IMG/VR virus record: IMGVR_UViG_3300033144_003771
Coordinates: 1 to 44,262 of that record
Origin: a virus
Length of the DNA: 44,262 bases
Direction: 5' to 3' (one strand)
The translations under genes were made by a program, and so were the position numbers. Shown here piece by piece: positions 1-44,262 of this stretch. Below the pieces are notes generated by a model. That model worked only from the letters and a program-made list of their open reading frames with translations. It did no database searches and was not told the DNA's origin. Every line of letters starts with the position of its first letter. The first letter of the stretch is position 1.

Positions 1-434
1 AAAAGATACCCACAAAAGAAACTACTACAAAAGAAACTATTACAAAAGAAAAAGAACTATATGTCGAGCAACCCCAAAAAAATCAAATTCCATACAAAAA
101 AATCATCTCATATCTAAATCAAAAAACTGATAAAAATTTCCTACACACATCTAAAGAAACTCAAAATAAGATTAAAGCAAGATGGAATCAGGGATTTCGA
201 TTGGATGATTTTAAATATGTGATTGATGTTAAATCCCAAAAATGGCTTACAGACCCCAAAATGATAGATTTTCTCAGGCCGCAGACGCTTTTTGGTATAA
301 AATTTGAGAGTTATCTGAACGAAAAGGCACATCCCCTACGTGGCAGGGTATCTGATAAGACCATACAGTCTATTGAAGCGTTAAACGCGTGGGAGCAGGA
401 GGAAATTGAAAATGAAAAACAAATCAGCGTTTAA
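1..434 (+). CDS. phage replication protein, C-terminal part (Phg_2220_C domain), 5' truncated by window edge
   Basis: The frame is open from base 3 with no start, so the gene begins outside the window. About 143 residues are visible. A Thr/Lys/Glu-rich linker with repeated TKET units (codons from base 12 to about 57) is followed by a conserved C-terminal domain: IISYLNQKT, KAR..QGF.LDDFKYVID, KWLTDPKM, FLRPQTLFG.KFESYLN. This is the pattern of the Phg_2220_C domain found at the C-terminus of phage replisome-organiser or primosome-like proteins, so a role in phage DNA replication initiation is inferred. The N-terminal DNA-binding part is not visible. The stop at 432-434 lies inside the start of the next gene, as expected for a co-translated early operon. 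Confidence 0.8.
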   Translation, partial: KIPTKETTTKETITKEKELYVEQPQKNQIPYKKIISYLNQKTDKNFLHTSKETQNKIKARWNQGFRLDDFKYVIDVKSQKWLTDPKMIDFLRPQTLFGIKFESYLNEKAHPLRGRVSDKTIQSIEALNAWEQEEIENEKQISV

Positions 435-972
435 AAACTTTATGGCGGGTATAGGAGAGATGTTTGATAAACAGATAACCCCGATTCTCAGTAAAATTTA
501 CTGGAAAGCCCTTGAACCATTCACAAACGATCAATGTCAAAAAGCTTTTAATGAGATTATTTTATCCTCACGTTTTTTCCCAAAACCGGTTGATATTATT
601 GAAGCTATTCAGGGCAGGCAGGAAAATCAATCTATTTTAGCCTGGATTAAGGTGATCAGGGCGATCAGAAATGTAGGTGCCTATCAGAGCGTCAAGTTTG
701 ACGATCCGATTATTCACTCTGTGATTGAGGTAATGGGTGGATGGCCTGCTTTATGCTCTGGTAGTGCTGATGACGAAAAATGGAAACAAAAAGAATTTGA
801 ACGATTATATTGCACGATGTCGAATTTGGAAAATCATGTGAAATATTTACCGGGGATAGTAGAGCGAGAAAATAGTGTGAACGGAAAAATTGAATACACA
901 CCGGAGCCGCCGGTTTTAATCGGGGAATTTAAAAAACCTTTACGGCTACTAAAGAAGGCAGGTGAAAGATGA
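412..972 (+). CDS. DUF6475-like phage protein
   Basis: A 186-residue protein whose first ~75 residues match the DUF6475 pattern seen in phage replication modules: FKNFMAGIGEMFDK, YWKALEPFTNDQCQKAF, and SSRFFPKPVDIIEAI. The function of the family is not established; its position next to replication genes suggests a helicase-loader or primosome-associated role (inference). An in-frame TTG lies at 406, but AGGAGG at 397-402 is 9 nt before ATG 412 and only 3 nt before the TTG, so ATG 412 is preferred. It overlaps the upstream replication gene by 23 nt, and its stop overlaps the next start in ATGA. Confidence 0.75.
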   Translation: MKNKSAFKNFMAGIGEMFDKQITPILSKIYWKALEPFTNDQCQKAFNEIILSSRFFPKPVDIIEAIQGRQENQSILAWIKVIRAIRNVGAYQSVKFDDPIIHSVIEVMGGWPALCSGSADDEKWKQKEFERLYCTMSNLENHVKYLPGIVERENSVNGKIEYTPEPPVLIGEFKKPLRLLKKAGER

Positions 973-1070
973 CCGGATTTTTCATAGGAATGGCAATAGG
1001 TTTAATTACAGGCATAACAATAACAGGCTGGCTGATTATTATTAAGCACGATCATAAGGAAATAGAATGA
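969..1070 (+). CDS. 33-residue single-pass membrane protein
   Basis: A short ORF coupled on both sides: its ATG overlaps the previous stop (ATGA at 969-972) and its TGA overlaps the next ATG (1067-1070). The product begins MTGFFIGMAIGLITG and consists almost entirely of one hydrophobic segment of about 22 residues, followed by a short charged tail (KHDHKEIE). Gly residues spaced every 4 to 7 positions suggest helix packing. Such mini membrane proteins are common in phage early operons and have no assigned function. The tight coupling is the main support. Confidence 0.6.
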   Translation: MTGFFIGMAIGLITGITITGWLIIIKHDHKEIE

Positions 1071-1456
1071 AAAAGCTGAAACTAAAACCACCACCCTGCC
1101 CGAGTGAATATGTAGAACAGGCAGCTATTTTCAGTAGAGCTCAAGTTTATTGTAAAAAATATCCGGAATTAAAATTCCTTAATGGGTCGCTCAATGGTGT
1201 ACGTCTGACGATAGGCCAAGCTGTGAAATGTAAAAAGATTGGGATGCGGAAAGGCTACCCGGATATATTTCTGCCTGTTCGGCGCGGACTATGCAGCGGT
1301 TTGTTTATCGAACTCAAGCGGGTGAGAGGGGGCCAGATCAGCAAGGAGCAGCGAGCGTGGCGGAAGTTTCTCATCAGCCAGGGCTATCAGCATTATTTTT
1401 GTAAAGGCGCTGATGAGGCGTGGAGGGTTATTCTGGAGTATTTATGTTATGCCTGA
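1067..1456 (+). CDS. VRR-NUC domain nuclease
   Basis: A 129-residue protein that is essentially a single VRR-NUC (PD-(D/E)XK superfamily) nuclease domain. Visible motifs: an N-terminal E for the first helix (SEYVEQAAIF), GMRKGYPDIFLPV with the catalytic D, GLFIELKR with the E.K pair, and the following SKEQRAW...L..QGY helix and strand typical of the family. Phage VRR-NUC proteins are thought to cut branched or recombination intermediates. The operon places it with replication functions. The start is fixed by the 4-nt overlap with the upstream mini-gene, and its end overlaps the next ATG. Confidence 0.88.
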   Translation: MKKLKLKPPPCPSEYVEQAAIFSRAQVYCKKYPELKFLNGSLNGVRLTIGQAVKCKKIGMRKGYPDIFLPVRRGLCSGLFIELKRVRGGQISKEQRAWRKFLISQGYQHYFCKGADEAWRVILEYLCYA

Positions 1457-1661
1457 ACGAATCGAAGGATTAAAAAATATAGCAGCATTCTTTGGCTGGT
1501 CTTTGACGAAAATAAAGCGCCGGAAGAAAGAAATGTTGAAATCCGGCGCTGTTTATTATGATTTTGTCGGACGCCCGCCACGCAAGACCTGCTGTGCGTT
1601 TACGTCACAATTAATATCCTACCAGGTAAAAAAATCCAAAAAAAATGACGGCAATCTATAA
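1449..1661 (+). CDS. small putative DNA-binding (helix-turn-helix-like) protein
   Basis: A 70-residue protein beginning MPERIEGLKNIAAFFG. The segment EGLKNIAAFFGWSLTKIKRRKKEMLKSG looks like a winged-helix or HTH module (INAAFFG...S..TIKRRKKEM pattern), and it is followed by a basic tail. ATG 1449 is preferred over upstream in-frame codons because GGAG (1435-1438) is 10 nt upstream and the overlap with the VRR-NUC stop fits the coupling used in this operon. It is the last gene before the terminator at 1706-1779. It could be a transcriptional regulator or a DNA-binding accessory to the nuclease; neither is shown. Confidence 0.6.
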   Translation: MPERIEGLKNIAAFFGWSLTKIKRRKKEMLKSGAVYYDFVGRPPRKTCCAFTSQLISYQVKKSKKNDGNL

Positions 1662-1705
1662 TTGGATATTGACAGTTATCATGGGGTATGATAAACCAAA
1701 ATATC

Positions 1706-1779
1706 CCCGTTCCCGGATTCCATTAAAACAAGGATTGAAACGAAATTTTTTAACAAAATTTTTTCGTTCCGGGAACGGG
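1706..1779. terminator. bidirectional terminator between convergent genes
   Basis: A 12-bp perfect inverted repeat, CCCGTTCCCGGA (1706-1717) and TCCGGGAACGGG (1768-1779), encloses a second A/T-rich inverted repeat (AACGAAA/TTTCGTT). The right arm is followed by TTTT. It lies exactly between the plus-strand operon ending at 1661 and the minus-strand gene ending at 1793, so it can terminate both. Confidence 0.7.
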
Positions 1780-1792
1780 TTTTCTGGTCTGT

Positions 1793-2242
1793 CTAACCGT
1801 TTAATTTTTTCAAAATGTTGTCGATAATATCTATACTATCCCGGTAGTTTTCATTCCTTTTCTTGATCGCGTCGAGAAAGAAAGATAACGCGTATGGAAG
1901 GTGGGAGCCGAATGCCCGGATGGATTGCATTGACGGATAATATAGTTCTTCCCACTCCCAACCGTTGGCTTCGTTGTATTCTCCGATTTGCAATTCAACA
2001 TATGCATCATTCTGAAAAATCAAGGCTAATCGAACTTTATAGGATATTTCATATCCGTTTCCGTTATCCTCCGTCCATGATCTCAGTTTGTACGACATTT
2101 GCGTTTCGCTCATATCCGGGATTTCTTTCAATTCATCATTGAGCTTTTTTATAATCTCATTGTATGACTTTTTCAACCAAGTTCGCTTGTACTCGAGCTT
2201 TTTTCCTTCCTGAATTATCAGGTCCAATACTTTCTTTTCCAT
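1793..2242 (-). CDS. hypothetical protein (149 aa)
   Basis: Not recognised. The protein starts MEKKVLDLIIQEGKKLE and is Lys/Glu-rich and helical at the N-terminus. It has a central aromatic, beta-like part (YKVRLALIFQNDAYVELQIG) and a helical C-terminus. ATG 2242 is chosen because AAAGGAGA lies just upstream on the minus strand; a longer reading frame extends to 2341 without another credible ribosome binding site. It follows the ribbon-helix-helix gene on the same strand, separated by the structured element at 2288-2348. Its opposite orientation to all neighbours suggests a lysogeny or host-interaction (moron) function, which is inference. Confidence 0.6.
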   Translation of the reverse strand: MEKKVLDLIIQEGKKLEYKRTWLKKSYNEIIKKLNDELKEIPDMSETQMSYKLRSWTEDNGNGYEISYKVRLALIFQNDAYVELQIGEYNEANGWEWEELYYPSMQSIRAFGSHLPYALSFFLDAIKKRNENYRDSIDIIDNILKKLNG

Positions 2243-2287
2243 GATTTTCTCCTTTCGGTCTTGTTCGTTATGTGTTATTGTTTTTCG

Positions 2288-2348
2288 GGCTCCGGTCGGG
2301 ATGTGGCAACATCCCAGGGCTATTTTCTCCGGCCCGGTCACCGGAGCC
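2288..2348 (-). other. structured RNA element between two minus-strand genes
   Basis: A perfect 9-bp outer stem (GGCTCCGGT at 2288-2296, ACCGGAGCC at 2340-2348) encloses a 7-bp hairpin with a 4-nt loop (GGGATGT/ACATCCC at 2298-2315) and an alternative hairpin CTCCGG/CCGGAG. It starts at the stop codon of the upstream gene and has no T-run on either strand. It is therefore more likely an mRNA processing or translation-control structure than a terminator. Confidence 0.45.
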
Positions 2349-2593
2349 TATACCTTCCTGATCTTGATCCAGCGCCCTTCGGCGTGAAACTGCAGCATGG
2401 TATCCAAGCCGATGAAAAGATTGTCAAAATGGGCAGTATTGACTCCATCTGATATCTCATACATCTGATCCGATCCAAACTGATCCATGAATCCAAGAAT
2501 CGCAGAGCGCATGTCAATATCGTTTTCAGCGCAGGCAACCTTGAATTTGCGAAAAATCTCCGGGTCAATATTCTTGATCGTCGTTGATTTCAT
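2348..2593 (-). CDS. ribbon-helix-helix-like protein (CopG/Arc type)
   Basis: An 81-residue protein starting MKSTTIKNIDPEIFRKFK. The N-terminal 45 residues fit a ribbon-helix-helix fold: a short strand (STTIKNI), then D.EIFRKFKVACAENDIDM as helix A, then RSAILGFMDQFG as helix B. Such proteins are repressors or antitoxins that bind DNA as dimers. AAGGGGGTG lies about 15 nt upstream of ATG 2593. A GTG start at 2611 would sit inside that Shine-Dalgarno, so the ATG is preferred. The C-terminal half (AHFDNLFIGLDTML) is not recognised. The 280-bp A/T-rich stretch upstream could hold its operator. No toxin is evident; the 149-aa gene downstream is the only candidate partner. Confidence 0.6.
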   Translation of the reverse strand: MKSTTIKNIDPEIFRKFKVACAENDIDMRSAILGFMDQFGSDQMYEISDGVNTAHFDNLFIGLDTMLQFHAEGRWIKIRKV

Positions 2594-2873
2594 TGATTTG
2601 ATTTTTTTCACCCCCTTTCGATATCATGATTGTTAATATTGATAATATATATAATATAGATTGTCAAGCATTATTTTTAAAGAATATCAAGAAAAAGATT
2701 AAATAATAGATAACCCATTAAAATAATGAAAGATAAAAACTATGAAAAAAAATAAATGAAAAAAATAAAAAAGATGAAAAAAGCCCTTTCTGATGGCCCT
2801 TTCTGATGGCCCTTTCTGATGGCCCTTTCTGATGGCCCTTTGACAGACTTTTTTTTCAATTATATTACGAGAT
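2594..2873. promoter_or_regulatory. A/T-rich intergenic region between divergent genes
   Basis: A 280-bp gap between the minus-strand RHH gene and plus-strand terS. Bases 2640-2780 are very A/T-rich (runs such as ATAATATATATAATATAG), as expected for promoters. No clean -35/-10 pair can be fixed for the minus strand. On the plus strand TTGACA at 2839-2844 sits next to the 13-bp repeats, with only a poor -10 (TATTAC, 16-nt spacing). Confidence 0.35.
2784..2841 (+). repeat. four tandem 13-bp repeats upstream of terS, candidate packaging site
   Basis: CCCTTTCTGATGG occurs four times head to tail (2784-2796, 2797-2809, 2810-2822, 2823-2835) plus a partial CCCTTT. The array ends 32 bp before terS. 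Small terminase subunits commonly bind repeated sites next to or inside terS, so this is a candidate pac/cos-type recognition site (inference). Confidence 0.6.
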
Positions 2874-3473
2874 ATGGCGAAGCGTGTCTCAAAAAAGAAA
2901 AAAGGTCTTACCCCGAAACAAGCGCTGTTTGTGAAAGAGTATATTGTTGATTTTAATGCGACACGGGCAGCCAAAGCCGCAGGATATTCCCCCAAAACAG
3001 CATTCACAATCGGTGTTGAAAACCTTAAAAAACCATTAATTCAAGCACTTCTGGCTAAAGAGATAAAAAAACGGGCAGATAGGATTGAAATCACACAGGA
3101 CAGAGTTCTTACAGAATACGCGAAACTGGCCTTTCTTGACCCCCGAAAATTCTACAAGAAAAATGGCGATTTAATCCCCATTCACGAACTTCCCGCCGAA
3201 GTAGCTGCTGCACTAACAGGTATGGATGTACAAACTATATTCACCAAAGACGGCGATATGATGGGCGATTTAAAAAAGATCAAGTTTGCCGACAAAAAAC
3301 CTGCTCTTGACAGTGTTGCAAAGCATTTAGGTATGTTTATCGAGAGGCACGAGCTTACAGGTAAGGACGGTATGGCGTTATTCCCTGATCTATCAGATGC
3401 GGATTTAGACGCCAGAATAGCAGCTATTTTAAATACTAAAGCTTCACAGGCGGCGGGCGACAATAGTGAATAG
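2874..3473 (+). CDS. terS: terminase small subunit
   Basis: A 199-residue protein of the Terminase_2 (pfam03592-like) small-subunit family. The basic N-terminus (MAKRVSKKKKGLTPKQ) leads into the diagnostic LTPKQALFVKEYIVDFNATRAAKAAGYS...A..IG.ENLKKP motif, a helix-turn-helix that binds the packaging site. A central region has RIEITQDRVLTEYAKLAFLDPRKFY...LIPIHELP, followed by DKKPALDSVAKHLGMF, both typical of the family. It recognises phage DNA and recruits the large subunit to start packaging. The gene overlaps terL by 8 nt. The tandem repeats directly upstream are the obvious candidate binding sites. Confidence 0.92.
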   Translation: MAKRVSKKKKGLTPKQALFVKEYIVDFNATRAAKAAGYSPKTAFTIGVENLKKPLIQALLAKEIKKRADRIEITQDRVLTEYAKLAFLDPRKFYKKNGDLIPIHELPAEVAAALTGMDVQTIFTKDGDMMGDLKKIKFADKKPALDSVAKHLGMFIERHELTGKDGMALFPDLSDADLDARIAAILNTKASQAAGDNSE

Positions 3474-5904
3474 ACAGCAAAAAATAGAACTCCTTAACCT
3501 GCTCAATGAAAGAGAGCGCAGATACAGGCGGACAAGAATACACCGCATGTATCCAGAGGCAGGGCCGCTCAGACGGGAGCTGTATATTCCACATTGTCAA
3601 TTTTTCGAGGCTGGCGCTAAATATCGAGAGCGAGCAATAATAAGCGCCAACAGGGTAGGCAAGACCGAGGGCGTCGGTGGATATGAGCTTACACTCCATC
3701 TGACCGGTGATTATCCTGGCTGGTGGGCAGGGAAAAGATTCACAAAACCTATCAAGGCATGGGCGGCAGGTGACACATCGCAGACCGTCCGAGATATTAT
3801 TCAGACGAAACTGCTCGGACCTCCTGGAGAATACGGTATTGGTCTTATTCCAGGCGACTTAATAGTCAACACAAAAAATAAAGCAGGCAGCGTACCAGAT
3901 ACAGTCGAGTCAATAGCCGTCAAGCATGTGTCCGGCGGAACATCACATCTCGGCTTAAAGTGTCACCCAGCAGGAGAACGAATTTTAACTAAGGCTGGAG
4001 CATGGGCAAACATTGAAGAGATTAAAATAGGAGATGGGGTTGTTTTAGCCGATGGGAAGATTGGTATAGTAACGCAAACACATTCCTATGCTGATGCTGA
4101 TGTGATTGAGATACAAGCGGAAGGTGGCAGGTTGCGAGTTACGCCTAACCACAAAGTGTTTAGAGGAGATGGACGAGTTGTGGATGCGGGTGATTTACAA
4201 ATTGGAGATATTCTATCCCTTACGCCTTCATTAGGCATAGAGAAAACTGGCATAGTAGACAACAACAAGGAAGACTGGCTGATAATTATGACTGCCGTTA
4301 TGATTGGGGATGGATGCACCAGGGGTAAAACTCCGTTCTTTACATGTAACGACCCTGAGCAAGTTGATGAATTAAGAAAATGTCTGCCAGATGATTTAAC
4401 CATTGAACGAATGCGCAATACTATTACATATAAAATTTCAAGCAATACCCCCAATCACAACAAATTGACAAAAAGCCTTAGAAGGGATGGATTGTGGAAC
4501 AAACTGTCTAAACATAAATATATTCCTGACTGGGTATTTGGATTATCGGCAAAGCAAAAAAAGACATTTCTTTTTTGGTTGTGGTCGTGTGATGGCACAA
4601 TTAACAACAAAAGGGCTTCATATACGTCTGCTTCATATAGGCTGGCGGAGGATGTGGTATTATTATTACGTAGTGTAAATATTTATGCAAATATACGAAG
4701 CCGTAAGGTCAAACTCAACGGGAAACATTTTAATAGCCATACGATAAACTTGCATGGTGAAAATCGAGTGCTGTTTACAGAAATAGGTAAATTTAACAGA
4801 GACTGCACGTGCAACATAAAACCTCGTCCTAAATATAAGATAGGAGAGATATTCCAAATAACCAAAATCGGAAAACACAATGTATTTGGGATAGGTGTAG
4901 AAGGTTGCCATGAATATATTTCCGGTGGATTTAGAGTAGGTAATTCGTACGACCAGAAAAGAAAATCGTTTCAGGGAACAGAGCAGGATGTAATTTGGTT
5001 AGATGAAGAGTGTGATCTGGGTATTTATGCCGAATGCTTGCTCCGCACAATGACTACTAATGGGCTGGTAATGTGTACGTTTACGCCGTTGTTAGGGCTC
5101 TCCGAAACAGTTTTATCGTTTATGCCGGGCGGAAAAATTCCTGAAGATTTTTCTAAAACCGGCAAATATGTTGTTAATGCCACATGGGATGACGCCCCTC
5201 ACCTGACCGAGCAGCAAAAAACAGAATTACTTACTTCAATACCCCCATATCAACGAGACGCACGCTCCAAAGGTATCCCGCAGTTAGGCGCTGGTGCCAT
5301 CTATCCAATCGCAGAAGACGATATTACCATTGAACCGTTTGAAATACCTCCGTCGTGGCCAAAATGCTATGCCTTAGATGTTGGATGGAACCGGACAGCG
5401 GCCCTGTGGGGAGCATGGGATCAGCAATCAGATGTGGTTTATCTGTTTTCAGAACATTACAGAGGAGAAGCAGAACCAATAATTCATGCCGAAGGGATTA
5501 AGGCCAGAGGGGAGTGGATTCCAGGTGTTATTGATCCGGCTGCACGGGGGCGGAGTCAGAAGGACGGAACACGATTAGTCGATGAATACATTGCATTAGG
5601 ACTGCACCTTAGCTACGCAGACAATTCGGTTGAATCCGGATTGTTAAATGTATGGCAAAGGTTTTCGACAGGCAAGCTCAAGGTTTTTAATTCACTGCGC
5701 AATTTTTTAGCGGAATATCGAATTTACCGGAGAGACGAAAAAGGTAAGATCGTTAAAGAAAATGATCACTTAATGGATGACGTTAGGTATCTTTGTATGA
5801 GCGGACTGAGTATATCAACCACAGCACCGCCGGAAAATTATCAGATTTGGGATTCCGACAGGCAATCCCAGACCGACACCGTGGACAATGTGACAGGGTA
5901 TTAA
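3466..5904 (+). CDS. terL: terminase large subunit, interrupted by an in-frame intein
   Basis: An 812-residue precursor; without the intein the protein is 484 residues, normal for a large terminase. ATPase motifs: Walker A SANRVGKT (residues 60-67) and Walker B DVIWLDEE (508-515). The nuclease domain has an RNase H-like acidic set: D638 in YALDVGWN, D690 in GVIDPAARG, D771/D772 in DHLMDDVRY. The protein translocates DNA into the prohead and cuts the concatemer. Residues 166-493 are an intein inserted at the conserved SHLGLK/SYDQ site between the Walker motifs, so splicing is needed for function. The start is GTG 3466, overlapping terS by 8 nt; no strong Shine-Dalgarno is seen. Confidence 0.95.
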   Translation: MNRQQKIELLNLLNERERRYRRTRIHRMYPEAGPLRRELYIPHCQFFEAGAKYRERAIISANRVGKTEGVGGYELTLHLTGDYPGWWAGKRFTKPIKAWAAGDTSQTVRDIIQTKLLGPPGEYGIGLIPGDLIVNTKNKAGSVPDTVESIAVKHVSGGTSHLGLKCHPAGERILTKAGAWANIEEIKIGDGVVLADGKIGIVTQTHSYADADVIEIQAEGGRLRVTPNHKVFRGDGRVVDAGDLQIGDILSLTPSLGIEKTGIVDNNKEDWLIIMTAVMIGDGCTRGKTPFFTCNDPEQVDELRKCLPDDLTIERMRNTITYKISSNTPNHNKLTKSLRRDGLWNKLSKHKYIPDWVFGLSAKQKKTFLFWLWSCDGTINNKRASYTSASYRLAEDVVLLLRSVNIYANIRSRKVKLNGKHFNSHTINLHGENRVLFTEIGKFNRDCTCNIKPRPKYKIGEIFQITKIGKHNVFGIGVEGCHEYISGGFRVGNSYDQKRKSFQGTEQDVIWLDEECDLGIYAECLLRTMTTNGLVMCTFTPLLGLSETVLSFMPGGKIPEDFSKTGKYVVNATWDDAPHLTEQQKTELLTSIPPYQRDARSKGIPQLGAGAIYPIAEDDITIEPFEIPPSWPKCYALDVGWNRTAALWGAWDQQSDVVYLFSEHYRGEAEPIIHAEGIKARGEWIPGVIDPAARGRSQKDGTRLVDEYIALGLHLSYADNSVESGLLNVWQRFSTGKLKVFNSLRNFLAEYRIYRRDEKGKIVKENDHLMDDVRYLCMSGLSISTTAPPENYQIWDSDRQSQTDTVDNVTGY
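3961..4944 (+). other. TerL intein with LAGLIDADG homing endonuclease domain
   Basis: 328 residues, from C166 to N493 of the precursor, followed by Ser494 as the +1 nucleophile. Block A starts CHPAGERILTKAGAW; block B is LRVTPNHKVF with the TxxH motif (226-229). A LAGLIDADG endonuclease lies in the middle, with motif one TAVMIGDGC (around 275-283) and motif two FLFWLWSCDG (around 368-377). Block F is CHEYISGGF. The C-terminus is RVGN/S, so the penultimate His normal in block G is replaced by Gly. Such inteins can still splice, but slower Asn cyclisation is possible. Removing it rejoins SHLGLK to SYDQKRKSFQGT, the expected terminase sequence. Confidence 0.92.
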
Positions 5905-5907
5905 TTG

Positions 5908-8004
5908 ATGATGGAAAACGAGCTAATCAATAACGAGCAATATTTAGAGCCACAGCAACCGACACCAGAGCAAATAGTCGAACAGCAGGCTATTGAGCAG
6001 CAACAGGCGGAACAGGCTGCTGAAGAGCAGCAAATTTTGTCTATGTTTGACCAGCTCGAAGCACGCCATGCTATGACTAATATAGCCGAAGACCTTGAGC
6101 AGGACGTGATAGATACCATAGCGGCTAAAGTCGTTGACGACTACAATACTGATAAGGATTCCAGGGCGACATGGGAGAGATCGAACGCTGAAATTCTAAA
6201 ACTGGCAAAACTTGAGATTAAAAAGAAGACTTATGCCGGAGAGCAAGTTGCGAATGTAAAATATCCTATCATTACAAATGCCGCTATCCAGTTCGCTGCC
6301 AGGGCATACCCGGAAATAATTAAGGGCACGGATGTCGTCAAGCCTAAGATTATAGGCCAAGACCCTGACGGTAAGAAAGCAGAGCGAAGCAAACGAATCT
6401 GCGATCACATGTCATATCAACTCCTAAATGACATGCCGGATTGGGAGGACGGGGTTGACCAGTTGCTGTTTACTCTACCCGCTGTCGGGTGTGCGTTCAA
6501 AAAAACCTATTACAGCACTATTGAAAACCGCAATGTTTCCGAGATGGTTTTTGCCGATGACTTGGTAGTTCATTACTACGCTCAATCACTCGAAAAAGCC
6601 TCCAGGATTACACACGAAATCGAACTGACTCGAAATGAAATTGTTGAGAGAATCAGGAGTGGTGTTTATCTCGATTTTGACGTTGAGGAGCTTGGCCTTG
6701 CATCCGGTGAGGAACGTGAACAGGTCGATGAAGACACGCCGCATATATTCCTTGAGCAGCACAGGTGGTATGATCTCGACAAAGACGGCTATCAGGAGCC
6801 GTACATCATTACTGTCCACAAAGCCACCCAAAAATTAGTCAGGATATCCGCACGGTTTGAGCTTAAGGGAGTTGAGGCCAATGAAAAAGGCGAGATAATC
6901 AGGATAAAACCGACACATTATTTCACTCGTTTCCTTTTTATGCCGGCATTTGACGGCAGTTTTTACGGCATGGGGTTTGGTATTCTTCTACATTCTATCA
7001 ATTCAGCCTCTAACACAGCGCTCAATCAATTATTAGATGCGGGGACACTATCTAACCGGCAAAGCGGTTTTCTCGGCCGTGGTATTCAATTGGGCCGTGG
7101 CGCAAGCCTGAAATTTCAGTCCGGCGAGTGGAAGCCAGTGCAGACAACAGGCGATGATCTGCGAAAAAACATTGTGCCGTTGCCCACGAAAGAACCTTCT
7201 CCCACCTTATTCCAACTCTTAGGCTTGCTCGTTGACGTCGGCAAAGAGACATCTGGTATGACAGAAGTTTTATCAGGACAGAGTCCAGGTCCGAATGTGC
7301 CTGCGACAACAACGCTTGCCCTGATCGAGCAGGGTTTGCAGGTATATTCAGCAATTCACAAGCGGATTCACAGGTCGTTATATCGGGAGTTTCAAAAGAT
7401 CAGACGCCTTAACGTGCTGTATTTGTCAGATGAGGCATATGCTAACGTACTGGATAACCCGGAAGCAATCAGACATCAGGATTATGACAACTCTGATATG
7501 GACATTATCCCCGTGTCAGACCCAAACGCTACAACCAACATGCAACGCATCATGAAGGCCAAGGCGTTGCTTGAAATGAAAGGCCAAGGTCTGAATGACC
7601 AGGAAATTAATAAGCGATATCTCGAAGCGCTGCAAATCGAAAATATTGACGCTCTCATCCCGAAGGAAGACCAGCCGGATCCAATTTTAGAATTAGAAAT
7701 ACAGGCTAAGCAATCTGAGATTGAAAAAACAGTGGCAGAGATAAGGAAGACCGCTGCTGAAGCAGAGTTGGTGTTAGAGAAGATAGTGTCTGAGAGGGTT
7801 TTACAGGAAGTTAAGAAACTGGGAACGAATTTTGACGCTGAGAAGCTGAAACTGGAAAAAGCGAAGATCTTGGCGGCCATTGAAGACAGGGAAAGGCAAG
7901 CGAATATTAATAAAACCTCTGAGTTTAAGGGTAAGGCTGCTGAAACTAATGTGCAGGGGCCGTATACGGAAAGGGGGTTGGTGTCAAATAATGCGAATCC
8001 CTAA
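5908..8004 (+). CDS. portal protein (P22-like portal family)
   Basis: About 698 residues. The Glu/Gln-rich N-terminus (QQPTPEQIVEQQAIEQQQ) is a likely coiled coil. The portal core follows, with YPIITNAAIQFAARAYPEI, GVDQLLFTLPAVGCAFKK, and RWYDLDKDGYQEPYIITVHK, a stretch characteristic of P22-type portals. Further on come FYGMGFGILLHSINSASNTALNQLLDAG and SGMTEVLSGQSPGPNVPATTTLALIEQG. The C-terminus is a long helical barrel-like segment. It forms the dodecameric vertex ring where terminase docks and the tail attaches. Tandem starts exist (TTG 5905, ATG 5908, ATG 5911); ATG 5908 is 9 nt from AGGG. It directly follows terL and overlaps the next gene by 14 nt. Confidence 0.92.
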   Translation: MMENELINNEQYLEPQQPTPEQIVEQQAIEQQQAEQAAEEQQILSMFDQLEARHAMTNIAEDLEQDVIDTIAAKVVDDYNTDKDSRATWERSNAEILKLAKLEIKKKTYAGEQVANVKYPIITNAAIQFAARAYPEIIKGTDVVKPKIIGQDPDGKKAERSKRICDHMSYQLLNDMPDWEDGVDQLLFTLPAVGCAFKKTYYSTIENRNVSEMVFADDLVVHYYAQSLEKASRITHEIELTRNEIVERIRSGVYLDFDVEELGLASGEEREQVDEDTPHIFLEQHRWYDLDKDGYQEPYIITVHKATQKLVRISARFELKGVEANEKGEIIRIKPTHYFTRFLFMPAFDGSFYGMGFGILLHSINSASNTALNQLLDAGTLSNRQSGFLGRGIQLGRGASLKFQSGEWKPVQTTGDDLRKNIVPLPTKEPSPTLFQLLGLLVDVGKETSGMTEVLSGQSPGPNVPATTTLALIEQGLQVYSAIHKRIHRSLYREFQKIRRLNVLYLSDEAYANVLDNPEAIRHQDYDNSDMDIIPVSDPNATTNMQRIMKAKALLEMKGQGLNDQEINKRYLEALQIENIDALIPKEDQPDPILELEIQAKQSEIEKTVAEIRKTAAEAELVLEKIVSERVLQEVKKLGTNFDAEKLKLEKAKILAAIEDRERQANINKTSEFKGKAAETNVQGPYTERGLVSNNANP

Positions 8005-8302
8005 ATCCCTAAAAATTGGCGGCCATCAATACGAAGTTGTTTTTCCGTATGTTTTTACAGAACGGTTTGATCGGGTCGGGGATATTGATTACTCGAAAAA
8101 AATTATCAGGGTTGCTGAAGAGTACGGGAACGAACCAAGAAAAGCATCTGCTATTATAGTGACGTTAATCCATGAAGTTTTGCATGGGATAGACGATATA
8201 ACGGGGCACAATATGTTTGATGGCAAAGAAGGTTATGTAGAAGCTTTGTCTGAAGGCATTTATCAGGTGTTGGTGGATAATAATTTAAAGGATGTTTTAT
8301 AA
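7991..8302 (+). CDS. putative HExxH zinc metallopeptidase-like phage protein
   Basis: A 103-residue protein. LIHEVLHGIDDITGH contains an HEVLH (HExxH) zincin motif with a possible third ligand shortly after; the later EGYVEALSEGIYQVL region could contribute a Glu. Proteins of this size and pattern recur beside phage portal/scaffold genes, but whether they are active proteases (for example in head maturation) or inactive relatives is not established. ATG 7991 lies inside the portal end; the GGGGG run at 7973-7977 is 13 nt upstream, so the start is slightly uncertain. A longer frame to 7880 would be all overlap. Confidence 0.65.
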   Translation: MRIPKSLKIGGHQYEVVFPYVFTERFDRVGDIDYSKKIIRVAEEYGNEPRKASAIIVTLIHEVLHGIDDITGHNMFDGKEGYVEALSEGIYQVLVDNNLKDVL

Positions 8303-8551
8303 ATGAGCATGACTAAAGAAGCTTTTGAAGAATGGAAATCCAACCCTACTACTATCGAGATATATAAAATACTTGGGGATCTCAAAAAGTCGCTGCAAGA
8401 CAACCTCGCCAATGGACAAACATTATGTTCAACCGCAGATGCAACGATGGGGAGCACGGCAAGGATGATTGGGAACATAGAGGGTCTCAATCAGCTTTTA
8501 AATATTAGCTTTGAGGACGAAGAAAAGGAGGATGGAATTGGGACAGAATAA
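8303..8551 (+). CDS. small conserved phage protein, function unknown
   Basis: An 82-residue protein starting MSMTKEAFEEWKSNP. It looks helical, with a conserved-looking EWKSNP.T..IYK.L motif at the start, an AMIG-like centre (STARMIGNIEGLNQLL), and a very acidic tail (FEDEEKEDG). The arrangement resembles short phage proteins found between portal and scaffold. AAGGA about 10 nt upstream supports ATG 8303. The last 20 nt overlap the co-chaperonin start. No function can be assigned; a virion-assembly role is only suggested by position. Confidence 0.6.
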   Translation: MSMTKEAFEEWKSNPTTIEIYKILGDLKKSLQDNLANGQTLCSTADATMGSTARMIGNIEGLNQLLNISFEDEEKEDGIGTE

Positions 8552-8855
8552 ATCAGGCATAAAGCCGACCGGGCATCATGTATTAGTTCTACCAGACAAG
8601 GTCGAAGAAAAGACATCGGGGGGAATATATTTAGCCCCGCAAGCCAGAGAGGACGAGCAGAGGGCGTCAACGAAAGGCGTTTTAGTTGCTATCGGACCAA
8701 CGGCATGGCAAGAATTCGCAGACGGGAAACCGTGGGCGCAGACAGGCAATTATGTGCTCTATGCCAGATATGGCGGCATTAATATGCCGGGCGAAGACGG
8801 GGAAGATTATGTTTTACTAAATGATCAGGATATTCTGGCGGTGCTGGCAAAATGA
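8532..8855 (+). CDS. GroES-like co-chaperonin
   Basis: About 107 residues with a Cpn10/GroES pattern: IKPTGHHVLVLPDKVEEKTSGGIYLAP at the N-terminus, then GVLVAIGP and a strand leading to VLYARYGGINMP in place of the usual VLF.KY.G.E, ending in YVLLNDQDILAVL. The mobile loop (KTSGGIYLAP) that contacts GroEL is preserved. Phage GroES homologues such as T4 gp31 reprogram host GroEL to fold the capsid protein, and the position between portal and scaffold fits. AAGGAG (8525-8530) is only 1 nt from ATG 8532 but 7 nt from TTG 8538, so TTG may be the true start. No GroEL gene is seen. Confidence 0.82.
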   Translation: MELGQNKSGIKPTGHHVLVLPDKVEEKTSGGIYLAPQAREDEQRASTKGVLVAIGPTAWQEFADGKPWAQTGNYVLYARYGGINMPGEDGEDYVLLNDQDILAVLAK

Positions 8856-8908
8856 CTGAAACCGAAACACAAACAATTAAAGCGTTAATACGAGGATATG
8901 GTGAATAG
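8852..8908 (+). CDS. possible 18-residue ORF coupled to co-chaperonin gene
   Basis: ATG overlaps the co-chaperonin stop (ATGA) and encodes MTETETQTIKALIRGYGE, then TAG. Coupling is the only support. The remaining 77 bp before the scaffold gene hold no clear signal. Confidence 0.25.
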   Translation: MTETETQTIKALIRGYGE

Positions 8909-8985
8909 ACAACGCCATTAATCCAAGCGAGGCTTTTTGTATTTTGTAACCGAGAATAGGCGCAGAGCCTGAAAGGATGGGAGTT

Positions 8986-9846
8986 ATGCCAGAAGAAGAA
9001 ATAATAATAGAAGGAGAAAAAGAAGAAGCCGCCGGCAACAACAAAGAGGTTGGCGAAGAGAACGCCGGAGAAGGAGCTAAAGAAGGAGGCGATGTGGAAG
9101 CCCTTGCGAAGGAGATGGGGTGGAGACCGAAGGAGGATTTTGCTGGTGATGAGACTGATTTTGTAAATGCCAAAACCTATATTCGCAAAGGGCAGGATAT
9201 ACAGGACAGTATGCGGAAATCCCTCAAAAGCCAAAAGCAGCAACTGTCAGACATGACCGACAGTATAGCAGAATTGAAAGCCCATAACGAAAGAGTTTAC
9301 AAAGCCGAGGTTGCTAACCTGAAAAAAGAATTAATATCTCTAAAGACTCAGAAAAAAGTGGCTATCGAGGACGGGGACGTCGAAAAGGTTAATGAAATTG
9401 ATGAACAGATTGATGCTGTAAAAGGCTCAATCAAAGAGCCAGAGCCGGTTAAAAAAACTGCTAAAACGCAAAGCCAGGGAGAATCATCAACACCTGAATT
9501 TGACGTATGGGTTAAACAAAATCCCTGGTACATCACTGATGATGAAATGGGGCAATATGCTGACACCATCGCAACCGAAAACAAAGGCCTGTCGTTCAAG
9601 CGAATCGCTAATATGGTTGATAAAAAAGTTAAAGAAGCTTTCCCCGAGAAATTCTCCGAACAAAAGAATGTGAATGTAAATCGTGTTGAAGGCTCTGCGC
9701 GGCGGGGATCATCTTCTGGAAAACTTACTGAAGCCGATCTAACGAGTAGCCAGAAAAGCATAATGAATCAGTTTGTTCGTCAGGGAATAATGACCAAAAA
9801 CCAATATATAGAGGATATTGCCAAAGTGGCAGGAGGTGCAGCATGA
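8986..9846 (+). CDS. scaffolding protein
   Basis: 286 residues, very charged. The acidic N-terminus (MPEEEIIIEGEKEEA) leads to EALAKEMGWRPKEDFAGDE.DFV.AKTYI, a recurrent motif of podoviral scaffolds. A coiled coil follows (SLKSQKQQLSDMTDSIAEL to about residue 145), then DVWVKQNPWYITDDEMGQYA, and a basic C-terminus (RRGSSSGKLTEADLTSSQK), the part that usually binds the capsid protein. It directs procapsid assembly and is lost on maturation. ATG 8986 is preferred (AAAGG 9 nt upstream); the in-frame ATG 8977 sits directly on that site. It lies between portal and capsid genes, the standard scaffold position. Confidence 0.8.
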   Translation: MPEEEIIIEGEKEEAAGNNKEVGEENAGEGAKEGGDVEALAKEMGWRPKEDFAGDETDFVNAKTYIRKGQDIQDSMRKSLKSQKQQLSDMTDSIAELKAHNERVYKAEVANLKKELISLKTQKKVAIEDGDVEKVNEIDEQIDAVKGSIKEPEPVKKTAKTQSQGESSTPEFDVWVKQNPWYITDDEMGQYADTIATENKGLSFKRIANMVDKKVKEAFPEKFSEQKNVNVNRVEGSARRGSSSGKLTEADLTSSQKSIMNQFVRQGIMTKNQYIEDIAKVAGGAA

Positions 9847-10256
9847 GCGAGAAGAACAAACCAGAGACAAAAGAAGCCGTAGAGAAAAAAAGACCGGAAA
9901 GAGTTCCGCTTGGCACTCGTAATGTGCTTACAGCCCCGAAACGTCCTGGCTATGTTCGCAGGTTTGTGAATGATGAGCCGGGCAGAATCCAGCAGTTTGA
10001 AGCGGCTGGATATTCGGTCGTTAAAGAAGATGTTCAGGTAGGAGATCCCAAGGCTGGGAAAAATCTTAAACCTGGCAGTGGAGTGTCGCTCCCAGTGGGC
10101 GGTGGAACAGATGCAGTTTTGATGGAGATCAAAGAGGAATTTTACAAAGAAGATCAAAAAGCCAAACAAGACAGAATTTTAATGTCGGAAAATGACATGA
10201 AACGCAAGTTAAATACAAAAACCGAGGGTATGTATGGTGGTGTTAAAATTACATAG
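9843..10256 (+). CDS. conserved phage head-region protein, function unknown
   Basis: A 137-residue basic protein, coupled to the scaffold gene by an ATGA overlap. It has a recognisable motif: VPLGTRNVLTAPKRPGYVRR, then FVNDEPGRIQQFEAAGYSVV, a pattern met in many podovirus head operons. A Gly-rich loop follows (GSGVSLPVGGGTDAVLMEI), then a long basic helix KEEFYKEDQKAKQDRI. It may be a capsid-associated or minor head protein; there is no direct evidence for a specific role. Confidence 0.6.
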   Translation: MSEKNKPETKEAVEKKRPERVPLGTRNVLTAPKRPGYVRRFVNDEPGRIQQFEAAGYSVVKEDVQVGDPKAGKNLKPGSGVSLPVGGGTDAVLMEIKEEFYKEDQKAKQDRILMSENDMKRKLNTKTEGMYGGVKIT

Positions 10257-10282
10257 CCTCAGTTTATATATGAGGTGAAATC

Positions 10283-10870
10283 ATGGCAAACGTAGATAGA
10301 ATCTGCGGGTTTAAGCCTGTCGGACATTTAAACGGAAATCCGTGGAACGGCAAGGCAAGGATGTATTATATCCCTGCCACTGACGCCACGGCGGTTTTCA
10401 TCGGCGATGCTGTTAAGTCTGCCGGCAGCGCTGATAGCACTGGTAAGTATCCAACAGTAACACAGGCAGCAGCAGACGAAACAATCAGGGGCGTTGTGGT
10501 TGGTTTTTGCGATCAGCCTTTCGTGGCACTCGATACCACAAACCTTAACAGGGCATACAGGCCTGCAAGTACGGCCATGTACTGTCTCGTTGTGGATGAC
10601 CCTGATGTTATCTTCGAGATTCAGGAAGATAATGCCAGCAACGACATGGACGCGGATATGGTAGGCCTGTCCACCGATATCGCAGTTGGCTCTGGGGATA
10701 CTTCATCCGGTAAATCCGGGATGGAGCTGGATTCCAGCGATACTGCAACGGCGGGAGGCCAGTGTAAAATTCTCGGAGTGTCAAACAAAGAGGATAATGC
10801 GCTTGGAGCTCACTGTAAATGGGATGTTCTTATTATCGAGCACGAGATGAGATCGTCCACTGACGTATAG
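10283..10870 (+). CDS. capsid accessory/decoration-like structural protein
   Basis: A 195-residue protein, mainly beta, without Lys-rich or catalytic motifs. It begins MANVDRICGFKPVGHLNGNP and contains GDAVKSAGSADSTGKYPTVTQ, IRGVVVGFCDQPFV, and ends KWDVLIIEHEMR. Proteins of this type sit immediately before the major capsid gene in many podoviruses and are virion components. A good ribosome binding site (GAGGTG) precedes ATG 10283. The exact role (decoration or head stabiliser) is inferred from position and composition only. Confidence 0.6.
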   Translation: MANVDRICGFKPVGHLNGNPWNGKARMYYIPATDATAVFIGDAVKSAGSADSTGKYPTVTQAAADETIRGVVVGFCDQPFVALDTTNLNRAYRPASTAMYCLVVDDPDVIFEIQEDNASNDMDADMVGLSTDIAVGSGDTSSGKSGMELDSSDTATAGGQCKILGVSNKEDNALGAHCKWDVLIIEHEMRSSTDV

Positions 10871-10888
10871 GAAAGGAGGTAATGTATC

Positions 10889-11809
10889 ATGGGTGTTATA
10901 ACTACTGGTAATTTTGCAAAAGACCTCGTTCCTGGCGTTCGGGCGTGGTACCAGACAAAATACAAAGAATATCCGATTGAGTATCTGGATATTTTCGAGA
11001 AAAACGTTTCGACAAGGGCATTTGAGGAAGAAATTGGAGTAACCGGGTTTGGTCTTGCTCAAATAAAAACTGAAAACGACGGCATATCTTTTACCGATAC
11101 CGAACAGGGATATGTGAACAGATATACTCATGTAACATACGGGCTTGGTTTTATCATCACCCGTGAAATGCATGAGGACGGTATTTCTGTGACCGTAGCC
11201 CTGAGACGCGCAAGCGCTCTGGCTTTTTCAATCCGACAAACAAAAGAGCTGATCGGAGCAAATATTCTCAACCGCGCCTTTAACTCATCTTACACGATGG
11301 GCTCGAACAGCGACGGCAAAGAGCTTTGCGCTACTGATCATCCGAACAAGTCTGGTGGTACTTGGCGCAATGAGCTTGCGACTCCCGCTGATTTGAGCGA
11401 AGCAGCTCTTGAGCAGGCATGTATTGATATCGGAGCGTTCACAACTGACAAGGGTTTAACGATTGCGATTAGGCCGATGAAGCTCGTCATTCCGACTGCA
11501 TTAGAGTTCGATGCATACCGGATACTGAAGTCTATTGGCCGTGTTGATACCGCGAACAACGACATCAATGCTATCCGCGCTTCAAACAAGATTCCGCAGG
11601 GCGTGAAGGTTAATCATTACCTGACCGATGCCGACGCGTGGTTCCTGAAGACTGACTGTCCCGATGGGCTGAAGTATATGGAGCGGAGAGCTGACAATTT
11701 TGGTACCGAGAATGATTTCGATACTGAAAATGCCAAATTTAAGGCAACTTTCCGTGGGAGTTTCGGATGGTCAGATGCCAGAGGTGTCTACGGAAGTCCG
11801 GGCGGTTGA
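10889..11809 (+). CDS. major capsid protein (HK97-fold, Mu gpT-like)
   Basis: A 306-residue protein with features of the Mu-type major head subunit family: an N-terminal NFAKDLVPGVRAWYQTKYKEYP, the mid-section YTHVTYGLGFIITREMHEDG, then LIGANILNRAFNSS and GKELCATDHPNKSGGTWRN, and a C-terminal FKATFRGSFGWSDARGVYGSPGG. These are the recurring landmarks of this capsid family, which forms the icosahedral shell. Its Shine-Dalgarno is the strongest in the window (AAAGGAGGT, 8 nt before ATG 10889), fitting the most highly expressed gene. A clear terminator follows at 11826-11862. Confidence 0.88.
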   Translation: MGVITTGNFAKDLVPGVRAWYQTKYKEYPIEYLDIFEKNVSTRAFEEEIGVTGFGLAQIKTENDGISFTDTEQGYVNRYTHVTYGLGFIITREMHEDGISVTVALRRASALAFSIRQTKELIGANILNRAFNSSYTMGSNSDGKELCATDHPNKSGGTWRNELATPADLSEAALEQACIDIGAFTTDKGLTIAIRPMKLVIPTALEFDAYRILKSIGRVDTANNDINAIRASNKIPQGVKVNHYLTDADAWFLKTDCPDGLKYMERRADNFGTENDFDTENAKFKATFRGSFGWSDARGVYGSPGG

Positions 11810-11825
11810 TAATTTTTTAATCAAT

Positions 11826-11862
11826 AACCAGCTTCGCTCCTGAAAGAACGGAGCTGGTTTTT
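11826..11862 (+). terminator. rho-independent terminator after the capsid gene
   Basis: AACCAGCT (11826-11833) pairs perfectly with AGCTGGTT (11852-11859), and an alternative inner pairing GCTCC/GGAGC also exists. The stem runs into TTTTT (11858-11862). It would lower transcription from the head genes into the downstream decoration and tail genes. Confidence 0.8.
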
Positions 11863-11886
11863 CCCGAACTATGGGGAATTCAAAGT

Positions 11887-11901
11887 GACTCTAAAAGAGT
11901 C
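11887..11901 (+). promoter_or_regulatory. hairpin just upstream of the ribosome binding site
   Basis: GACTCT (11887-11892), a 3-nt AAA loop, and AGAGTC (11896-11901) form a small hairpin that ends 3 nt before AGGAGG (11905-11910). It may stabilise the mRNA 5' end or modulate initiation. Confidence 0.4.
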
Positions 11902-11917
11902 CATAGGAGGAATTGAA

Positions 11918-13369
11918 ATGCCAATAAGTAATTATCCAAACGGTTTTGCTCAAGGCGTAGCCATACAGGGCTTGCCGATTTTAAACACTTACGGCGGTAA
12001 TGTATTCTGGGTTGACTCCAATAAAGGAGCTGATACCGGCAAAGGAACTCATAACCAGCCATTTGAGACGATAGATTATACCGTTGGCCGATGTACTGCT
12101 GATAACGGCGATATAATCATAGCGAAGGCCGGTCATGTTGAAACTGTAACTGCTGCCGCGGGTCTCGCCTTAGACGTTGCCGGAATCACAATCATCTTCC
12201 TTGGTTCAGGAGCAAACAAGGCTTATGTGACGTTCACTACCGTTGTTGGCGCTGATATGGACGTGGACGCTGCGAGTGTCACGCTGATTAACCCGAAGTT
12301 CGTAGCAGGTATTGACGCTTTAACTGGGCCGATTGATATCAATGCCGCTGATTTTACTATCATCAATGGCGAGTATCACGATGCCGCAGGTATTGAAACC
12401 ACGGATTGTATGGTCGGCGTTGGCACCGCTACCAGGCTTTCCATTGATGGCTGGAAGTATTTTAAGTCTGACGAAGCGGGCACACAGAAACAATCTCATT
12501 TCCAATTTGACGGGCTTGATGATCTGACCTTGCGAAATATTCATGTAGAAGGTGATTTTGATGTTGGCATCATTGAAATTGCTGGAACCGATGAATGTTT
12601 ACGCATGACAATGGAAGATCACTTCCTGAAAAACACCGATCCTGGCAATGCCCCTTGCGCAACGCTTGATACTGCATGTTCAGGATGGGCAAGACGTCTG
12701 AATTGGCGTAATGCAAACGGTACGGTAGTTGATAATGTTGCAGATATCAATTGGGCGCCGGATGCTCTTGGGTACACCACAGACGGTTATAGTGGTGATC
12801 CTATCGGAACGGCGGCTACCAGCGGCGTCGAAGGCAAGGTTGATACGCTTGCGGCTGTTTTATCTGGGGCAGCCGGTATTGCGGCGTTTCCAGCCGCAGA
12901 GCCAGCCGCTAACGGTATTTCGATTGCAGAGGTTGTCAGATACATATCTGAACTTCAAATACCAAGAATAGTACCGAAGTCCACGGGGGATTTAACAGGG
13001 GCCGCTGCTACAACCACGCTGTTCACAGTAACAGGGGATGTGCTTTGCAGGGTAGGTGCTACCGTTAATGTTGCTGTCACAAAAGCGGCAACCGCTGCCC
13101 CAACCCTCGAAGTTGGAGTTGTCGGCAATACTGCGGCGTTGTGTGTGCAGGACGCTGTTGACGATACAGCGTTTGCTGTTGGTAATTCATGGTCGCTTTC
13201 AACTGCGGCGGATGCCAATGCCGCAAAAATGGATGCCGATTGGGTCCTTATCGGAAACGATGTGGATATTGGGTTAAAGCACACAGGCGTTAACCTCACC
13301 GCTGGAGATATTGATTTTTATTGCCAGTACATACCATTAACCGCTGGTGCAAGCGTTGTTGCAGCTTAG
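11918..13369 (+). CDS. beta-helix virion protein (head fibre/decoration type)
   Basis: 483 residues, rich in Ala, Gly, Asp, Thr and Val. Residues ~25-60 read NVFWVDSNKGADTGKGTHNQPFETIDYTVGRC, the entry motif of right-handed parallel beta-helix proteins of phages. Repeating beta turns follow (ADNGDIIIAKAGHVETV, ITIIFLGSG, FTIINGEYHDAA, LTLRNIHVEGDF). After about residue 300 a coiled-coil-like linker leads to a C-terminal beta domain. Phage proteins with this layout are surface fibres or decoration proteins next to the capsid gene. ATG 11918 is set by AGGAGG (11905-11910) 7 nt upstream; the earlier in-frame codon at 11885 is less likely. Confidence 0.72.
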   Translation: MPISNYPNGFAQGVAIQGLPILNTYGGNVFWVDSNKGADTGKGTHNQPFETIDYTVGRCTADNGDIIIAKAGHVETVTAAAGLALDVAGITIIFLGSGANKAYVTFTTVVGADMDVDAASVTLINPKFVAGIDALTGPIDINAADFTIINGEYHDAAGIETTDCMVGVGTATRLSIDGWKYFKSDEAGTQKQSHFQFDGLDDLTLRNIHVEGDFDVGIIEIAGTDECLRMTMEDHFLKNTDPGNAPCATLDTACSGWARRLNWRNANGTVVDNVADINWAPDALGYTTDGYSGDPIGTAATSGVEGKVDTLAAVLSGAAGIAAFPAAEPAANGISIAEVVRYISELQIPRIVPKSTGDLTGAAATTTLFTVTGDVLCRVGATVNVAVTKAATAAPTLEVGVVGNTAALCVQDAVDDTAFAVGNSWSLSTAADANAAKMDADWVLIGNDVDIGLKHTGVNLTAGDIDFYCQYIPLTAGASVVAA

Positions 13370-13420
13370 TCTTTCTTTCCCTTTCCTTAAAAAGATTGGG
13401 GGATAAAAAAGGAGAACAAT

Positions 13421-14119
13421 TTGCAATTTGATATAATTACTCCGATTCAAGGATTGTTTAAACAAGGACATCTTTGGATTAATAAAGACGGATTAATTGA
13501 GACCAAGATGGTATTCCCATACAACTCCCCCTGGATTTTTGTAAATCCTGCCAAAGACCGGGATTGTGGTTTTTGGAGTAAGATCATGTTCAATTGTTAC
13601 AAGATTATTCCGATGGGTTGCATGAAATGCTGGAAGTTAGCCGCTAAACCAAGGAATCTCGATGAAGCTTTTAAAATGTTAACCTTGCAGAGAAAGCTTG
13701 GATTACCTTCCAAAACAGGGATGGAACAAAGAGATTATTCCGGTAATTTGGGTGGGTGGGCTTCAATTTGGCATTGTTCCCTTGACTATGGCCTAAAGGA
13801 AGCAAAAGAACAATATAGTTTGGTTAAAGAGAAAATCCAAGAAGAAGTTGGTGATCTTCCTTTAATTTTAAAGAAGGGTTGCACCGCGATGGAAAAAGTA
13901 ATGGGACCTTCGGACAAATGGCAAACCACAGAAGATTGGAGGATTAAAGAGAATTTGATCGAAGAGGCTTTTGCCCCTTGGCCGATTTTTTCTCCGCCAA
14001 AATACCTTGAACCTTACGTTATAAAAACATGGATAGAGCAAGCAGCGGCACACGGGGACTCAACATATTTGAAATATTGTGAAAAACCGATAGTGACACC
14101 GATAGTTACTTACAATTAA
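13421..14119 (+). CDS. Cys/Trp-rich conserved phage protein, function unknown
   Basis: A 232-residue protein. It has a striking NCYKIIPMGCMKCWKLAAKPRNL segment (Cys spaced as in metal sites: C..C), then FKMLTLQRKLGLPSKTGMEQRDY, GGWASIWHCSLDYGL.EA, and LILKKGCTAMEK. Similar Cys-rich proteins occur in diverse phages without known function. It has an unusual TTG start (13421) with GGAG 6 nt upstream. Its A/T-rich codon choice differs from the G/C-richer structural genes around it, so it may be a late addition (moron). A zinc or nucleotide-related role is possible but not shown. Confidence 0.6.
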   Translation: MQFDIITPIQGLFKQGHLWINKDGLIETKMVFPYNSPWIFVNPAKDRDCGFWSKIMFNCYKIIPMGCMKCWKLAAKPRNLDEAFKMLTLQRKLGLPSKTGMEQRDYSGNLGGWASIWHCSLDYGLKEAKEQYSLVKEKIQEEVGDLPLILKKGCTAMEKVMGPSDKWQTTEDWRIKENLIEEAFAPWPIFSPPKYLEPYVIKTWIEQAAAHGDSTYLKYCEKPIVTPIVTYN

Positions 14120-14130
14120 ATAAATCTCCA

Positions 14131-14183
14131 TGAAAGCGCCCTCAGCATAGGGCAGGGGGCGTTTGAATGGCCAAACGCTTTCA
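14131..14183 (+). promoter_or_regulatory. branched RNA structure in the leader of the next gene
   Basis: TGAAAG (14131-14136) pairs with CTTTCA (14178-14183) and encloses two hairpins: GCCCT/AGGGC around 14139-14153, and GCGTTTG (14159-14165)/CAAACGC (14172-14178). The last arm ends at the Shine-Dalgarno AAAGGAG (14183-14189). It could be a terminator/attenuator or a translational control element. Confidence 0.45.
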
Positions 14184-14196
14184 AAGGAGAAATAAA

Positions 14197-14889
14197 ATGT
14201 CCACTCCACAACGTTATTCAAACGGCGTAGTAAACCGCGCCTCGTCAGACCCGATGGGTCAATTGCTTTTCCCCGACCCAACATTATGCCATGTCTTTTT
14301 TGACGATTTTAACAAATATACAGCAGCCGATTGGGTAGTAACTACCACGGAAGCAGGTGCAGGCGATGCAACTGAAGCAGTTCAGGATGCTGATGGTGGC
14401 GTTCTTTTACTGACTAATGACGCTGCGGATGACGATCTGGATTTTCTGCAACTTGCCAAAGAAATATTTGCATTAGAATCCGGGAAAAAAGCATGGTTTA
14501 AATGCCGCTGTAAGGTTTCTGACGCAACACAATCTGATTTTATTATCGGGATAACCGACAGGGACACAACCCCGCTTAGTGCATCTGACGGAATTTTTTT
14601 CCAGAAAGACGATGGCGATACCAACCTGGATTTCCATGTTGCCAAAGCGGATAGCACTTCTTCGGCTTCGACAATAGCAACTGTGGCTGACGATACCTAT
14701 CTAACACTGGCGTTCTATTATGACGGGAAGGATACAATCGAATATTGGGTCAACGGCACAAAGGAAGGTACGCTTGCGGCTGATACGCTTCCGACTACGG
14801 AGCTGACCATTACTTTCGGGATAATGAACGGGGAAGCTGTGGCTAAAACAATGTCGATTGATTATATATTCGTGGCCAAAGAAAGGTAG
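14197..14889 (+). CDS. concanavalin/LamG-like jelly-roll virion protein
   Basis: A 230-residue beta-rich protein. LFPDPTLCHVFFDDFNKYTAADWVVTTT opens a jelly-roll domain of the concanavalin A-like superfamily, followed by KAWFKCRCKVSDATQSDFIIGITDRD, DGIFFQKDDGDTNLDF, LTLAFYYDGKDTIEYWVNG and ITFGIMNGEAVAKTMSIDYIFVA, which match the strand order of LamG-like domains. Phage proteins of this kind coat the capsid or bind carbohydrate. ATG 14197 is preferred over 14167 because AAAGGAG lies 7 nt upstream and the longer frame would start within the structured leader. Confidence 0.72.
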   Translation: MSTPQRYSNGVVNRASSDPMGQLLFPDPTLCHVFFDDFNKYTAADWVVTTTEAGAGDATEAVQDADGGVLLLTNDAADDDLDFLQLAKEIFALESGKKAWFKCRCKVSDATQSDFIIGITDRDTTPLSASDGIFFQKDDGDTNLDFHVAKADSTSSASTIATVADDTYLTLAFYYDGKDTIEYWVNGTKEGTLAADTLPTTELTITFGIMNGEAVAKTMSIDYIFVAKER

Positions 14890-14905
14890 GAGAGGAGGAC
14901 TCATT

Positions 14906-15322
14906 ATGGCTTTAACAACAAATACTACTTGGGTGCACCCTCCGAATTGGGATGGAAACCCACCTGAAAACGGCGGATGGAAAAGAATTATCCTTCACCT
15001 GACAGGTCGGTGTGAAACATCGGGCGATGAAGAGGTTGATGTGGTTAAGCTTGATATTTCAGAGCTTAGAAAAATTGACGGAGTAGCTCCAGACAGAACC
15101 GTTGTTGAAAAAATAGAGTGGGATATCAGCGGACTCAATAATATTCTTTTAGAATGGGATAGAGCTCCGGATGCCACAATCGCCGTTCTTTCGGGCAGGG
15201 GCAAAAGTGAACACGATATCACAGATCAAGGCGATGATCTTACTGGTGATATTCTTCTTACTACAGATGGAGTCACAGACGGGTCCAGCTATGATATTTT
15301 TCTTACGGTTCGATTAAAATAA
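14906..15322 (+). CDS. hypothetical virion-associated protein
   Basis: A 138-residue beta-rich acidic protein starting MALTTNTTWVHPPNWDGNPPENGGW. The frame contains KRIILHLTGRC...DEEVDVVKLDISEL and IEWDISGLNNILLEWDRAPDATIAVLSGRG, a pattern of alternating strands. It resembles small phage structural proteins that sit between decoration and adaptor genes, but I cannot name the family. GGAGAGGAGG, 6 nt before ATG 14906, indicates strong translation, which fits a virion protein made in many copies. Confidence 0.55.
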   Translation: MALTTNTTWVHPPNWDGNPPENGGWKRIILHLTGRCETSGDEEVDVVKLDISELRKIDGVAPDRTVVEKIEWDISGLNNILLEWDRAPDATIAVLSGRGKSEHDITDQGDDLTGDILLTTDGVTDGSSYDIFLTVRLK

Positions 15323-15335
15323 AAGGTTGGTGATT

Positions 15336-15572
15336 ATGGCTTACAAGCCAGGTGATCATTATGTGATTTGTGACCAGTGTGGGTTCCGCAGGCTTGCGAG
15401 CGAATGCAGGATGCAATGGGATGGTCTTTTTGTCTGTGCTGATACCTGCTACGACGAAAAACATCCGCAATATAAAGAGCCTACAGGCCTGCATGAAAAA
15501 CAGACTGTAAAAATTAAGCGTCCTGAAAAAGATCCGATTTATTTGGAATATCCTTACAACGAATTGAAGTGA
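15336..15572 (+). CDS. small zinc-ribbon-like phage protein
   Basis: A 78-residue protein starting MAYKPGDHYVICDQCGFRRLA. CDQC (residues 12-15) and the later VCADTCYDEKHPQ supply a C.xC/C..C set typical of a zinc ribbon, with the recurring phage motif CDQCGF...S...W.GL.VC...C...HPQ. It has no catalytic motif. In other phages such proteins sit between head decoration and head-completion genes. The AAAAGG 9 nt upstream supports ATG 15336. A structural or assembly role is inferred from position. Confidence 0.7.
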   Translation: MAYKPGDHYVICDQCGFRRLASECRMQWDGLFVCADTCYDEKHPQYKEPTGLHEKQTVKIKRPEKDPIYLEYPYNELK

Positions 15573-15581
15573 GGTGTTTGA

Positions 15582-16226
15582 ATGGCAACATTAGCAAAGC
15601 TTAAGGCGCGTGTAATAGAAATTACCGATGGTGCAGTCTTTGCAGATTCAGTAACAGCAGACCTGAATCTTAGCGTGTCTGAAATAGCTGGCGGTGTGTT
15701 ATCCTCCCTGGGTAATTATCTTACCCCTCCCTTGCCTGATCTTTTTGCAATAGACACAATTGAGACATCGACTTTACTTGCCTATGTTTCAATGCCTGCA
15801 ACTTTTCAAAGATCACTTCAATTCGTGTCAAATAGCGATGGAAGGAAAATTAAGATTTATAACTCTATGATTGAATTTGCTGAGGATTATCCTCTTATGG
15901 ATGGATCGGGCGCAGTTGAAGCAGTGGTTGAGCAAGGTGGAAATCTTTATTATCAGAAAATCCCCACAGTAGCAGAAACGTTGACCCTCCACTTTTTCAG
16001 GTTACCAGTTGATATGTCAAAGGACGATGAAACACCCGACGGGATTCCTTCGCATTTAGCCGAATCATTGCTTGTTAATTCCGTGTGTAAAAAAATATTC
16101 CAATTGCGAGAAGGAGAGGATAGCTCTAAGAAAATTATATGGCACACAGAGTTGCTTACCCAAGCGTTACGAGTATTAGAAATGACTATTCCGGCAGATA
16201 ACCGGTCTTTATTCCTGGGAGACTAA
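15582..16226 (+). CDS. putative head-completion/adaptor protein
   Basis: A 214-residue protein. The N-terminal helix MATLAKLKARVIEIT is followed by DLNLSVSEIAGGVLSSLGNYLTPPLPDL, a mid-part of beta strands (TLLAYVSMPATFQRSLQFV), and the C-terminal helical HLAESLLVNSVCKKIF. The size and helix/strand/helix layout are those of podoviral adaptor or head-completion proteins (gp4/SU10-adaptor type), and the gene stands between decoration and tail genes. The family assignment is tentative. A second, clearer adaptor candidate follows at 17858. Confidence 0.5.
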   Translation: MATLAKLKARVIEITDGAVFADSVTADLNLSVSEIAGGVLSSLGNYLTPPLPDLFAIDTIETSTLLAYVSMPATFQRSLQFVSNSDGRKIKIYNSMIEFAEDYPLMDGSGAVEAVVEQGGNLYYQKIPTVAETLTLHFFRLPVDMSKDDETPDGIPSHLAESLLVNSVCKKIFQLREGEDSSKKIIWHTELLTQALRVLEMTIPADNRSLFLGD

Positions 16227-16232
16227 AAGAGA

Positions 16233-16628
16233 ATGATTGCCGCAACATATATTAATGCGACTACCTTTGAGGTTAGTGGAGACCAAACAGCGGAATTCCA
16301 TGTTGGCAGAAGAGTTAAGCTGATTGGCGATACAACGAAATATGGCACAATATTGTCGGTTTCCATTCCAGTAGCGGATACGCAGGTGGTATTAACGGCT
16401 GCCAGCGATGATTTAGATGCATCGCTTAGCGGAGTTTATTACGGGATAGTTAGCAAAAGTAATTCATCAATCCCAGAGCATGACCATGATGAAGATGAGG
16501 GGAGCGGTGGAGGAATCCGTCCTAAAAATGTTGTAGATACGACGTTGAGTGGTACGCCAAAGGTTTTTACGATACACGACAGTGGGGGCACCGCGTATTA
16601 TTTTAAAGGCTATCCAACTAAAGTATAG
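16233..16628 (+). CDS. small beta-rich virion protein
   Basis: A 131-residue protein. MIAATYINATTFEVSGDQTAEFHVGRRVKLIGD, then GTILSVSIPVADTQVVLTAAS and LSGVYYGIV is a motif commonly seen in phage tail-tip or fibre-attachment proteins, where a short beta domain follows an adaptor gene. A His/Asp/Glu-rich linker (PEHDHDEDEG) separates it from the C-terminal IRPKNVVDTTLSGTPKVFTI. The exact role is unknown. Confidence 0.55.
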   Translation: MIAATYINATTFEVSGDQTAEFHVGRRVKLIGDTTKYGTILSVSIPVADTQVVLTAASDDLDASLSGVYYGIVSKSNSSIPEHDHDEDEGSGGGIRPKNVVDTTLSGTPKVFTIHDSGGTAYYFKGYPTKV

Positions 16629-16640
16629 GCAGAGTTTACG

Positions 16641-17252
16641 ATGATTCAATGGGTTGATGATAATAGTTCTGAGTGGGTTGATACGCCAGAGGAATGGATA
16701 GAGCTTATCAACCTGGTTGTTGCAGCTCTTGAAAGTGCAGGAACGCTCGACAATATAGATTTAACTCAAAAGCATAGTCTCATAGTTCAAGCCATGTCGG
16801 GTGTCGGTGCCCTTGACAACGTTGCGCTAACTCAAAAGCATTTACTGGCGGTCCAAGAATTGTTGTCGGCTGGTATGCTTGACAATATCGAGCTTACCCA
16901 AAAACATCTTCTTGGAGTCCAAGAATTGTTGTCGGCTGGTATGCTTGACAATACCATATTAACTCAAAAACATTTCTTGGCCGTACAAGAATTGATAACT
17001 TCAGGAGCGCTTGACAATGCTGTATTAACCCAGAAGCATCTCCTCGTAATCCAACCTTTACTATCAGCAGGAGCACTTGATAACATTGGTTTGTCTCAAA
17101 AACACCTAATAGCGGTACAGGGATTACTATCAAGCGGAGCGTTAAGCATAGTTCTTTTTGGGTTAATGTATATCGCGCTGTCGCAGACCACGGAATATAA
17201 TATCGCGCTGTCGCAGACCACGGAATATAATATCGCGCTGTCGCAATTATAG
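16641..17252 (+). CDS. repeat protein with six 22-residue repeats
   Basis: A 203-residue protein. After a 35-residue N-terminus with WVDDNSSEWVDTPEEW, residues 36-167 are six copies of a 22-residue unit (consensus LDNIxLTQKHLLAVQELLSAGA). A short hydrophobic stretch (IVLFGLMY) follows, then 2.5 copies of a 10-residue unit, IALSQTTEYN. I do not recognise the family. The amphipathic repeats could form a solenoid or helical bundle, and a fibre or spacer in the tail is the simplest idea (inference). The near-identical DNA copies suggest recent duplication and variable repeat number. Confidence 0.6.
   Translation: MIQWVDDNSSEWVDTPEEWIELINLVVAALESAGTLDNIDLTQKHSLIVQAMSGVGALDNVALTQKHLLAVQELLSAGMLDNIELTQKHLLGVQELLSAGMLDNTILTQKHFLAVQELITSGALDNAVLTQKHLLVIQPLLSAGALDNIGLSQKHLIAVQGLLSSGALSIVLFGLMYIALSQTTEYNIALSQTTEYNIALSQL
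16746..17141 (+). repeat. six 66-bp in-frame tandem repeats
   Basis: Each unit encodes 22 residues starting LDN. Units two to four are the most alike; a run including TCCAAGAATTGTTGTCGGCT recurs exactly between the units near 16853 and 16919. The outer units are more diverged, as expected when central copies are homogenised. Confidence 0.75.
17171..17245 (+). repeat. 30-bp tandem repeats (2.5 copies)
   Basis: TATCGCGCTGTCGCAGACCA followed by CGGAATATAA occurs at 17171-17200 and 17201-17230, and its first 15 bases again at 17231-17245. Identity of the two full copies points to very recent duplication. Confidence 0.85.
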
Positions 17253-17271
17253 GGGTAGGAGCTATACAGTA

Positions 17272-17394
17272 ATGAAAAAAAATAAAAGAAAATCAATTGT
17301 TTTGGAAGTGCAGAATATAAAAGGAACAATTAAAATCGACAGAGTAGGAGGTAGGAAAAATGGGGAAAAGCGTACACAACGATGTGTTAGATGA
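17272..17394 (+). CDS. possible small basic protein (40 aa)
   Basis: ATG 17272 has TAGGAG 10 nt upstream and encodes a Lys/Arg-rich peptide beginning MKKNKRKSIVLEVQNIKG. It overlaps the next gene by 35 nt, which has its own good Shine-Dalgarno. It fills the 107-bp gap between the repeat protein and that gene. The start signal is good but the peptide is unrecognised, so it may be non-coding. Confidence 0.35.
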   Translation: MKKNKRKSIVLEVQNIKGTIKIDRVGGRKNGEKRTQRCVR

Positions 17395-17830
17395 TGCGCT
17401 GGACAGGATTGCGACCGCTACCAGAATGGACGTTACCAGCGACGTCGGAACGCCTGCAGACCTAACCAATACCTTGGCAAATGTTACGCTGACTGCTGGT
17501 GATGTTGGTGGTGATTATGTTATAGGAGAGGGCGACACTAATGGCCGAAAAATTGCAGTAGCACAGCAAGCTGATGTTGCTGTTACCGGATCGGGTACTG
17601 CCTTGCATGTAGTCTTGTCTTTAGGAGGCACAATTTTGTTGACTACTACATGCACATCGCAAGTGTTGACATCCGGCAATACTGTCACGATACCGACCTT
17701 TGATTATTATTATTATGATTATACGGTTCCTTCTGACACCGGCATGTATCAATATAACATTATTGCGACTGGGGCGAGCAGCAGGACTACTATTGTTAAA
17801 GGTCTGTTCCGGGTCGATGCAGTGATTTAA
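17360..17830 (+). CDS. conserved phage virion protein
   Basis: A 156-residue protein. The N-terminal VHNDVLDDALDRIATATRMDVTS...P.DL, then LANVTLTAGDV and GRKIAVAQQADVAVTGSGTALHVVLSLGGTILLTTT form a pattern repeatedly seen in phage structural operons near adaptor genes. It is predicted beta-rich. AGGAGGT lies 8 nt before ATG 17360. I cannot give it a specific role; it may be a head-tail joining or tail-surface protein. Confidence 0.6.
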   Translation: MGKSVHNDVLDDALDRIATATRMDVTSDVGTPADLTNTLANVTLTAGDVGGDYVIGEGDTNGRKIAVAQQADVAVTGSGTALHVVLSLGGTILLTTTCTSQVLTSGNTVTIPTFDYYYYDYTVPSDTGMYQYNIIATGASSRTTIVKGLFRVDAVI

Positions 17831-17857
17831 TCAATCAGAATAAGGATAATTTGAATT

Positions 17858-18514
17858 ATGGGAACTGTACTTGCCTCTAAGATAGCTGACGATGTTGCGA
17901 AATTATTGTTTGACGACAATTATGATGCGTTTGGTCCGTCTGATCATCTAAATTTCATTAATGCAGGCCAGAAACAGGCTGTGCTAATCAAGTCGGATAT
18001 AAGCATTAGCAATGATGCTGTTCAGCTTGCAGTGGGCACGAAACAGTCGATATCAGCCACAGGCATATCTTTCATTAAGCTGGTTCGCAATATGGGCACA
18101 GATGGGCTTACACCAGGCAAGGTTATTCGTTTTGTGGATATGGCCAGTCTCGACAGGCATAACCCCGATTGGCACACAGACACCGCATCTGCAACAATAG
18201 AATTATATACATTCGACCCCAGAAACCCCAAGCATTTTTATGTGTTTCCACCCCAACCTGCCGCAAACCAGGGTTATGCAGAACGGATTGAATCGGTATT
18301 GCCGACAGATATAGCGAAGATCGGCGATGTAATAACGATTGACGATATCTATGAAAGCGCTCTCCTGAATTACGATCTGTATAGAGCATACAGCATCGAT
18401 GCCAAGCAATCAGAGACGGCGGGTAAAAAAGCTATGTTTCATTATGGCCTGTTTGTTCAGATACTGACAGGCAAGGAAATATCGGAAATTAAAACAGAAG
18501 CCGGATCTAAATAA
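17858..18514 (+). CDS. DUF6682-like adaptor protein
   Basis: A 218-residue protein matching the DUF6682/phage-adaptor pattern: an N-terminal helix (KIADDVAKLLFDD), then FGPSDHLNFINAGQKQAVLIKSDIS, VGTKQSISATGISFIKLVRNMG.DGLTPGKVIRFVDMASLDRHNPDWH, and FDPRNPKHFYVFPPQP. The C-terminal helices are DIYESALLNYDLYRAYSIDA. Such adaptors bind the portal ring and carry the nozzle. The following gene is a nozzle-like protein, which fits that order. Its stop codon shares the A of the next ATG. Confidence 0.8.
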   Translation: MGTVLASKIADDVAKLLFDDNYDAFGPSDHLNFINAGQKQAVLIKSDISISNDAVQLAVGTKQSISATGISFIKLVRNMGTDGLTPGKVIRFVDMASLDRHNPDWHTDTASATIELYTFDPRNPKHFYVFPPQPAANQGYAERIESVLPTDIAKIGDVITIDDIYESALLNYDLYRAYSIDAKQSETAGKKAMFHYGLFVQILTGKEISEIKTEAGSK

Positions 18515-20253
18515 TGCTGAAAATTCTACAAAATCTTAAAGGTCAAGTTCCAGCGATTGACCCAAGCCTGCTGCCTGCAAACTTTGCGCAGATTGCCAAG
18601 AATTGTGATCTGCGCACAGGCAGGCTGAAACCTCTTAAAGACCTGGAGACAACAAAGACCTGGGCAGACCTCGGAATTGATTTGCGGTCTTTGTATAAAG
18701 AAGAATCGGCTGATAAATGGCTGTATTGGACGGAAAACGATATCAATGTGGTGAAAGCACAGCTTGCTGATGGGGATAACAGGCTGTTTTATTCCGGAGA
18801 CGGATACCCAAAACAGACTAATGATACTTTGATGCCTGCCACCGGCATACCTGATGCCACAGACGATTACAGACGTCTTGGAGTTACACCACCGTCAACA
18901 GCCCTGACCATTAACGGCCCTTATGGTACCGGCGATGGAGTAACGAAACATTCAGTGTCGTATTATTATACCTATGTCGTTAAATGGGCTGATGGCACGG
19001 AGGAAGAGTCGAAGCCTGTGGCGGCTACTGCTGTGATTAATATTGAGGGCGGTGAGTATCTTGCCGTGTCCGGTTTTGTAAAACCTACTCTGGTAGCTTC
19101 TGGCAACGATGTTACCCATTTCAGGGTTTACAGGCTCAATAGCGGCGATGCTGGGGCAGAGTATCAGCTTGCTAAAATGAGGCCGGGGTCAACGGGAGCG
19201 GCAGCCATATATGATATTCCGGTTGCAGATGTGCCGTTAGACACAACCCTTGTATATGACTGTGATTCTACTCCTGACGACCTTAACAGCAATCTTGGCG
19301 AAGCGTGCTTAACCGAAAAATGGGTAACCCCGCCAGACGATCTTGCACAACTTGGCCAATACCAGAATGGCATATTGGCGGGTTTTTCCGGCAAGCAGTT
19401 TTGCGTATCGGAGCCGTTTATTCATTATGCCTGGAAAACAGCAAACAGGATATCCCTGAGTTATACGCCTGTGGCATGGGGCACATATAGAGGTATGGCG
19501 ATTATAGCGACAACAGCTTTCCCATCTATCATTACCGGCGCTGACTCAAGTACGTTAATGGAGGAACCCTTAAAGTACAATCAAGGCTGTTTGAGTGCCA
19601 GGGGCTTTATCATAACCGATATAGGCGCATTATATCCTTCACCGGACGGAATGACCTTGGTTAATGAAAATGGTGTCAAAGTCTTGACGGCAAACGTTCT
19701 GACCAAAGAGCAATGGACTGATTTACCGCCAGCGGGAAAAACTCATGCCGATCTGGTTTCGTTTTACTATGACAATATTTATATAGGGTTTTGGCAAGGG
19801 AGTAACCAGGGGTTTATTTTTAATTTTAAAGATGAACCTTATATAACGACTTTTGAGGTTGCAGACACAATTTATCACGGATGTATAGATCCCATCACCG
19901 ATACATTGTATTTGCTGACTTATACCAACCCTGATTATTATGCCAAAGCATGGGAATCAGCGGCAACCTATCTAACGAATACATTTAAGTCTAAGAAATT
20001 CATAGTGCCTTCCATGGCCTTTATGTTCGCGAAGATAATAGGCAACCAGAGCGTAAGTGTGCCGGTCACACTGAAAGTTTATGGTGATGATGGTGAAGTG
20101 TTGTCAAAAACAGTTTACACAACAGACATTTTCAGGCTGCCGTTAAATTCAGAGTATAAAGCGTATGAATTCGAGGTTTCCGGAAAGGCTGAAATAGACA
20201 AGGTTTTGATTTCAACCTCTCCAGAAGAGATAATTGAGGCAATAGCGACATGA
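18514..20253 (+). CDS. tail nozzle/stabilisation-like protein
   Basis: 579 residues. The start LKILQNLKGQVPAIDPSLLPANFAQIAKNCDLRTGRL is typical of the SU10-type nozzle family, in which a short N-terminal arm precedes a beta-propeller-like body. Features include DDYRRLGVTPP, YYYTYVVKWADGTEE, and a C-terminal Greek-key region SKKFIVPSMAFMFAKIIGNQSVSVPVTLKVYGDDG, then YKAYEFEVSGKAEIDKVLIS. The nozzle closes the tail tube and retains DNA until infection. The gene is coupled to the adaptor gene (1-nt overlap) and to the fibre gene (4-nt overlap). Confidence 0.75.
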   Translation: MLKILQNLKGQVPAIDPSLLPANFAQIAKNCDLRTGRLKPLKDLETTKTWADLGIDLRSLYKEESADKWLYWTENDINVVKAQLADGDNRLFYSGDGYPKQTNDTLMPATGIPDATDDYRRLGVTPPSTALTINGPYGTGDGVTKHSVSYYYTYVVKWADGTEEESKPVAATAVINIEGGEYLAVSGFVKPTLVASGNDVTHFRVYRLNSGDAGAEYQLAKMRPGSTGAAAIYDIPVADVPLDTTLVYDCDSTPDDLNSNLGEACLTEKWVTPPDDLAQLGQYQNGILAGFSGKQFCVSEPFIHYAWKTANRISLSYTPVAWGTYRGMAIIATTAFPSIITGADSSTLMEEPLKYNQGCLSARGFIITDIGALYPSPDGMTLVNENGVKVLTANVLTKEQWTDLPPAGKTHADLVSFYYDNIYIGFWQGSNQGFIFNFKDEPYITTFEVADTIYHGCIDPITDTLYLLTYTNPDYYAKAWESAATYLTNTFKSKKFIVPSMAFMFAKIIGNQSVSVPVTLKVYGDDGEVLSKTVYTTDIFRLPLNSEYKAYEFEVSGKAEIDKVLISTSPEEIIEAIAT

Positions 20254-22100
20254 CGCAGATCGTACAAATTCCAGCACCCTCTTCCCCCCAATTTGGCCAG
20301 AGCGTCAAACAGTGGATCAACGTAAGAGACGGTGCAGTAGGTCCAGCAGGTCTTAAGCCCAATAGATTCGTCGAGGTGAAAGACTTGTACGACCCTGATT
20401 TTATCAATGCGCTTTCAGCTTATAAGTACCCTATTACCCGCGTAAACACCGATTATGGCTATACAGGCGATACATCAGCGCCACGACCGCCTACTAACCT
20501 TCAAATAGCCAGCGAAGTGTTTCGTAACATCCTAACATGGAATGATCCTAACAGCGACAATTTCTGGTATATTGAAGTTTACCGCGCCAAAGTGCCGGCT
20601 GGTGATGCAGCGCCTACTGTTGGTAATGCGATAAAGATTGCGTCGGTGCCAAAAACAGTAGAATCGTTTGTTGATACCGAAGTATCCATAACTTCCTATG
20701 ATCATTATTACTGGATCAGGGCTGTCAGTTATGCAGGCATAGCGTCTTTATGGCAGGATGGATATATCGAAGGGCATACCACTATTAACGCCACGATTGA
20801 CAGCATTATGACCACTTTGAAAGGCGCTGATCCTGACGCCTGGAGTTCGATAGTTGATTATGTTGTTGATGACAGGGTTTTGCAGGGCGGGAAAAGGTAT
20901 AAGTGCATTCTTGCGAATACTAACCAAGTACCTCCGAATGCAACCTACTGGGAACAGTCCGGCATATTGATAACCGGTAACATAGGCGGTGTGAATACCG
21001 TTGGCATAGACGGCAATCTGGTTGTTGATGATACGATACTGGCACGATGTATCAACGTTGACGATGCTTTTATCGGCATGACGATTCAGAGTACTGTTTA
21101 TGACCCTGGTGTATCTGGCTGGCAGATCAACGCAAATGGTGATGTTGAGTTTAATAGCGGGGTTTTTCGGGGGGCGACAGTATGGACTGCCATAACAGGG
21201 CTGGGCAAACCGGACGATAATGCCGATGTAACAGGAGACAATATGGCGGCAGCTATCGTTAACCTGCCCGCAACACTGGCCGGAGCGGGGCTGTATGCTG
21301 ATGCAACGCACCTCGGGTATTATGACGGCGCGGCATGGCAGGCATACATTGGGTCAGACGGGAAGTTCTATTTCAAGGGCGACGCGAATAACTATATCCA
21401 GTGGGACGGCACGGCCTTTACAGTTAAGGGACTTGCCTCTGTTGAGAGCCTGGGTGCCATTAATGCTGATTTGGGTACGATAACGGCAGGGAACATTACC
21501 CTTGATAGTTCTGGTTTTATCAGAACCTCCGGCAAAGATAATTATGCAGATGCCACGGCTGGTATATTTTTTGGATACGATACGGATGCTTATAAGCTGA
21601 ATATAGGCAATGCATCAAAAAGTTTGAAGTGGGATGGTTCTGAAATCATCGCCACTGGGGCTTGGATAGATACTGCAAATATCGTTGATTTGGCGGTGGA
21701 AACAATAAAAATTAAAGATCAGGCTATTACTATTCCTGTAAATGCTTTTAGCTCAACCGGAACAAGGGTTTATTCCGGGGACGGTGCAACAAATATAATT
21801 AGTGCCGCAATCACTTCAACCGGTGCGCCGATCCAAGTGATAATAGGGCTTAATGCCACCTACCCTTGGTCGCCAGCCCCAGAAATAAAATATAAAATTT
21901 ATATCAGAAGAGACGCTGTTGATATTTATCAGTGTGACACAGTATTCGATTTGGATTCGGACGAAAGGCAAGTAATTACAATAGCTATGGCCGACACACC
22001 AGGAAGTGGAGCGCATACTTATTATATTCGTGTTCTTTTAGATAGTAACGGGATAGATTTTTACAACAAATCAATATTGCTTTTGGAGACTAAAAAATAA
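20250..22100 (+). CDS. tail fibre/host-recognition protein
   Basis: 616 residues, coupled to the nozzle gene by ATGA. A fibronectin III-like module (APRPPTNLQIASEVFRNILTWNDP...YIEVYRA, ~residues 75-170) resembles those in host-specificity (J-like) proteins. A chitin-binding-like short motif follows (WSSIVDYVVDDRVLQGGKRYKCILANTNQVPPNATYWEQ, ~205-245). Further on lie repeated beta-strand segments typical of a fibre shaft (NANGDVEFNSGVFRG, INADLGTITAGNITLDSSG). It likely links the tail to surface receptors. The DGR target at 39178 may act as a second, variable tip. Confidence 0.72.
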   Translation: MTQIVQIPAPSSPQFGQSVKQWINVRDGAVGPAGLKPNRFVEVKDLYDPDFINALSAYKYPITRVNTDYGYTGDTSAPRPPTNLQIASEVFRNILTWNDPNSDNFWYIEVYRAKVPAGDAAPTVGNAIKIASVPKTVESFVDTEVSITSYDHYYWIRAVSYAGIASLWQDGYIEGHTTINATIDSIMTTLKGADPDAWSSIVDYVVDDRVLQGGKRYKCILANTNQVPPNATYWEQSGILITGNIGGVNTVGIDGNLVVDDTILARCINVDDAFIGMTIQSTVYDPGVSGWQINANGDVEFNSGVFRGATVWTAITGLGKPDDNADVTGDNMAAAIVNLPATLAGAGLYADATHLGYYDGAAWQAYIGSDGKFYFKGDANNYIQWDGTAFTVKGLASVESLGAINADLGTITAGNITLDSSGFIRTSGKDNYADATAGIFFGYDTDAYKLNIGNASKSLKWDGSEIIATGAWIDTANIVDLAVETIKIKDQAITIPVNAFSSTGTRVYSGDGATNIISAAITSTGAPIQVIIGLNATYPWSPAPEIKYKIYIRRDAVDIYQCDTVFDLDSDERQVITIAMADTPGSGAHTYYIRVLLDSNGIDFYNKSILLLETKK

Positions 22101-22516
22101 TGTCCGATTTTATAGTATATAATAAAAAAACAGGCGAAATATTTAGAACAGGCAATGCCCCTGAAAATATGATAAAAATACAAGTGAATAATGAAATCAA
22201 GGAAGGCGATAAGGGAAGCGGAGGAACAAAAAAGGATAGAAGAAGCTCCGGCCAAAGCAAGAGAAGCTTTGATCCAAAGCAGAGCGGATCAGATCGTCCA
22301 CAAAATGGCAATAGAGCAATTAACAGAAGAAGGCAAACTTTAAAAGGAGCAACCACAATGAACTTAACACCCGAACAATTATTCGCAAAAATAGGCATGT
22401 TGGTTATGGAAAACGATATTCTCAGAGCTGAATTAGGTAAGCTTCAGCAGGAAAAGGTGCAGAGGGAAAAGGAAGATAAGGAAGATGCCAAAAAAGGTCC
22501 AGCAGACAAAAAATAA
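22100..22516 (+). CDS. open frame with conflicting coding signal; possibly two genes
   Basis: The frame is open for 138 codons. Its first ~34 residues (MSDFIVYNKKTGEIFRTGNA) look like the N-terminus of a known type of short phage tail protein (YDxxTGxILRTG). From about codon 35 to 86 the frame becomes Gly/Ser/Arg/Lys-rich and non-globular (EGDKGSGGTKKDRRSSGQ), while the +1 frame there reads as a clean helical protein (22191-22343). From codon 87 it is in the frame of a further small gene with its own ribosome binding site (22358). So the long frame is probably not one natural protein. The alternatives are a frameshift mutation, or separate overlapping genes. Confidence 0.5.
   Translation: MSDFIVYNKKTGEIFRTGNAPENMIKIQVNNEIKEGDKGSGGTKKDRRSSGQSKRSFDPKQSGSDRPQNGNRAINRRRQTLKGATTMNLTPEQLFAKIGMLVMENDILRAELGKLQQEKVQREKEDKEDAKKGPADKK
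22191..22343 (+). CDS. overlapping +1-frame ORF encoding a helical segment
   Basis: In the +1 frame, ATG 22191 opens MKSRKAIREAEEQKRIEEAP, continuing AKAREALIQSRADQIVHKM and ending EQLTEEGKL. This strongly helical Glu/Lys/Ala composition is that of a real phage coiled-coil segment, unlike the parallel frame. No good Shine-Dalgarno precedes the ATG. It may instead be the C-terminal part of the protein that starts at 22100, joined by a +1 shift near 22190-22205. Confidence 0.45.
   Translation: MKSRKAIREAEEQKRIEEAPAKAREALIQSRADQIVHKMAIEQLTEEGKL
22358..22516 (+). CDS. small phage coiled-coil protein (52 aa)
   Basis: ATG 22358 is preceded by AAAAGGAG, 8 nt upstream, and encodes MNLTPEQLFAKIGMLVMEND, then ILRAELGKLQQEK and a Lys/Glu-rich tail. 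Short proteins of the form LTPEQLF.KIG.L.ME...LRA are common near tail fibre genes of phages. It lies in the same frame as the longer frame from 22100, but the ribosome binding site argues for independent initiation. Its end overlaps the GNAT-like gene by 32 nt. Function unknown; possibly a coiled-coil chaperone for the fibre. Confidence 0.55.
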   Translation: MNLTPEQLFAKIGMLVMENDILRAELGKLQQEKVQREKEDKEDAKKGPADKK

Positions 22517-23078
22517 CTCTGGGGAAAGCATTAACGTCAACCTCATGCCATATTGCGAGGTTGACGGGATAGCCACTTTTACCGATTCGGAAATCCTCGG
22601 TTTTTATGATCGCATGGTTAAGACCGGAACTGCTGAAATTGTTTTCACAGACGGCAAGATCAATTGCCGTGAAGACTGGTTGCGGGCCATGAAAAGCCCT
22701 GAGAACTTTTTGTATGTTGTTTATGCAGACAAAAAGGTGGTGGCTTTAGTGTGGCTGAACAGGGTCGAGATTAAAAAAGCACGATTCCATTATGTTGGTT
22801 TCTTTAAGGGCTGGAAAAAAGGAAGTGTTAAGATAGGTCGGCAGGTATTAAATATCCTGATGAGCAAAAAAACTTCTGATGGGTATCTGTTTGACGTGTT
22901 GACCGGACTTACCCCTTCTTCCAATAAGATCGCTATTAAATATATGCAGTTGTGCGGCTGGAAGATCGTTGGAGAGTTACCGTTTGGAGCATGGGATTAC
23001 AAAGAGAAACGAAGCGAACCGGCTCTAATAAGCTACTATGTGAGAAATGAGGTTCAAGATGATGAAAATATACAATAA
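22485..23078 (+). CDS. GNAT-fold-like protein
   Basis: A 197-residue protein. The order FTDSEILGFYDRMVKTG, FLYVVYADKKVVALVWLNRVE, RFHYVGFFKGWKKGSVKIGRQVLNILMSKK, LFDVLTGLTPSSNKIAIKYMQLCGWKIVGELPFGA has the strand-helix plan of acetyltransferase (GNAT) proteins, including the N-K-A-x-x-Y-M-x-x-x-G-W end-motif. The acetyl-CoA loop (normally Q/RxxGxG/A) is weak here (WKKGSVKIG). Related proteins occur in phage tail modules, possibly modifying virion or host proteins. Overlaps its neighbours at both ends, consistent with coupling. Confidence 0.6.
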   Translation: MPKKVQQTKNNSGESINVNLMPYCEVDGIATFTDSEILGFYDRMVKTGTAEIVFTDGKINCREDWLRAMKSPENFLYVVYADKKVVALVWLNRVEIKKARFHYVGFFKGWKKGSVKIGRQVLNILMSKKTSDGYLFDVLTGLTPSSNKIAIKYMQLCGWKIVGELPFGAWDYKEKRSEPALISYYVRNEVQDDENIQ

Positions 23079-23838
23079 AATTGTAATTGCTGACTTTGGT
23101 GCAGGGGAAATACTCGAAGAAGATTCATTTAAATACACAGGCCCCGTATCGGAATGTAAAGGTGGTGGTAGTTCAAGCACCACCTCCGTTGACAAGGAAT
23201 ACAACGCTGGGATGTTAGCTTTGTCAAAAGAGCAGCAGGGCTGGGCAAGAGAAATGTTTGATGTGTTTAAGTCAGGACTGGGGCCTGGTGATACCAGCGA
23301 GCTTGAGTATATGCAGAATGTTATTAATGCCAACCAGAAGCTGCTTCCTGCCCAAACAGCATTAGAACGATCTCAGATGGGGTTTGAAGAAAAGAAGATT
23401 GAAGCAGAAACGGAACTTCTTCCATCGCAGACCAAAACAGCTCTATCTCAACTGGAATTAGAACAAGGAAAAATTGGCGCAGGCATGGAACTTCTTCCCG
23501 GCCAGACCGAACTGGCAAAAACACAGATCAGCGATACCATGGCGGGAATCAAAGAAAGGGCGCCGGTGCGAACAAAGTTCTTTAAAGAAGCTGCGGAAGG
23601 CGTTGATGTAAACGAAAGAATGAATTTGGCACAGGCTGATGTTGCACAGGGATTTGCGGGCGCAGAGGGAATTGTCCGTAGGAATGCCGCACGGATGGGC
23701 AGGAATCCTACCAACATCGACTTTGGCGATATGGCAACCAACAGGGCAAAGGCTATAGGATTTGCACGCACTAAGGCCAGAACTGGCGCAGAAGATGAAA
23801 GCTGGAACCGACTGCGTGGCGCCATGGCAGTCGTATAG
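23059..23838 (+). CDS. internal virion/DNA-ejection protein
   Basis: About 259 residues. A Gly/Ser linker (KGGGSSSTTSVDKEYNAG) is followed by ALSKEQQGWAREMFDVFKSG, the characteristic opening of podoviral ejection (gp7/DTR-like) proteins. Then comes a repeat with LLPxQTxLxxxQ three times (QKLLPAQTALERSQ, ELLPSQTKTALSQ, ELLPGQTELAKTQ), probably helical pairs. The C-terminus is basic (RRNAARMGRNPTNIDFGD, ARTKARTG). GAGG 6 nt upstream supports ATG 23059 over 23047. Its neighbours are two more proteins of the same class, which together would form the ejectosome. Confidence 0.65.
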   Translation: MMKIYNKIVIADFGAGEILEEDSFKYTGPVSECKGGGSSSTTSVDKEYNAGMLALSKEQQGWAREMFDVFKSGLGPGDTSELEYMQNVINANQKLLPAQTALERSQMGFEEKKIEAETELLPSQTKTALSQLELEQGKIGAGMELLPGQTELAKTQISDTMAGIKERAPVRTKFFKEAAEGVDVNERMNLAQADVAQGFAGAEGIVRRNAARMGRNPTNIDFGDMATNRAKAIGFARTKARTGAEDESWNRLRGAMAVV

Positions 23839-23850
23839 AGGAGATTTGTT

Positions 23851-24138
23851 ATGGGATACAACAGAATACTACCGAGAGTAGGGGCTTCGGGTGGCAGCTT
23901 TCAAGACAGAGCCAACCAGTTTTCAAGCAACGCTATAGGCGCAAGGTCTGCCATGCAACGTGGGAGCAGGACGGAAACGGAAGGGCCGGGCAAGACTGTT
24001 GGTGGCGGAATGATGGCTGGTGCTGGCATGGGAATGTCTGGGGCTATGTATGGCGCCATGAAGGGCACAGCGATAAGCCCGGGGGCGGGAACGCTTATCG
24101 GCGCAGGATTAGGTCTGGCCGCCTACTTTTTATCGTGA
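23851..24138 (+). CDS. small Gly-rich, membrane-active virion protein
   Basis: A 95-residue protein. A hydrophilic N-terminus (MGYNRILPRVGASGG) is followed by a glycine-zipper membrane segment, GGGMMAGAGMGMSGAMYGAM and PGAGTLIGAGLGLAAYFLS, that could insert in a membrane. In podoviruses, short proteins like this stand in the ejection-protein cluster. Its end overlaps the convergent lipoprotein gene by 9 nt. AGGAGA lies upstream of ATG 23851. Role in DNA transfer through the envelope is inferred. Confidence 0.6.
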   Translation: MGYNRILPRVGASGGSFQDRANQFSSNAIGARSAMQRGSRTETEGPGKTVGGGMMAGAGMGMSGAMYGAMKGTAISPGAGTLIGAGLGLAAYFLS

Positions 24139-24462
24139 TGGCAGTGGCAACTGGACGATGACCCCTGTTTTGCTATCGCCTTTGCCTTCAGTTTTTATAT
24201 ATTTCCATGAGGTAAGATTGCCGTGATTATTAAAAAAGAAATGATAACCTTGAGTCACTCCGAGAGTGTTAGGAACAAACATTGAATAATATAAAATATA
24301 ACAGTCATCAACATATTCAGTACTTATTGGCTCTCCAAACCGTTGAACCAGCTCGGTTTTGGTAATGCCAGGTTGAAGGGAATTAAGTTGCTTGAGGTTT
24401 GGGGTTGTAGCACAGCCAATAACAAAGAGCAGAAAAACGATTGAAGCGAGCTTCTTAATCAT
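24130..24462 (-). CDS. SmpA/OmlA (BamE)-like lipoprotein, moron gene
   Basis: A 110-residue minus-strand gene inside the plus-strand late operon. It starts MIKKLASIVFLLFVIGCATT: a lipoprotein signal with lipobox VIGC, cysteine at residue 17. The mature part has LQPGITKTELVQRFGEPIS, the SmpA/OmlA-type motif, then strand-rich YYSMFVPNTLGVTQGYHFFFNNHG. AAAGGAGG lies 7 nt upstream of ATG 24462. Independent expression, opposite strand and export of the product point to a lysogenic conversion or superinfection-exclusion gene, which is inference. It convergently overlaps the previous gene by 9 nt. Confidence 0.78.
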   Translation of the reverse strand: MIKKLASIVFLLFVIGCATTPNLKQLNSLQPGITKTELVQRFGEPISTEYVDDCYILYYSMFVPNTLGVTQGYHFFFNNHGNLTSWKYIKTEGKGDSKTGVIVQLPLPSR

Positions 24463-24534
24463 AGATTCCTCCTTTATCGTAAGGATTTCTAACACGGTGG
24501 CAATAAAAACGCAAATAAAAAAGGATAAATAAAA

Positions 24535-25812
24535 ATGTCTTATCAAGAAGGTATGCAAATAGGAAATATGGGTATGAACCTTGCCCGAACCTTTATGATG
24601 GTCAATCAAGAGCAGGGCAGGCAGGAAGACAGGGAAAAGAAGCTGCGAAGCGAGGCGAATATAGAGAAATATATCCCAATGGTCCAACAGGGAAAGGAGC
24701 CTGATCGTAAGGCTAAGGATTTTAATTATACCGATTATCTGAGCGCGCAGACGAAGGTTCAACAGGCATTGAATGCCGATGTTGGCTACCAAAACAATAT
24801 GCTTGTTAAAGAGGACAATCAACGAAAGGCAAATCAGGCAAACCTCGACAATATGCTCTCAAGCGGAAAGATATATGCCGACCAAGGCGATCCCGTTAGA
24901 GCAGCGGAAATTCTTGCCCCAATATACAATTTCATGCCTGATAATCAAGAGTTTGTGCGTGTGAATCCTGATAATCGTGCGCAATGGATAATGAAAGATC
25001 AAAGAACCAATGAAGAATATACCATGGACGCCGTGCCTTATGACCAAGCTGTTGTTATGGCTCAAAATTTCAGCAAGGCGTATCAGGAGGTAGATAAAAC
25101 TTTTCAGGAGAAAAGAAGGGTATGGAATAATAAAGCGATTTTAAAACGAGATGTTTGGAAAACTCCAGATGGCAAAAAAGAAGTTTATTATTTTACCTTC
25201 CTCGATAAAAACGGGGCAATGCGTGAGACATGGAAAGATACTAAAACGGGGGAAGTTGTAAAAGGCTTTGACGTAAGAACTGGACAAGTCGTTGAATCTG
25301 ATCTGGTTTTTCGATCACCTGAATATCGGAAGGCTAAAGCGGCTGGCGAAAAAGCTGGCTTAGAACGCCGAGGGAAGATGGCCGATGTTGAAAAGAAAGA
25401 GGCCGACGCGAAACGAGTGAAAGAAGGCCGTAAGACGAAAAAAGACCAAATAGCCATGAATAAAAGCATGTACACTGCTGTTGAAAAGGGCATAAAAACG
25501 TATCGCGAAACATACGGGAGTGATGTTTCCGAAGAAGGTATTATGCTTGAAGAAAACAGGCTTAGAGCAGACTATAAATCAAGGGTAGATCCTGACTATC
25601 AACCAGACCCTAAAAGCAAGGAGATGGTCAGAAAGCTTGTTGTTAATAAGCCGGGGCCATACGAAGGGCAAACAGTATATTTCAATGCTGCCGGGAAGGC
25701 ATTTTTAGACCGACAAGGCAAAAAGCCTTTGATGGGAGGCGAGCAGGAAGACAATAGAAGCTCAAGAAATCCAGACGGTTCACTTCGACGATTTCAGATA
25801 AACAGCCGGTAA
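24535..25812 (+). CDS. internal virion/ejection protein
   Basis: A 425-residue protein, strongly helical and charged, with few hydrophobic stretches. The N-terminus MSYQEGMQIGNMGMNLARTFMMVNQEQGRQE suggests an amphipathic helix. A TPR-like region lies at GKIYADQGDPVRAAEILAPIYNF, and Lys/Glu-rich coiled-coil parts at KAKAAGEKAGLERRGKMADVEKK. The order small zipper protein, this protein, giant polyvalent protein matches ejectosome modules. AAAGGA 12 nt upstream supports ATG 24535. Family not identified by name. Confidence 0.55.
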   Translation: MSYQEGMQIGNMGMNLARTFMMVNQEQGRQEDREKKLRSEANIEKYIPMVQQGKEPDRKAKDFNYTDYLSAQTKVQQALNADVGYQNNMLVKEDNQRKANQANLDNMLSSGKIYADQGDPVRAAEILAPIYNFMPDNQEFVRVNPDNRAQWIMKDQRTNEEYTMDAVPYDQAVVMAQNFSKAYQEVDKTFQEKRRVWNNKAILKRDVWKTPDGKKEVYYFTFLDKNGAMRETWKDTKTGEVVKGFDVRTGQVVESDLVFRSPEYRKAKAAGEKAGLERRGKMADVEKKEADAKRVKEGRKTKKDQIAMNKSMYTAVEKGIKTYRETYGSDVSEEGIMLEENRLRADYKSRVDPDYQPDPKSKEMVRKLVVNKPGPYEGQTVYFNAAGKAFLDRQGKKPLMGGEQEDNRSSRNPDGSLRRFQINSR

Positions 25813-25816
25813 CAAT

Positions 25817-28800
25817 ATGCCAAGACAACTAACCATAGACGATTTTGAAGAAAACGAGCTGCAAGATGTTTATCCTTCTGGTGGCAAACAGCTTTCTCTT
25901 GATGATTTTGGGGAGGGTGAGTTGGTTGATGCGAAGAGTTATGCTCAAGGGAGGGAGCCGGAAGAACGCTCCTTCATGTCTCCGGCCGTTGATTATGGCA
26001 AAGGCTTTGTCTCCGGCATAAAGCATAGACTTCCTGAAATGGTTGGCCAAGCAGGTCAATTTTTAGGAATAGAGTCTGGTAAAAAACTGGCTGACTGGGG
26101 ACGTGAGGGCGAAGAGAGGAAAGAAAGAGGGGCTTTTTATCAGGCTGGCGAAATGACCACTGTTTCTGCTGCTATTCCAATGGCATTGAATGCTTTAGGA
26201 ACAGGAATAATGTTTTTGCCGGTTCCAGGGGCGCGTCCTGTGGGCGGAGCATTAAAGATAGCATCGTATGTTTTAACGCCTGCAATGTTTGGCCTGTCTC
26301 AAGCGCAACAAACAAAAGAAACGGCTGAACAACAGGGAATAGACCCGGGAGCAGCGCCCTATATTACAGGCGGCATTGAAACCACTGGTGAAACTATTGG
26401 AAACATGGCGCTTCTCAGACTGCTTGGCCCGTTAGCGCCTACCATCCCACTTGCAAAAGCAGGTGCAAAACAACTTCTTAAGTCAACAATAGGAAGGTTC
26501 GGGAAACAACTTCTTTTAAAGACGTTGCCTACAGAGGTTCTTACTGAAATCGGCCAACAATATGGCGAGGCTACTGTTGAAAAAGCATACAATATCAGAC
26601 CTGATGCTCAGCCGATAAAAGAGGCTATGAGCGTTATTGCTCCTACCGCCATTATGACTATAGTCAGCGGTACCGCTGGCGGTACATATCAGAATGTTCA
26701 GGCTAATAGGCTTTTAAAAGGTTTAACCGATCCAAGCGGAGAAGAAAGCAAAAGGCGCGATGCGGTTAACGCTGTAGCTGGGGTCATCAGCGCGCAGGAA
26801 GATAATAAAGATAAACCGATAGCTAACCTTTGGTTGCATTACGCTCATGGCCAGATTGACAATAGCTTACCCATAGACATATCCGAACCGGTTGACGGTT
26901 TATCTCCCAAGAAATCCGCAGCCCGTGACACCCTTCTAAGCGAAGACGAACAAGATGTAACTGCCAAAGAACTCTTGACCGGAGAGAAAGAAGAACCTGC
27001 TGCTGCTGATACTTTTGCCGGAGCCGAGTCCTCCCTGGATGCCGAAGAAGCCGCAGCCGCCTATGAAGATGAGATGCTTGAAAAAGAAGCTGCTCCTGCT
27101 CCAAAATGGCTGAACGATCTTACCGATAATGATATTTCAAAGCGCATAAACAACCTTGAAAGCACACAAGCCGCAAGAGGTCTGTCAGCGAAACAAACTC
27201 AAAATCTGGGGATGCTTCAACAGGAGCTTGAAAACAGGGGCCTTCCAGCGCAGGAAGCTAAAGAGATTAAAAAGCCTGTTACAGAAACAACAAAGCCCAA
27301 GCATAAGTCCAAAAAAGGTTGGGATATAACTCCTGCGGATGAGAATGAAATGTGGGGCCAGATGATGAATCATGTTGAGGCCGTCAAAGCTGAAAATACT
27401 GGTGCGATTGACGATCTTAACAACGAGCTTAAAGCCCTGAAATCCAGCCGCAAAAAAGAGGATGTTGCCCGTAAAAAAGAGATTAAGAAAGAAATTGTCG
27501 CCTTAAAAGCACAACACGAAGATCTACAGACACGCTATGAAAACGATATGGTTGAAGCTTCCATGGCATTTGTTGACGAAGCCAGAGACAAGGCAAAAAA
27601 AGCCGGTGTTCCTGAAGACGCTCTTGATGATTTTACAGAAGATTTTTCCATGCAGATATCACAGGAAAGGCCGTATATAGAGAATAATTACAATAGAACC
27701 TTTAAACAGATATTTGACGAGACGATTGCAGATTATTTGCCGGAGGGCGCTAAAGAAAAGGCGGTCAAGCCAGCACCTACCGAGCCCAAGACAGATGTAG
27801 CTCTTGAGCCGGTGGGTGTTGAAAAGAAATCCGTTGAATTTATCGATATGCAAGAAAGGCCAAACAAAACACCTATCCCATTAGTCAACGAATTAGACAC
27901 AAAAAGCACAGTAGTTTACGATCCTGCCAAACATGAAATGACCAATCTGGCTGAATATGAGAAAGCGGTTGCGGGTGAAAAGGTTGAAATTCCGACAAAA
28001 GCAGAAATTGAAAGTGAGCAGCCAGGGAAAGACAGATCCCCCAAAATAAATAGCATCCGAATTGCTAAAACAAAAGATACAAAATCTTATGCTGATATTA
28101 AAAACATGGAAGCCGATAAAACCATAACAGTTTATCGTGCTATTCCGGCAGGCACAAAAGGGAAAATTGAACCTGGGGATTTTGTAGCGGCAGATAGAGA
28201 GGTTGCCAATTTCTATGCGAATGATCTTATAAAACGTGGGATAACAAATGAAACAATAATGCTTTCCAAGGAAGTCCCGGCCTCTGAAATAAGATTACAT
28301 CCCGATCATCAGGCGCAAGGAGTTGAAAACGAGTTTATTTATAATCCAGAGGCTGTAAAGGCTACAACCCCTAAGCCTCCCGAAGCAAAGCCGTCAGAGG
28401 ACACAGGAAAGGAGGTTGATGAGATAGGTTTAAATACCAACGGAGACAAGATTTATGAAGACGAAAACGGCAGATATCTTATGTCTGCTGATGGAAAGTT
28501 TAAGAGCCATGCGCCAAGGCCAATAGGCCCACAAGGGGAGAAATTCAAGCCTGATACTCCCAGGGAGTTATACAACAGAGGCCGTGTCGATTATTTAACA
28601 ACCCAAGAAAAAGCGGAGTTCGATGCTTTGCTTGAAAAAAAGCTTGCGCCTGAAAAAGCTACGGCAGACAAGCTCGCTTCCGAAATGACCGCAGACGAAC
28701 TGCTTGCCGAGTTGGATCGCCAGGTTGAGGAAATCGAGGAGAGCAACCAGGGACCAACCGCAAAACAAAAAGCCAGGGAAACCGCTGATCATCTTAATAA

Positions 28801-31800
28801 TGCCCTTGGAGCTTTTAAGGATATCAACAAAATTCTTGGCGAAAGAGGCTCGTTTTCTACCAAAGAAATTGATAAAAGTCTTTACAAAGAGATCGAACCT
28901 CTGTTAAAATATGCATGGGATGAAGTTGTTGCTTCTGGAAAATCGGGCAAAGAGTTTATCCAGATTGCGCTGTCAAATCTATCTCCAAAAGGCAAGCCGT
29001 ATATTGAGAGGTTTGTCAAAGAGGAAATAGGCAAGGAGGGCAAAGATGTTACCAATAACACTGGAAGGGAAAAACCACAAGAAACAGCGAAAGCAGATGA
29101 TACAGGACGCATTGCAGGAGAAAGCGCCAAAGACGTATCAGGAGTTGAAAAAGAATCTCGCTCTGCCGAAGTTCCTGAAAGAGACAGAGGAACAGATGAT
29201 GGCGGTGTACAAGGAAGAGTGGGCAAAAGCGGTGACAAAACACAGCGAGGTAGAGACAGACAAAAAAGACCCGATAGCGCAGGTGCAAGAAATGGAGATG
29301 TCGCTAAAGAGAATCTGGGACGAGACACTGGAAACATTTCTGGACTTCAAAGATCCGACTATACAATAAAACCAGGTTCACTAAAGCGTGAAGGAAGTTG
29401 GAAAGATGCAGCGAATAATAACCTTGATGCTATTGAATTACTTAAGAAAATAAATAACGAAAAAAGACCTGCTACACCAAAAGAACAAGCAATCCTCGCA
29501 AAATATGTAGGGTGGGGTGCATCCGAATTAGCGAACAAGATGTTCCCTGGATATACACAATTTGGTGAAGTCAAGACAGGTTGGTCAGAAAGCGGATGGG
29601 AAGCACCTGTAAAACGACTTATCAAACTTCTAACCCCTGAAGAAATAAAACCCGCAGCAAAAAGCACACAGTATGCTCACTACACAAACGAACCAATAAT
29701 CAAATCTATTTACAATGCTCTTGGCAGGATGGGGTTTAAAGGTGGAAAAATTCTTGAGCCTGGCATGGGCATAGGAAATTTTATTGGTTTGCTCCCAGCC
29801 AAAATGCGGAAAACGTCAAACTATACCGGAATTGAGATGGACCCGATTTCGGCCAACATAGCAAAGCTATTATATCCGACTCAAAACATTCTGCAAGCAG
29901 ATTTCGTCAATCAAGCATTCCCTAAAAATTTCTTTGATGCTGCCATAGGCAATCCTCCCTTTGGTTCAACTAAAATCCTTGGAGATCCGGAATACAGGAA
30001 GCACAGATTTTCCTTACATAATTTCTTTTTTGCCAAAACAATTGATCGAGTAAAGCCGGGCGGTCTTTTGGTTTTTGTAACCAGTCGATATACAATGGAT
30101 TCAAAAGCTGACAAGGCCAGGCAATACATGGCTGGCAGAGCAGACTTATTAGGAGCGATAAGGCTGCCTCAAACAGCATTCCTTGAAAGTGCAGGGACTG
30201 AGGTTGTCACAGATGTTTTATTCCTTCAAAAGCGAGAAGAAGGGGCAAAGCAAAAAGGCGAAGCATGGGCAGGGCAAGATGAGATTGCAATTGGTGATAA
30301 TACATCCCTGATCAACGAGTATTTTGTTAATCATCCAGGAATGGTACTTGGCGAACATTCTCTTGAAGGCTCTATGTATGGAGCGAAGCAATACACAGTA
30401 AAACCCATCGAGGGCAAAATAGAAGACCTTTTTGCACAAGCCGTAAAAAAGCTACCGGCTAACGTATATCAAAAAGTTTCAACCAAGATTAAAGAAAAAT
30501 ACAACGAGAAGGCTGTTATCGAGAGGGATTTCGACCCGAAAAACAAGAAGGAAGGCGGGATCTATCTTTCTGATAAAGGCGTTGTTATGAAGGTTGACTT
30601 TGGTTCCGGGGTTCCTGTCGGTTCAATCCATAAGAACATCACAACAAAAACAACGGGATTCCTAAAGAGCTATATCAAGTTAAGAGACGCCTTAAAGCTT
30701 TCCCATAAGTCTCAGCTTGAAAATGGTGATTGGGAGAAAACCTTAAAAGTTCTCAATAGAGAATATAACAAATTTGTAAAAAAGCATGGTCATATCCTCG
30801 CATTTACCAGCACAATGCGGACCAAGCATAATGAAGATGGCACAACCGAGAAAGTTGAATATCGTAAGTATAAAAATGAAGCAATTCTTCGCATAGATTG
30901 TGAATCGTCATTGGTCATGGCTTTGGAAAAGATTACGCAAGACGGCGAAGTTATTAAATCAAGGGTTTTACAAGACAGGACAATAAACAAGCCGACTGTG
31001 CCGAAAATCAAGTCTATTCCTGATGCATTAGCTGTTTCATTAGATGCAATAGGCAAGCTTGATATTAATCATGTCGCAAAGACAGTTAATAAATCCAGCG
31101 AAGAGGTTATAGCAGCTCTTGGAGATTTAATTTATGACACGCCTGATGGTTCCGGTTATTTGATGGCGGACGAATATCTATCTGGAAATGTTGTAAAAAA
31201 ACTTGAGGAAGCGAGAATTGCTGCAAAAACAGATCCCGCATTTAAGCGAAATGTCTTGGCTTTAGAGAAAGCACAGCCTGAGCCATTAGAGCCTAAGCAG
31301 ATCACAATAACTCCCGGAGCTACATGGATTCCTCTCGATTATTACAGCCAGTTCGCCACAGACGTTCTTGAACTGCCAAACACGGAAGTTACATACCAGC
31401 CGATTGATAATTCATGGAGAGTATTACCCAGGGCAGATACAAGACCAAGCTGGCAGCGATATGGAAACAAGCAAGGCTATTCACCTCAAGAGCTAAGAGG
31501 GGCCACCAGTGAATGGGGCACGAAGGAGCGTGGAGCTAATGAAATATTGGACTCTGTTTTAAATAATAGGACTATCAGGATTACATATACCATTGAGGAA
31601 GGCGGAAGTAGAAAAACTATCTTTGATGCAGAGGCTACTGCCGCTGCCAATGAAGTTGCTAAAAAGATAAGACAGCGATTCAACTCATGGGCGTGGGAAG
31701 ATGCTGACAGAGCGGGCATATTGCTGAATATTTACAATACAAAAATAAACACTATCAAAGGCAGGGAGTTTGATGGTTCACATTTAACGCTTCCGGGGAT

Positions 31801-34800
31801 GAGCCAATACTTTACCCCATACGATCACCAGAAACGTGTTATTTGGCGAATATTGCAAACAGGCAATACTTATATGGCCCATGCCGTGGGTGCCGGTAAA
31901 ACCTTTATTATGATCTCTGCCGGCATGGAAATGCGACGGTTGGGGATGATCAATAAGCCTCTTTATGTTGTACCTAAGCACATGCTTGGTCAGTTTGCTC
32001 AAGAGTTTCAAGAGCTTTATCCTATGGCGAACATTCTGGTAGCAGATGAAAAAAACTTCTACACAGAAAATAGAAAACGATTTGTAGCTCAAGCAACTTT
32101 GAATGACCCTGATGCTGTTATTTTAACTCATCCAAGCTTTGGTATGCTGGGTGTCAAAGAGGAAACTTTGGCGCCTGTTCGTGATGAATTTCTGGAACAA
32201 ATGCGGTTCTCCCTATCAGAGATGAAAGATGAAGGCGAACCAAAAATGAAGATCAAGCGGATGGAAAAAAGAATTGAACAGGCAGAACAACGCTTTAATT
32301 CTTTACGTTCAGATGGTGATAATGTTGTTTCTTTTGAGGAGCTTGGCACTGATTTTATGTTCGTGGATGAAGCGCATGAGTTCAGAAAGTTGGATTTTTC
32401 TACAAATAGGCAGATGAAAGGAATTGACCCCCAAGGTTCAAGAAGAGCGATTGATCTTTACATAAAGACACTTTGGATGGAAAAACAACACCGTGGCAGA
32501 TCACATGCTTTTGCTTCCGGCACTCCTATCGTTAACACTCTTGGCGAATTATATTCTTTGCAAAGATTTTTCGATCAAGGAGCAATGGAAGAGGATGGCA
32601 TAAACCATTTTGATGCCTGGGCAAATATGTTCGGAGAACCGGCAACCAGCTATGAAATGACAGCATCAGGCAGCTATGAGCCAGTAGAAAGGTTTTCGAG
32701 ATTTGTCAATATCCCTGAATTGATGTCACGCATTAGAATGTTTATGGATGTTTTAACGGATTCTCAATTGGGGACGAGAGTTGAACGCCCAAAAATCAAA
32801 GACGGTGCGGCTGAGATAGTCCTTGCACCAAAGAACGAAGCTCTTAAAAAGTACCAGGACGAAGTGTTGCAACCAAGGATAGAGACCAGCCGAGCATGGA
32901 AACCATCTCTAGGGCAACCAGGGAACCCAGATCCAATCATTAATATCATAACTGATGGTAAATTAGCTTCTATTGATATGCGTTTCGTTGATCGGAAAGC
33001 GATTAATGATCCGGAAAGCAAATTAAATAAATGGATTGATGGAATTATAGAAACATACAAAGCAACAAAAGATTTAACCTATTCAACAGAATATGGCTTA
33101 ACCAAAAAATCGCCAATAAAAGGCGGTGTTCAAATATGTTTTTATAACAATGGGTTTGGGAGCGGTGTAATAGAACGCAGGGGTTTTGATTCTAAGGCAT
33201 TTTTGATGAAACGTCTTAAAACCGCTAATATTCCTACAAAACATATTGGATGGATTGATGATTATAAAACTGCTCCACAAAAACAGACCTTGTTCAAGCT
33301 TGTGCGGGACGGAAAAAAAAGGATTCTACTTGGTTCTGCAAAGAAAATGGGTACCGGTGTTAATGTCCAAAACAGATTAACGCATTTACATTATTTAGAT
33401 GCGCCATGGTATCCGGCAGATGTCGAGCAACCGGATGGCCGAATTGTTAGGCAAGGAAATCAAAACACAGAGGTTGTTTTAAAGCGATATGCCACGAAGG
33501 GGAGTTATGACGCAACTTTATGGCAGATGGTTGCCAGGAAATCAAAGTTTATAGACCAGGCTTTTGTCGGTGATAAAAACGTAAGGTCTATCGAGGATGT
33601 TTCTGAATCCAGCCAGTATGAAATGGCTGCTGCTTTGGCGTCTGGTGACGAAAGGATAATCCAGCTTGTTGGTTTACGTTCTGATATTGAAAGATTACAT
33701 CTTCTTGAAGGCGCTCATCGGACGAATCAGGCAACCTTGTCGTCTGATAAGCGAAAACTTGAGAGGGATATATCTGAAAATCAGGGTGAGATTGAAGATT
33801 TTGAATCTATTGAAGAGTCTCTTCCTGAATATATTGGCCCTAAGATTGATGCAAAGAGCGGCAAAAAAACCTTTACAGAACGAAAAGAATTTGGCGCTGT
33901 ATTAATTAAACAAATTAGAAAGATTTTTGCTGGCAAAAAAAATGACCAGGTTAAACTGGGCTCAATTAGTGGCATAGATATTAATACCGATACAATATTG
34001 GTAAGCGAGCTTTCACACAAGTTGGATATTGAAATATCTAAAGGTGCTTTCAGGCGTGTGATTGACAATACCTATATGTCTATAGACCAATGGAACGAAA
34101 TTGATGCTGTTGGATTAACGAAAAAAATCACAAATGCAATCAACGGGCTTCCTTCGGTTAAAACAAAAATGGAGCAACGGCTTGAAGACGACAAAAAAAG
34201 TCTTACAAGAATCAACAAAAGGCTCGGAGCGCCTTTTGAACATGCAAAAGAATTCGCGGAAAAAGTGGCTGAGGCTGCTGCCCTTGAGAGAGAGTTAGCT
34301 GAGGAAGGAGAATCTACGGAAATCATAAAGGCCGAAGTTAGCAAAAAACAGGAAGCCGATATGGCCGAAGAGTCTTTGGATGTTTCTGCTTTTTATATTT
34401 ATAACCCTCCACAGGACAAATATGTTAAGTTAACCCCAGAATCATCTGTAAAACCATTGCCGGTAACTAAGACAGGTACAACATGGGGTGATACCTTTTT
34501 TATTCATAGACCGTTAGGCGAAACAGAAGGATGGGTTATTTCAGAAAAGAAATCAGGGCTTGCTGCTGCATCTGGAAAAACGCAGGAAGAGGCAATCGGT
34601 CGCCTTAAATATAATCTTACCACTGTTACAGAAGAAAAGTTCAACAAAATCATTGAAGACCATATTGAGAAATATGGAAAACCGCCCGGAACGGAGATTC
34701 TTTCTGAAACTAAAACCCGACTTCTTGAAAACATCAAATCCGAAAAAGGCGAGTCTGCTCTTATCAACGATTTGTCTATCCTTGGTGCCGATACAATCAG

Positions 34801-37800
34801 GCAAGGTTATAAAACCTACCAGGAATTTTCTGCAAGAATGAAAACCACTCTTGATGAGGTATGGGATAAGATAAAGCATTTAATGAGACAGGCTTATGAT
34901 GCTGCTAAGATTGTAATAAGCAACGAGAGAGGTATGATCGGTGACGAGAATGCCATAGGCGCCACCACAGAAATCGACACAACCGGATATCTGCCTTCTG
35001 AAGTTGAAAAGCGGATGGCTCGTGCTAAAGGCGGACCAAAGGCTGATTTTAAGGAAACTCTTAAAGAAAAAATAACCGAAATCAGGCACCAGCGACAGCA
35101 CTTTCCGGATCTGAAAAACATAGAAGATGAAACGCTGCGAGCAAAAGTTAACGACATTCTTCGGCGCCACCAGGAGATCCCTGAAACAGCCAAAAACGAG
35201 GCCATACAGAAGATACACTCTTTTACCGAAAAACTATCCAAGGACGGGTACAAAGTGTATCGTATGCACATTATCCTCGCCGATATGATGCGGGATATTC
35301 GCAACAGCCTGACGTATGATGGCAAACTTCCGTTCGGGTTTAAAACAACTGAAGAGGTTGGAAATGCTTATGGCAAGTTTCAGGAAACAGCAAAGCGACA
35401 TCCTGAAATTGCGGAGGCATTAAAAAAACGATCAGATACTATCAATGATATTAAGCGGCGGCTGGTAAAAGCCAAACTGTTAAAAAAGGAAGTATTAAAA
35501 GATGATGATTATTTCCATCATCAGGTCATTCAGTATTGGGAAAAGAAATATGGAATGGCAACGGGTTCAAGAGACGTAAGGACCCACTGGCGGCCATGGA
35601 TGGCTGCAAGAAAGGGCTCGCCATTAGATTATAACACAGACTATATCGAGGCTGAATATACAGCCATATCGCAACAGTTGGCGCAAATAAAGGTTGTTGA
35701 AACGCTGAAAAGGCTGAAGAAGGAAGCGGATATATATGTAAGTTTAAAAAGGAAAGCCAAAGACAAAAACATCGACAACCTCTGGAAGCTTCTACGAAAA
35801 AAAGGCCAGATTGAAATAAACGAAAAAACAGGGGAAGAAATAGACCCTTTGTCTCCGTGGAAACAGAAAATCGTAATGGCAAATGTAAACCTTGCGAAGA
35901 TGGCTTCAGACGGGGAGCTTGAATATGACAGCGAGTGGCAGGAAATCGTTGATGCCCTGGCAGATTCTTATGATGCATGGAAAGCTAACAAGGATGATAT
36001 CCCAAACTATCCGAGACCCGGTGTTAATGATGCGCGATGGTTCCACTTTCTTTCATACCTGCTCAACACAAAAAAGCCTGGGGCAAACTGGGCTGCCACA
36101 GTATATAAGGCGATCAGAAACCGCAACAAATATATAGAAAAAACCCTTGGAGATAAATTCTTAACATACGACAAGCTTATCCCGAAGGGTTACGTTGATT
36201 GGAAGCCGGACCCGAACAAAGGTTGGTTCTGGGCTAATGTGGTAACCGACAAAATACTTGAGAAAATGCAAAGAGGGGAGATTGACCCCAATGATGTAGA
36301 GGCCCGGCAGTTACTTGCAAAAGGCCGTGATCTTATCTGGATAATACCGGAGGGACTGGCCAGCACAATGGACAATTTCAGTGGCCAAGTTGAACCTGCC
36401 TGGGTTGGAAGGCTTGCTGATATTACAATGAGAAGATGGAAGCAATACATTCTTCTCAATCCTTATTCAGTTATACGATACAATCTGAACAATACTTCAG
36501 GCGATCTGGATGCTTGCCTGGCATACGCTCCCGAAATAGCCACGAAGTATGCTTATAAAGCCTTTAAGGATTTAAGGAAATGGCACAGACGAAAAAAGCT
36601 GGACCCGGCAATTCAAAAAGAAATAGACGAAGCACATGCGATGGGAGCTATTCAATCCGGTTTTTCGATGCAAGAAGTAGATGATGTTAGAGAAGTGTTG
36701 TCGATGGATAAGTCTGTGCGGGACATCATTCTTGACGGAAACCCTAATTGGTTCACAAAGGCTGAATGGTACGGGATAAAAAAAGCCAGTACAAAGTATT
36801 GGGCATTTGTAAGAAGGATAACGGCCATGCGTGAAAACACTCTCCGCCTCGCTGCCTATCGGTTTTTTATGGATAATCAGGATAAGCGATTGTACGGGGC
36901 CTCAAATCCGACCGAGGTTGATGCAATCTCAGATCCCAAAGAAAAATCTGCAAAGCTGGCCAGAGAGTTGCTTGGTGATTATGGAAATATATCTAAAAGC
37001 GGTGAGTATATACGAAAACGGCTAATGCCTTTTTATTCATGGCTCGAAATCAACGCTCCTCGATACGTTTACATGATGAGAAACACTAAGTACGAAAACA
37101 GGGATGTTGATTCGATTAAAAAACGAGCTACTGCCGTTGCGGGCAAAAAGCTTATTCTGGCAAGCGGAAAAATGGCTTTGCGGGCATCTATGTTGATGGG
37201 CGCTGTTATGCTGTGGAACATGACTGTATTCCCGGATGAGGAAGATGAGCTTGGCGAAACCGGCAGACGGCAAATGCATATCATCCTTGGCAGGCGAGAG
37301 GATGGCTCAATTATAACTCTGCGATTCCAGGGTGCTTTGTCTGATGCCCTTTCTTTCTTTGGCCTGGAAGATTGGCCAGATGACATGAAGGATGTGTTGC
37401 GTGGCAAACAAACAGTTTTGGACAAATTAAAAGAGGTTCCCTTGGCTCTGTTAAACAGGGGAGTGCAGGCAATACGTCCAGAGCCCAAAATGCTTGGAGA
37501 AATGATCAGTGGAAAAAGTTTTTATCCTGACATCCTCCGGCCATTGCCTATCAGGGATAGATTAGAACATGCTTTGAGAACATTCAAGCTGGACAAAATA
37601 TATCGGGCAGCTTTAGAGCGGCCAGGCAGGGGCAAAACCCCTGGAGCGCCACAAGCAGTACAGATAGCTGAACATTTTGTTAACGACCTGAAATCTCTTT
37701 TTACATACGAGTCCGACCCAGGCTTGTTAGCTTACTATGACACCCGTCAACTGGTCTTTGAGTGGCTGGCAAAACAGGGTGATGAAAAACGGTTTGGCGG

Positions 37801-38062
37801 CAGGCCCACAAAAAAAGGAAATGCGTTTTATTATTATAAGCAGGCAATGAAGTACGGCGATCTGGACGCTGCTGAGAGATACCTTAAAAAGTATTATGAG
37901 CTGGGAGGAACGCCAAGATCGAAATTGCAGTCAATTAAATTTGCCCATCCGCTTTCCAGTATTTCAAAAATGAAGCGGATTGCATTTCGACAATCATTAA
38001 CACCGGCACAGGACACTAAATTCAAGCGGGCTTTGGATTGGTATAACAAAACTTATAGGTAG
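25817..38062 (+). CDS. giant polyvalent protein (4081 aa): ejection region, ART-like segment, DarB-like adenine methylase/helicase, LPD38-like C-terminus
   Basis: One frame of 4081 residues. Residues 1-300 begin with two LTIDDF-type repeats, then hydrophobic Gly/Ala segments that could insert in membranes. ~500-640 are coiled coil. ~755-860 (TVYRAIP, Y773 R774; PGDFVAADREVANFYA; ENEFIYNPE) resemble an ADP-ribosyltransferase-type fold. ~1180-1460 are an N6-adenine methylase: LEPGMGIGNF (~1312) and NPPF (1379-1382). ~1970-2570 are a helicase: VGAGKT (2024-2029), DEAH (2184-2187), DGRIVRQG (2540-2547). This methylase-helicase pair is the DarB type of P1, which is injected to block restriction. 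The C-terminal ~530 residues have an LPD38-like ending (FYSWLEINAPRYVY, ~3735). Probably ejected with DNA. A weak Shine-Dalgarno precedes ATG 25817. Confidence 0.85.
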   Translation: MPRQLTIDDFEENELQDVYPSGGKQLSLDDFGEGELVDAKSYAQGREPEERSFMSPAVDYGKGFVSGIKHRLPEMVGQAGQFLGIESGKKLADWGREGEERKERGAFYQAGEMTTVSAAIPMALNALGTGIMFLPVPGARPVGGALKIASYVLTPAMFGLSQAQQTKETAEQQGIDPGAAPYITGGIETTGETIGNMALLRLLGPLAPTIPLAKAGAKQLLKSTIGRFGKQLLLKTLPTEVLTEIGQQYGEATVEKAYNIRPDAQPIKEAMSVIAPTAIMTIVSGTAGGTYQNVQANRLLKGLTDPSGEESKRRDAVNAVAGVISAQEDNKDKPIANLWLHYAHGQIDNSLPIDISEPVDGLSPKKSAARDTLLSEDEQDVTAKELLTGEKEEPAAADTFAGAESSLDAEEAAAAYEDEMLEKEAAPAPKWLNDLTDNDISKRINNLESTQAARGLSAKQTQNLGMLQQELENRGLPAQEAKEIKKPVTETTKPKHKSKKGWDITPADENEMWGQMMNHVEAVKAENTGAIDDLNNELKALKSSRKKEDVARKKEIKKEIVALKAQHEDLQTRYENDMVEASMAFVDEARDKAKKAGVPEDALDDFTEDFSMQISQERPYIENNYNRTFKQIFDETIADYLPEGAKEKAVKPAPTEPKTDVALEPVGVEKKSVEFIDMQERPNKTPIPLVNELDTKSTVVYDPAKHEMTNLAEYEKAVAGEKVEIPTKAEIESEQPGKDRSPKINSIRIAKTKDTKSYADIKNMEADKTITVYRAIPAGTKGKIEPGDFVAADREVANFYANDLIKRGITNETIMLSKEVPASEIRLHPDHQAQGVENEFIYNPEAVKATTPKPPEAKPSEDTGKEVDEIGLNTNGDKIYEDENGRYLMSADGKFKSHAPRPIGPQGEKFKPDTPRELYNRGRVDYLTTQEKAEFDALLEKKLAPEKATADKLASEMTADELLAELDRQVEEIEESNQGPTAKQKARETADHLNNALGAFKDINKILGERGSFSTKEIDKSLYKEIEPLLKYAWDEVVASGKSGKEFIQIALSNLSPKGKPYIERFVKEEIGKEGKDVTNNTGREKPQETAKADDTGRIAGESAKDVSGVEKESRSAEVPERDRGTDDGGVQGRVGKSGDKTQRGRDRQKRPDSAGARNGDVAKENLGRDTGNISGLQRSDYTIKPGSLKREGSWKDAANNNLDAIELLKKINNEKRPATPKEQAILAKYVGWGASELANKMFPGYTQFGEVKTGWSESGWEAPVKRLIKLLTPEEIKPAAKSTQYAHYTNEPIIKSIYNALGRMGFKGGKILEPGMGIGNFIGLLPAKMRKTSNYTGIEMDPISANIAKLLYPTQNILQADFVNQAFPKNFFDAAIGNPPFGSTKILGDPEYRKHRFSLHNFFFAKTIDRVKPGGLLVFVTSRYTMDSKADKARQYMAGRADLLGAIRLPQTAFLESAGTEVVTDVLFLQKREEGAKQKGEAWAGQDEIAIGDNTSLINEYFVNHPGMVLGEHSLEGSMYGAKQYTVKPIEGKIEDLFAQAVKKLPANVYQKVSTKIKEKYNEKAVIERDFDPKNKKEGGIYLSDKGVVMKVDFGSGVPVGSIHKNITTKTTGFLKSYIKLRDALKLSHKSQLENGDWEKTLKVLNREYNKFVKKHGHILAFTSTMRTKHNEDGTTEKVEYRKYKNEAILRIDCESSLVMALEKITQDGEVIKSRVLQDRTINKPTVPKIKSIPDALAVSLDAIGKLDINHVAKTVNKSSEEVIAALGDLIYDTPDGSGYLMADEYLSGNVVKKLEEARIAAKTDPAFKRNVLALEKAQPEPLEPKQITITPGATWIPLDYYSQFATDVLELPNTEVTYQPIDNSWRVLPRADTRPSWQRYGNKQGYSPQELRGATSEWGTKERGANEILDSVLNNRTIRITYTIEEGGSRKTIFDAEATAAANEVAKKIRQRFNSWAWEDADRAGILLNIYNTKINTIKGREFDGSHLTLPGMSQYFTPYDHQKRVIWRILQTGNTYMAHAVGAGKTFIMISAGMEMRRLGMINKPLYVVPKHMLGQFAQEFQELYPMANILVADEKNFYTENRKRFVAQATLNDPDAVILTHPSFGMLGVKEETLAPVRDEFLEQMRFSLSEMKDEGEPKMKIKRMEKRIEQAEQRFNSLRSDGDNVVSFEELGTDFMFVDEAHEFRKLDFSTNRQMKGIDPQGSRRAIDLYIKTLWMEKQHRGRSHAFASGTPIVNTLGELYSLQRFFDQGAMEEDGINHFDAWANMFGEPATSYEMTASGSYEPVERFSRFVNIPELMSRIRMFMDVLTDSQLGTRVERPKIKDGAAEIVLAPKNEALKKYQDEVLQPRIETSRAWKPSLGQPGNPDPIINIITDGKLASIDMRFVDRKAINDPESKLNKWIDGIIETYKATKDLTYSTEYGLTKKSPIKGGVQICFYNNGFGSGVIERRGFDSKAFLMKRLKTANIPTKHIGWIDDYKTAPQKQTLFKLVRDGKKRILLGSAKKMGTGVNVQNRLTHLHYLDAPWYPADVEQPDGRIVRQGNQNTEVVLKRYATKGSYDATLWQMVARKSKFIDQAFVGDKNVRSIEDVSESSQYEMAAALASGDERIIQLVGLRSDIERLHLLEGAHRTNQATLSSDKRKLERDISENQGEIEDFESIEESLPEYIGPKIDAKSGKKTFTERKEFGAVLIKQIRKIFAGKKNDQVKLGSISGIDINTDTILVSELSHKLDIEISKGAFRRVIDNTYMSIDQWNEIDAVGLTKKITNAINGLPSVKTKMEQRLEDDKKSLTRINKRLGAPFEHAKEFAEKVAEAAALERELAEEGESTEIIKAEVSKKQEADMAEESLDVSAFYIYNPPQDKYVKLTPESSVKPLPVTKTGTTWGDTFFIHRPLGETEGWVISEKKSGLAAASGKTQEEAIGRLKYNLTTVTEEKFNKIIEDHIEKYGKPPGTEILSETKTRLLENIKSEKGESALINDLSILGADTIRQGYKTYQEFSARMKTTLDEVWDKIKHLMRQAYDAAKIVISNERGMIGDENAIGATTEIDTTGYLPSEVEKRMARAKGGPKADFKETLKEKITEIRHQRQHFPDLKNIEDETLRAKVNDILRRHQEIPETAKNEAIQKIHSFTEKLSKDGYKVYRMHIILADMMRDIRNSLTYDGKLPFGFKTTEEVGNAYGKFQETAKRHPEIAEALKKRSDTINDIKRRLVKAKLLKKEVLKDDDYFHHQVIQYWEKKYGMATGSRDVRTHWRPWMAARKGSPLDYNTDYIEAEYTAISQQLAQIKVVETLKRLKKEADIYVSLKRKAKDKNIDNLWKLLRKKGQIEINEKTGEEIDPLSPWKQKIVMANVNLAKMASDGELEYDSEWQEIVDALADSYDAWKANKDDIPNYPRPGVNDARWFHFLSYLLNTKKPGANWAATVYKAIRNRNKYIEKTLGDKFLTYDKLIPKGYVDWKPDPNKGWFWANVVTDKILEKMQRGEIDPNDVEARQLLAKGRDLIWIIPEGLASTMDNFSGQVEPAWVGRLADITMRRWKQYILLNPYSVIRYNLNNTSGDLDACLAYAPEIATKYAYKAFKDLRKWHRRKKLDPAIQKEIDEAHAMGAIQSGFSMQEVDDVREVLSMDKSVRDIILDGNPNWFTKAEWYGIKKASTKYWAFVRRITAMRENTLRLAAYRFFMDNQDKRLYGASNPTEVDAISDPKEKSAKLARELLGDYGNISKSGEYIRKRLMPFYSWLEINAPRYVYMMRNTKYENRDVDSIKKRATAVAGKKLILASGKMALRASMLMGAVMLWNMTVFPDEEDELGETGRRQMHIILGRREDGSIITLRFQGALSDALSFFGLEDWPDDMKDVLRGKQTVLDKLKEVPLALLNRGVQAIRPEPKMLGEMISGKSFYPDILRPLPIRDRLEHALRTFKLDKIYRAALERPGRGKTPGAPQAVQIAEHFVNDLKSLFTYESDPGLLAYYDTRQLVFEWLAKQGDEKRFGGRPTKKGNAFYYYKQAMKYGDLDAAERYLKKYYELGGTPRSKLQSIKFAHPLSSISKMKRIAFRQSLTPAQDTKFKRALDWYNKTYR
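29046..29369 (+). CDS. 107-aa gene nested in the +1 frame of the giant gene
   Basis: AAGGAGGG at 29033-29040 stands 5 nt before ATG 29046. The product begins MLPITLEGKNHKKQRKQMIQ and continues DALQEKAPKTYQELKKNL, FLKETEEQMMAVYKEEWAKAV, and WDETLETFLDFKDPTIQ, a compact helical protein. The W..TL..FL.FSDP-type ending is recurrent in small proteins encoded next to DarB-like genes. In the same DNA the giant frame reads low-complexity, Gly/Asp/Arg-rich linker (DRGTDDGGVQGRVGKSGDK), as expected for the passive frame of an overlap. It lies at residues ~1077-1184 of the giant protein, just before the methylase. Function unknown. Confidence 0.6.
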   Translation: MLPITLEGKNHKKQRKQMIQDALQEKAPKTYQELKKNLALPKFLKETEEQMMAVYKEEWAKAVTKHSEVETDKKDPIAQVQEMEMSLKRIWDETLETFLDFKDPTIQ

Positions 38063-38136
38063 GGGGATTTATTATGTACACAAAATTTGACCTTCAAATT
38101 TGTTGACACAATAATAGCATAGCATAAGGAGACAAC

Positions 38137-38415
38137 ATGAACGGTTATCCAAAACGTGTAGCAACCAGGCAGGATTGTATCAACCTGCTTGCAGACGATG
38201 AATTTAAGGACTATGTGCTGGCTGATCTGAAAGCAATCTACAACATGAACGACGCAAAGGCAATAAGGGCCACGGCTCTGATTGATCCTGACGATCCCGA
38301 AAGCGGATACAACACAGAGATCATCGATAATCCCATGCCGATGTGGAAACAGAAGGGGTTTGCGAGTAGGCAGGAAGTGGCGGATTTGATTACGAAAAAC
38401 GGAGGGACAATCTAA
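38137..38415 (+). CDS. hypothetical phage protein upstream of the DGR target
   Basis: A 92-residue protein starting MNGYPKRVATRQDCINLLAD, then EFKDYVLADLKAIYNMNDAKAIRATALIDPDDPESGYNTEIIDNP and a C-terminal KQKGFASRQEVADLIT. It is helical at both ends with an acidic centre. AAGGAG lies upstream of ATG 38137. The 74-bp gap before it has an AAATTTG/CAAATTT hairpin (38083-38101) and a TTGACA (38103-38108) without a convincing -10. Related small ORFs are seen next to phage tail-fibre genes; a role as chaperone or attachment subunit for the variable protein is possible but unproven. Confidence 0.6.
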   Translation: MNGYPKRVATRQDCINLLADDEFKDYVLADLKAIYNMNDAKAIRATALIDPDDPESGYNTEIIDNPMPMWKQKGFASRQEVADLITKNGGTI

Positions 38416-39185
38416 TGGCGAATCGAAATTTGCCTGTTTTTCTTGACATAAGTAAAATCAAAAATCTCTATGCACAAGGATTCGGCTCGCCTTTCATCGC
38501 ACGTGTTTTTCAGTGTTCGTCTAATACTATATACAGGTTTCTCAAAAAGCATAAAATTCTTATACGACCCCAAAAAATAGCAGCCGCAAATTTGAGAAAT
38601 AGAGGGGTAAAACCAAAAACTTTCGATAACAAGACAGAAAAAGAAATATCAGAAAAATATCAGAAATACGGGGTTAACGCAAGTTCTTTAAGTAAGGAAT
38701 ATGGTTGCCACAAAGTGGTGGTTTTAAGAGCATTAAAAAGGCAAAGAGTTTTCACGAAACTACGAAAAGAACTTCTTGGTGATAGGTTTAAGAAAGAAAA
38801 CAACCCGAATTATGGTAATCACTTAGCTATTGCAGGTAAAAAGAACTGTCATTGGATAGAAGATAGGAGCAAATTGAAAGCTAAGTTACACGATGCGATA
38901 AGATGCAGTTTTGAATACAAATTGTGGAGGAAGAGAATTTTTGAAAGGGATAACTATAAATGTAAAATTTGTGACACGGGTGGATATTTAGAAGTACACC
39001 ATATAATCCCTCTCCGAAACATAATAATGGAAAACAATATACAAGATTACGACGATGCAGTCCAATGCAAAGATTTATGGAATATAAATAATGGAATAAC
39101 CTTATGCCGCCCATGCCATGATAAGACAAAGGGGCATGAAACAGAATATGAACAGGTTTTTAAGGAGGCAATAAATTATGAGTAA
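38415..39185 (+). CDS. free-standing HNH homing endonuclease
   Basis: 256 residues. Residues ~10-47 and ~73-110 look like helix-turn-helix DNA-binding units (IKNLYAQGFGSPFIARVF..SSNTIYRFLKKH; EKYQKYGVNASSLSKEYG). The C-terminal ~90 residues are the HNH domain: RDNYKCKICDTGGYLEVHHIIPL (C183, C186, H195, H196), NINNGITLCRPCHDKT (N226, C231, C234, H235), in full accord with active HNH nucleases. The gene is inserted between two phage genes with minimal overlap (TAATG at its start, 8 nt at its end), typical of homing endonuclease insertion. It lies directly upstream of the DGR target gene. Codons are A/T-richer than its neighbours. Confidence 0.88.
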   Translation: MANRNLPVFLDISKIKNLYAQGFGSPFIARVFQCSSNTIYRFLKKHKILIRPQKIAAANLRNRGVKPKTFDNKTEKEISEKYQKYGVNASSLSKEYGCHKVVVLRALKRQRVFTKLRKELLGDRFKKENNPNYGNHLAIAGKKNCHWIEDRSKLKAKLHDAIRCSFEYKLWRKRIFERDNYKCKICDTGGYLEVHHIIPLRNIIMENNIQDYDDAVQCKDLWNINNGITLCRPCHDKTKGHETEYEQVFKEAINYE

Positions 39186-40212
39186 AGTAACAAAAGATAT
39201 GTCAGACAATATAAAAGCAGCAGCAATTTTGGCTTCTTTTCCCTTGAATAAACTGGACAGGATTGTTGAGTGGGCATCAGTGACTACTGTAACGATAAAA
39301 GGTTCTAATCTAATTCCGTTAAGAATTGGTGATCATTGGTTCTTTCTTTCATCGGACACTGATGCTTCAACTGCGACCGACATGGACACCGGCACAATCA
39401 GCAACGGCAAAGACTACTATGTATATGCCTGTGATGACTCCGGCTCTCTTGTTTTTAAAATCAGCCTTGCGTCAACATATCCGACCGGTTTCACAGCCGC
39501 AACGAGCCGTAAAATAGGCGGGTTCCATACGCTGTGCACGAATGTCGGCACAATCGCAGGGCACACGCTGACAGGTTATACGGCAAATAGCATATTACCA
39601 CAGTCAGTCTGGGATCTCAAACATAGACCGATTTCCGACCCGGAAGGCATGGTCTGGTCTGACGAGGCTCAAATATGGGTAGACATCTATCTTGCCAGTG
39701 GCACAGGCGGCTCTACTGTCAGCGTTAACGGCGGAACAATATCAGATACCCGTAATTGGATGGATTTTGTTGATGATTTCGGAGCAGTTAAAAAACAGCT
39801 TCTTGATGATCCTGAATTCCAGTTGATTGCAGCAGGCAGCAACGAAGAAACCAACATCACCGGTTCTGCCGACCCCGTAACAACCGGCGGCCATGTTGAT
39901 ACAGCATCACGCAGGATGATCAGCAACATCGGCTGTGAAGATTGCTGTGGAGCGTTGTATCAGTGGCTGAGAGATCAATTCTACCGACTCGATGGAGCTG
40001 ACCTTGCTGCCGCTGAAACATGGGCATGGAAAGATCAAACAGGCGGCAAAGGTGAGCTATATACACAGGGCACTTATGGAGATGTGAAGCTGCTCGCGGG
40101 CGGTGATTGGGGTCATGCGGCGGATTGCGGGTCACGGTGTCGTACTGCGAATTACTGTCGCTGGGATACGGATGCGCATATCGGCGGGCGCGGGCGGAGC
40201 CGAAAATTGTAG
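39178..40212 (+). CDS. DGR target: variable tail/receptor-binding protein
   Basis: A 344-residue protein whose last ~40 residues are the variable repeat (305-341, AGGDWGHAADCGSRC and onward). The N-terminal part has SVTTVTIKGSNLIPLRIGDHWFF and beta-rich DGTISNGKDYYVYACDDSG; a central stretch (SVWDLKHRPISDPEGMVW, IWVDIYLASGTGGSTVS, GGTISDTRNWMDFVDDFG) resembles other DGR-diversified phage proteins, and the C-terminus has the GGxW....C..C layout of a C-type-lectin-like variable site. It probably forms the receptor-binding tip. AAGGAGG is 9 nt before ATG 39178. The VR ends 12 nt before the stop, as in most DGR targets. Confidence 0.88.
   Translation: MSKVTKDMSDNIKAAAILASFPLNKLDRIVEWASVTTVTIKGSNLIPLRIGDHWFFLSSDTDASTATDMDTGTISNGKDYYVYACDDSGSLVFKISLASTYPTGFTAATSRKIGGFHTLCTNVGTIAGHTLTGYTANSILPQSVWDLKHRPISDPEGMVWSDEAQIWVDIYLASGTGGSTVSVNGGTISDTRNWMDFVDDFGAVKKQLLDDPEFQLIAAGSNEETNITGSADPVTTGGHVDTASRRMISNIGCEDCCGALYQWLRDQFYRLDGADLAAAETWAWKDQTGGKGELYTQGTYGDVKLLAGGDWGHAADCGSRCRTANYCRWDTDAHIGGRGRSRKL
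40089..40198 (+). repeat. DGR variable repeat (VR)
   Basis: A 110-bp segment at the 3' end of the target gene. It aligns without gaps to the template repeat at 40247-40356 (offset 158). Seventeen positions differ and each is A in the template: 11 A-to-G changes at 40098, 40105, 40111, 40123, 40129, 40136, 40157, 40165, 40171, 40174, 40186 and also 40192; A-to-C at 40093, 40114, 40145, 40177; A-to-T at 40153. Homology ends in a G/C-rich run, GGCGGGCGCGGGCGGA, the likely initiation-of-mutagenic-homing site. Confidence 0.95.
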
Positions 40213-40214
40213 GA

Positions 40215-40238
40215 CATAACACGGGCTGGTAAGTTATG
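40215..40238 (+). repeat. inverted repeat downstream of VR
   Basis: CATAAC (40215-40220) and GTTATG (40233-40238), loop of 12 nt. A hairpin or cruciform placed shortly after the VR is known to promote homing in other DGRs; here the stem is only 6 bp and A/T-rich, so the function is uncertain. Confidence 0.4.
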
Positions 40239-40246
40239 AAGTGTTT

Positions 40247-40356
40247 GCTGATCGCAGGCGGTAATTGGAGTAATGCGGCGAATTGCAGGTCACAGTGTCG
40301 TAATGCGAATAACTATCGCTGGAATACGAATACGAATATCGGCAGGCGCAGGCGGA
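40247..40356 (+). repeat. DGR template repeat (TR)
   Basis: A 110-bp non-coding copy of the VR with 31 adenines. Read in the VR frame it gives LIAGGNWSNAANCRSQC, then RNANNYRWNTNTNIG, with repeated AAT/AAC codons, the hallmark of templates built so adenine mutagenesis gives many amino acids. It lies 34 bp after the target gene stop and ~120 bp before the reverse transcriptase start, the usual DGR order. Confidence 0.95.
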
Positions 40357-40477
40357 TACAGGAATATTTATAAAACTCCTGGCTGAACTTATTGGCCTTC
40401 CTTAACGGGAAAATACAAGACGGAGAACGGGCAGAGTTAGTAGGGCAACCGAAAGTTCTGCCCGTACACACAAAAAA
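40247..40477 (+). ncRNA. TR-containing DGR RNA with 3' stem-loop
   Basis: The TR and the spacer before the reverse transcriptase start are transcribed as the template RNA in known DGRs. Here the spacer has a perfect 9-bp stem, ACGGGCAGA (40427-40435) with TCTGCCCGT (40457-40465), loop of 21 nt, 12 nt before the RT ATG. Spacer structure of this kind is needed for priming and for accessory-protein binding in BPP-1. Ends are approximate. Confidence 0.6.
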
Positions 40478-40660
40478 ATGAGAAGACACGGCAATTTATT
40501 TAAGAAAATAGTTACACCCGAAAATATTTATTTGGCGTATCGCAAGGCCAGAAAAGGTAAACGCTGGCAAAGAAAGGTGCAGGCGTTTGAGAAATACGGC
40601 CATGAAATACCTTTTATGACAACGGTGAAGAAAATAGACAGGTATTACACTTTTTCATAA
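40478..40660 (+). pseudogene. truncated DGR reverse transcriptase (N-terminal fragment)
   Basis: The 60-residue frame begins MRRHGNLFKKIVTPENIYLA and continues YRKARKGKRWQRKVQAFEK. This matches the N-terminus of DGR reverse transcriptases (pattern KRH.NL...I...EN...AYRK...GKR), for example Brt of phage BPP-1. Full-length enzymes have ~300-400 residues with a YxDD catalytic motif; none of that is present. After about residue 40 the frame turns into unrelated sequence and stops at 40658-40660, and 21 bp later a lysis-type gene begins. No other frame nearby contains RT motifs. This looks like a deletion that removed the catalytic part. Confidence 0.85.
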
Positions 40661-40681
40661 TTCAGGAGAGCTGATAACATC

Positions 40682-40918
40682 ATGGATGAAAAAACATTAA
40701 AAAAAGTTGTAGGCGAGGTGATGGACGATAAATTTTCCAGCTTTTATCTTGAGCCTGAGAAACATTATCAGGAACATCTCTGGCTGTCAGGGTTGATGGA
40801 GTGGAGCGAAAAAACCAAATCGGCAATTTTGAAAACTATTATAGGCATCATAGTTGCCGGTGCGATCGGCATGATGATTTTGGGGTTTTCAATGTTTTAC
40901 AAGGGACCGGGCAATTAA
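40682..40918 (+). CDS. small membrane protein, holin-like
   Basis: A 78-residue protein. The N-terminal half is charged (MDEKTLKKVVGEVMDDKF, EPEKHYQEHLWLSGLM), and residues ~46-72 are a single transmembrane segment (TIIGIIVAGAIGMMILGFSMF). This topology recurs in phage late genes next to lysis genes. GGAG lies 13 nt before ATG 40682, somewhat far. It may be a holin or its partner; which of the two membrane proteins here is the holin cannot be told. Confidence 0.6.
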   Translation: MDEKTLKKVVGEVMDDKFSSFYLEPEKHYQEHLWLSGLMEWSEKTKSAILKTIIGIIVAGAIGMMILGFSMFYKGPGN

Positions 40919-40931
40919 AGGAACAATTCAA

Positions 40932-41387
40932 GTGACGGTGGTAAATTTATACAGATATGCTTCATCAGGCCAAGGCACTAAAGGTATTGCAATCACAAGC
41001 ATTGAAAGCTTTGAGTTTTTCTGTGTACTCGAATTGCCGTGGCGAAATAACGAACCTGATTTTTCATGCATTCCTGATGGTGAATATCTGTGCAAATTCA
41101 GAAAATCAAAAAGATTCGGGGAGCATTACCATCTCCAAAATATCAAAGGTCGGACATGGGTTTTGACGCATTCTGGAAATTTTGCAGGTGATACTAAGCG
41201 CGGATGGAAAACGCATTCACACGGTTGCCTTTTGCCTGGTAGCCGGTTTGGGAAACTAAAGCTCAATGCCTATAAATATCAAGACGCTGTTTTGAGTTCA
41301 AGGCCAACGCTTCGAAGATTAATAACGGCTATGGCTAAAAAGGATTTTATTTTAAGAATTGTCACAATAGGGGATATGGGGGTTTAA
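40932..41387 (+). CDS. DUF5675 family protein
   Basis: A 151-residue protein of the DUF5675 pattern: FFCVLELPWRNNEPDFSCIPDGEYLCKFRKSKRFGEHYHLQNI, VLTHSGNFAGDTKRG.....GCLLPG. The conserved H (residues TH.GN) and Cys in SHGCLL resemble the active-site layout of L,D-transpeptidase-like folds, so a cell-wall-acting role in lysis is suspected but not proven for the family. It starts at GTG 40932 with AAGGA 9 nt upstream. It is flanked by membrane proteins, as lysis enzymes usually are. Confidence 0.75.
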   Translation: MTVVNLYRYASSGQGTKGIAITSIESFEFFCVLELPWRNNEPDFSCIPDGEYLCKFRKSKRFGEHYHLQNIKGRTWVLTHSGNFAGDTKRGWKTHSHGCLLPGSRFGKLKLNAYKYQDAVLSSRPTLRRLITAMAKKDFILRIVTIGDMGV

Positions 41388-41389
41388 TT

Positions 41390-42046
41390 ATGGTTGACAC
41401 ATTATTAGGATTTTTAACAGGCGGTGGCAGCAGCATGATAGGCGGACTTATCACTTCGATCGGCGGCGGTATAATCGGCCTGCTGGGCGCGAAAGGACGC
41501 CAGAAGCATGATCTGGCAATGAGAAAGGTGGATGTTGAAGAAAAAGCAGGTGAGTATAAAGACCGGAACTATGAGCGTGCACACGAACTTTCCATGATTG
41601 ATCATGAGGCGAAACATGCCAGCGAAATTGCATTAATCCGGAAAGAGGAAAGAGAAGAGGCTGGCTCGATAAATCTGATGTTGGAGTCATTCAAAAACGA
41701 TGCGGCTAAGTATTCAAAAGCATGGGCAAAGAAAGTGTCCTCTGGCTGGGGGAACATAATCGGTGTAATGCTTGGCTTTGTCGATGTGCTTCGTGGAAGT
41801 GTCAGGCCGGTTATCACATATACATGCGGTTATCTACTTTTGGATCTCTGGTGGACAGTAAAATCAGATTTAATGGTTAAGATTGCGGCTGATGCGACTT
41901 TCTGCAATTATTTTATTATGACTGTTGTCGATATGATCTTATTTATTATCTCAATGTCAATCGGGTGGTGGTTCGGGTCGCGTCCAAGTAAGCCGCCGAG
42001 AACTGGTGAAGTCAAGCCGCTGACGGCACTACTAAAGCAGAATTAA
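41390..42046 (+). CDS. membrane protein with central coiled coil (holin-like late protein)
   Basis: 218 residues. A Gly-rich hydrophobic N-terminus (MVDTLLGFLTGGGSSMIGGL, ITSIGGGIIGLLGA) precedes a long charged helical part (KHDLAMRKVDVEEKAGEYKD, ~residues 38-110). Two further membrane segments follow (PVITYTCGYLLLDLWW; NYFIMTVVDMILFIISMSIGWWFG). It ends the late operon right after the DUF5675 gene, with 2 nt between stop and ATG. Proteins of this architecture are common at the end of podoviral lysis cassettes. Holin function is inferred, not shown. Confidence 0.65.
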   Translation: MVDTLLGFLTGGGSSMIGGLITSIGGGIIGLLGAKGRQKHDLAMRKVDVEEKAGEYKDRNYERAHELSMIDHEAKHASEIALIRKEEREEAGSINLMLESFKNDAAKYSKAWAKKVSSGWGNIIGVMLGFVDVLRGSVRPVITYTCGYLLLDLWWTVKSDLMVKIAADATFCNYFIMTVVDMILFIISMSIGWWFGSRPSKPPRTGEVKPLTALLKQN

Positions 42047-42082
42047 AAGTTCTGAACATCAAAATACTACTATTGCGATCCG

Positions 42083-42165
42083 GTACCTCCGGGAAGGTAC
42101 AATATATTGTGGCCAATCCCTGATCAGGGCATACCCTATATTGTGTTTTGGGTGTTTTTATTTTT
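42083..42165 (+). terminator. terminator structures at the end of the late operon
   Basis: A hairpin GTACC/GGTAC (42083-42100) is followed by ACAATATA (42099-42106) pairing with TATATTGT (42137-42144), enclosing a perfect 12-bp palindrome CCCTGATCAGGG (42118-42129). A T-rich stretch, GTTTTGGGTGTTTTTATTTTT, follows. Together this is a likely terminator for the late genes. Confidence 0.55.
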
Positions 42166-42177
42166 CAACATTTCCCT

Positions 42178-42397
42178 ACCGACTATTTACCGACTATTTT
42201 CAAAAAATGAATATGTTGAAATCATTGGAAATCATAGACCTAAACTGGTGGAGGCGGCGGGAGTCGAACCCTACGCCAAATAAAAATATTAGTAATGATA
42301 ATAGGTAGATATAAGGGGGTTTAAAAAGTCGGGAAATGATAAGGCTACAACATATTGTTTTTATAAGGATATATTTTAATCGGTAAACAGTCGGTAA
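42178..42397. other. attP: tmRNA 3'-end core with four arm-type sites
   Basis: Core 42246-42271 (minus strand: GGGTTCGACTCCCGCCGCCT and then CCACCA) equals the T-loop, acceptor and CCA end of a bacterial tmRNA; beyond it the tmRNA T-stem partner is missing, so this is only the core. On the left, ACCGACTATTT is tandem at 42178-42188 and 42189-42199. On the right, the inverted TCGGTAA is present at 42380-42386 and 42391-42397 (its complement TTACCGA is in the left arm). Two sites each side in opposite orientation is the arrangement of integrase arm sites. Confidence 0.8.
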
Positions 42398-42431
42398 CTT
42401 TTTCCATCCCTTCCAGCAGCTGGTTATATGC

Positions 42432-42725
42432 CTAAATAGTTACAACGCCATTGAACTCATCATCATTATCATCATCTATTAATAGTACCGCATACTTAGG
42501 TGATTCAAACGGTGCAGACTTAAATGCGGCTATAAGTTTTTTAATGGCTTCTTCGCCAATACACCTAACACAAGTGCCGTATGCTTCAAAAGACAACACT
42601 TTCGGACCTCCAGACGAAGCACCATCTGTGACTTGCTTAAAATCAAGCCCTGTATTTTTATTTATAAACTCTATCGCCTCTTCATCAAAAAAAGTTGTAA
42701 TCATAATATCTGTTGTGTTAGCCAT
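42432..42725 (-). CDS. hypothetical protein near attP
   Basis: A 97-residue acidic protein beginning MANTTDIMITTFFDEEAIEF. A mixed alpha/beta composition with KNTGLDFKQVTDG, GTCVRCIGEEAIKKLIAAFK and a very acidic LLIDDDNDDEFNG tail. AAGGAGAT lies 5-6 nt before ATG 42725 on the minus strand, which favours it over the longer frame from 42788. Not recognised. It is the last gene of the minus-strand operon that begins with the integrase. Confidence 0.55.
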   Translation of the reverse strand: MANTTDIMITTFFDEEAIEFINKNTGLDFKQVTDGASSGGPKVLSFEAYGTCVRCIGEEAIKKLIAAFKSAPFESPKYAVLLIDDDNDDEFNGVVTI

Positions 42726-42803
42726 GATATCTCCTTGCATATAACGATTTAGCTCGCATGCCAAAAATGGCAGTTTGTTTTTGGTCATTTGTGCAACAGC
42801 TGG

Positions 42804-42959
42804 TTATGGATTCCCATACAACATGTCAGGGGTCAAAATACGCCCGTTTAACTCTGCCACTTGCCCATATACGATTAGGGCTACAATGTAGGCGGGAACA
42901 GTAACCCTCTTAGCAACAAACCCACGAGATTCTTTTATTCTGTGAATTAAATAGTACAT
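42804..42959 (-). CDS. possible small protein (51 aa) between integrase and 42432 gene
   Basis: ATG 42959 opens MYYLIHRIKESRGFVAKRVT and continues VPAYIVALIVYGQVAELNG, ending LTPDMLYGNP. The composition is protein-like and the orientation matches the neighbours. A hairpin GCTATA/TATAGC (42961-42979) sits directly upstream and no clear Shine-Dalgarno is visible, so confidence is low. Confidence 0.35.
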   Translation of the reverse strand: MYYLIHRIKESRGFVAKRVTVPAYIVALIVYGQVAELNGRILTPDMLYGNP

Positions 42960-43002
42960 GGCTATAACCAGTCTATAGCTTGCGTTAATTCAATGATATT
43001 GA

Positions 43003-44085
43003 CTATTTTACCTTTTTTTTCTCAAACTCAACCACATTATGCCTCGCCTCAAGAGCCTGTGTTATAGTTGTGCCACTTCGTTCAGCATATACCTGTGTCA
43101 TAGATATATTGCTATGCCCTAAAATCTGCCTGACAGTATCCATATCATATCCAAGATCAAGTAACTGGCAACCAAGACTATGACGCATGGCGTTATATAG
43201 TTTGCAGTGTATTCCTGTTACTTTTTCAGCTTTATGCCATATCTCATTCAGGTTTTTATTTGTATAAGGTTTGCCGTCTTTCCGGACAAAAACAAACGGG
43301 CTTAAATGAGGAGGGATGCTTGCAAGGGCTTCTCTTGTTGTTTTGGTTAATTCGTATCTTCGTGTTATTTCAAACCCGGCTTTCGTGCCTTCCAAAAGCT
43401 CATTGTCCGAAAATCTTTGCATGATTTCAATATGGTTTTCAGTTATAGCTGTCTTAGGGATAGCCCGTACTTCGCCTACCCTCAGGCCGTATTCCATGCC
43501 AATAATAAATATAGGCTTGTGGATATCCAGAATAGCATTTAAGAGTTTTTCCTGCTGCTCGTAGGTTAAGTATGCGATCTTGGTTTTAGGCTTTGACAGC
43601 TTCGGAAAAGGAGGCACTGAAAGTATGTCTTCGTCCCTGTATGCGTCTCTGAAAAGAGTTCTAAGAGCTGATACTGTATTGTAGATTCCTTTCTGTTTCA
43701 GTGGTAGGGATTCTTTGAACTGCCGGATATGTTTTGCTCTAATATAGCGCAGGTCTGTATCGCCCATAAATGGGATAACATACTTTTCAACGGCTGTCTT
43801 ATATCCTGTAAGGGTTTTTTTTGTAACGTGTTTAGCTTTATCTTTGAGCCAGTCCCGCGCGTAATTACGTATAAGCATGGGGCTGTCAGGCCGCCAAAAT
43901 TTGGGGTTGAATATACCCCTGTCAACTTGGTCCCGGGCAAGGTTTAGCTGTTTAATTACTGACTGTCTGGCAAAATAAGGCTCTTTTGTTTCAGGGTTTC
44001 GCCATATTCTATATGGCTTGCCGTCCCAATAGATTTGAAAAAACCACCGCTTGGAGTTTTTATCGTAATGATAAGATCCTCCCAT
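43003..44085 (-). CDS. int: tyrosine recombinase (phage integrase)
   Basis: 360 residues. The N-terminal arm-binding part begins MGGSYHYDKNSKRWFFQIYW. The core-binding SAM-like domain spans ~70-150. The catalytic domain has R202 (GLRVGEVRAI), the second Arg R301 in NAMRHSLG, H324 in LGHSNISM, and the nucleophile Y333 (QVYAER). The usual first His of HxxR is Asn298 here, as in some integrases. It would insert the phage into ssrA through the attP at 42178-42397, 0.7 kb away. ATG 44085 is preferred: GGGAGG lies 7 nt upstream; the longer frame to 44151 lacks such a site. Confidence 0.93.
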   Translation of the reverse strand: MGGSYHYDKNSKRWFFQIYWDGKPYRIWRNPETKEPYFARQSVIKQLNLARDQVDRGIFNPKFWRPDSPMLIRNYARDWLKDKAKHVTKKTLTGYKTAVEKYVIPFMGDTDLRYIRAKHIRQFKESLPLKQKGIYNTVSALRTLFRDAYRDEDILSVPPFPKLSKPKTKIAYLTYEQQEKLLNAILDIHKPIFIIGMEYGLRVGEVRAIPKTAITENHIEIMQRFSDNELLEGTKAGFEITRRYELTKTTREALASIPPHLSPFVFVRKDGKPYTNKNLNEIWHKAEKVTGIHCKLYNAMRHSLGCQLLDLGYDMDTVRQILGHSNISMTQVYAERSGTTITQALEARHNVVEFEKKKVK

Positions 44086-44124
44086 ATAATCGCCTCCCAT
44101 CATATGTCTTATTTGAGAGGTCTT

Positions 44125-44130
44125 ATTATA
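44125..44130 (-). promoter_or_regulatory. candidate -10 box for the integrase operon
   Basis: A perfect TATAAT on the minus strand, 40 nt before the integrase start. The -35 at optimal spacing is poor (AAATGT). The spacer carries a 10-bp palindrome, TTGAATTCAA (44139-44148), which could be an operator. Confidence 0.3.
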
Positions 44131-44175
44131 TGTGATGATTGAATTCAACATTTTATTTTTTGTTGTCGCTATGGG

Positions 44176-44262
44176 TTAATTTTTCGGCTTAAGCGTCACC
44201 TTGCCATTTTTCCGCACTCTGGCAACCTTGTAGAGCCGACCGCCAACATGCAGAGTCATGCC
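44176..44262 (-). CDS. 3' end of a gene continuing past the window
   Basis: The minus-strand frame is open from the right edge and ends at TAA (44178-44176). The 28 residues visible read GMTLHVGGRLYKVARVRKNG and then KVTLKPKN. An ATG at 44259 could be its start, which would make a 27-residue peptide, but an upstream continuation is as likely. It stands on the integrase strand. Short Val/Lys/Arg-rich proteins near integrases are sometimes excisionases, but nothing here proves that. Confidence 0.45.
   Translation of the reverse strand, partial: GMTLHVGGRLYKVARVRKNGKVTLKPKN

Follow-up and report, generated by a model that had tools for sequence, protein, structure and literature searches.

A phage diversity-generating retroelement of the Mtd class that has lost its RT and retains its template RNA

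Described systems and the VR/TR pair of the window

The diversity-generating retroelement (DGR) of Bordetella phage BPP-1 is arranged mtd-avd-TR-brt. In that system the spacer serves both to bring in RT-Avd and to prime cDNA; cDNA is stopped by a motif lying 5' of TR (PMC12875486). Archaeal virus ANMV-1 (KP703175; PMC4372165) and Caudoviricetes sp. vir525 carry a Mtd-like target, a TR and an RT directly followed by a homologue of a small protein, here called ACC (ACC profile against ANMV-1, E 7e-34). In Treponema denticola, strains without a DGR core keep target genes with VR-like ends, and repeated gain and loss has been proposed (PMC4891356). Here we describe a locus on IMG/VR record IMGVR_UViG_3300033144_003771, a metagenome contig analyzed over positions 1–44,262 (the window, 44,262 bp). 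All coordinates without an L-number are those of the window; L-numbers denote the loci or contigs of relatives compared with it, and the material consists of metagenome assemblies. The window derives from a bacterial virus and its DGR remnant belongs to a temperate phage. In size and content (terminase, portal, head, internal virion, tail and integrase genes) the record is near BPP-1; it lacks terminal repeats and is perhaps only part of a genome.

The likeness to BPP-1 extends to the comparable genomic location of the Mtd target, a VR at the 3' end of that gene, a TR downstream, A-specific VR/TR differences and a structured spacer after TR. Unlike BPP-1, the window has no RT, which also separates it from ANMV-1 and vir525, where RT is intact. 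Moreover, BPP-1 has Avd between mtd and TR, whereas in the group to which the window belongs no Avd stands there, and ACC comes after RT instead. The window differs from T. denticola as well: there, a bacterium lost both RT and TR, whereas this phage keeps TR and spacer RNA and its RT has left a defined scar.

The elements of the locus, from the MxGYPK gene to the ACC remnant, all lie on the + strand. The target at 39178–40212 encodes a 344-aa mtd homologue, a receptor-binding tail protein (PF21916 mtd_2nd, E 3.5e-25; phrog_11262 tail protein, E 2.7e-69). It matches Mtd crystal structures at E 7e-19 (PDB 1yu4, E 7.4e-19), in agreement with the original prediction of a tail-type, Mtd-like protein, and the structural alignment runs through the variable end to residue 339. 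Domain homology and a VR in the C-terminal C-type-lectin part both place the protein in the Mtd family. VR (40089–40198) aligns without gaps over 110 bp with the non-coding TR (40247–40356). A count by template base confirmed the predicted adenine-only pattern: all 17 mismatches fall on the 31 adenines of the template (12 A>G, 4 A>C, 1 A>T; P for 17 random mismatches all on A, 6.9e-12), and 0 of 79 non-A template sites differ. Two positional statements needed adjustment. The 158 bp given for the downstream copy is a start-to-start offset, with 48 bp separating VR from TR; VR does sit at the 3' end of the gene, not as its last 110 bp, since it stops 14 bp before the gene end (stop codon 40210–40212). 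The degree and type of change are those of intact relatives. Of template adenines, 55% are changed in the window versus a mean of 59% in 64 pooled intact loci, and the window spectrum does not differ from theirs (604 G, 272 T, 236 C; p = 0.20). At the 3' boundary, VR has a G+C-rich end, VR/TR identity stops where expected and a weak 6-bp stem comes next (z -0.2); a search just 3' of VR found no GC-rich hairpin of the BPP-1 type.

Directly 5' of mtd lies an HNH endonuclease gene (38415–39185; PF13391, E 6e-6; phrog_8446, E 1.5e-20), preceded by a small MxGYPK gene (38137–38415). By-eye comparison of sequences placed homologues of the MxGYPK gene at the far side of the DGR cassette in many relatives, where it follows the cassette. 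Its position upstream of mtd in the window, with the HNH gene between, suggests a rearrangement of the module. Further upstream, a 4081-codon ORF (25817–38062) has similarity to DarB-like antirestriction/methyltransferase proteins (phrog_10089).

The deletion scar and the ACC gene

No RT domain was found in the whole 44,262-bp record, and a full DGR RT used as query matched it over codons 1–39 only. The sole ORF between TR and a small downstream gene, at 40478–40660, encodes 60 aa and is an in-frame fusion of two remnants. Residues 1–40 match DGR RTs, Brt of BPP-1 weakly, and residues 34–60 match the end of ACC, which in relatives is encoded after RT in another frame. On the DNA, the first ~39 RT codons occupy 40478–40594 (82% identity to L078 RT residues 1–39; phrog_1423, E 1.1e-9) and the last ~27 ACC codons occupy 40577–40657 (81% identity to L078 ACC residues 74–100). 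The closest RT matches came from L056, L077 and L078; in these loci, an intact RT of ~336 aa separates the two pieces, at a distance of ~1.1 kb. Thus, the window has lost RT codons ~40–336 and ACC codons 1–~77, about 1.1 kb that includes all RT catalytic sequence. The break lies in GAGAAATAC near 40588–40596, and the junction itself reads TTTGAGAAATAC; relatives carry a GAGAAA-like sequence at both sides, as in a deletion at short homology. Searches by protein and by exact DNA pattern found no other carrier of this scar. Judged by RT, the window holds a DGR remnant of the Mtd class and no active DGR. The original prediction of mutagenic homing stands for the VR/TR pair on a Mtd-like protein, a record of past homing; the working DGR that it implied does not, since RT is deleted, and the pair is no evidence of working hypermutation in this genome.

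Two functions considered for the remnant were rejected. Selection on the 60-aa fusion ORF is not matched in L023 and L028, where the scars are out of frame or meet an early stop, and the open frame in the window is probably due to chance. Retention of RT codons 1–40 as an extension of the RNA is not reflected in same-codon use, which is 0.398 over codons 11–40 and 0.380 over codons 41–336.

ACC (~100 aa; phrog_19665, no assigned function) follows RT in nearly all intact loci (for example, L078 1271–1573, L130 1271–1573, L160 4529–4825 and about 68 other loci). A near-full ACC is kept in 68 of 71 RT-bearing loci and in 0 RT-less loci, which indicates that RT and ACC are lost together. The window itself has no Avd, and its ACC is reduced to the remnant described above. 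This distribution makes ACC a candidate accessory factor for DGRs that lack Avd. AlphaFold predicted a small beta-rich fold (pLDDT 87) with no significant match in the PDB (best E 0.16); the predicted topology looks OB-like, which we take as a lead only. In the RT-bearing phage L004, ~2.6 kb (8451–11035) is inserted within the ACC gene.

Spacer RNA and the helix that brackets TR

The region from the 3' end of TR through the structured spacer (Sp) RNA is intact in the window (40345–40474). It was recognized with 107 bits (E 7e-25) by R1, a covariance model built from relatives with the window left out. In an alignment of the spacer RNA from 38 intact relatives, 93.5% of cells were paired and 18 of 25 pairs showed changes on both sides, far above shuffles and slid controls. 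Intact relatives have a TR-to-RT spacer of about 100–190 bp, with a single outlier of 342. In addition, a ~12-bp long-range helix encloses TR between its strands, the 5' strand at 40224–40236 being able to pair with a 3' strand within Sp at 40386–40397. Over 60 loci, cognate strands paired with a mean of -20.7 kcal/mol versus -12.5 kcal/mol for non-cognate strands, and 0 of 20000 permutations were as good. Spacer RNA and helix are both retained without RT in the window, L023 and L028 (the L028 helix was read by eye).

From the comparison of loci, two apparent requirements of intact DGRs in this group emerge, a covarying template/spacer RNA with a TR-bracketing helix and, replacing Avd, a putative accessory protein. 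By analogy with BPP-1, the helix would fit the role of a cDNA stop signal. Model R1 gave no match to BPP-1, and Rfam gave none in the window, the structured spacer RNA included. We claim novelty for these RNA features with caution and relative to the literature searched.

RT loss across relatives and its explanation

RT loss is common among related phages. Scoring of gene content placed RT next to mtd in 71 contigs and found it absent in 27. Viral contigs fetched by Mtd protein or its alignment, and hence free of RT bias, numbered 50 with RT and 22 without; four GTDB genomes had related Mtd genes, and RT adjoins mtd in all four. On a Mtd tree built without the variable end, from short proteins and with some weak branches, the RT trait shows 22 changes, of which well-supported branches force at least 12, and clusters no more than shuffled labels. 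Such counts alone do not separate loss from gain; the scars, where present, do. Whole RT-less records contained no second RT copy, those of the window, L023 and L050 giving just the first 35–40 codons, and no RT-less locus retained more than ~40. Breakpoints vary: RT codon ~39 is joined to ACC ~80 in the window, RT ~40 to ACC ~72 in L023, RT ~8 to ACC ~76 in L028, spacer to ACC 34–37 in L019 and L064, mid-TR to ACC ~30 in L121, and sequence 5' of TR to ACC 61–64 in L051 and L111. Read from these sequences, related phages lost RT many times, independently and by different deletions. In L050 (6700–7300), apparent recombination between VR and TR has left one copy, and mtd continues directly into the spacer and then RT codons 1–36.

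Near-allelic pairs display loss at close range. RT-less L121 lacks 1356 bp relative to RT-bearing L083, with 99.4% identity between the two around the locus; 16 positions differ between their VRs, each of them a template adenine. RT-bearing L066 and RT-less L074 come from one sample and share the same VR and 99.96% identity over 7.7 kb; in L074, a gene for a 187-aa HNH endonuclease replaces TR-RT-ACC. HNH genes (phrog_374/3377/99) occupy the cassette slot, from mtd to a small conserved MxGFPK gene, in six RT-less phages (L074 7717–8280, L044 7091–7723, L060 7464–8213, L068 7380–7958, L148 2159–2800, and L032). This amounts to 6 of 28 RT-less loci versus 2 of 71 RT-bearing loci, where the gene follows RT (p = 0.006; 0.016 minus one sibling). 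Endonuclease homing with co-conversion is a plausible route of cassette loss. The HNH gene of the window lies on the opposite side of mtd, need not have taken part in loss and is perhaps unrelated to the RT deletion.

Collectively, these data make it probable that the window holds a recently silenced, Mtd-type DGR remnant of a temperate phage with a frozen receptor-binding protein. RT would once have introduced errors at adenines while copying TR RNA; replacement of VR in mtd by the resulting cDNA would have altered the tip of the receptor-binding protein. Later, a ~1.1-kb deletion at short homology would have fused RT at codon ~39 with ACC at codon ~80. With RT and ACC lost, the DGR would have been silenced in cis, leaving the last diversified Mtd as it was. 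Homing thus appears to have stopped with the present Mtd fixed, and the tail protein is probably frozen. Set against silencing is the state of the cis part: TR, spacer RNA and helix are intact and non-A sites are unchanged, as if still in use. The same A-only signature, with a near absence of other differences, persists in RT-less L019, L064 and L216, where the spacer RNA is cut, so the signature outlives the machine for a while. A later stage of decay after loss is seen in L027, with about 20 non-A VR/TR differences. From these two observations, the 0/79 count of the window marks recent loss and no more. A VR/TR pair alone is no proof of a working DGR.

That intact cis part would also be expected of a non-autonomous DGR, with VR, TR and spacer RNA of the window mutated in trans by an RT and ACC that a second phage or prophage supplies within that cell. 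In published work, the BPP-1 system functions when RT operon and target are carried on different replicons, full RNA without RT recurs in L023 and L028, and RT-bearing and RT-less relatives share samples, judged from contig names (L029/L064, L003/L111, L066/L074). We nevertheless consider this unlikely. A-only differences last in L019, L064 and L216, which with a cut spacer RNA are expected to be dead even in trans, so the signature does not show use of RT in trans; the TR of L028 has an indel despite an intact spacer, L027 has decayed, and a helper RT in the host of the window is hypothetical.

A further alternative is that the deletion arose in assembly or belongs to a minority of a phage population whose RT is normal: the window is a metagenome contig, its junction falls within a short repeated sequence, and the searches by protein and by exact DNA pattern found its scar in no other contig. 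Such an origin is improbable, given that many contigs from other samples carry different deletions of the same cassette, the contig continues cleanly through the scar into the next genes, and the junction is away from the TR/VR repeats, from which mis-assembly at such a locus usually arises. Least probable of all is an RT on a part of the genome missing from the record. A possible fragment would allow it; the 44 kb nonetheless hold a gene complement like that of BPP-1, and the RT scar occupies the expected site, directly after TR and spacer as RT does in RT-bearing relatives. A silenced remnant is accordingly the reading that we retain.

DGR surveys mostly start from RT, and RT-less phages are therefore missed. 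New findings, relative to the literature searched, are a phage as the setting, loss that is frequent and parallel, a complete template RNA without its enzyme, and the ACC family. If the reading in trans were true, RT-less, RNA-only DGRs would represent a parasitic or shared mode, undescribed for phage DGRs in that literature. Counted from the target gene, about 3 in 10 Mtd phages are without RT, mostly at tree tips. Frequent loss at this position suggests that hypermutation is often switched off and that such lineages are short-lived. The near-allelic pairs L083/L121 and L066/L074 open the costs and benefits of hypermutation to direct testing.
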